NCBI GenBank assembly: GCA_030524805.1
Contig: JAUNFY010000023.1
Location: 1-35,855 of the forward strand
Reading direction: 5' to 3'
Length of the DNA: 35,855 nt
From: Bacteroidales bacterium
Lineage (GTDB): Bacteria; Bacteroidota; Bacteroidia; Bacteroidales; Muribaculaceae
Position numbers and translations under genes: made by a program. The first letter of the stretch is position 1, and each line of letters opens with the position of its first letter. The notes under the pieces are model-generated. The model saw only the letters and a list, made by a program, of their open reading frames with translations. It did no database searches and had not been told where the DNA came from. Below are positions 1 through 35,855 of this stretch, one piece after another.

Positions 1-36
1 AAATCGTCCAAGTGTACCAACGGAATTGATTTTTAT

Positions 37-67
37 TTTGAAATTCAGGAAATTTTGATTAATTTTG
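37..67 (+). promoter_or_regulatory. Bacteroidetes-type promoter for the ATPase gene
   Basis: TTTG at 37-40, a 19-bp spacer, and TAATTTTG at 60-67 match the Bacteroidetes -33/-7 consensus (TTTG, 19-21 bp, TAnnTTTG). Transcription would begin near 74, only about 14 nt before the ATG at 88. This rules against the upstream TTG at 55 as a start, since it would lie outside the transcript. Confidence 0.6.
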
Positions 68-87
68 CGATATTAAAAAATGAAGGT

Positions 88-1365
88 ATGAAAGACTATA
101 AACCCCGTGTGGCCGACACGATGCTTGAAGACAAACTTGATGCGATGGGAGCCGTCCTTATCGAGGGCGCCAAATATTGCGGCAAGACCACGTTGGCATG
201 TCAGCATGCTAAAAGCGTGCTATATATGGCCGACCCTGACAATAAGGAGCAGAATCTTATTATGGCTCAGACCAATATAGGGCGTCTGCTGAAAGGCGAC
301 ACTCCGCGGCTGATAGATGAGTGGCAGATAGCACCTCAGATTTGGGATGCCGTAAGAAATGAGGTAGACAAGAGAAGTGAAGACGGACAATTTATTCTGA
401 CCGGATCGGCAGTTCCCGCCAATCCGGACGCTATATTTCATTCCGGCACAGGGAGGATGTCGTGGCTCAGGCTGCGGACAATGAGCCTTTGGGAATCGGG
501 CGATTCTTCCGGAGAAGTAAGTCTTTCAAAACTGTTTAAAGATTCGGAATCGGTCGACGGGTCGAGTTGCATAGATATCGATCGGCTTGCTTTTCTCACA
601 TGTCGTGGCGGTTGGCCTAAAGCCATATTGAAAGAAAATCCGAAATCGGCCCTGATGCAAGCGGAAGAATACTATGAGGCGGTGGTGAGAAGTGATATAT
701 CGCGGGCCGACGGAATCTTGCGCGATCCGGAACTTGCGCGCCGGTTGATGCGAAGCTATGCCAGAAACCAAGGCTCGCAGGCTACGGTGTCGACTTTTGT
801 GGCTGATTTGTCGGCCAATGGCGTGTCGCCGTCGGAAAATACAGTGTATGCCTATCTTAATGCCCTCAAGAGCATTTTCGTGATAGAAGACTCCATGGCG
901 TGGAATCCGAACCTGAGAAGCAAGACCGCTGTAAGGACTTCCGATACAAGATATTACTCCGACCCGTCGATAGCTACTGCCGCATTGGGGCTTGGGCCGG
1001 ATGACCTGATTGGAGATCTCAATACTTTTGGATTGATGCTCGAGACCCTTTGCGTAAGGGATCTGAGGGTGTACGCCGACGCGATCGGAGGCACCGTGTA
1101 TCATTACAGGGACAAGACGGGGCTTGAATGCGATGCCGTAGTTCATTTGAAGAACGGGAAATACGGGCTTATTGAAATTAAACTGGGAGGAGAACGGCTG
1201 ATATCGGAAGGTGCTTCCAATCTTGTGAAACTTGCCAATAAGATCGATACCGACAAGATCAACAAACCATCTTTCCTTATGGTCCTCACGGGAGTGGGGC
1301 AGTATGCCTACAGGAGGCCGTCAGATGGTGTGTTGGTCGTGCCGGTAGGGAGTCTCAGAAATTGA
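88..1365 (+). CDS. AAA-family ATPase with C-terminal DUF4143 domain
   Basis: This 425-residue protein belongs to the widespread orphan ATPase family with an AAA domain plus DUF4143. Seen: Walker A GAKYCGKT at residues 27-34, Walker B LIDEW at about 75-79, a sensor-like FILTGSA soon after, then the family's GRMSWLRLRTMSLWESG segment. The C-terminal half contains a nuclease-fold-like stretch (GLECDAVV ... GLIEIKLGG) resembling a PD-(D/E)XK core, as DUF4143 proteins usually do. The in-frame TTG at 55 was not used because a good promoter places the RNA start after it. The cellular role of this family is not established; suggestions include plasmid or phage-related and toxin-antitoxin functions. 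Its stop codon lies inside the 3' end of the convergent muramidase gene (11-nt overlap). It looks intact, and its base composition is lower in GC than its right-hand neighbours. Confidence 0.9.
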   Translation: MKDYKPRVADTMLEDKLDAMGAVLIEGAKYCGKTTLACQHAKSVLYMADPDNKEQNLIMAQTNIGRLLKGDTPRLIDEWQIAPQIWDAVRNEVDKRSEDGQFILTGSAVPANPDAIFHSGTGRMSWLRLRTMSLWESGDSSGEVSLSKLFKDSESVDGSSCIDIDRLAFLTCRGGWPKAILKENPKSALMQAEEYYEAVVRSDISRADGILRDPELARRLMRSYARNQGSQATVSTFVADLSANGVSPSENTVYAYLNALKSIFVIEDSMAWNPNLRSKTAVRTSDTRYYSDPSIATAALGLGPDDLIGDLNTFGLMLETLCVRDLRVYADAIGGTVYHYRDKTGLECDAVVHLKNGKYGLIEIKLGGERLISEGASNLVKLANKIDTDKINKPSFLMVLTGVGQYAYRRPSDGVLVVPVGSLRN

Positions 1366-1924
1366 TGGCGGCGATGCGGCGGAGCCAGCCTTTGCGGAAG
1401 CGGAGGTTGGCGGGGCGGTTGCGGCAGATGCTTTCGATGTAGTCGATGCGGGCTGCCTTTATCTGCCCGAAGAGCTGAGCGGGCTCGCGAGCGGCGAGCG
1501 CCGCGAGAGTGGCCGGCCCCACTATGCCGTCGGCCGTCACCCCGAGCAGGCGCTGGGGGATGGTGATGCCATAGCGGCCGCTGGTCCACACCCAGTCTAC
1601 GAGCATCTCCGCAACGGGTTGCGACTCAATCCGGTCGGCCTGCCAACGGTCCCAGAACATGGTTTTCAGTATCTCGAGCCATTCGGCGTATTGCAGACGG
1701 GCCAGATCGGCCACGCCCGGCGTCTTCAATCCCTTCTTGCGGCAGTAGTCGCGATAGGTGCCGATGGTGATTCCTGCAAGCGTGGCGCCACCCGCGTCGG
1801 ACGGGTCGCAGGCAATCCCTTTGCCTTTGGCTTTCTCAAACAGCGACTTGGCGTCGAGGCTGCTGTCGGCCACTCCCGATTCGAAATAAATCAGAAACGG
1901 TATCAATGCTTCAATCTTCGCCAT
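1355..1924 (-). CDS. GH108-like N-acetylmuramidase (phage-type endolysin)
   Basis: A 189-residue probable lysozyme. The N-terminus (LIPFLIYFESG ... DAGGATLAGITIGTYRDYC) matches the glycoside hydrolase 108 pattern, where the Glu of the EGG-like motif (ESG here) is catalytic and GGAT.xGIT follows. The middle has MFWDRWQADRI and a family-typical (VDW)VWTSGRYGI segment, then QRLLGVTADGIVGPATLAAL, the peptidoglycan-binding repeat seen at the C-terminus of these enzymes. About 15 extra residues sit between the catalytic motif and GGAT. There is no signal peptide, as expected for a holin- or SAR-independent phage endolysin. ATG at 1924 was preferred over a GTG at 1942; both overlap the end of the upstream lipoprotein gene, which suggests translational coupling. 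No other phage structural gene is nearby, so it is either a prophage remnant or a domesticated lysis module. Confidence 0.85.
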   Translation of the reverse strand: MAKIEALIPFLIYFESGVADSSLDAKSLFEKAKGKGIACDPSDAGGATLAGITIGTYRDYCRKKGLKTPGVADLARLQYAEWLEILKTMFWDRWQADRIESQPVAEMLVDWVWTSGRYGITIPQRLLGVTADGIVGPATLAALAAREPAQLFGQIKAARIDYIESICRNRPANLRFRKGWLRRIAAINF

Positions 1925-2412
1925 ATTCCTATTATTATGCACGCCATTGCCAGTATGATTCCGGCTATGGCCATGCGGTTGATGCCGGATGCTTTTGTGA
2001 TTTCCTTCCGTCGCAGGGTTTCGCGGGAGGCTTCGGATGCGGCTTTTGCGCCGGAGTCTACCGCGAGCGACGTGTCTTCGCTCAGTGCCGACCGGAGCAG
2101 TGATTGCCGTTGCTCGGCGGAATCCTTGCCGGCGATGCCCGCTATGCCATATAGTTCCATCTTCCCGTCGGGATAGATGATGGCGCGTCCTCCTTCTTCT
2201 ACAAAATCCATCTGCCGGCGAGACTGCAGACGGAGCAGCGACGCGGCGCGGAGTTGAGTGTCGGCTACGGCGCAGTGCTGCCGGAGGGAGAGGCGCGCGG
2301 AGTCGGATGTTATTGTCCGGATGTTTTCTGAAAAGTCAGATACTGTCTGGCGGCTCCGGCAACCGACGAGAGCAGAAATCGCGATGATGCTTATAAATAG
2401 AGTCTTTTTCAT
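1903..2412 (-). CDS. Lipoprotein with C-terminal membrane helix, candidate unimolecular spanin
   Basis: A 169-residue protein whose family I do not recognise. Seen: a lipoprotein signal MKKTLFISIIAISALVGC with the lipidated Cys at residue 18, a mostly polar, Arg/Gln/Ser-rich central region likely helical (residues 30-140), and a C-terminal hydrophobic helix MAIAGIILAMACIIIGIW followed by the basic tail RRLKH. An outer-membrane lipid anchor at one end and an inner-membrane helix at the other is the architecture of phage u-spanins, which fuse the two membranes in the last step of lysis. Its end overlaps the muramidase start by about 22 nt, supporting a shared lysis role. The u-spanin call is inference from topology and neighbours, not homology. 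ATG at 2412 chosen over a TTG at 2430. Confidence 0.6.
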   Translation of the reverse strand: MKKTLFISIIAISALVGCRSRQTVSDFSENIRTITSDSARLSLRQHCAVADTQLRAASLLRLQSRRQMDFVEEGGRAIIYPDGKMELYGIAGIAGKDSAEQRQSLLRSALSEDTSLAVDSGAKAASEASRETLRRKEITKASGINRMAIAGIILAMACIIIGIWRRLKH

Positions 2413-2491
2413 GATAATAAAATGATTCAAGTTGAGTATCTCAAATGTGTCGTTGATAATCCGGAGAGCAATTGCATATAAACCAGCCTTA

Positions 2492-2567
2492 TAACCTTAT
2501 GTCTTCATCGAAGTTGATTTAACCTTATAACCAAATAACCTTATAACCCATAACCTAATAACCTTCA
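2492..2567 (+). repeat. Short interspersed TAACCTTAT repeats
   Basis: Three exact copies of TAACCTTAT (2492-2500, 2520-2528, 2536-2544) and two degenerate copies (TAACCTAAT at 2551, TAACCTTCA at 2559) fill the gap between the coiled-coil and lipoprotein genes. Spacing is irregular and the unit too short for CRISPR. The octamer AACCTTAT also occurs in intergenic DNA at 26359-26366 and 26405-26412, and inverted at 27061-27068. Confidence 0.6.
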
Positions 2568-2589
2568 AGTCGAGCCTGCGAAACTTGAA

Positions 2590-2940
2590 TCAATAATCGC
2601 TCGGAGGAATTCTCCTGTCGCAGCCGCGCACGCAACATTTGCGGGCTTCCGCGTCGGTAAGTTTCAGCTCCACCTCATGCCGCTGATGGATCTCCTGAAT
2701 GCGCATGGCCTGCTCCTTGCGCAGTTCAGAGTAGATGGCGTCGATTTTAGCATCCCTTTCCGCGAGCCTCGATTCCAGCCAGTCCACCTGCTTGCGGCTG
2801 TTTTCGTTTTCGGCGGCCGTCACGTCGGCCTCCTCCTTGCGGCGGTTGAGTTTTCGGGAGTGCCACCACCTGAATCCCTCGATCAGTCCCTGCACGCCGC
2901 CGGCGGTGCCTGCGAGCGCGATGATATCCGTAATTTCCAT
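2590..2940 (-). CDS. Small membrane-anchored coiled-coil protein of the lysis-like cassette
   Basis: A 116-residue protein of unknown family. The N-terminus (MEITDIIALAGTAGGVQGLI) is hydrophobic and could be one membrane helix, followed by WWHSRKLNRRKEEADV and a long charged heptad-like helix (residues 35-100, Glu/Arg/Lys rich) that should form a coiled coil. The C-terminus carries CCVRGCDRRIPP, a Cys cluster. First gene of the minus-strand group, 177 bp upstream of the spanin-like lipoprotein. Such short proteins occur beside endolysins in Bacteroidetes prophages and could act as a holin or Rz-like partner, but no holin family is recognisable. ATG at 2940 was chosen; the reading frame extends further upstream but a TAATTTTG promoter element lies there. 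Confidence 0.6.
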   Translation of the reverse strand: MEITDIIALAGTAGGVQGLIEGFRWWHSRKLNRRKEEADVTAAENENSRKQVDWLESRLAERDAKIDAIYSELRKEQAMRIQEIHQRHEVELKLTDAEARKCCVRGCDRRIPPSDY

Positions 2941-2961
2941 AAAAGAATGATTTTTTTGTCG

Positions 2962-2969
2962 CAAAATTA
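2962..2969 (-). promoter_or_regulatory. Candidate -7 element upstream of the coiled-coil gene
   Basis: TAATTTTG on the minus strand matches TAnnTTTG and ends 21 nt before the ATG at 2940. No convincing TTG -33 element was found at the usual 19-21 bp distance, so the call is tentative. Confidence 0.4.
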
Positions 2970-3040
2970 CGTCAGCGCAGGGCGCCCGGCACCTTATCGC
3001 CATAATTGAACTACTGTTCCGGCTCGTTTGTTAAGTCATA

Positions 3041-3062
3041 AAAACCCCGCGGTCGGGGTTTT
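3041..3062. terminator. Strong terminator-like hairpin upstream of the channel gene
   Basis: AAAACCCCG (3041-3049), loop CGGT, CGGGGTTTT (3054-3062): a perfect 9-bp stem with T/A runs on both sides, able to work in either direction. It ends 17 nt before the channel ATG and lies upstream of genes on both strands, so its position is odd for a simple terminator. Confidence 0.7.
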
Positions 3063-3079
3063 GCGAAACGAGAAATACT

Positions 3080-3826
3080 ATGGATTCCACTGACAAAACC
3101 AAAACCAATACTACTGAAAACACGCAGCCGACCGCCATCCGCAGTCGCCGCTGGCATAAATTTGACGAGGTGGTGATGTTTATCATGCACACCATACTGT
3201 TTGTGGTGTCGGCCGCCCTCATCGTCCTTATCTCCTACGACACCTTTGAGGGGCTGACATTCATGACCGACCGCCTCTACATGCGGTTCCAGTTCTGGGT
3301 GTGCATCATCTTCATCGCCGACTATTTCATAGAGATGTTTTTCGCGCCCGACAAATGGCGCTATGCCTGGCGCCGGTTGCCATTCCTCCTTGTCTCCATC
3401 CCCTATCTCAACCTCATCCCCTATCTGCATCTGCCGCTCAGCATCGAGCACTTCTATCTGCTGCAGTTCATCCCGCTGCTGAGGGCCGCGCTGGCCATCT
3501 CCATAGTGTTCGGCTACTTCTCCAAGAATGCCATCACCAGTTTCTTCGTGTCGTATATCGTAATACTCATCATCATCGGCTATTTCGGTTCGCTGATATT
3601 CTTCGAATACGAACACGGCGTGAATCCGCAGGTCTCGGGCTACTGGATCTCGCTGTGGTGGGCGGCCATGAATCTCTCCACCGTGGGCTGCGACATCAAC
3701 CCGGTGACGGTAGAAGGTCGCATCGTGGCGGTCATCCTGCCGATAGTGGGTATGGTGATTTTCCCGCTCTTCACGGTCTATCTCACCGACTTCGTGAAGC
3801 GCCTCTCCCGCTCCAACATGAAATAA
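3080..3826 (+). CDS. Ion-channel protein of the 6-TM potassium channel superfamily, atypical filter
   Basis: A 248-residue integral membrane protein. A charged cytoplasmic N-terminus (residues 1-30) is followed by hydrophobic helices at about 32-53, 72-90, 97-115, 125-143 and 151-174, a pore loop at about 184-206, and a last helix at about 211-235. This S1-S6 pattern and the WWAAMNLSTVGCDINPVT pore segment place it in the voltage-gated-like K+ channel superfamily. The canonical filter TVGYGD is replaced by TVGCDI, so the ion selectivity is uncertain. The presumed S4 (PLLRAALAISIVFGYFSKN) lacks regularly spaced arginines, arguing against strong voltage sensing. No cytoplasmic RCK or cyclic-nucleotide domain is present. 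The gene stands alone, between a terminator-like hairpin 17 nt upstream and a terminator just downstream. ATG at 3080 is the only plausible start. Confidence 0.85.
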   Translation: MDSTDKTKTNTTENTQPTAIRSRRWHKFDEVVMFIMHTILFVVSAALIVLISYDTFEGLTFMTDRLYMRFQFWVCIIFIADYFIEMFFAPDKWRYAWRRLPFLLVSIPYLNLIPYLHLPLSIEHFYLLQFIPLLRAALAISIVFGYFSKNAITSFFVSYIVILIIIGYFGSLIFFEYEHGVNPQVSGYWISLWWAAMNLSTVGCDINPVTVEGRIVAVILPIVGMVIFPLFTVYLTDFVKRLSRSNMK

Positions 3827-3831
3827 AAAAG

Positions 3832-3864
3832 ACAGGGCGCCGATCGGAAGTCGGCGCCCTGTTT
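3832..3864. terminator. Bidirectional terminator between channel gene and metY
   Basis: ACAGGGCGCCGA (3832-3843), a 7-nt loop, and TCGGCGCCCTGT (3851-3862) form a perfect 12-bp stem, with an A-run before and a short T-run after. It serves the converging channel and sulfhydrylase genes. Confidence 0.85.
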
Positions 3865-3912
3865 GATGTTATGTCGGGGGTCGTGCCCGGTGGGCGCGGG
3901 GTGGGGGATTGG

Positions 3913-5190
3913 TCAGGCGAGGGCCTGCTCGAGGTCGGCGATGATGTCTTCCACATCTTCGATGCCTACCGAGAGGCGCACGAGGTCGGGAGCCACGCCG
4001 GCTTCGCGGAGCTGCTCGTCGGTGAGCTGGCGGTGGGTGTGGCTGGCGGGATGAAGCACGCAGGTGCGGGCATCGGCCACATGGGTGACGATGGCTATGA
4101 ACTTCAGGCGGTCCATGAATTCGATCGCCTCCTCGCGGCTTCCCTTGAGGCCGAACGAGATCACGCCGCATGTGCCCTGCGGCATCTGGCGCTTCGCCAA
4201 CTCATGATAGCGGCTGCTCTCAAGCCCGGCATAGTTGACCCATCCCACTTTCGGATGCTTCTCAAGCCATTGAGCCACTGCCAGCGCGTTCTCGCAGTGA
4301 CGGGCCATGCGCAGATGCAGCGTCTCGAGTCCCACGTTGAGCAGGAATGAATTGTGGGGCGAAGGGATGCTGCCGAGGTCGCGCATGAGCTGCGCCGTGG
4401 CCTTGGTGATGAAAGCGCCTTTGCCGAAGGCCTTGGTGTAGGTGAGGCCATGGTAAGACTCATCGGGAGTGGTCAGGCCCGGAAACTTCTCCGCGTTGGC
4501 CTCCCAGTCGAAGTTGCCGCTGTCTACAATCACGCCACCCACGCTCGTGGCGTGGCCGTCCATATATTTGGTGGTGGAATGCGTCACTATGTCGGCGCCC
4601 CATTCGAAGGGGCGGAAATTGACGGGCGTCGGGAACGTGTTGTCTACTATGAGTGGAATGCCGTGGGCATGCGCCACTTTGGCAAATTTGGCCACGTCGA
4701 GTATGTCGTTGCTGGGGTTGGAGATCGACTCCCCGAAGATGAGTTTTGTGTTGTCGCGTATGGCGGCTGCTATTTCCTCCTCCGTGGCATCGGGACTGAT
4801 GAATGTGCATTCGATGCCCATTTTCTTCATGGTCACGGCAAAGAGGTTGAAGGTGCCGCCGTAGATGGCCGACGAGCACACGAAGTGGTCGCCACACTCG
4901 CAGAGGTTGAACACGGCGTAGAAGTTGGCCGCCTGCCCCGAAGAGGTGAGGATGGCCGCCACTCCGCCTTCAAGTTCGGCGATCTTTGCAGCCACGGCGT
5001 CGTTGGTGGGGTTGGCCAGGCGCGTATAGAAGTAGCCGTTCTCCTCGAGGTCGAAGAGGCGGGCCATCTGCTCCGAAGTGGAGTATTTGAAGGTTGTGCT
5101 CTGATAGATCGGGAGCACGCGGGGCTCTCCGTTGCCCGGTTTCCATCCTCCCTGCACGCATACGGTGCCTTTATTCAATTTTTTTGCCAT
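3913..5190 (-). CDS. metY: O-acetylhomoserine sulfhydrylase (PLP-dependent, Cys/Met metabolism)
   Basis: A 425-residue Cys/Met-metabolism PLP enzyme, expected to be a cytoplasmic homotetramer that makes homocysteine from O-acetyl-L-homoserine and sulfide. Seen: the N-terminal family segment (GEPRVLPIYQSTTFKY, YTRLANPTNDAVAAKIAELEGG), the SSGQAANF phosphate-binding region, VDNTFPTP, and the PLP-lysine motif HSTTKYMDGH with Lys208. The C-terminal part has the family's FGLKG..EEAIEFMDRLKFI, HPASHTHRQLT and VRLSVGIEDVEDIIADLEQAL. Length and motifs fit MetY/OAH sulfhydrylase better than cystathionine gamma-synthase (about 380-390 aa). ATG at 5190 is chosen because a good promoter lies at 5218-5248 and would exclude an earlier start. 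It is a single-gene unit, closed by the bidirectional hairpin downstream. Nothing suggests damage. Confidence 0.93.
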   Translation of the reverse strand: MAKKLNKGTVCVQGGWKPGNGEPRVLPIYQSTTFKYSTSEQMARLFDLEENGYFYTRLANPTNDAVAAKIAELEGGVAAILTSSGQAANFYAVFNLCECGDHFVCSSAIYGGTFNLFAVTMKKMGIECTFISPDATEEEIAAAIRDNTKLIFGESISNPSNDILDVAKFAKVAHAHGIPLIVDNTFPTPVNFRPFEWGADIVTHSTTKYMDGHATSVGGVIVDSGNFDWEANAEKFPGLTTPDESYHGLTYTKAFGKGAFITKATAQLMRDLGSIPSPHNSFLLNVGLETLHLRMARHCENALAVAQWLEKHPKVGWVNYAGLESSRYHELAKRQMPQGTCGVISFGLKGSREEAIEFMDRLKFIAIVTHVADARTCVLHPASHTHRQLTDEQLREAGVAPDLVRLSVGIEDVEDIIADLEQALA

Positions 5191-5217
5191 TTTCGATGTC
5201 TTTTTACAAATCGTCGG

Positions 5218-5248
5218 CAAAATTACAAATAAATCTTGAAAACTGCAA
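5218..5248 (-). promoter_or_regulatory. Promoter of metY
   Basis: On the minus strand, TTG (5248-5246), a 20-bp spacer, and TAATTTTG (5225-5218) match the Bacteroidetes consensus. The RNA would begin about 20 nt before the ATG at 5190. No riboswitch-sized leader fits between promoter and gene. Confidence 0.7.
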
Positions 5249-5361
5249 TTAAGCGTCGCGTCGCTCCGTCGCCCCTCGGCGGCCCCGGACTGTAGATAAC
5301 CCGGCCCAAAACAGGGGCGAAAATGCGATTTTTGCTGTTTAAGTGTTAAAAAGTGTTAATC

Positions 5362-5371
5362 GGGGGGGGGG
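5362..5371 (+). repeat. G10 homopolymer upstream of the fimbrial operon
   Basis: Ten consecutive G residues sit about 17 bp upstream of the -33 position of the first fimbrial-locus promoter, inside an otherwise AT-rich stretch with two AAGTGTTAA copies just before it. Homopolymers this long are prone to slipped-strand length changes. The rest of the 296-bp gap (5191-5486) holds the two divergent promoters and no recognisable gene. Confidence 0.75.
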
Positions 5372-5387
5372 TAATTGTTAAAATCAA

Positions 5388-5418
5388 TTTCAAGTTGTGA
5401 AAAAAATTACTAAATTTG
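5388..5418 (+). promoter_or_regulatory. Promoter of the fimbrial locus (DUF3575 gene)
   Basis: TAAATTTG at 5411-5418 is a perfect TAnnTTTG -7 element. At the right distance (19 bp) the -33 site reads TTTC (5388-5391) rather than TTTG, a weak match. The leader to the ATG at 5487 would be about 60 nt. Confidence 0.5.
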
Positions 5419-5486
5419 CAATGCGATTATCACTTATCTGTTAATGGCGATGAATCACTAAGGAGAATATCCAAACATTTTTAAAA

Positions 5487-6083
5487 ATGAAACTCAACTC
5501 GGCAGCAATCACGATGCTGCTATTTCTTATCTTATCGCATTTGTCGGCAGTATCACAAGTTGCAGTCAAGACTAACTTACTATATGATGCCACGACAACT
5601 CCGAATCTTGGTTTGGAAATAGCCACCGCGCAACGACAGACCGTACAGATAGTATACGGTTATAATCCCTGGACATTCAACGATGGCCGGAAGCTGAAGC
5701 ACTGGGTGCTGCAGCCGGAATACCGCTGGTGGATGTGCAGTGCCTTCAACGGCCTATTCATCGGCGCGCACGCCATGGGCGGACAGTTCAACGCTGCCCG
5801 CGTCGACATACCCCTTCCCGGCGCTTTCTTCGGAGGCGACAATCTCCGCAACATGGCCAAGGACTACCGAGTGGAAGCGGCATTCGCCGGCGCCGGCGCC
5901 ACCTGCGGCTACCAGTGGATTCTGGGCCGGCATTTCAACATCGAGGCCGAAGTCGGAATGGGCTACAATCATGTGTGGTATCGACAGTATCCCTGCGCCG
6001 AATGCGGCTCGCGGATAAGCAAAGGAAATTCCAACTATATAGGACTCACCAAGCTGGGGCTCTCGCTCCTGTATCTTTTCTGA
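5487..6083 (+). CDS. DUF3575 outer-membrane beta-barrel protein of fimbrial locus
   Basis: A 198-residue protein with signal peptide (MKLNSAAITMLLFLILSHLSAVSQ, cleavage near 24) followed by the DUF3575 signature: VAVKTNLLYDATTTPNLGLEIA near the mature N-terminus, YGYNPWTF, then WVLQPEYRWWMC and FNGLFIGAHAMGGQFN. Alternating polar/aromatic strands and a C-terminal Phe (LSLLYLF) suggest a small outer-membrane beta barrel. In Bacteroidales DUF3575 genes commonly open Mfa-type fimbrial operons, which is exactly its place here: 41 nt before the DUF3868 gene. The function is not established; assisting outer-membrane passage or anchoring of fimbriae is inference. Transcription probably starts at the TAAATTTG promoter just downstream of the G10 tract. 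Confidence 0.88.
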   Translation: MKLNSAAITMLLFLILSHLSAVSQVAVKTNLLYDATTTPNLGLEIATAQRQTVQIVYGYNPWTFNDGRKLKHWVLQPEYRWWMCSAFNGLFIGAHAMGGQFNAARVDIPLPGAFFGGDNLRNMAKDYRVEAAFAGAGATCGYQWILGRHFNIEAEVGMGYNHVWYRQYPCAECGSRISKGNSNYIGLTKLGLSLLYLF

Positions 6084-6124
6084 GGCGCCGACATGAGATG
6101 AAACATAAGTGAATTGAAGTTACG

Positions 6125-7669
6125 ATGAAAAAATTCAACAACATAATAAGGATGAATCTCCGGTCGGCCTGCCTGTCGGCGGCTCTTATCGCCATGGCCT
6201 CCGCCTCCCTGCCGGCTGCGGCCGCGGGAATAGAGGGGGGCATCAAGACCTCGGCCTGCAAGGTGACGCACAGCGGCGACCAGCTGATAGTGAGCGCCGA
6301 CTTCATGCTCGACAGCCTCAGGCTCGGAGCCAACCATCAGATATACATCACCCCCGTGCTTGCCGACGACCACGGCCACAGCATCGCGCTCCCCGCAGTG
6401 CTGCTGAGCGGCCGCAACATGCACTACGCCATAGAGCGCAAGACCATCAAGGCCGAGGATGCCAACCATCCGCGCGTGGCTCAGGAAGTGCGCCGCAACA
6501 ACGGCCGGCCGCAGACTGTAGCCTACCTCGCGCAGGTGCCTTTCGAGCGCTGGATGCTCGACCGCACGGCGGAGGTGTCGTTCCCGCTCGACGAGTGCGG
6601 ATGCGGCGCCCCGCAGGGCAAAGGCCTGCTTCCCGGAATGCCGCTGGCGCTCAATCCGGCCGGCGACATGATTGTGGCATACATCACTCCGCAGGTGACC
6701 GAGCTCCCCGTGGCCATCCACGACGGCAAGGCCCGCATTCAGTTTGAGGTGGACCGCACAGAGCTGCATCCCGAACCCTACCGCTGCAAAAACGGCCAGC
6801 GCATCGACAACCGCGCCGAGCTCAAGGTGATAGGCGACTCGCTGCAGTATGCCCTTTCCGACCCCAACGTGGAGATAGCCGAACTCAACATCTGCGGCTA
6901 CGCCTCGCCCGAATCGCCCTACCTCCACAACGAGGAGCTGGCCACCGGCCGCTCGCGGGCCCTCTCGGAATACATCGCCGACCGCTACAACCTCCCCGCC
7001 GGAGTGAGCCACTACAGCTCGGTGCCGGAAAACTGGGAGGAATTCCGACAGCTCGTGGTTGAGGCTGACGACATCACCGAGCAGCAGCGCAGCGACCTGC
7101 TCGACCTTATCGACGCCCCTGCCTACGGCGCCGCCGACTACGACCGCAAGGAAAAAGCGCTGAAGACCGAACCCCGGTTTGCGCAACTTTACAAAACCAA
7201 GATACTTCCCGAATGGTTCCCGAAGCTTCGTGCCACAAAATTTGCCATCAAGACGCGTCTGAAGCCGATGAGCGATCAGAAACTCGCCGAGGTGATACTC
7301 ACCTCGCCCGAGAAGATGAGCCTCAATCAGATGTTTCGCGTGGCAAACCTCTATCCGGAGGGTAGCGACGACTTCAACCGCACCATCGGCATCGCGCTCC
7401 GATACTATGCCGACGACCCGGTGGCCAACCTCAACGCCGCTGTAGCGGCGCTCCGCGAGGCCAACGAGCCCGACGTGGAGCAGGCGCGTGAGGAACAGCT
7501 GCTTGCCGAGGCCGAGCGTTATCTCGCCAAGGCCGGCGACACCCCCGAGGCGGAAAATGCCCGCGGACTCCTCGCTGCAAAGCGGGGCGACCTCGACGCT
7601 GCCCGCAGCCACTTCATGAGCGCCGGCTCCCTCCCCGAAGCCATGCGCAACCTCCAGCTCCTCCGATAA
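6125..7669 (+). CDS. DUF3868 protein with OmpA-like domain, fimbrial locus
   Basis: A 514-residue exported protein. Signal peptide about residues 1-34 (ends SLPAAAA). Residues about 40-180 match the DUF3868 region (beta-rich, with DSLRLGANHQIYITPVL and SGRNMHYAIERK). Around residues 230-300 there is an OmpA-like segment: ELNICGYASPES followed by NEELATGRSRALSEYI, the NxxLSxxRAxxVxxYL peptidoglycan-binding signature. The C-terminal 90 residues are Ala/Glu-rich helices resembling a TPR (NARGLLAAKRGDLDAARSHF). In Bacteroidales the DUF3575-DUF3868 pair precedes Mfa1/Mfa2 genes, and a role in tethering the fimbrial base to cell wall and outer membrane is plausible but inferred. High GC throughout, in contrast with the next gene. 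Followed by an unusually long 347-bp gap. Confidence 0.85.
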   Translation: MKKFNNIIRMNLRSACLSAALIAMASASLPAAAAGIEGGIKTSACKVTHSGDQLIVSADFMLDSLRLGANHQIYITPVLADDHGHSIALPAVLLSGRNMHYAIERKTIKAEDANHPRVAQEVRRNNGRPQTVAYLAQVPFERWMLDRTAEVSFPLDECGCGAPQGKGLLPGMPLALNPAGDMIVAYITPQVTELPVAIHDGKARIQFEVDRTELHPEPYRCKNGQRIDNRAELKVIGDSLQYALSDPNVEIAELNICGYASPESPYLHNEELATGRSRALSEYIADRYNLPAGVSHYSSVPENWEEFRQLVVEADDITEQQRSDLLDLIDAPAYGAADYDRKEKALKTEPRFAQLYKTKILPEWFPKLRATKFAIKTRLKPMSDQKLAEVILTSPEKMSLNQMFRVANLYPEGSDDFNRTIGIALRYYADDPVANLNAAVAALREANEPDVEQAREEQLLAEAERYLAKAGDTPEAENARGLLAAKRGDLDAARSHFMSAGSLPEAMRNLQLLR

Positions 7670-7752
7670 GTCGCAGGCGGAAGCCGCAACTTATCCACCC
7701 TCAGCAACCTCTTTGCGGGGTCTTCCCGACCCGGCAAACGATTTAAAAAGAA

Positions 7753-7768
7753 ATAAAACTCAACTAAT
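7753..7768 (+). repeat. Direct repeat, left copy, in major fimbrillin leader
   Basis: ATAAAACTCAACTAAT, identical over 16 bp to the copy at 7989-8004 just before the Mfa1-type gene. The two copies bracket a 220-bp segment. Confidence 0.8.
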
Positions 7769-7782
7769 CGATTCAGATGGAC

Positions 7783-7810
7783 GATTGTCGGGCCCCGGAG
7801 CCCGACAATC
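7783..7810 (+). other. Stable hairpin in the major fimbrillin leader
   Basis: GATTGTCGGGC (7783-7793), loop CCCGGA, GCCCGACAATC (7800-7810): a perfect 11-bp stem, with weaker pairing extending outward (CAG near 7775 to CTG near 7818). It has no T-run, so it is more likely an mRNA-processing, stability or attenuation element than a classical terminator. Confidence 0.65.
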
Positions 7811-7889
7811 TCACCTGAAGTTTCGAAGCCAAGACTGAAAGCATATTTGTCCCCGAAGCCGTTAAAGCTCCTATAAGCCCCTGAAGAAT

Positions 7890-7942
7890 CTGTAGACTCT
7901 GTTGATCCTGTAGACCTTAAAGACTCGCAAGACATTAAAGAC
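7890..7942 (+). repeat. Degenerate short repeats in fimbrillin leader
   Basis: Low-complexity DNA with CTGTAGAC twice (7890-7897, 7908-7915) and TTAAAGAC twice (7917-7924, 7935-7942). The 10-mer CCTTAAAGAC at 7915-7924 recurs at 14432-14441 before the giant gene. The whole 7670-8016 gap holds the direct repeats, the hairpin and these repeats; I see no gene or clear promoter in it. Confidence 0.5.
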
Positions 7943-7988
7943 CAAAAGGACCCGTAAGCCGCCAACCACCTGGCAACCTCTGATATCT

Positions 7989-8004
7989 ATAAAACTCAAC
8001 TAAT
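7989..8004 (+). repeat. Direct repeat, right copy, in major fimbrillin leader
   Basis: Second exact copy of ATAAAACTCAACTAAT, ending 12 nt before the ATG at 8017. If the 220 bp between the copies were lost by recombination, one copy would remain directly ahead of the gene. Confidence 0.8.
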
Positions 8005-8016
8005 ATTAATCAAACA

Positions 8017-9885
8017 ATGAAAACGTTTTCTAAATTTCTGACGTTTGGAGCGATGGCAGCCCTGATGTCGGCATGCTCCAACGACAACGTCCCCGACGCA
8101 CCCGGAGCCCAGAATCCTACAACCGACGGCGGTTATCTCGCAGTCAACATCCAGTTACCAATCGAGCCTTCTACCCGAGCCGCCAACGATGTTTTCGATG
8201 ATGGCAAGGAATACGAGTATGCTGTAAACAACGCGGCTCTCGTATTGTTTCAAGGAGATTCCGAGGCTGAAGCATCATTCGTAGGAGCCTACGTCCTTGT
8301 AAAGGATGCGAAGGATGAAGATAGTGATAAGAATGACAATATCACTGTCTCTCATCAAATGGTTGCTAAAATCAGCAACTCAATCACTGGCAATGGTAGC
8401 CTATACGCATTAGCGTTGGTGAACTATAATAATGATATCGCAACAATCGGAACTGATGGTACTCTGACAATAGGTGGCTCAGCGTTTACTGGTACTTTCA
8501 AGGATCTTCTTTGGAAAACGAGCAGTGACTCATTCTACTCAGCGACAACCACATCAAACTTTTTCATGACAAATGCTCCGTTGTGTACGGCTATTGGTGG
8601 TCCCGAAGCTACTTCTGCCGAAAATCTCAAATATGAAAATGTGTTCACTCTTGCTCCTTTCGAAAAAGACAAGATTAAGCCAACCAGAAATGAGGCAATA
8701 GATGAACCCGCTGCCAACATATATGTAGAACGTGCGGTTGCAAAAGTCACAATGAATTGGAGTCTTCTTGAAGGTAAAGAAAAATTTGAACTTGATGAAC
8801 GTGATGGCGTGACAGCTGAACTCGTTGGGTGGACTGTCAACAATACAGAATCATCATCGTATATCGTGCGCAACTTAGGCTTGGTCGCAGGCTCTACTGA
8901 AAATGCATTGGATAATGATTATCTTGCTTATACAAGTTCCAAACTTAAAGACACCAATTATCGCTTTGTAGGTCATTCAAAGATGGGTTCCACTGCAACC
9001 CTGCATCCTAATAAAAAGGATAATCTGTATCGTACTTATTGGTGTGTAGACCCCCATTATTCTACAGCATTGGCTCAGTCTGCTGAAGTAAATACCATCC
9101 CGGCTTCCGATTGGGTTGGTGTTGACCAGGCATTTTATCCGCATGAGAACACATTCAGTGTTGCTAATCAGAACTTCAAGAACACAACGCGTGCGCTTCT
9201 CAAGGTAAAGATCAATGTAGATGGTGCAGGAACCAATGGCACATTCTACATGATGAATGATAAAATATATGCCAATATGGAAAAGATCGAGTCTTTTGCA
9301 TTGGAAGATATTACAACGAATCCGGGTCTTCTTCTTGCCATTGAAAAAGCCTTGAAAGCAGAAAGTGAGACTTCCAATTCTTGGGAATATAAAAAAGGAG
9401 ACTTCGAACTCAAGTATACCACAGAAAATGGTAAGAAGACACTTACGGATGTGAAATTTGCCGGTCAGTTATCTGGAAAGAACATTGAATTCGATTTCAG
9501 TGACATTATAGATAACATCAATTACGCTTACGAAATTTTAGAATACACCGGAGGTATCTGCTACTATGACCTGAAGATCATGCACTTCGCAAGCAATAGC
9601 CCGGATGCTGACCTCGCTCCCTGGACTGCATCTGAAACAGAAAGTGAGACTACTACTGAGGCTGCCTATGAAAACAATAGCGCTGATTATCTCGGCCGTT
9701 ACGGTATGGTCCGCAACAACTGGTATGACATCAACGTGACCGGTGTTGCTGATATCGGTTCTCCCGTAGTGCCTGACGCCTTTGTCGAGACTTCCGACGA
9801 CAACAATGAAGTGGAACGCTACATTGCTTTCAGGATACATATCCTTTCTTGGGCTAAGCGTACAAACGATTACGTCCTGAAGTAA
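8017..9885 (+). CDS. Mfa1-family major fimbrial subunit (lipoprotein precursor)
   Basis: A 622-residue precursor. The signal MKTFSKFLTFGAMAALMSAC gives a lipidated Cys20; a mature N-terminus may follow Arg54 in PSTRAANDVF, where P. gingivalis Mfa1/FimA are cut by an Arg-specific protease before polymerising by donor-strand exchange. The N-terminal domain (YLAVNIQLP ... NNAALVLFQG ... VGAYVLVKD) and the C-terminal strands (YGMVRNNWYDINVTGVADIGSP, YIAFRIHILSWAKRTNDYVLK) are typical of Mfa1-type fimbrillins; the final strand would be the exchanged one. It follows a 347-bp structured leader and precedes the Mfa2-type gene. The interior (about 8200-9700) is much more AT-rich than the ends and the neighbouring genes, consistent with diversifying exchange of the exposed part. 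Somewhat longer than P. gingivalis Mfa1 (about 560 aa). Confidence 0.88.
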   Translation: MKTFSKFLTFGAMAALMSACSNDNVPDAPGAQNPTTDGGYLAVNIQLPIEPSTRAANDVFDDGKEYEYAVNNAALVLFQGDSEAEASFVGAYVLVKDAKDEDSDKNDNITVSHQMVAKISNSITGNGSLYALALVNYNNDIATIGTDGTLTIGGSAFTGTFKDLLWKTSSDSFYSATTTSNFFMTNAPLCTAIGGPEATSAENLKYENVFTLAPFEKDKIKPTRNEAIDEPAANIYVERAVAKVTMNWSLLEGKEKFELDERDGVTAELVGWTVNNTESSSYIVRNLGLVAGSTENALDNDYLAYTSSKLKDTNYRFVGHSKMGSTATLHPNKKDNLYRTYWCVDPHYSTALAQSAEVNTIPASDWVGVDQAFYPHENTFSVANQNFKNTTRALLKVKINVDGAGTNGTFYMMNDKIYANMEKIESFALEDITTNPGLLLAIEKALKAESETSNSWEYKKGDFELKYTTENGKKTLTDVKFAGQLSGKNIEFDFSDIIDNINYAYEILEYTGGICYYDLKIMHFASNSPDADLAPWTASETESETTTEAAYENNSADYLGRYGMVRNNWYDINVTGVADIGSPVVPDAFVETSDDNNEVERYIAFRIHILSWAKRTNDYVLK

Positions 9886-9935
9886 GAATAATTGCAAGGG
9901 CCTTTGGGCCTACCCCCTTTAGCGGCTTTCCGAAT

Positions 9936-9956
9936 CCCCCGCCTGCGCGGCGGGGG
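9936..9956 (+). other. GC-rich hairpin between major subunit and anchor genes
   Basis: CCCCCGCC (9936-9943), loop TGCGC, GGCGGGGG (9949-9956): an 8-bp all-GC stem with no T-run after it. In this position it could block 3' exonucleases and favour major-subunit mRNA over the downstream anchor, or act as a partial terminator. Confidence 0.65.
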
Positions 9957-9983
9957 AGCGGGATGCCATAAAATCACTGCAAA

Positions 9984-11189
9984 ATGCAAAAACCAATCAA
10001 ACTGCTGACTGCGCTGGCTATGCCGGCAATCCTCATGGCTTCGGCTTGCTCCGACATGCACGACGACCTCCCGGACTGCCCCTACGGCCTCTACGTCAGA
10101 TTCGCCTACGACTACAACACACACCGCGCAAACCTCATGCACGACCATGTGGGGCATCTGCGCCTGTATGTCTACGACGAATCGGGCAAGATGGTGGCGC
10201 AGCGACTTGTCAGCAATTCCTCCTCGCAATCTCCTCTCGCCGACCACGGCTTCCAGATATATTTCCCGAACGACGAACTCCCCGCAGGCCACAGCTACCG
10301 CCTGCAGGCAGTGGCGCTGCAACGCCACTGGGACGACGCCATCGCCGACAAGGGCGCCAAATACCGACTCTCGGAAATCTCCGACCCACAGTCGCTGATG
10401 GTGGCGCTCGACCATCAGGCCGCCAACGAACCGCTTGCATGCGGCCACCACATAGTAGACTATTCACAACCGCTCGACACTCTCTGGCACACCATGAAAG
10501 TGACGGCGACCGAGCCCCTCGCAGAGCGCTCCGACCCCGGACTGCACCCGACGAAGGCTCCCTACAGCATATATCCCATTGACGCGCAGATGGTGAAAGT
10601 GGAGAAAGACCGCTACACCTACGCCACCGTATCGCTGATGCGCGACACCAAGCATCTCGACATAACCCTGCGCCAGCTCAACGACCCGGCCGCCATTCAG
10701 GCCGACGACTACACGGTGGAGATAATAGACGACAACACGCTGCTCGACGGGCACAACGAGATCGTGGCCGACGGCACGGTCCACTACCGCCCCTACGCCG
10801 CGTGGACCTCGCGCTTCAACCAAGACGGCACGGTGAGCGTGGAGTCGGGCCTCACAACCCGCAGCGACGACGAGCCCCTGCAGCGCACGGCGCACTACAA
10901 CGTGATGTTCAACCGCACCATGATGCCCGCGGAGGCCGGCAACGGTGCGAAACTGCAGATTACGGAGAAAGCCACCGGACGCCCCGTGGCCGACATCTCG
11001 CTGCCCCACATCCTCTCGGAGGGAAGAAAGGCCTACGATATCTACCGCTACGGCGAGCAGGAATATCTCGACCGCGAATACGACTATCATCTCGACTTCA
11101 TTCTCCAGAACGGCGAGTGGAAATCGGTGTATATCAACGTACTTTCATGGTCGCACCGCATCGACAACGTAGTGCTCGGAGGTAAATAA
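9984..11189 (+). CDS. FimB/Mfa2-family fimbrial anchor lipoprotein
   Basis: A 401-residue lipoprotein with signal MQKPIKLLTALAMPAILMASAC (Cys22). Right after it comes the family mark DLPDCPYGLYVRFAYDYN, then HVGHLRLYVYDESGKMV and YRLQAVALQ, as in FimB/Mfa2 proteins, which stay lipid-anchored and fix the growing fimbria to the outer membrane and limit its length. The C-terminal half has a second beta domain (LDITLRQLND, YNVMFNRTMMP, ISLPHIL) and ends YINVLSWSHRIDNVVLGGK, similar to the end of the major subunit. No Arg cleavage site of the fimbrillin type stands in the usual position, in keeping with an uncleaved anchor. Same operon direction, 98 bp after the major subunit across a GC hairpin. 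GC-rich throughout. Confidence 0.88.
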   Translation: MQKPIKLLTALAMPAILMASACSDMHDDLPDCPYGLYVRFAYDYNTHRANLMHDHVGHLRLYVYDESGKMVAQRLVSNSSSQSPLADHGFQIYFPNDELPAGHSYRLQAVALQRHWDDAIADKGAKYRLSEISDPQSLMVALDHQAANEPLACGHHIVDYSQPLDTLWHTMKVTATEPLAERSDPGLHPTKAPYSIYPIDAQMVKVEKDRYTYATVSLMRDTKHLDITLRQLNDPAAIQADDYTVEIIDDNTLLDGHNEIVADGTVHYRPYAAWTSRFNQDGTVSVESGLTTRSDDEPLQRTAHYNVMFNRTMMPAEAGNGAKLQITEKATGRPVADISLPHILSEGRKAYDIYRYGEQEYLDREYDYHLDFILQNGEWKSVYINVLSWSHRIDNVVLGGK

Positions 11190-11229
11190 GACTGATAAAA
11201 CGAATAAGAGTGATAAGCACAACAAGAAT

Positions 11230-12966
11230 ATGAGCCGGTCAGCTTCACATATCATCCATTCGCTCGCAGCAGCCATTGCCGCGCTGCTGTTGGCGGCGTG
11301 CGCTGCCGACCGGTGCGACTGGGTCGACGCCGACAGCGATGAAGGTGCCACCTACCTCAGCCTGCGCGTCTTCGTCAGTGGCGACGGCGACGCTGCCGCC
11401 ACCCGTGCCGACGGGGCTCCAGAAGGACGGCTCCCCGGAAATGCTTACGAGAACGCCATCGACAATATCACTATTTTCTTTGCTGAATACAACGGCGAGG
11501 CAATTCCGGCAAATGGAACCGAGATTCAATTTGAAGACGACAACAAACTGTATATTGATTTCAAAAGCCCGAAATATAGAGTCTACTACAACGAAGACGG
11601 CAGCCGAACGGTGCTTATCCGTTTAGAAAATACGACAACTTTCGATAGTGGTGAATATTCGATGGTGGTTGTAGCCAATCTTGGCGATCTGCGAAAGGAT
11701 ATCAGCAATATTGACGACTTGCGGAAGAAATCGGCGGATTATGCCTGGATCAGCGATATCGACGGCATTCAGAAAACCGGCTTTGTGATGTCTTCGTTTG
11801 ATGACGCTAAAGGTGGCGTGATGTCAAAAGTAATTGGCTTCCCCGACCGCGACGGTTCCAAAGACAATCCCTATTACGGCGAATGCACCTTGATGCGCCT
11901 CGCAAGCCGCATCGACCTTTGCTGCTCTCAATCGACCGGAGACTATGGTAAATACACTCCGGCTGCCGATGGTAAAGACAACAGCGTGGTCTATGAAGTT
12001 GTAAACGAATCGGACGTAGAGCCTTCCGGAACTGTCTATCTTCTTGCTGCCGAGATGGTAAACTCACTCTCCAAGCCATCCTACATACTTCGGCACACCT
12101 ACCTGAGCAGCGACATAGATAAACTGACCGACGAGCAGATGCCTCTCGGCCTTACCTGCGGCGGCCTGATGGAGGTGGCCAATAAGGAGGAATTGAATTA
12201 TGTGATTGACCCTAACTTTTTGGAAAAGAACCAGACAACCACCGAAGCTACACTTAATGATTTCTTCGGAAGCACACGTCCCGAAGCCATCAAGAACGAT
12301 GTCCAGACCGATGATGTAAACCGTTTTAAGGGCAATTCGCTGATAGATAAATTTATAAAGGGTGACCTTAGCGGCGAATCATACGATGGGAAAACCTTCG
12401 ACCGCTCGCTCACCATCGGTTATGTCAACGAAAACCTTTTCAAGGCCGGGCTGAGCGCTGATAAGTTCGCTACCGGGCTATGTTTCAAGGCGGTGTTTGT
12501 GCCTTCTGTTGTGTATAAGGAGGTGCCGGGGAATGACGAAACTGACGAGGCATCGCTTGCCGAGAAAAAGGATACGGATTATGCCTACGGCGATGATTTC
12601 TGGCATGTGCATGTAGACACGGATAATGGGGAAGACGACGTTTATTTCTCCAATGAGACGGCGGCTCGTGAATATATGGGTGCGCATTCGGGAACACAGG
12701 TAACGATGACGCATCACCCCGGGGGCGTGAGCTACTATCACATCTGGATACGACATTCAAAAGTCGATGCCGAAGACGAAAGGCATGCGATGTATTATGG
12801 CATTGTCCGCAACAATATCTACCGCGTGCTGCTCACGTTCAAAGGACCCGGTTTTAACCAGCCCTTCGAGTCGGAGATACCCAAAGACGTGGTGTGGAAG
12901 ATCTACACCCGCGGATGGAACCTGCGCGAATGGAACATGGTGGAAGTGCCCGATGTGCAATTATAA
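11230..12966 (+). CDS. Fimbrillin-like lipoprotein, probable accessory or tip subunit 1
   Basis: A 578-residue lipoprotein (signal ends ALLLAAC, Cys24). The start of the mature part (ATYLSLRVFVSGDGDAAATRADG) resembles fimbrillin N-domains, with a possible Arg cleavage site in AATRADGAPEG near residue 60. NAIDNITIFFAEYNG and YSMVVVANLGDL match the first beta domain of Mfa-like proteins. The C-terminus (MYYGIVRNNIYRVLLTFKGPG ... DVVWKIYTRGWNLREWNMVEVPDVQL) is the fimbrillin pattern RNN.Y...V. It follows the anchor gene by 40 nt and is itself followed 38 nt later by another fimbrillin-like gene, the positions of mfa3 and mfa4 in P. gingivalis. An accessory/tip role is inferred from that order. 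The middle is less GC-rich than the ends. Confidence 0.78.
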   Translation: MSRSASHIIHSLAAAIAALLLAACAADRCDWVDADSDEGATYLSLRVFVSGDGDAAATRADGAPEGRLPGNAYENAIDNITIFFAEYNGEAIPANGTEIQFEDDNKLYIDFKSPKYRVYYNEDGSRTVLIRLENTTTFDSGEYSMVVVANLGDLRKDISNIDDLRKKSADYAWISDIDGIQKTGFVMSSFDDAKGGVMSKVIGFPDRDGSKDNPYYGECTLMRLASRIDLCCSQSTGDYGKYTPAADGKDNSVVYEVVNESDVEPSGTVYLLAAEMVNSLSKPSYILRHTYLSSDIDKLTDEQMPLGLTCGGLMEVANKEELNYVIDPNFLEKNQTTTEATLNDFFGSTRPEAIKNDVQTDDVNRFKGNSLIDKFIKGDLSGESYDGKTFDRSLTIGYVNENLFKAGLSADKFATGLCFKAVFVPSVVYKEVPGNDETDEASLAEKKDTDYAYGDDFWHVHVDTDNGEDDVYFSNETAAREYMGAHSGTQVTMTHHPGGVSYYHIWIRHSKVDAEDERHAMYYGIVRNNIYRVLLTFKGPGFNQPFESEIPKDVVWKIYTRGWNLREWNMVEVPDVQL

Positions 12967-13004
12967 GAGCCGGAGAAGCCATGCTTAGTGAAACAGACTA
13001 AATT

Positions 13005-14408
13005 ATGAAGAAGATGAGATTCAAGATATTCAAATATGTTTTTTCGCTGGCGTTTTCGCTGCTGATGCTCGCTGCCGCGGGTTGCACGTCGGCCGATGAC
13101 CCGACGCTGCCCGACGCCGCCCCCGGCACATTCCGAATCCGCAGCCGCGCCACAGCGCAAAGCCTCGGCACCCGCGCCATCCTCGATCCCGACCCGCTCC
13201 ATGACTCGGAAAACATCAACTCCTGGATAGTGGTTTTCTACAAGCATAGCGACTCTAATCCGGATGTCGGCGTAATTGAGGCGATTTGCCGAAGCGAAGC
13301 CGGGGCTACGGCGGGCACGGAATTCAGTTTCACTCCCGAAATTACGGACGGTACCTACGACATCGCCGCTTTCGCAAATATAAAGGAACAAGACTTGATA
13401 GATGCCGGCATATTGACAGAGAATCCCGTGAATCTTGAAGCTATAAGAGATAAGGAGCTGAATCTCACAAATTGTCCGGGCGAACCGGGTATATACGAAG
13501 TGCCGATGTCGGGCTATCGCGAGGATGTGAAGATTGTGAACAAGGCCGAGAGTGGCACGAAATACAACGGCAAGACTGAAGTGATCGAAGTAATCCGCCT
13601 CTACGCCAAAGTGGAGATACAACTGCAGAATAATTCTGAAGAATCTCTCACCATCGACAATGTAGACTTCGGATATGTCAACGTGGGCAATGTGCCTCTC
13701 TTTCCTGATTACAATAATCTTGGCAAAGATGGTGCGGCTTCGGAAAAAGCTCCCGACATATTGCAGGGCCATCCCGGCGGCATGGTGGCGGACGGCGATA
13801 AACAGAATATTGACGGATTGTTTAAAAGCGTTACCCTCGCTGAGGATAAAGCGGAAAAGGCTGTCTTTTACGTGCGCGAATCCGTTGCCTCAACGTTGAC
13901 TGCCAACGGTCGCTTCTACGTTAAGCTGACATTCACCCGCGATGGCAAGGAGCCGGAACACCACTACGCCGACCTTGCCGACGGGTTAGGATGGATCACG
14001 CGCAACGACCATGTGATTATCAGTGTTCCCATCAGCGACATCACCATCGACTGGGAAGTGATAGCTTATCCTCCCATCGGCGGATACCCCGCAGTGATTG
14101 ATGATGACAACACCCTCACCTACACCTTCAACACTCCCGGCAAATTCGCCATCCGCCCGATAGTGAAATATCAGGGGCAGGTGTTGACCTCCGAAAATAT
14201 GAATATGACAGCGACTCCCGACGGTGACGATATTTTCAAAGACGGCCCTGACTTCAAATATGGCGAGTTAGTGGGCGAGATAGGCTCCACCATAGGGAAG
14301 GCCACCCTGAATTGCACCCTGAAAGTGAAAACCGATAGGGGCGAGGAAGAGAGAACGCAGCAGCTCACCCTCATCCGCGCCCAAAAGGAATCCGATACTA
14401 CACCATAA
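13005..14408 (+). CDS. Fimbrillin-like lipoprotein, probable accessory or tip subunit 2
   Basis: A 467-residue lipoprotein. Signal MKKMRFKIFKYVFSLAFSLL ... AAAGC, Cys27. The mature N-terminus (GTFRIRSRATAQSLGTRAILDPDPLHDSENINSWIVVFYKHS) carries a possible Arg site (LGTR-AILD) like that of fimbrillins. YDIAAFANIKEQDL and EVIRLYAKVEIQLQNNSEESLTIDNVDFGYVNVGNVPLFPDYN are typical of Mfa-like proteins. FYVKLTFTRDGK ... LGWITRNDHVIISVPISDITIDWEV closes the second fimbrillin-type domain, and an extra C-terminal Ig-like beta domain of about 110 residues follows (PPIGGYPAVIDDDNTLTYTFNTPGKF onward). That extra domain is unusual for a polymerising subunit and suits a terminal or adaptor subunit that contacts the giant protein encoded next; this is inference. 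Confidence 0.75.
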   Translation: MKKMRFKIFKYVFSLAFSLLMLAAAGCTSADDPTLPDAAPGTFRIRSRATAQSLGTRAILDPDPLHDSENINSWIVVFYKHSDSNPDVGVIEAICRSEAGATAGTEFSFTPEITDGTYDIAAFANIKEQDLIDAGILTENPVNLEAIRDKELNLTNCPGEPGIYEVPMSGYREDVKIVNKAESGTKYNGKTEVIEVIRLYAKVEIQLQNNSEESLTIDNVDFGYVNVGNVPLFPDYNNLGKDGAASEKAPDILQGHPGGMVADGDKQNIDGLFKSVTLAEDKAEKAVFYVRESVASTLTANGRFYVKLTFTRDGKEPEHHYADLADGLGWITRNDHVIISVPISDITIDWEVIAYPPIGGYPAVIDDDNTLTYTFNTPGKFAIRPIVKYQGQVLTSENMNMTATPDGDDIFKDGPDFKYGELVGEIGSTIGKATLNCTLKVKTDRGEEERTQQLTLIRAQKESDTTP

Positions 14409-14420
14409 CCCCGTCATGGA

Positions 14421-14515
14421 GACCTTAAAGGCCTTAAAGACGTAGTCCGAAGCAACCTCGGTACTCCGAAGCAATGCCGGTATCTCGACGGCTTCCCAGC
14501 CGTCGTCCGAAGCAA
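14421..14515 (+). repeat. Structured repeat leader before the giant gene
   Basis: TCCGAAGCAA occurs at 14446-14455, 14465-14474 and 14506-14515, followed by decayed AGCAA units up to the start codon. CCTTAAAGAC at 14432-14441 is shared with the leader at 7915-7924. Between the second and third copies lies a hairpin, CGACGGCT (14486-14493), loop TCCC, AGCCGTCG (14498-14505), with no T-run. The gap is 155 bp and contains no gene. Confidence 0.6.
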
Positions 14516-14563
14516 AACAAAAGCAACCAGAAGCAACCCGACCAATAGCAACAACGAAGCATT

Positions 14564-17500
14564 ATGAAAGCAAGCCAATATATCCATTCTCTACTCATCC
14601 TTCTGACACTCCTCCTGAGCGCATCCTCGCAAGCACAGGAAACCGCCGATCAGGACCCCGACCCCACCCCCCGCCGCAAATGGCTCGTCACCCGCCACGC
14701 CCAGCTGACGACAAACGGTGGCACTTGGGCCGGAACCGCTTCTGATGTGAACCTGATCGGTCTCTGCGATGGCGACCCTGTAAAAGACGATGTCATTACC
14801 GAGGAAGAACAGAACATGGGCGGCGATGTGCTTCACCCGTGGCATTCGGTAGATAATGGAGGTGATGATGAAGATGGTTATAACTACATAGATATCGAAC
14901 TCGAAAAACCACTCGAACTCGCACCGGGCGATTCCCTCGTGTTCTACACCAAGCGTCACACTCTCAACGGTAAGGAGCATCCGCTTGCCTTTGAGGTTAT
15001 GGCGAGTGCCGACGGAAAAGACTTCATTCACTATGCCCGTATCTACTTCATGTATCGTGGAGGTCTGAGTGCGGGTGACCCGGAACCTGACGCAAGCGAA
15101 TCCGCCACGAACGGCACCAAAGAATACAGCGCACGCGTAGGTTTTGAAAAAGCGATCGAAGCCCTTAAAGACAAAGGAGGCCTGAAGTATATCAGGCTTT
15201 ACGTGATGACCAATAACACCAAGACCCGTGTGCCCAATACAAGCCACCGCACGGCCCGCCTCGCCTCGCTCAACGTGATGCAGATTCCCGCCGGCGAGAA
15301 CTATTCAGATATACTTATCGGCCGTTTTCGCCTCGTGACCGACTATAGTTACAAATACGCCAAACATGAGTTTGTGCCGACGCTCGGTGTCTTTGAGCCA
15401 CGCAACCGTTATCAGAACATCAACGGCAAGGAGTATAACCCCCAGTTGAAAGACTATGCAGTGTTCCCGGGTGAAGGGGATTCACCTTGGGTTCCGGCAA
15501 CAGAAGGGGAAGGCTATGTGTGGGGCCAGGATCAGGAGTATCTTAAATATGTAGGTGTCGAGATGCCGACCTACATCAAGCAGACCCACAGTCAGGATCC
15601 CAATATAGCCACCACGCCCAATGTGCCCGGCACCGAGACCGAAAACTGGCGTCAGCCTACCAATACAACGGAGCATATTGTCTACGCCATGCCCGGCGAC
15701 ATAGTTCCGCTGTATCCTTTCTATGGTATGGCCGAACTTGAAAAATCCCGCTATAATATCAAATTCGCCCATTGGTATAATTACCGCACCGGGGGCGGAA
15801 GCCCTTACCTTGACTTCTTGAGCAATCCGGATATCGTATGCAAATCAGATAAATATGGCTATTATGTTGGTCCCGAAATCAGCTACTTCACGAAGTATGA
15901 CCCTGATGACGTCACCACTTCTAATCCCTCAAACGAAGTGTTGATCGCTTCGGTGGATGAGTATATAAAGTTTGTAGAAAGTGTCTATGATGAAGACAAG
16001 GTATGGAGCGTGAAATTGACCGAGAATCTTGATTTTAGTGAAAAAACAGATATAAAATCGATTGGTGATATAAATAAAAAATTCAAAGGTGTGTTCGATG
16101 GACAAGGACACACTATAAGTAACCTTAAAATAACCGACAGTTCTTCACTATATGTCGGCATGTTCGGAGCTTTGGATGGTGCTGCTGTAGTAAAAAATCT
16201 TGTTGTTGACGAAACATGCGAATTCAAGGGAAACAGAGACCAAGGAGAGTGTAATGTTGGACTTATTGGCTATGCACAATCGGCTACGGTATCGAATATT
16301 ATTTGCAAGGCGACATTGACAACTGATAATACCAACGTAAATGTAGCTCATAATATTGGAGGTATTATAGCAAAAGCAGACAACGTAACAATTAAGGATT
16401 GTGCTTTTACCGGAAGAGTATATGGTAACAAGCAATGGTCTCAATGGGCTTTTATGGGCGGACTCGCTGCCAAGATTATCGGTCCGGATGAGAATGCTTC
16501 CGGTATATCAACTATTAGTAATTGCTTTGTGAATGCCGATATACACTATGATTATACTGTAAAAACTTCTGAGTGGAATGGTTCCCAAATGGTAGAAAAA
16601 GTAGAGGAGTTTACAGAGACTCCAAGTCCTTATATCTTTAGTTTGTCAGCGAATACAACTGTCAATATATCGAATGTCTATTCCAATGAAGTTGGTGATT
16701 GGGAAAAATCACATGATGTGCTGAAAATATATAAGGAAGATGAAGGCGAGCCGGAATATTATGTGCTTAAGAGCGAACTTTCCGAACCGTCCGAATCATG
16801 GCCGGATAAGATTGATATCAATTCAGAAGATTTCGCGGAAGTCCTTGGTGCTGATGAATGGTTGTATAATTTAGAGAAAGGTCTGGTGCCCTTTGTCAAG
16901 ACAATCAAGCAACAAACTCCTGTCGATCCGGATCCGTCGGTAAATAAGGATCCGGATGAGGTGAAAGGCCTTGAAGATCTGTTGAAAAAAATATACGACG
17001 AAAATGAAGTGCCTGCCGGTGCCAATCTGCAGGATCATCAATATAAGCGTCCTGCTGTCTATGCCGGTATATCGCCTTTTGACGACAATGGCAACATAAA
17101 GAGTACAGCCTATGAAACTCATCATCATAAGGCCGGCGCGGCTGCTACATTCTTCTGTCCGCGTCATACCGATGTGAAGGGTGTGAAACTTGATCTCCCG
17201 AAGGATCCTGATTCTCCTGATGCTGCAGACGAGGATTTTCTCATTGCCGCAGACTTGAGCACATTCTTCACTAATCATCGGGATGTGAATGTGGCGGAGT
17301 CGGAGATATACGAGCCGGTAGTGCTTTTCCGTCATATTTTCCGAATCAAGGACGGCAAGACATTTGCAGAGGAGTTTTCCGGTAGTCCGGCTGCCAATAA
17401 GGCATACGTAGACAAGCACCGCAAAATCATGTCGGCTTCGTACACGGGTGGTGCGTCAGGAGAGGGGTATGGCACGTATGCCTTCCAGATCCGTCTTGAT

Positions 17501-20500
17501 GAACCTGCGCCGATAAAAGAAGAAGGCAAATTTGCCCCTCCCTCAAATTTGTACTATAAAATATCAGATACCGACTACCGTCGCGTCAGGGCTTTTGAAG
17601 CAAAAATTTTTGAACTTGATGGCAATGGAGATGAAACAGAGACAACCGCAATCAACGTTTCCTTTGCGCAGTCGTCCTCAAATTCAGGCTCTAAGGATGC
17701 CCTTATGTTTTATGGCGAAGGATCACGCATGATAGAAAACACTATCTACCGCACGGCAGGTGGTGAAGGCCTTTACAGCCGTATGGTGCGTCTCACATGG
17801 GGTAACTCGGAAGACGTAAAAGGCAAGAAATTCCGTGTCCGTCTTTATGCGAAGGATATCAACGACGACAAAATCGTGATATACACAGGGGGTGCGGACG
17901 ACTTGCTCGTGGTGCAGGAATACGACATCACATTTATTGAGGCTAAGTTCAAAACTCTTGATGATGCGCTGGCTATTGAAGAAGATGAGCAAGGTGTCGT
18001 AAAATTCAAGGATGATGTGGAAGCCAAGTATGGCAAACCGGTGGCACAGATTAACTTCGACCAATATGCGAGTCTTGTTCAAGACCGTGAGTCTCTCCTG
18101 GGAGTGGCAGACCCGAAACTCTATTTCAATTCAAAAGATGAAACAGACAGGGGCGATGGAAAAGTTTATTTCAAATGGCCTGCGAGCTGGCGTAAATCCA
18201 CTTACGGGTTCGGATATACCAATAAAATGCACGACGGCAATACTCCTTCGTCGAGGGGCAATCTTGAGTATAACTATGATATTTATGTGGTCGCTTCGCA
18301 TTCTTCGCAGACTCCGTGGCATAATTCTGCACAGGATTTATACGATGTGTCATATTACCGTCAGGTTAAAAAAGGAAATACCGACCCTCGCAAAGGATTC
18401 TTCTTCTGGATGAACTCCGCCTCCGACCCATGTGTGGCAGCCAACCTTGAACTCGGTCAACTTTGTGTCGGTTCGTCGATTCATGTTTCTGCATATATGG
18501 CTGAGTTTTCGGGTGGCGGTGAGAACGGTAACCTGTCGTTCAACTTCATGGCAGTTGACCAATCAGGCAACAAGACTCTCATACACACCTACAACACAGG
18601 TTATCTTCCGGAGCGTATAGGTGAATGGTATAACATCCAGTATGATTTCATGCCTGACTATGAACGCATCGATATGATTGACAATATCGACCACTTCGAA
18701 CTTCAGTTGGAAAACAACTGTAAGAATTCCGAGCAGGCCGACTACGCCATCGACGACATCCAGCTGTTCGTGGTCGCTCCCGAAGTGGAAGCGAAGATGA
18801 TGAATGTGGTCTGTGACGACACAGATGTTTCGACCGACCTGAAGATTTCGCTCACATACGAGGATTTCCTCGCTGCCAACGGTCTTAAGGCTGCGACGGA
18901 CAAGGAGTCCGCTCAGACGGTCAACGTGTATTACTCATTCTTCCATAAGGATATTTTCGATAAGTTCCACTCCAACAATCAGGAAGCATACGATGCCGCT
19001 GTGCTGAATTATGATTATGACCTTAATGGCGAGATAAATAAGACATACGGAAAATTGCAGTTCTCCACTTATTTCCAAGAGAATTTGCCTGAAAACCCTG
19101 TGCTCTCCGACCCCGACGCAAGCAAAGGAGAGAATAAGGTCGATACAGGAGTGCCATATTATGAAATTCGCGACGGCAGGAAATATGTGGTGATATTTCT
19201 CTCTCCGGAAGGTGAAGAGGAAAATAATTTCGTGCCGGGTCAGGAATACTATATCGGTCTGAATGTAACTGAATTAGATAAAGACCCGATAGCCGGAGAC
19301 CTTACCCGCTTCGAACTGCTCGACGGCTGCTCCAGCAAGGGCTCGTTCAAGATAGAGGCTGCCAACAACGTGAAGATAGATCCCGAGGAAAGCGGTGCGT
19401 ACAAACCGACGGACGGCGCGTATTGCGTCGGTTCCTCCCCGACAGTGAAGATCGATATCAATGCCATCACCGGCAATGATAAAATAGACCTCAACAAGGA
19501 TGGGCAGTCGAATGCTTCGATCGACTGGTATGCCGGTTCCGTAGAGGAGTTCAACAAAGAGAAGATGCCCGACGGCACGGAACTACTCAGCGAAGTGCTT
19601 GCAAGATTCCGCGAAGCATATCCTGACATGTCTAAACCAGCGGATGTAGAACCTAATGCCGTTTTCACCGAGGCCATGAAGAACTATCTCGTGACTTTGT
19701 CGAAGAAACGCCATATCGACGGCAGGCCGATGCTGACTTTCGCTACCGTTGACTATAAATACCATCCCGGCAAACTGATTGCCACTACTAAAGACTCAAT
19801 CAACTATGTCACCGCTATCCCGTACCTGATCAATAAAGCTGAGTATGGAGAAGAAAAGGGCTACACTTTCTGCGACGCCCCGATAGAGGTGCGGATAAAA
19901 GTCTCGTCCGATGGACCCTCGATGTTCCATGGTCTTGATATCGACTATCCTGATGAGATTATTGACGTGCCTATCCGTATCGGAATCAAGCAGATTGAGA
20001 AAGCTCGCGACAACGAGAATATGCTCCGGGTCCCGGTGCTGAAAGTCAACACTCCCTCGTTGTATGCAACCAAGCTAAAACTTAGGGAAATAACGGAACA
20101 GGACGGAGCTGATGTCCAGCTTCTCGAAAGCAATGACCCTGCATATTCAGGCAGGGTTGTGGATGAAACGGCCGAGGATGAAGATATGTTCCTCACTGTC
20201 GGCCACGTGGTGCATCTCGATGCGGAAGACACGGATGATAACACTAGAAATGATAAGAATGCCTTCTATGTGAAGTTTGACGAACCGCTGAATATCTTCT
20301 ATGATGAGAATGGCAACAAGCTTGAGGAGAAGAAGAAGTTTGAATTCCATGAGGGGTATTACTACACCATGAAGTTTGACTTTGAGCAGACTAATGATAC
20401 AGAAAACCTGAATGTCAATGACGCTTGTCCCGGGCAGCATATCTTCACTATCAAGGTGGTGCCGGAATATATGGTGTGGGTCGGCGATATGGTTAAGACG

Positions 20501-22432
20501 GCTGCCGCTGCCGAAGGAGAGTGGGAATGCAACCTGAACTGGAACAACGACAGCAACTGGCAACGTCTCAATGAGTCGACCATCGTTCCGGGTCTTGAAT
20601 ATACAGAGCCGGATGAATATACTGACTACGAGACGCAGAGATGGGCATACGCCCCGATGGATTTCACCAAAGTGGTGATTGGTTCGCAGAAGAATTTCCC
20701 GCGTATGTATCCCGTGGAGGATGTGAATGTGAATGGTTTTGACAATCCCGCCCACACATGGTCGAGCCTGAAAGACGTGGTTGATCTAAGCGGCATCGGC
20801 AAACCCACGCCCTTCATCCAGTATGACATGATGGCCTACGACACCGATCCTTCCGAATACGAGAAAGTTGCTGTGGCGTGCCGTCCGTGGTATGCCAACA
20901 CGGCGAAGGAAATCAATTTCCGTCCGAATTCCGAGATCTTAGGTCAGCAGTATCTGCGCTATGAGAAGGCTTGGGTGGAGATGGAGATGAAACCGGATGG
21001 ATGGTACACAGCCGCCTCTCCGCTTCAGGGCGTCGTGGCCGGCGACATGTATCTGCCTACTAAGGGTGCTCGCCAGGAGAATCAGTTCTTTACTGAGATA
21101 AAATTCGATAACACTCTCGAAAAGAACGACCGTTTCCGCCCCGCCGTCTATCAGCGGTCGTGGAATCTGGCTTCTGATATGATCTATGAGTGGGGTGGCA
21201 CTGAAAGAGATGGTTTCGTAGCACTCAACTGGAGTAATGTCTACAATGATGTGAAGGTGGCTTACAAGGCAGCCGAAGGTTTCTCTATCCGCACCGATGT
21301 GTCGGAAGCTGAAAAAGTGGATAACAAAGCCATCGACAAAGTGCTCTTCCGCTTCCCGAAAGAAGACACAGCATATACTTATTACAACTATGAGGGGAAG
21401 GAGAATGGTCTCACTCAAACCGTGACGCGCGAGAATCCCGGTCGCCTCAATCCAACCCATGGCACCGTGACGATAGCCGCCAACGAGTCAAGCCTCTTCT
21501 TCCTCGTCGGCAATCCCTTTATGGCGCATCTTGACATCCGCAAATTCCTTGAGAAAAACAGTGAGAAGGTGGAGCAGACGTATTGGATTCTCAACAGCAC
21601 GGAGCAGACGTCGGTAGTGTTGAGCGAAGGCATAGCCATTACAAATAAAGGCGAACACGACGCGTCGACCTTGCTTCCGCCGTTGGCAGGCTTCATGGTG
21701 AAGTCAAACGTAAAGGATCCGATCAAAGAACTGACTCTCGAATATGATGAGAGCATGATGCAGGTGGTGGATGCAGTCGCAGATGCCCCCGGTTGGCTTA
21801 AAGCTCCTGCCACCCGCAGCGCGGCTCCCGAAGGCATGATGCTCATAACGGCCTCCACTGCCGCCGGTCGCCCCACCACGGCATTGCTTTCCGACGGCTC
21901 GTCGCTGCTTGATGCCAACGCCGACCTTGTGGTGGATCCGGAACTCAACGTGCCGGCGACGGTCTACACCGTAGCCGACGGTCGCGCGATGTCAATCAAT
22001 GCAGCTGCCGACATGCACTGCACCGAATTGGGCGTGGTGGGCTCGGCCGACGACGACATAACCCTCCGCTTCGAAGGCCCGCTCTGCGACGACGGTTATT
22101 ATCTCAACGACCGCCGGCGCGGTTGCAGCACACCGCTGAGGCAAGGGCTGGAATACAAGGTGAAGGGGCAGACGCTCGGCGCGCTCTACATCTCCGACCA
22201 GCCTCTCTCCGACGTCAGGGCCGGCCTGTCGATTACCGCGGTAGGCGGTGAGGTGGTGGTGACATCAGGCGACGGCAGCGCGCTCAACGTGCGATTCTGC
22301 AACACCGCGGGCGTGGTGCTGAAGGAGGTGCGCGACAGCGATGAGCCGGTGAGATACCGTCCGGAGAAGGGCGTGCTGATAGTGGAAGCCGCCGACGGCG
22401 CCGACACGCTGACCAAGACCCTCATTTTCTAA
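14564..22432 (+). CDS. Giant secreted surface protein (2622 aa) with GLUG repeats and T9SS-like C-terminus
   Basis: Signal peptide MKASQYIHSLLILLTLLLSASSQAQ, non-lipidated. Regions seen: about 90-230, a discoidin-like beta domain (PGDSLVFYTKRHTL ... GLKYIRLYVMTNN); about 500-650, GLUG-type repeats (FKGVFDGQGHTISNLKITD, GLIGYAQSATVSN, GGIIAKADNVTIKDCAFTG); about 790-810, an acidic Pro/Asp linker; about 1275-1405, a MAM/galactose-binding-like domain (GFFFWMNSASDPC ... YAIDDIQLFVV); about 1990, WECNLNWNNDSNW; about 2314, LVGNPFMAHLDIRKFLEKN, close to a motif common in T9SS-exported proteins. The last 70 residues (SITAVGGEVVVTSGDG to TLTKTLIF) resemble a T9SS sorting domain. It follows two accessory fimbrillins, where P. 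gingivalis has the VWA-bearing Mfa5, but no VWA/MIDAS motif is visible. A fimbria-associated adhesin is the best guess. The GLUG stretch is markedly AT-richer than the rest. Confidence 0.75.
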   Translation: MKASQYIHSLLILLTLLLSASSQAQETADQDPDPTPRRKWLVTRHAQLTTNGGTWAGTASDVNLIGLCDGDPVKDDVITEEEQNMGGDVLHPWHSVDNGGDDEDGYNYIDIELEKPLELAPGDSLVFYTKRHTLNGKEHPLAFEVMASADGKDFIHYARIYFMYRGGLSAGDPEPDASESATNGTKEYSARVGFEKAIEALKDKGGLKYIRLYVMTNNTKTRVPNTSHRTARLASLNVMQIPAGENYSDILIGRFRLVTDYSYKYAKHEFVPTLGVFEPRNRYQNINGKEYNPQLKDYAVFPGEGDSPWVPATEGEGYVWGQDQEYLKYVGVEMPTYIKQTHSQDPNIATTPNVPGTETENWRQPTNTTEHIVYAMPGDIVPLYPFYGMAELEKSRYNIKFAHWYNYRTGGGSPYLDFLSNPDIVCKSDKYGYYVGPEISYFTKYDPDDVTTSNPSNEVLIASVDEYIKFVESVYDEDKVWSVKLTENLDFSEKTDIKSIGDINKKFKGVFDGQGHTISNLKITDSSSLYVGMFGALDGAAVVKNLVVDETCEFKGNRDQGECNVGLIGYAQSATVSNIICKATLTTDNTNVNVAHNIGGIIAKADNVTIKDCAFTGRVYGNKQWSQWAFMGGLAAKIIGPDENASGISTISNCFVNADIHYDYTVKTSEWNGSQMVEKVEEFTETPSPYIFSLSANTTVNISNVYSNEVGDWEKSHDVLKIYKEDEGEPEYYVLKSELSEPSESWPDKIDINSEDFAEVLGADEWLYNLEKGLVPFVKTIKQQTPVDPDPSVNKDPDEVKGLEDLLKKIYDENEVPAGANLQDHQYKRPAVYAGISPFDDNGNIKSTAYETHHHKAGAAATFFCPRHTDVKGVKLDLPKDPDSPDAADEDFLIAADLSTFFTNHRDVNVAESEIYEPVVLFRHIFRIKDGKTFAEEFSGSPAANKAYVDKHRKIMSASYTGGASGEGYGTYAFQIRLDEPAPIKEEGKFAPPSNLYYKISDTDYRRVRAFEAKIFELDGNGDETETTAINVSFAQSSSNSGSKDALMFYGEGSRMIENTIYRTAGGEGLYSRMVRLTWGNSEDVKGKKFRVRLYAKDINDDKIVIYTGGADDLLVVQEYDITFIEAKFKTLDDALAIEEDEQGVVKFKDDVEAKYGKPVAQINFDQYASLVQDRESLLGVADPKLYFNSKDETDRGDGKVYFKWPASWRKSTYGFGYTNKMHDGNTPSSRGNLEYNYDIYVVASHSSQTPWHNSAQDLYDVSYYRQVKKGNTDPRKGFFFWMNSASDPCVAANLELGQLCVGSSIHVSAYMAEFSGGGENGNLSFNFMAVDQSGNKTLIHTYNTGYLPERIGEWYNIQYDFMPDYERIDMIDNIDHFELQLENNCKNSEQADYAIDDIQLFVVAPEVEAKMMNVVCDDTDVSTDLKISLTYEDFLAANGLKAATDKESAQTVNVYYSFFHKDIFDKFHSNNQEAYDAAVLNYDYDLNGEINKTYGKLQFSTYFQENLPENPVLSDPDASKGENKVDTGVPYYEIRDGRKYVVIFLSPEGEEENNFVPGQEYYIGLNVTELDKDPIAGDLTRFELLDGCSSKGSFKIEAANNVKIDPEESGAYKPTDGAYCVGSSPTVKIDINAITGNDKIDLNKDGQSNASIDWYAGSVEEFNKEKMPDGTELLSEVLARFREAYPDMSKPADVEPNAVFTEAMKNYLVTLSKKRHIDGRPMLTFATVDYKYHPGKLIATTKDSINYVTAIPYLINKAEYGEEKGYTFCDAPIEVRIKVSSDGPSMFHGLDIDYPDEIIDVPIRIGIKQIEKARDNENMLRVPVLKVNTPSLYATKLKLREITEQDGADVQLLESNDPAYSGRVVDETAEDEDMFLTVGHVVHLDAEDTDDNTRNDKNAFYVKFDEPLNIFYDENGNKLEEKKKFEFHEGYYYTMKFDFEQTNDTENLNVNDACPGQHIFTIKVVPEYMVWVGDMVKTAAAAEGEWECNLNWNNDSNWQRLNESTIVPGLEYTEPDEYTDYETQRWAYAPMDFTKVVIGSQKNFPRMYPVEDVNVNGFDNPAHTWSSLKDVVDLSGIGKPTPFIQYDMMAYDTDPSEYEKVAVACRPWYANTAKEINFRPNSEILGQQYLRYEKAWVEMEMKPDGWYTAASPLQGVVAGDMYLPTKGARQENQFFTEIKFDNTLEKNDRFRPAVYQRSWNLASDMIYEWGGTERDGFVALNWSNVYNDVKVAYKAAEGFSIRTDVSEAEKVDNKAIDKVLFRFPKEDTAYTYYNYEGKENGLTQTVTRENPGRLNPTHGTVTIAANESSLFFLVGNPFMAHLDIRKFLEKNSEKVEQTYWILNSTEQTSVVLSEGIAITNKGEHDASTLLPPLAGFMVKSNVKDPIKELTLEYDESMMQVVDAVADAPGWLKAPATRSAAPEGMMLITASTAAGRPTTALLSDGSSLLDANADLVVDPELNVPATVYTVADGRAMSINAAADMHCTELGVVGSADDDITLRFEGPLCDDGYYLNDRRRGCSTPLRQGLEYKVKGQTLGALYISDQPLSDVRAGLSITAVGGEVVVTSGDGSALNVRFCNTAGVVLKEVRDSDEPVRYRPEKGVLIVEAADGADTLTKTLIF

Positions 22433-22457
22433 CCATCAAAGCCTTTACCGAATAAAC

Positions 22458-22871
22458 ATGAAAAAGTACCTGATAAGGCATATTGCCCTCTTGTTGTGTA
22501 TGATAGCAGCGCTTCTTCGCCCCGGTGTGTGCCGGGGTGGGGAACCGCTGACCGAAGGGCCGTGTCTGGTGGTGATGGACAAGGAACTTGACCTCGGTAA
22601 GTTCAGCGCCACAACGGAGCGCTACGGGCAGATCCGCGTGCGCAATGCGGGCGACAGTCCGGTGGTGATAAAGAGCGTGAGGGGTAATTGCGGATGCACG
22701 GTGGTGAAGTTTGAGCACGACAGCATCATGCCCGACAGCGTGGCCACCATCAACATCCGCTTCAACGGACGCAACCGGGTGGAAGGCCCCTTCCGAAAGA
22801 TGATAAAGATCCGCTCCAACTCGCCGCATAAGATAGACATAGCCTACGTGGTCGGTACTATTGTCAGATAG
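22458..22871 (+). CDS. DUF1573 domain small exported protein
   Basis: A 137-residue protein with an N-terminal hydrophobic signal (residues 6-22, with GVCRGGEP after it) and a single DUF1573 domain at about 38-134: LDLGKFSATTERYGQIRVRNAGDSPVVIKSV, the invariant-looking NCGCTVVKF, DSIMPDSVATINIRFNGRNRVEGPFRKMIKIRSN. DUF1573 folds as an Ig-like (ASH/MSP-type) beta sandwich; its role is unknown, though it is very common in Bacteroidetes envelope proteins. It starts 25 nt after the giant gene and has no promoter of its own that I can see, so it is probably the last gene of the fimbrial operon and might assist the giant protein. No clear terminator follows. Confidence 0.85.
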   Translation: MKKYLIRHIALLLCMIAALLRPGVCRGGEPLTEGPCLVVMDKELDLGKFSATTERYGQIRVRNAGDSPVVIKSVRGNCGCTVVKFEHDSIMPDSVATINIRFNGRNRVEGPFRKMIKIRSNSPHKIDIAYVVGTIVR

Positions 22872-22929
22872 TGTGCGGGCGATGAAGAGTCGTTGCGCGC
22901 GGGAGTTTTCATTTTCCGGATTTTTTTCG

Positions 22930-22937
22930 TAACTTTG
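22930..22937 (+). promoter_or_regulatory. Candidate -7 element for the lyase-like gene
   Basis: TAACTTTG matches TAnnTTTG and lies 28 nt before the ATG at 22966. TTTC at 22907-22910 sits at the -33 distance, a one-base mismatch to TTTG, the same variation as at the fimbrial-locus promoter. Confidence 0.55.
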
Positions 22938-22965
22938 CAGCGCAACAACCTTCAACACCTACATC

Positions 22966-25900
22966 ATGACAAGATACATCAGGATTCTCTGCGCATCGGC
23001 CATGCTCCTACAGGGGGTGGCGGCTGTGGCAGACGTCAGCAATCCATCCGGCCTCAATGCCAAGGAATTCAATAAGTATTGGAAAATAGAGTCGGAAGGG
23101 CCGTGCCAGGTCACTTTCCGCGGCGACACCGCCGAGTTTGTGGCTCCCAAGGGGCTGAGCGTATGGCGCAAAGACAAAATGTCGGGCCGCACGGTGATAG
23201 AATACGACGCCCAGGTGGTGACGGAAAACCCCGACGACCGTCTTTCCGACCTCAACTGCTTCTGGATGGCCTCCGACCCCGAGGCCAAGGATCCCTTTGT
23301 AAACCTCAAGCAGCGTGGCGGCAAATTTGTAAACTCCTACTCGCTGCAGTTATACTACGTGGGATATGGCGGCAACCACAACTCCACGACACGGTTCCGC
23401 CGCTACGACGGCGACCGCCGTGGCATCGACAATGCCGATTACCGCCCCGCCATCCTTACGGAATATACCGATGCCGACAACCTTCTGAAGCCCGGCAAAT
23501 GGTATCACATAAAGATCACGACCGACGGACTCCGCACGCAATATTTCGTCGATGGCAAACGCCTCGTCGACTTCCGCGACCCGCAGCCCCTCACCGAAGG
23601 CTGGTTTGCTTTCCGCACCACCCTCAGCCGCACGCGCCTCACGAATTTCTCCTACACCTGCGAACCGCTGCAGGATGCTGAGGTGCCCCTCTCGTGGGTT
23701 GGGGAGGCCCCGAAATCGGACGTGCCGGTCACGTTCGGAGTGCCGTTTGATGAGGGAGCCGTGACGGGAGGCACCGCCCTCACCCTCGCGTCGGCCGACG
23801 CTTCTTTCCCCACCGAGACGTGGCCCCTCGCTTACTGGCCCGACGGCAGCGTGAAATGGTCGGCCGTGGCAGCTACAGTCCCCGCCGGCTCCCGTAACCT
23901 CTCGCTGCGCATAGGAAACACTAAAAACGACAGGAAAAAGGCCCCCCGCCCCATGCTTGCCTCCGATCTCGGCGGCAGCCTGAAGGTGAAGGCCGGCGAG
24001 TCGTTCATCTTCATTCCCAAACCCGGAGCGGAGGGCTCCCCTGCGGTGGAGAACCTGATCGACTCGATAGTGACCGCCGGAGTGAAAACCGCCGGAGCGA
24101 TGCGCCTTGTGGGCGCGGTGAAGGATTCACCCGTGTCGGGGTCTGTAAATTCCACCGCTCTCGCGAGCCGTCTGCTTTCTGCCGAGATAGAGCGCAACGG
24201 CGCCGAACGCGCGGTGATAAAACTCAGCGGAGTGCACCGCACTACTGAAGGACGCGAATGGCTTCCCTGGACGGTGAGATTCTGCGTCTTCGGCAGCAGC
24301 GACGACATTCAGCTCACGCATTCCTTCATATTTGACGGCGACCAGGACCGCGATTTCATCTCGGCACTCGGCGTTGCCGTCGACGTGCCGATGCGCGAAC
24401 GCACCTACAACCGACATGTGGCCTTCGCTACAGCCGACGGTGGCGTATGGAGCGAGCCGGTGCAACCCCTCGTGGGGCGCCGCGTTCTCAACAGTCCCTC
24501 TACCGGAAAACCCTTCCCCTCGATGCAGGAGATGCAGATGCGCGGCGAACGCGTGGCCGACTATCTGGAGCTGGACGAAGCGGGTCGCAAACTTGTCGAC
24601 GAATGGGCTGAATGGGATGGATTCCGCCTGAGCCAGAACGGCCCCGACGGCTACACGCTCCGCAAGCGCGCCACTCACGATTCCCCCTGGATCGGCACCT
24701 ACGGCGGCCATCGTGCCGGCGGGTGTGTCTATGCCGGCGACGTGTCGGGCGGCGTTGCTGTAGCGATGAAAGACTTCTGGCAGTCCGCGCCCTCCGGCCT
24801 GGAGGTGGACGGCGCCCGCGATGACAACGCCACCATCTACGCATGGCTGTGGAACCCTGATGCCGAACCGATGGACCTGCGCCACTACGACGTCCGTCCC
24901 CACGGCCTGAATGCCAGCTATGAGGATGTGCAGGAGGGTATGAGCACCCCCTACGGCGTGGCACGTACTTCTTCCATCACGCTGCGCCCCGACCTCGGCT
25001 ACAAGGGAAAGGAGAATTTCGCCGCCATCGCCGATGCTGTAGGGCTGGAAAACGTGTTGCTGCCCACCCCCGACTATCTCCACCGCCGCCAGGCCTTCGG
25101 AGTGTGGAGCCTTCCCGACCGCAGCAATCCGCAGCGTGCGGAGGTGGAGGAGCGCCTTGACCTCTATACTGATTTCTATAAGAAAGCCATTGAGGAAAAT
25201 CGCTGGTATGGTTTCTGGCACTATGGCGACGTGATGCATGCCTACGATCCGGTGCGCCATTGCTGGCGCTACGATGTCGGCGGTTTTGCCTGGGATAATA
25301 CCGAACTTGCCAGCAACCTCTGGCTCTGGTATCAGTTCCTTCGTACCGCCGACCCCGACCTGTGGAAGATGGCCACGGCCATGACGCGCCACGCATCGGA
25401 AGTGGACGTATACCATATCGGCCCAAATGCGGGCCTCGGCAGCCGCCACAACGTGAGCCACTGGGGATGCGGGGCGAAGGAAGCACGCATCAGTCAGGCC
25501 GGTTTCAACCGAATAATGTATTACCTCACGGCCGACGAGCGCCTCGGCGACCTGATGAGCGACGTAACCGACTCCGATCAGAAGCTCTACACTCTCGACC
25601 CGATGCGTTTGGCCGAGCCCCGCGAGCAATATCCCTGCACCGCTCCGGCGCGTCTGCGTTTCGGACCCGACTGGCTGGCTTACGCCGGAAACTGGATGAC
25701 GGAGTGGGAGAGGACCGGCAACACCTCCTACCGCGACAAGATAAAGGCCGGAATGAAGAGCATCTGCGCTCTTCCGAGCCGTCTTTTCACCGGGCCTCTC
25801 GCGTTGGGCTACGACCCCGCCACGGGCATCATCACCTCGGAGTGCGATCCGGAATTGCAGACCACCAATCATCTGATGACCATCATGGGCGGCTTCGAGA

Positions 25901-26250
25901 TAATGAATGAGATGATGCGTCTGTTGCCCGATAAGGATTGGGCCGACGCCTGGCTCGAGCATGCCACCAACTACAAGCAGAAGGCTCTCGAGATACGCCA
26001 CAACCGTTTCCGCGTATCGCGTCTGCAAGCCTACAGCGCATGGCAGCGGCAAGACAAGGCTATGGCTGCCGAGGCATGGCAGGATCTTCTCACGCGCGCC
26101 GAGCACAAGGAAGCTCCGCGCCCGCAGGTGAAACTGCTTACAGGAAGCGAGGTGCCGGCACCGCAGCATGAGATGACGCCGCTGAGCACCAACGATGCCG
26201 CCATGTGGAGTCTCGACGCTATCTACATGCAGGAAGTGATACCGCAATAA
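22966..26250 (+). CDS. Secreted exo-rhamnogalacturonan-lyase-like protein (PcRGLX/YetA type) with N-terminal DUF6250
   Basis: A 1094-residue exported protein, signal peptide about 1-22 (ends GVAAVA). Residues about 25-230 look like DUF6250, a concanavalin-type beta sandwich (YWKIESEGPCQVTFRGDTAEFVAP ... GKWYHIKITTDGLRTQYFVDGKRLVDFRDPQPLTEGWFAFRT). From about 245 comes the RIFT-barrel start of the PcRGLX/YetA group: VPVTFGVPFDEGAVTGGTAL ... WPLAYWPDGSVKWSAVAA. The C-terminal half is helical, (alpha/alpha)-toroid-like, with WYGFWHYGDVMHAYD, GGFAWDNTELASNLWLWYQFLRT and RHNVSHWGCGAKEARISQAGF. Relatives cleave rhamnogalacturonan-type or other uronate polysaccharides at chain ends; substrate and catalytic residues cannot be assigned here. 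No SusC/SusD pair lies nearby, so it is not in an obvious PUL. It ends at a strong terminator. Confidence 0.75.
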   Translation: MTRYIRILCASAMLLQGVAAVADVSNPSGLNAKEFNKYWKIESEGPCQVTFRGDTAEFVAPKGLSVWRKDKMSGRTVIEYDAQVVTENPDDRLSDLNCFWMASDPEAKDPFVNLKQRGGKFVNSYSLQLYYVGYGGNHNSTTRFRRYDGDRRGIDNADYRPAILTEYTDADNLLKPGKWYHIKITTDGLRTQYFVDGKRLVDFRDPQPLTEGWFAFRTTLSRTRLTNFSYTCEPLQDAEVPLSWVGEAPKSDVPVTFGVPFDEGAVTGGTALTLASADASFPTETWPLAYWPDGSVKWSAVAATVPAGSRNLSLRIGNTKNDRKKAPRPMLASDLGGSLKVKAGESFIFIPKPGAEGSPAVENLIDSIVTAGVKTAGAMRLVGAVKDSPVSGSVNSTALASRLLSAEIERNGAERAVIKLSGVHRTTEGREWLPWTVRFCVFGSSDDIQLTHSFIFDGDQDRDFISALGVAVDVPMRERTYNRHVAFATADGGVWSEPVQPLVGRRVLNSPSTGKPFPSMQEMQMRGERVADYLELDEAGRKLVDEWAEWDGFRLSQNGPDGYTLRKRATHDSPWIGTYGGHRAGGCVYAGDVSGGVAVAMKDFWQSAPSGLEVDGARDDNATIYAWLWNPDAEPMDLRHYDVRPHGLNASYEDVQEGMSTPYGVARTSSITLRPDLGYKGKENFAAIADAVGLENVLLPTPDYLHRRQAFGVWSLPDRSNPQRAEVEERLDLYTDFYKKAIEENRWYGFWHYGDVMHAYDPVRHCWRYDVGGFAWDNTELASNLWLWYQFLRTADPDLWKMATAMTRHASEVDVYHIGPNAGLGSRHNVSHWGCGAKEARISQAGFNRIMYYLTADERLGDLMSDVTDSDQKLYTLDPMRLAEPREQYPCTAPARLRFGPDWLAYAGNWMTEWERTGNTSYRDKIKAGMKSICALPSRLFTGPLALGYDPATGIITSECDPELQTTNHLMTIMGGFEIMNEMMRLLPDKDWADAWLEHATNYKQKALEIRHNRFRVSRLQAYSAWQRQDKAMAAEAWQDLLTRAEHKEAPRPQVKLLTGSEVPAPQHEMTPLSTNDAAMWSLDAIYMQEVIPQ

Positions 26251-26291
26251 GAACTGTTCTTCAGGAATAAACGGTCCTTCAGGAATACAAG

Positions 26292-26336
26292 AATAAGGTA
26301 GCCCCCGCGCCTGATGGCATGGGGGCTACCCTTATT
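26292..26336. terminator. Terminator downstream of the lyase-like gene
   Basis: AATAAGGTAGCCCCC (26292-26306) pairs with GGGGGCTACCCTTATT (26321-26336) with a single bulged G. The loop is 14 nt. A/T-rich arms on both ends make it usable from both strands, between converging genes. Confidence 0.8.
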
Positions 26337-26358
26337 GTTAATCAAAGGTTTTTAGAGC

Positions 26359-26412
26359 AACCTTATAGTTTTCTTGAAAGAATAACTTAGTTGTTTCTTG
26401 TAAGAACCTTAT
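26359..26412 (-). repeat. Short imperfect direct repeats at the 3' end of the lipoprotein gene
   Basis: Two imperfect 21-nt units (CTTATAGTTTTCTTGAAAGAA at about 26362 and CTTAGTTGTTTCTTGTAAGAA at about 26386), each containing a small TTCTT/AAGAA inverted repeat. AACCTTAT occurs at 26359-26366 and 26405-26412, the last overlapping the stop codon. Possibly a decayed intergenic repeat or a 3' UTR element. Confidence 0.4.
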
Positions 26413-26903
26413 CGTTTCGACTCTTCCTGTATCTTCTGCAGAGCTTCGAGCGGCTCGTAAGTGCTGCGGGGCTGCTGGTTGAAGGTGATGGTGACAGTGT
26501 CGTTGTTGGCGATATAGTTGATCACGTAGTTGGCGCTGTCGGTCGAGAGGGTGACGGGCTGGCTCTTGCTTGCAGCGGTGTATACGCTGTCGTTCTGCGC
26601 GAAAGCCTCGTCGAGCATCACCAGATGCTTGATCTTGGTGCGGTTGCCGTTTTCATACACGAAGATGGCCGACTGTTCGGGGCTGATGGAGGCGATCACG
26701 CGGCCGTCAAACTGACCCTTGCGTGCGTCTTTACCCTTGATGTCGAAGTATGTGGCGTCGTAGATGCCGCTGGTAATGGGTTGGGTGGCATAGAAATCGT
26801 TCTCTTCGGCAGCTTCTGCCTCAGCGGCTTTCTTGTCGTTGCCTCCGCAGGCTGCCATCGACAGCAACAATGCGGACATAGCTAAGAATTTAATTGCTTT
26901 CAT
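26409..26903 (-). CDS. Small lipoprotein of unknown function
   Basis: A 164-residue predicted lipoprotein (signal MKAIKFLAMSALLLSMAAC, Cys19), followed by an acidic linker (DKKAAEAEAAEEND). The mature domain starts SGIYDATYFDIKGKDARKGQFDGRVIASISPEQSAIFVYENGNRTKIKHLVML and looks like a compact, mostly beta domain of about 110 residues, with alternating Thr/Ser/Val strands (QPVTLSTDSANYVINYIANNDTVTITF). The shape recalls NlpE/META-like small beta-barrel lipoproteins, but no motif is strong enough to assign a family. Monocistronic, convergent with the lyase-like gene. No convincing promoter was found in the 500 bp upstream. Intact, with ordinary composition. Confidence 0.8.
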   Translation of the reverse strand: MKAIKFLAMSALLLSMAACGGNDKKAAEAEAAEENDFYATQPITSGIYDATYFDIKGKDARKGQFDGRVIASISPEQSAIFVYENGNRTKIKHLVMLDEAFAQNDSVYTAASKSQPVTLSTDSANYVINYIANNDTVTITFNQQPRSTYEPLEALQKIQEESKR

Positions 26904-27000
26904 GTCTTAAATGTCGGTTAATAAAGAAGTTGTCTATACTTATTTGCGAATTTAAAAATTAACATGAAGTGTGAAAACCAAGATTCTTTTCATTAATACT

Positions 27001-27024
27001 TCGCCATATTTCCGGCGATTTTTT
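27001..27024 (+). terminator. Weak terminator-like hairpin in the 26904-27415 gap
   Basis: TCGCC (27001-27005), 8-nt loop, GGCGA (27014-27018), then six T. The stem is only 5 bp and no plus-strand gene precedes it, so it may be chance. The remainder of this 512-bp gap holds no gene I can support. There is a second small stem (GTTG/CAAC near 27227) followed by T7 near 27242, which could end a short RNA, and a purine-rich stretch near 27305. Confidence 0.25.
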
Positions 27025-27415
27025 GTTCACCCGGAAACCTGATGAAATTTTAACGGAAAAATAAGGTTAGACAACTTCAATAAGTTTCTTAATTGTATAA
27101 CACTCATTTTCAACAAAAGTTAACACTGCCTCGGCAACATGTAGCGCTTGCTCAGGGAGGGAGTGAGGAAAACGCCATGAAAAGACAAGGATATTTAGGG
27201 TGGCTCCGGAAGCGGGCGCGTGGCGTTGCGGGCAACTGCATTTTTTTCTCTATAAATGGCAACGGCGATTGCAACTTTTGATTTGCTGCCGCGTTATATT
27301 AGTAAAGGAGGAGGGGAATTAATGGATGTTGAAATTTTGAATGCAAACCTTTGCAATTCCTTTGAAAGGCATTCATTCAAGTTTCAAGATTCAAAGTTCT
27401 AAATATTTAAATCTA

Positions 27416-27715
27416 ATGACTATGGACGTAATGATCAAGGCCATCCACTTCGACATCTCCGACAAGCTCGAAGCATTCACCAACAAGAAGATTGATAAAC
27501 TCGTCCGCAGATTCGACGTGGTCAGCGGAGTCAATGTTAATTATAGACTCGTAAAACCGGAAACAGCCAACAATAAGGAAGCAGGTGTGGAACTTCAGGT
27601 TCCCGGCTCCAACCCTCTCTTCGCATCCAAGACCGCCGACACCTTCGAGGAAGCACTCGACCTCGCGCTTCAGGCTCTCGAACCGCAGCTCGAACGAAAC
27701 AAAGACAAGAAGTGA
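27416..27715 (+). CDS. hpf: HPF/RaiA-family ribosome hibernation factor
   Basis: A 99-residue protein matching the short HPF/RaiA family: MDVMIKAIHFDISDKLEAFTNKKIDKLVRRFD, then VNVNYRLVKPETANNKEAGVELQVPGSNPLFASKTADTFEEALDLALQALEPQLERNKDKK. The beta-alpha-beta-beta-beta-alpha order and the conserved DTFEEA segment fit. Such proteins bind the 30S decoding region in stationary phase and promote inactive ribosome dimers or protect monomers. Start is ATG at 27416 or the second ATG at 27422; alignment with remembered Bacteroides relatives (beginning MEVRIQSIHF) slightly favours 27422. The next gene, an fdtA-like ketoisomerase, begins only 6 nt after the stop, so the two are very probably cotranscribed, which is an unusual neighbour for hpf. 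Confidence 0.9.
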   Translation: MTMDVMIKAIHFDISDKLEAFTNKKIDKLVRRFDVVSGVNVNYRLVKPETANNKEAGVELQVPGSNPLFASKTADTFEEALDLALQALEPQLERNKDKK

Positions 27716-27721
27716 CCTGAT

Positions 27722-28144
27722 ATGGGACGCCTTCTCGACAAAGTAAAAATCTTCGAATTTTCTAAAGTTTGTGACCCACGGGGCAACCTTTCCTTCATTG
27801 AGGAAGGTTGCCACGTGCCATTTTCCATTAAGAGAGTCTTCTACATCTATGATGTTCCCGGCGGAGAGACCCGTGGCGGGCATGCCCACCGCGAAAACTC
27901 CACAGTGCTCATAGCCGTCTCCGGCTCATTCGATCTGCATCTGTCAGACGGTGAGGATGAGATAGTGGTGCGCATGAACCGGGCCAACAAAGGGGTGCTG
28001 ATTCCGCCCGGCGTTTGGGATTCGATGCACGATTTCACCACCGGCACCGTCTGCCTCGCCCTCTGCGACCATCACTACGAGGAAGAAGACTATATCAGGG
28101 ATCTCGACGAATATAATGAATTTCTTAAGTCTCTCAGAAACTAA
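27722..28144 (+). CDS. fdtA: dTDP-4-oxo-6-deoxyhexose 3,4-ketoisomerase, FdtA-like cupin
   Basis: A 140-residue single-domain cupin of the WxcM/FdtA/QdtA family, which moves the keto group of dTDP-4-oxo-6-deoxyglucose from C4 to C3 in the synthesis of dTDP-3-amino sugars. Seen: CDPRGNLSFIEEG, VPFSIKRVFYIYDVPGGETRGGHAH with the two active-site histidines (His54, His56), VLIAVSGSFDLHLSDG, VLIPPGVWDSMHDF and the C-terminal YIRDLDEYNEFLKSL. Compared from memory with A. thermoaerophilus FdtA, Arg20 matches FdtA Arg15 but the position of FdtA His95 (WHEMHDF) is Asp100 (WDSMHDF). Those two positions help decide galacto versus gluco product, so the exact product is open. It overlaps the aminotransferase gene by 29 nt, indicating coupled translation. 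Confidence 0.82.
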   Translation: MGRLLDKVKIFEFSKVCDPRGNLSFIEEGCHVPFSIKRVFYIYDVPGGETRGGHAHRENSTVLIAVSGSFDLHLSDGEDEIVVRMNRANKGVLIPPGVWDSMHDFTTGTVCLALCDHHYEEEDYIRDLDEYNEFLKSLRN

Positions 28145-29267
28145 CGCGCCTCTTGCCCCGCAACTCATCGAGGCCGCAACCCGTGTGATAAGGAGCGGTT
28201 GCTACCTCCGTGGAGCCGAGACCGCCGCCTTTGAAAGCGAGCTGAGGCATCAGTGCGGAGCGGGATATGCCGTGGGAGTGAGCAATGGCCTTGATGCCAT
28301 ACGGCTCATTATCAGGGCATACATGCAGATGGGCCGGTTGCGGCATGGCGATGCTGTGCTCGTGGCCGCCAACACTTACATCGCCACCGTCCTGCCGATC
28401 ACGGAGTTTGGCCTCGTACCTTACTTCGTGGAGCCAGACATGGAGACTATGAACTTCAGTTGGAAAAACGCCCTCGATATCCTCGATGCCAACGACCGCA
28501 AGCAGGGCAACGTCCACAATATCAAGGCAGCCATCGTGACCCACCTCTACGGCACCCCATGCTGGGACCAGGAGGCAGCACTGCTGATGCGCGACCGGGG
28601 TATTATCATCATCGAAGACAACGCCCAGGCAATAGGAGCGGTAGCCGCTGAGGAAGGCTTCAATGGCAACCGCCTAACCGGCAACCTAGCCGACGCAGCC
28701 GCCTTCAGTTTCTATCCTACGAAAAACGTTGGCGCGCTGGGCGATGCCGGTGCCGTCACCACCAACGACAAGGAGCTGGCCCGGACAGTAGCCGCTCTCG
28801 CCAACTACGGCAGCGACCGCCGCTACCACAACATCTATGTGGGCTACAACTGCCGCATCGACGAGATCCAGGCCGCTTTCATCAGGGTGAAGATGAAGAC
28901 TCTCGACAGCGAGATCGCCCACCGTCAGGCCGTGGCCGCCGCTTACTCCGAGAGTATCAGGAACCCGTTTGTGGTCACTCCGAAGATTTTCTCCGACATG
29001 GTTCAGGTGTGGCATCAATATGTGATCCTTGTTCCTGAACACATGCGCGAGGGATTGCGCGAATGGCTCGCCGCCAACGATGTGGCCACCGACGTGCATT
29101 ATCCCGACCCTCCCTATCTTCAGCCTTGCTACGCAAGCTATTATCGTCCTTCCGACGTCACTCCCTCCATCACCCTTGCCAGAAGATGCATCAGTCTTCC
29201 GATCGCTAACATCGATATCTTCGACGCAGGCGAGATCGCCGGCGTCATCAATCGGTTTACTTCATGA
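28116..29267 (+). CDS. fdtB: DegT/DnrJ/EryC1/StrS-family sugar aminotransferase, FdtB-like
   Basis: A 383-residue PLP enzyme of the sugar-nucleotide aminotransferase (SAT) family. Seen: GCYLRGAETAAFESELRHQCGAGYAVGVSNGLDAIRLIIRAY (phosphate-binding SNGLDA), VAANTYIATVLPITEFGLVPYFVEPD, THLYGTPCWDQ, the IIEDNAQAIGA aspartate region that contacts the pyridine nitrogen, and SFYPTKNVGALGDAGAVTTND with the PLP-lysine Lys203. The C-terminal VWHQYVILVPEH ... VHYPDPPYLQPCYASYY closes the fold. With the adjacent ketoisomerase the reaction would be transamination of dTDP-3-oxo-6-deoxyhexose at C3, giving dTDP-Fuc3N or dTDP-Qui3N. No N-acetyltransferase or glycosyltransferase is encoded alongside. Its stop overlaps the mltG start (ATGA). 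Confidence 0.85.
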   Translation: MNFLSLSETNAPLAPQLIEAATRVIRSGCYLRGAETAAFESELRHQCGAGYAVGVSNGLDAIRLIIRAYMQMGRLRHGDAVLVAANTYIATVLPITEFGLVPYFVEPDMETMNFSWKNALDILDANDRKQGNVHNIKAAIVTHLYGTPCWDQEAALLMRDRGIIIIEDNAQAIGAVAAEEGFNGNRLTGNLADAAAFSFYPTKNVGALGDAGAVTTNDKELARTVAALANYGSDRRYHNIYVGYNCRIDEIQAAFIRVKMKTLDSEIAHRQAVAAAYSESIRNPFVVTPKIFSDMVQVWHQYVILVPEHMREGLREWLAANDVATDVHYPDPPYLQPCYASYYRPSDVTPSITLARRCISLPIANIDIFDAGEIAGVINRFTS

Positions 29268-30325
29268 CAAACACTTCAAGACCTGCAGGAAAGAAAAGAA
29301 ACATGGGGCAACGTAAGCGCCGCTGGCCCATGGTGGTCGCCATAGTGGCGGCACTGGCAATTTGTGTGGGCGCCGCCGGCTTCTGGTTGCTCGGAGGCAA
29401 AGCGCCCTCCAGCGCCCTCATCAGAATTCCGGCCAATGCCTCGGCCGAAATGCTGCGCGACTCGATAGCCCGGTATCTCGGCGACTCCTACGCCGGAAAG
29501 GTTACGCGCCTTGTGAAGATGCGCGGCACCGACCTCCGTATGCGCCATGGCGCATATCTTCTCGAAGCCGGATGGAGCCCGCTTACGTCCGCACGCCGGC
29601 TCACAGGAGGCCCACAGCATCCGCTCACCATCACTATCAATGGATTCCGGCAGCGCAGCCTGCTTCAGGATAAAGTGGCCGCACGGTTTGATTTCACTCC
29701 CGATTCGCTTGCCAAAGTGATGGCCGACGAGGAAGTGATGGGCCGCTACGGACTCACCCCCGAGCAGTCGATGTCGCTGTTCCTCAACGATTCCTTCGAT
29801 TTCTTCTGGAATGTGTCGCCGTCCGACGTGGTGGCGAAAGTCGGCGCCCACTATCTCGACGTCTGGAACGATGCCCGACGCAGGAAGGCCGAAGCCCTGG
29901 GTCTCACTCCGGCCGAGGTCATGACTCTCGCATCGATTGTGGACGAAGAGACGAATGCAATGGAAGAGAAAGGCACAATAGCCCGCCTTTACATCAACCG
30001 TCTCAACATCGGCATGCCGCTCCAGGCCGACCCTACGGTCAGGTTTGCCGGAGGCGATTTCTCGGTGAAGCGCATCACTTCCAAAATGACCAAGATCGAC
30101 CATCCCTACAACACGTATAAAAACCGTGGACTGCCTCCGGGGCCTATCCGCACCACTTCGGTGGCGACGATAGATGCAATCCTCGACAGCAAGCCCAACG
30201 AGTATGTCTACATGTGTGCGAAAGAAGATTTCTCCGGACGCCACAATTTTGCCACCACCTACGCCCAGCATGAGGCTAACGCACGCCGCTACAAGCGCGA
30301 GCTCAACCGACGTGGAATATACTGA
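29264..30325 (+). CDS. mltG: Endolytic murein transglycosylase MltG
   Basis: A 353-residue inner-membrane protein that cuts nascent peptidoglycan glycan strands and sets their length. A basic N-terminus (KKRNMGQRKRRW) leads into one membrane helix at about 22-44 (MVVAIVAALAICVGAAGFWLL); the periplasmic part follows. The YceG/MltG signature is clear: LASIVDEETNAMEEKGTIARLYINRLNIGMPLQADPTVRFA, with the motif corresponding to E. coli ASIVEKET at residues 223-230 carrying the catalytic Glu, and YNTYKNRGLPPGPI, ATIDAIL and the NEYVYMCAKEDFSGRHNFATTYAQHEAN tail. Length matches the family. It overlaps the aminotransferase stop by 4 nt, so it belongs to the same transcript as hpf and the sugar genes. 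ATG at 29264 is used; an internal Met at residue 14 is possible but less likely given the overlap. Confidence 0.93.
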   Translation: MTNTSRPAGKKRNMGQRKRRWPMVVAIVAALAICVGAAGFWLLGGKAPSSALIRIPANASAEMLRDSIARYLGDSYAGKVTRLVKMRGTDLRMRHGAYLLEAGWSPLTSARRLTGGPQHPLTITINGFRQRSLLQDKVAARFDFTPDSLAKVMADEEVMGRYGLTPEQSMSLFLNDSFDFFWNVSPSDVVAKVGAHYLDVWNDARRRKAEALGLTPAEVMTLASIVDEETNAMEEKGTIARLYINRLNIGMPLQADPTVRFAGGDFSVKRITSKMTKIDHPYNTYKNRGLPPGPIRTTSVATIDAILDSKPNEYVYMCAKEDFSGRHNFATTYAQHEANARRYKRELNRRGIY

Positions 30326-30367
30326 CAAACAGCACTCGACATCAAGAAAAGATACCCCTGACCGCAG

Positions 30368-31576
30368 ATGATAAGAAGTTTTCTTCCTGTTTTGCTTACT
30401 CTGGTATGTTGCTTTGCAGCGGCCTCCGCAAGGGAGTCGCTCCCGGCCGAATTGCGGTGGAGTCCGGCTCAGTTGATGGAGGCGGTGCAGAAAGATTCGC
30501 TGTCGGCGGCAGTCGACCCGTGCGATAAGCCGGTATTGGCCAACACAGTGGCGGAGGAAGACAGCCTCGGCGACCGCAACTGGTGGTATCTCTTCAAGAA
30601 AGGGAAGCTCGCCATGCGCGACACCACCGTAATCTGGCCACGGTTCCTCAAATTCTGCGTGAATGTCTATAACTGGGCCGACGACGTGTTCAGCAGCACC
30701 GACACCGCTTACGTGGTGGGCACAGGGAAACGATGGCGCACGCGCATCATCAACGACAACTGGAATGACTCCTACTACATCCGCTTCTCAAAAGATCTCA
30801 ACTCAATAATGTCGGGCGCCATGCATGTGCTTGCCGGCCCTTCCATCCAGTATATGGCTGTCAGCTATGCCTATATGTTCGACCTATCGCACCTCATAGG
30901 CGGCACACCGATCAACTATCAGAAACAGGAATTCAGCTTCAACTGCGCCCGGTTCGCGGCCGAGGGATATTATTATTCCAACGACGACGGATCCTACATA
31001 CGCACTTTAGGCGACTACAACGACCGCCGTCCGTTTAAAAAGAAATTCTCAGGCATCACGATGTATACTCTCGGTATCGATGCCTACTATTTCTTCAACG
31101 GCTACAAATATTCTCAGGCGGCCGCCTACAATTTTTCAAAGATCCAGAAGAAAAGCCAGGGCTGCTTCATGGCCGGCCTCTCTTACTGCGACCAGAACAT
31201 CGCTGTAGATTTCAGTCAGTTGCCGCCCGAATTGAAGCCTTACGCCAAGGATGTGGAGCAGAAATACAGGTTCCACTATCATGACTACAATATATTGGTA
31301 GGCTACGGTTTGAACTGCGTGTTGTCGCCCCACTGGCTCTTCAACGTGACGGTGATGCCGGGCATCGGTTTCAACCATTGCTATGAGGATTCGCAGGAGG
31401 CGAGCGCCACTCTTTTCTCTCTCAGTGCACGCGGAATGGCATCGTTCACCTACAACAGCGGCAACTGGTTTGCCGGCCTTCAGGGGCGCATTCGCGGCAA
31501 CTGGTATCAGTCGTCGCGCTATTCGCTTTTCAATTCCATCGAGACAATCACCCTCTCTGGCGGATTCCGCTTCTGA
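30368..31576 (+). CDS. DUF4421 outer-membrane beta-barrel protein
   Basis: A 402-residue exported protein with signal peptide MIRSFLPVLLTLVCCFAAASA (cleavage near 21). The mature part shows the DUF4421 pattern: RFLKFCVNVYNWADDVFSSTDTAYVVGTGKRWRTRIINDNWNDSYYIRF, then aromatic-rich amphipathic strands (AVSYAYMFDLSHLIGG, EFSFNCARFAAEGYYYSN, GIDAYYFFNGYKYSQAAAYNF) and a terminal Phe (SGGFRF), all pointing to an outer-membrane barrel of about 14 strands. The function is unknown. It lies 42 nt after mltG in the same direction and probably ends that operon. Its TGA directly abuts the stop codon of the opposite-strand gene, with no intergenic DNA and no terminator between them. Confidence 0.85.
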   Translation: MIRSFLPVLLTLVCCFAAASARESLPAELRWSPAQLMEAVQKDSLSAAVDPCDKPVLANTVAEEDSLGDRNWWYLFKKGKLAMRDTTVIWPRFLKFCVNVYNWADDVFSSTDTAYVVGTGKRWRTRIINDNWNDSYYIRFSKDLNSIMSGAMHVLAGPSIQYMAVSYAYMFDLSHLIGGTPINYQKQEFSFNCARFAAEGYYYSNDDGSYIRTLGDYNDRRPFKKKFSGITMYTLGIDAYYFFNGYKYSQAAAYNFSKIQKKSQGCFMAGLSYCDQNIAVDFSQLPPELKPYAKDVEQKYRFHYHDYNILVGYGLNCVLSPHWLFNVTVMPGIGFNHCYEDSQEASATLFSLSARGMASFTYNSGNWFAGLQGRIRGNWYQSSRYSLFNSIETITLSGGFRF

Positions 31577-31905
31577 TCAGTCGCAGGCCTCGTCGAGCGG
31601 GCTGCGTGTCGGAATTACTTTTACCCCTTTTTGCTGTTTGCCGGCTTTCTTCCGCTTTTTCTTCACCCTCTCTTTTTTATCCGCTTTCTTTTCAGAAGCC
31701 TTGTTGGCGGCTGTGTCAGAGGTTGCGGTAGCGGTCGTGGTGTCGCCGGCGGTTGCCGCAGAGGGCTGCTCCGTGGCGGGATGTGATGTCGGCGTTCCGG
31801 CCGGAGCGCAGCGTCGCAGCAACGGTCCGGCTGCAAGACACAGAAGGGTTGCCGCCGCTATGGCGACAACCCCCCGTCGTTCTTTCGATGTGAGCGGATG
31901 TTTCA

Positions 31906-31906
<1 letters not shown>
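31577..31906 (-). CDS. Small single-pass membrane protein of unknown function, coupled to typA
   Basis: A 109-residue protein. Seen: short cytoplasmic start MKHPLTSKERRG, one membrane helix (VVAIAAATLLCLAAGPLL, residues 13-30), a low-complexity Thr/Ala/Ser/Pro linker (about 35-70), a Lys-rich stretch (EKKADKKERVKKKRKKAGKQQKG) and the end VIPTRSPLDEACD. No enzymatic motif is present. The start codon overlaps the typA stop (TAATG), so it is translated from the same mRNA. Reminiscent of short TSKERRG-type membrane proteins in other Bacteroidales, but I cannot name a family. Stop codon adjacent to the convergent DUF4421 gene. Confidence 0.75.
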
Positions 31907-33711
<1,805 letters not shown>

Positions 33712-33725
33712 AATGTTTCTGTCAT

Positions 33726-33747
33726 GCCCCGCGCGTCAGCGTGGGGC
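33726..33747 (-). other. Hairpin in the typA leader
   Basis: In the minus-strand RNA, GCCCC and GGGGC (33747-33743 with 33730-33726) pair, then an A-C mismatch and a CGC/GCG inner stem around a TGAC loop. It sits right at the predicted RNA 5' end, between the promoter and the ATG at 33711, so it could stabilise the message or respond to temperature. Confidence 0.45.
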
Positions 33748-33759
33748 TGTTTCAATCTG

Positions 33760-33790
33760 CAAAATTACAAAATTTCCGCCAATCACGCAA
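33760..33790 (-). promoter_or_regulatory. Promoter of typA
   Basis: On the minus strand TTG (33790-33788), a 20-bp spacer, and TAATTTTG (33767-33760) form a consensus Bacteroidetes promoter. RNA start would be near 33752, about 40 nt before the ATG. Confidence 0.7.
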
Positions 33791-33860
33791 AAATTTCTGC
33801 ATCTTGCCCTGCATATCGTTATGTTTCCGACATATTTGGCTGTCGGGCCATCTTCTTAGG

Positions 33861-35831
33861 CTATCGGGAATAGCGCTCCTTGATGATGCCGTGGCGGAAG
33901 CCATGGAGCAGGTCGCGCAGTTCATCGATTTGCGCCTGCAGCTCATGTCCCTTGTCGGTGTCCTTCACCCGGAGGCGCTTGGCCGACATCTCCACTATCT
34001 GCTTCGTGCCTATGATGTCGCTGCCGTCTCTCACGGCCTTTTCGGTCGACTCGAACGCCTCGTGCTCCACGAGCTGGAAGCCACGGCTGTGGTAGACAAG
34101 CGTGTAGCCCGCTATTCCGGTGGTGGCGTGATAAGCCTTTGCGAAACCGCCGTCAATCACCATGAGTTTGCCGCCGGCGCGGATGGGGCTTTCCCCTTTG
34201 GCCGCGCGCACGGGAACATGTCCGTTGATGATGTGGCGGTGTTCGCCCTCCACTTCAAATGCGTCGAGAATGCCGTCGATCACCTTCTCGTCGTCCCTTA
34301 ATTTGAAGTAGTTGCCTTTTTCTTCCACGTGTGTCGACTCGTCTTTGATGAAGTAGCGTTCGAAGGTTGCCATCTTCGACTTGTCGAATAGCGGCGAGTC
34401 GGGTCCGCACCAGAGATACCAGTAATAGTCTATGGCAAACTCGCGGGTGGCGTCGTCGGTGTCGTCGTTGAAGGCCGAGCGCATCATCATCCCGATGTGT
34501 CGCATCAGTTGCGCCCCGCTGTATTTCTCGCCGTAAAGCTCCACCTCTTTCAGACTGCCGTCGGCATTGAGCGGCATCGAAGCGTGGTAGAGCAGGTTGG
34601 AGTTGTAGACGGCATACATGCTTCCGTGCGACAGCAAGCAGTTGATATGGCGGTTGAGCTTGTCGCTCACCTGGAAGGAATGAAGCAGTTTCTCCATCAA
34701 GGCCTCCTCCTCTTTCGTCAGCGCATAGGGGTTGCCCGGGTCGATGGTCGGGAAATTGTTGTCTTTCAGCTCATATTCCTTGCCGCCTATCTCTATCACG
34801 TTGCGTTCGGGATGCAGGCGGTGCAGGAGTTTCCGGTCGTCCATCCCCCATTCGGGGCGGCGGTCGATGATCTGGCTCTCGATCTTGAACTGTATGATGC
34901 TGATGGCCTTGTGCATCTTGGCCATGAGCTGTATGGTCTTCCCTTCGGCATTGTATTCCTTGTTGTCGAGCAGTCGCGGCATGAATTCCAGGCAGGGGTC
35001 GTCTTTGTATGTCTCGAGCGAGAAGGTGGCCAATGGCACGAGGTTGATGCCGTAGCCGTCTTCGAGAGTGGCCATGTTGCCGTAGCGCAGCGAGAGCCTC
35101 AGCACGTTGGCTATGCAGGCCTTGTTGCCGGCGGCGGCTCCCATCCAGAGGGCGTCGTGGTTGCCCCACTGCAGGTCAAACCTGTCGTAGGCGCAAAGGG
35201 TGTCCATGATCAGATGCGCACCCGGACCGCGGTCGAAGATGTCGCCTAAGATGTGAAGCTGGTCGATGCTCAGCCGCTGGATGGTGTTGCACAGCGCGAT
35301 GATGAAGTTGTCGGCCTGACCCGTGGATATGATGGTCTCGATGATGCGCCGGAAATAGGCCTCCTTGTCGTAGTCGGAGGGCGACTCATGAAGAAGTTCC
35401 TCGATGATGTAGGCATACTCCCGCGGCAGCTGCTTGCGCACTCTCGAGCGTGTGTATTTCGACGAGACGCTCTGAAGCACCATGATGAGCTGATGGAGCG
35501 TGACGCTGTAGAAGTCGTCGATGTCCTTTTCCTCCGCCTTGATATATTCCATCTTGCGCTCCGGATAGTATATCAGGGTGCAGAGCTGGCGTATGTCTTG
35601 CTCGCGCAGCGAGGTGCCGAAGATTTCAGTCACTTTGCGGCGTATGTTGCCTGAGGCGTTGCGTAGTATGTGTGAAAACGCCTCGTCCTCCCCGTGAAGG
35701 TCGGCCACGAAGTGCTCGGTGCCTTTGGGAAGGTTGAGGATTGCCTCAAGGTTGATTATCTCCGTGCTCGCAGCCTGAATGTTGGGAAAGGTCTGCGACA
35801 GCAACCGCAATATCCGCGGGTCAGTCTCCAT
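33861..35831 (-). CDS. fbp: Fructose-1,6-bisphosphatase class III
   Basis: A 656-residue cytoplasmic gluconeogenic enzyme hydrolysing fructose 1,6-bisphosphate to fructose 6-phosphate. It is the Firmicutes/Bacteroidetes class III type, a metallophosphoesterase fold. Seen: FVADLHGEDEAF (Asp44, His46), ILGDIFDRGPGAH near residue 196, QWGNHDALWMGAAAGN near 220, and later INCLLSHGSMYAVYN, INGHVPVRAAKGESPIRAGGKLMVIDGGFAKAYH and GIAGYTLVYHSRGFQLV. These supply the conserved Asp/His/Asn metal ligands. The length agrees with the family (about 640-670 aa). ATG at 35831; only 24 nt lie before it in the window, so its promoter is outside view. It is followed by 149 bp that hold the typA promoter, so the two genes need not be cotranscribed. 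Confidence 0.95.
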   Translation of the reverse strand: METDPRILRLLSQTFPNIQAASTEIINLEAILNLPKGTEHFVADLHGEDEAFSHILRNASGNIRRKVTEIFGTSLREQDIRQLCTLIYYPERKMEYIKAEEKDIDDFYSVTLHQLIMVLQSVSSKYTRSRVRKQLPREYAYIIEELLHESPSDYDKEAYFRRIIETIISTGQADNFIIALCNTIQRLSIDQLHILGDIFDRGPGAHLIMDTLCAYDRFDLQWGNHDALWMGAAAGNKACIANVLRLSLRYGNMATLEDGYGINLVPLATFSLETYKDDPCLEFMPRLLDNKEYNAEGKTIQLMAKMHKAISIIQFKIESQIIDRRPEWGMDDRKLLHRLHPERNVIEIGGKEYELKDNNFPTIDPGNPYALTKEEEALMEKLLHSFQVSDKLNRHINCLLSHGSMYAVYNSNLLYHASMPLNADGSLKEVELYGEKYSGAQLMRHIGMMMRSAFNDDTDDATREFAIDYYWYLWCGPDSPLFDKSKMATFERYFIKDESTHVEEKGNYFKLRDDEKVIDGILDAFEVEGEHRHIINGHVPVRAAKGESPIRAGGKLMVIDGGFAKAYHATTGIAGYTLVYHSRGFQLVEHEAFESTEKAVRDGSDIIGTKQIVEMSAKRLRVKDTDKGHELQAQIDELRDLLHGFRHGIIKERYSR

Positions 35832-35855
35832 GGTGGTCAGAATTTATCTATTCTC

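What the first reader, a model, noticed from the sequence alone, without database searches (positions are those of the whole stretch)
14564..22432. Giant T9SS-like surface protein encoded inside a Mfa-type fimbrial operon
Seen: 2622 residues, non-lipoprotein signal peptide, GLUG repeats, discoidin/MAM-like beta domains, a GNPF-type motif near 2314 and a C-terminal 70-residue sorting-like domain, placed directly after two accessory fimbrillins. Known: in P. gingivalis the last mfa gene encodes Mfa5, a VWA-bearing tip-associated protein. Inference: here a much larger, unrelated adhesin may occupy the fimbrial tip, with export by T9SS while the fimbrillins use the lipoprotein route. That would be a mixed-pathway fimbria with a new tip type.
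Basis: partly seen in the sequence, partly recalled or inferred. Interest (0 to 1): 0.7.

Follow-up and report, generated by a model that had tools for sequence, protein, structure and literature searches.

The report
Giant secreted adhesin of Mfa-type fimbriae
A bacterial genome, probably of the Bacteroidales, encodes as the last large gene of a hair-like fimbria operon a 2622-residue protein that looks like an adhesin and very probably leaves the cell by another export route than the other fimbrial parts; the gene pair recurs in many relatives, but the mixed-route principle is already known from Porphyromonas gingivalis.

Summary
ORF 14564-22432 (2622 aa) has a non-lipoprotein signal peptide, a CBM32/discoidin-like domain, a GLUG region, a conserved core with a GNPF module, and a type IX secretion (T9SS) sorting domain. 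It lies in a DUF3575-DUF3868-Mfa1-Mfa2-fimbrillin-fimbrillin-giant-DUF1573 gene row.

The sorting domain is real: 10 of 12 family tails match TIGR04183; the window's own does not, but scores well above 1000 shuffles with two models not trained on it. SprA/Sov and PorV are in the genome.

Linkage is strong: in 40 of 48 distinct core giants with upstream sequence the next gene upstream is the same fimbrillin family (FB; median gap 13 nt).

The novelty claim fails in one respect: P. gingivalis Mfa5, the known terminal mfa product, is itself T9SS cargo. The giant takes Mfa5's place, without VWA and with exchangeable N-terminal, carbohydrate-binding-like domains. Homology to the Mfa5 C-terminal half could not be tested.

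In four Bacteroides-titled genomes without SprA, related GNPF proteins carry lipoboxes and (where the end can be judged) little or no sorting domain, so the export route may be exchangeable. Tip location, docking and adhesion are inferred.

The parts
5411..5418 (+). TAnnTTTG -7-like promoter box upstream of the operon (Bacteroidetes-type consensus, recalled)
   Evidence: no further + strand match before 22930. The motif is not above chance in the window (13 seen, mean 11 in shuffles).
5487..6083 (+). DUF3575 protein
   Evidence: Pfam PF12099 E 3.1e-65
6125..7669 (+). DUF3868 protein
   Evidence: Pfam PF12984 E 2.5e-8
8017..9885 (+). Mfa1-family major fimbrillin
   Evidence: NCBIfam NF038041 182 bits (cut-off 130), Fimbrillin_C E 9.9e-23; lipobox-like N-terminus
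9984..11189 (+). Mfa2-family anchor
   Evidence: Pfam PF08842 E 3e-36; lipobox-like N-terminus
11230..12966 (+). accessory fimbrillin FA
   Evidence: Fimbrillin_C E 1.3e-10; NF038041 123.6 bits, just under cut-off; family profile matches PDB 4jrf E 7.2e-6 and 9y6o E 2.2e-5
13005..14408 (+). accessory fimbrillin-like FB with a further C-terminal part; recurrent partner of the giant
   Evidence: Mfa2 E 6.2e-4 and NF038041 E 8.7e-6, both under cut-off; no PDB relative; directly upstream of 40 of 48 core giants
14564..22432 (+). giant protein, 2622 aa
14564..14638 (+). signal peptide (residues 1-25), no lipobox
   Evidence: by eye; no signal-peptide program was at hand
14669..15295 (+). CBM32/discoidin-like domain (residues about 36-244)
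   Evidence: profile hit to PDB 4lks; AlphaFold model partly confident there (blocks from 40 to 95)
15923..16465 (+). GLUG region, probable beta-helix (residues about 454-634)
   Evidence: profile hit to PDB 3n6z; regular strands, blocks at pLDDT 78-96
17132..22429 (+). conserved core (residues 857-2622)
18164..19003 (+). MAM/CBM-like block (residues 1201-1480)
   Evidence: block HMM hits in giants of other groups; name after Pfam hits in single family members
20804..22003 (+). GNPF module (residues 2081-2480)
   Evidence: contains the most conserved stretches; 31 of 393 genomes of the order at E<=1e-8
22205..22429 (+). T9SS C-terminal sorting domain (residues 2548-2622)
   Evidence: seven strands, blocks at pLDDT 67-90
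22458..22871 (+). DUF1573 protein, 137 aa, directly downstream
   Evidence: Pfam PF07610 E 4.4e-19; directly downstream of 21 of 58 core giants
22930..22937 (+). TAnnTTTG box before the next gene (PcRGLX-like, 22966-26250); likely end of the operon

Best explanation
The giant is the terminal adhesin of a Mfa-type (type V) fimbria, in the position that Mfa5 takes in P. gingivalis. Proposed steps: Mfa1, Mfa2, FA and FB go out as lipoproteins and build shaft, anchor and adaptor. The giant enters the periplasm by Sec, is carried over the outer membrane by T9SS through its C-terminal domain, loses that domain, and docks from outside on FB. Its conserved core (857-2622) serves docking and stalk; its exchangeable N-terminal region (CBM32-like plus GLUG here; F5/8C, ricin-type or CBM4/9 matches elsewhere) binds glycans. 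Shown by sequence: gene row, partner linkage, signal peptide, sorting domain, two T9SS genes, variable N-terminus. Inferred: one transcript, actual export and cleavage, docking on FB, tip location, glycan binding.
For: FB directly upstream (<=700 nt) in 40 of 48 core giants with at least 1.2 kb upstream; gap 30 nt or less in 33 of the 41 whose nearest upstream hit is FB. In 150 genomes, own included, all 10 with a strong FB match (E<1e-30) also have a core giant. Lipobox rule: 0 of 48 giants, 43 of 45 FB-called genes, 25 of 29 FA, 18 of 25 Mfa2, 3 of 6 Mfa1. Sorting domain: 10 of 12 tails match TIGR04183; profile against ten tails of the own genome found with TIGR04183 97.8%; against the RgpB CTD E 3.5e-5; window tail alone 36.2 bits against a best of 14.3 for 1000 shuffles. 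SprA 2645 bits and PorV E 1.1e-67 in the genome. Carbohydrate-binding-like N-termini. Precedent: Mfa5 is T9SS cargo, and Mfa3 binds both Mfa1 and Mfa5 in vitro (passages).
Against: No experiment. The window's own tail misses every library threshold. 8 of 48 core giants lack FB directly upstream: 7 with no fimbrial gene found, 1 with FB 1586 nt away. The GNPF module occurs in many proteins outside fimbrial loci, so it is not a fimbria-specific docking domain. Three genomes with weak FB matches (G027, G068, G098; E 1e-13 to 1e-10) have no core giant. A looser lipobox pattern flagged 8 of 69 core giants. 4 of 68 core tails show no sorting domain. 7 of 44 genomes with giants or other non-lipoprotein GNPF proteins show no SprA: three are 53-69% complete, the other four are assemblies of uncultured bacteria of untold completeness. 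The profile also draws unrelated chains from E 4.7e-4. No usable model of the core or of a complex.
Confidence: 0.7

Rival explanations
1. The giant is an independent T9SS surface adhesin, held on the outer membrane or released, that is only co-transcribed with the fimbria.
For: 7 of 48 core giants have no fimbrial gene found upstream, and many GNPF proteins with sorting domain stand apart from fimbrial genes. Group I T9SS cargo of P. gingivalis is attached to A-LPS (passage in PMC7712824).
Against: Recurrent direct linkage to one fimbrillin family with short gaps in genomes of several named groups; the same place as Mfa5, which is part of fimbriae.
Confidence: 0.2
2. The giant is a length regulator, cap or assembly factor rather than an adhesin.
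For: Loss of Mfa5 is reported to reduce the total amount of fimbriae (passage in PMC5954841); the N-terminal domains have no measured ligand.
Against: N-terminal domains resemble glycan-binding modules and differ between relatives, as expected of a receptor-binding end.
Confidence: 0.07
3. True homologue of Mfa5 (compatible with the best explanation, so odds do not add up): both descend from one terminal fimbrial protein with a shared C-terminal half and only the N-terminal part was exchanged.
For: Same gene position, same kind of export signal, the same pattern of conserved C-terminal part and variable N-terminus as described for Mfa5 genotypes.
Against: Not tested: Mfa5 C-terminal sequence not at hand. 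The solved N-terminal half of Mfa5 (6tnj, 6to1) was not among the PDB matches to giants. A published search found no mfa5 match in P. distasonis genomes (passage in PMC9409006), while one P. distasonis record holds GNPF fragments (L195).
Confidence: 0.35

Closest known systems
Mfa5 of Porphyromonas gingivalis (PGN_0291)
   Same: Terminal gene of an mfa1-mfa2-mfa3-mfa4-mfa5 cluster; signal peptide and T9SS sorting domain; associated with fimbriae whose other subunits are lipoproteins (passages).
   Different: About half the size (1228 aa), VWA domain in genotypes A-C, transcribed apart from mfa1-4; the giant has CBM32-like and GLUG regions, no VWA found, no separate promoter box seen.
T9SS type A cargo (TIGR04183 / PF18962)
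   Same: Sec signal peptide, C-terminal domain related to the RgpB CTD, T9SS genes in the genome.
   Different: The window's own sorting domain is divergent and below library cut-offs; cargo in fimbrial operons is known to me only as Mfa5 (recalled).
FimD/FimE and other lipoprotein-route tip proteins of type V fimbriae
   Same: Accessory proteins encoded in the fimbrial cluster.
   Different: Those go out as lipoproteins (passages); the giant has no fimbrillin match and another signal. NF052322 (FimD) matches FA weakly (E 1.5e-13, under cut-off), not the giant.

Membership tests
T9SS cargo, type A | Sec signal peptide without lipobox | tested here: met
   by eye; 0 of 48 core giants by the rule (a looser rule flagged 8 of 69; the window not among them)
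T9SS cargo, type A | C-terminal domain of the TIGR04183/Por_Secre_tail kind | tested here: met
   family: 10 of 12 tails TIGR04183, 9 of 12 Pfam, the window's own in neither; window tail 36.2 and 16.7 bits against best of 1000 shuffles 14.3 and 5.5
T9SS cargo, type A | T9SS machinery in the same genome | tested here: met
   SprA/Sov and PorV found; other components not searched
T9SS cargo, type A | export and cleavage of the domain in fact | not testable with these tools
   needs protein work
Mfa-type (type V) fimbrial operon | Mfa1-family shaft and Mfa2 anchor genes | tested here: met
   NF038041 over cut-off; PF08842 E 3e-36
Mfa-type (type V) fimbrial operon | conserved linkage of the giant | tested here: met
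   40 of 48; 10 of 10 genomes with a strong FB match have a core giant
Mfa5 | last large gene behind the accessory fimbrillins, with T9SS sorting domain | tested here: met
Mfa5 | VWA domain (genotypes A-C only) | tested here: not met
   no VWA in 17 giants at E<=0.01
Mfa5 | sequence homology of the C-terminal half | not tested
   no Mfa5 C-terminal sequence found in reach
fimbrial tip protein | location at the fimbria tip | not testable with these tools
   inferred from Mfa5

The most novel reading that the evidence does not exclude
The fimbrial end-piece is a plug-in loaded from outside: a conserved core docks on a dedicated lipoprotein adaptor (FB), glycan-binding heads are exchanged, and the export route itself is exchangeable. 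Where T9SS is present the end-piece is T9SS cargo; in Bacteroides genomes without SprA a related GNPF protein, in two of four cases inside a fimbrial operon, is a lipoprotein.
Probability: 0.3. Interest if true: 0.65.

Novelty: new variant of a known kind. Interest (0 to 1): 0.5.

Why it matters
Mfa-like fimbrial genes and T9SS have both been reported for the Muribaculaceae (passage in PMC4936053), the group to which this window may belong, but I found no paper on which adhesin such fimbriae carry. A recurrent FB-giant pair gives testable candidates for what these fimbriae bind. It also suggests that P. gingivalis Mfa5 is one case of a wider design in which the end-piece takes another export route than the shaft, and that this route may be swapped.

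Tried and rejected
Rejected: 'separate promoter': no TAnnTTTG on the + strand between 5418 and 22930 (the motif alone is no better than chance in the window). 'No sorting domain', as direct library scans of the window protein suggest: overturned. 'The GNPF module marks fimbrial tips': rejected, many GNPF proteins stand outside fimbrial loci.

Led nowhere: first scan of genome contigs with the single protein. Mfa5 itself: I took the genus of G303 for Porphyromonas and so labelled L111-L113 in a notebook entry; one search shows a family of at least 22 genera, one very large, so that label is withdrawn and L111-L113 are unnamed Mfa loci with terminal genes of 1024-1099 aa. The model of residues 2057-2622 was poor apart from the sorting domain (mean pLDDT 52). 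Fold searches could not be run: machine busy, one library absent. The IQ-TREE run gave a tree without support values; FastTree supports were used.

Caveats on counts: removal of repeats left 108 of 122 rows. The fimbrial HMMs were iterated on these same loci. The iterated sorting-domain model was trained on the tails it scores and hits 18 of 682 other ORF tails at E<1e-3, so I rely instead. The own-genome tails of A3 are 10: 8 of the 10 over the TIGR04183 cut-off (L038 and L040 left out) and 2 below it. That scan listed 23 places, 10 over the cut-off, but weak hits ring in 13 of 14 control genomes, over the cut-off in 1. The first gene-map script hid DUF3868 of the window behind an antisense frame, put right.

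Full report
What is there. The frame 14564-22432 encodes one 2622-residue protein with a Sec-type signal peptide. It follows DUF3575, DUF3868, Mfa1-family, Mfa2-family and two further fimbrillin-type genes, and is followed by a small DUF1573 gene. A TAnnTTTG box stands before DUF3575 and the next one on the + strand before the gene at 22966; none lies between. This fits one transcript, although the motif count in the window is no higher than chance. Of ten further frames scanned on both sides, nine have Pfam matches, mostly of metabolic or household kinds.

Domains. Single-sequence scans say little: GLUG below threshold, nothing else. Family evidence says more. A 23-sequence profile of residues 25-720 matches 4lks (E 6.8e-7) and sialidase chains (about 0.005), which I recall as CBM32/F5-8C domains, and 3n6z (E 2.8e-11), which I take for a GLUG-type fold. 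The AlphaFold model of this region (mean pLDDT 71) is confident over the GLUG region and over parts of the first domain. Across 17 whole giants, E<=0.01, Pfam finds F5/8C in 2, fascin in 2, and ricin-B, CBM_4_9, MAM and others singly; the window's own protein has none. In N-terminal pieces of 10 giants: F5/8C in 3 (E 1.1e-8, 1.9e-5, 0.0075, the last two under the curated cut-off), CBM_4_9 in 1, ricin-B in 1, none or other in 5. The N-terminal part thus varies while the core from about residue 857 is better conserved.

Sorting domain. Of 12 family tails of 80 residues, the window's included, 10 match TIGR04183 and 9 Por_Secre_tail; the window's own matches neither. The profile matches ten tails of the own genome found with TIGR04183 (97.8%) and the RgpB CTD (E 3.5e-5; unrelated chains begin at 4.7e-4). 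With models not trained on it, the window tail scores 36.2 bits (11 other family tails) and 16.7 bits (own-genome tails) against bests of 14.3 and 5.5 for 1000 shuffles. The model of the tail shows seven strands, blocks at pLDDT 67-90. SprA/Sov and PorV are in the genome.

Linkage. In 150 genomes, own included, 41 have some match and 13 a long core match. Of the 12 core-giant loci fetched from other genomes, 9 have upstream sequence and all 9 show FB next to the giant. With 80 named loci from genome contigs and further regions, 108 distinct GNPF proteins were compared (122 rows before removal of repeats). Of 48 core giants with at least 1.2 kb upstream, 40 have FB directly upstream, 1 has it 1586 nt away and 7 have no fimbrial gene found. 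Of 28 proteins with the GNPF module alone, 3 have a fimbrial gene directly upstream and 11 one within 8 kb. The gap FB-giant has a median of 13 nt; 33 of 41 are 30 nt or less. Conversely, 13 of 150 genomes match FB at E<=1e-10; the 10 strong ones (E<1e-30) all have a core giant, the 3 weak ones have none; the 3 core-giant genomes without FB have the giant at a contig end. Lipobox by the rule: 0 of 48 giants, 43 of 45 FB-called genes, 25 of 29 FA, 18 of 25 Mfa2, 3 of 6 Mfa1, 0 of 3 DUF3868; a looser pattern flagged 8 of 69 core giants.

Origin. Contigs of the same length as those of the 12 core-giant relatives carry titles of Porphyromonadaceae (5), Muribaculaceae (3), Bacteroidales (2), Bacteroides sp. 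(1) and 'bacterium' (1). With the older habit of filing the Muribaculaceae under Porphyromonadaceae (recalled), the window is probably from the Muribaculaceae; this is inference.

What is known. Passages in four papers state that Mfa5 of P. gingivalis, a tip-complex protein, goes out by T9SS with a C-terminal domain cleaved by PorU, while Mfa1, 3 and 4 are lipoproteins; Mfa3 binds both Mfa1 and Mfa5 in vitro; all Mfa5 genotypes share a C-terminal half but only A-C have VWA (PMC8313007, PMC7835359, PMC7712824, PMC5954841). A mixed-route fimbria is therefore known, and the giant is best seen as a large, VWA-less counterpart of Mfa5. T9SS and Mfa-like genes were reported for the Muribaculaceae (PMC4936053, passages), without a link between them in the passages seen. 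Searches showed no paper on such giants; beyond the papers named here I saw listings only, and passages of PMC10202324 and PMC9409006.

A second export route. Five related GNPF proteins (L066, L191, L192, L206, L207) look like lipoproteins: four pass the lipobox rule, and in L192 the gene is split and the first piece begins with a lipobox-like N-terminus. Sorting domain: L191 and L192 none, L066 weak (E 0.7), L207 cut by the contig end, L206 E 7.7e-4 in a model I do not trust. Loss of the domain is not special to them: 4 of 68 core tails (L118, L152, L190, L196) and L070, L119, L159, L162 and a piece of L195 also score none, several being short or broken frames. The five do not form a clade of their own: they lie in a group of 8 with three proteins that have sorting domains (FastTree support 0.96), L191-L192 beside those three, L066-L206-L207 apart. 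The genomes of L191, L192, L206 and L207, titled Bacteroides, have no SprA (0 of 4); L066's genome has it and is an exception; of the other 44 genomes searched 37 have it, among them three titled Bacteroides sp. with core giants. L191 and L192 lie in DUF3575-lipoprotein-fimbrillin-like operons; no fimbrial gene was recognised around L206, and L207 is a short contig. This suggests, but does not prove, that the end-piece can change route with the host's secretion system.

Verdict. What is new is the recurrent FB-giant pair, its spread, its exchangeable carbohydrate-binding-like heads, and the hint of a swappable export route.

Noticed in passing
L191 7013-11362, L192 7092-11341, L206 6776-11281, L207 1263-3902, L066 6503-10321: GNPF proteins with lipobox-like N-termini and without a convincing sorting domain; four of the five genomes have no SprA. 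In L192 (Bacteroides faecichinchillae) the gene is split into two frames.
   Followed up: partly
window 22458-22871: DUF1573 (HYDIN-like Ig) gene directly behind the giant, as behind 21 of 58 core giants in all; possible accessory protein or chaperone.
   Followed up: partly
window 7783-7810: Inverted repeat (14-nt arms, 93% complementary) in the 347-nt gap between DUF3868 and Mfa1; possible processing site or attenuator.
   Followed up: no
window 14438-14515: Three imperfect copies of an 18-nt repeat ending in TCCGAAGCAA in the gap before the giant.
   Followed up: no
L209 2-11977: Two giants in tandem (the first, 1570 aa, cut by the contig end, then 2413 aa).
   Followed up: no
L195 10028-11514: Parabacteroides distasonis record with GNPF fragments in two neighbouring frames, apparently a broken copy.
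   Followed up: no
L111 8771-11845, L112 12524-15823: Other Mfa operons hold roughly 1000-aa proteins with DUF4906 matches (E 2.8e-8; E 0.041, under cut-off) behind the fimbrillins instead of a giant.
   Followed up: partly
window residues 1301, 1417, 1589, 1621, 1770, 1955 of the giant: Six cysteines invariant in an alignment of 17 giants; possible disulphides in the core.
   Followed up: no
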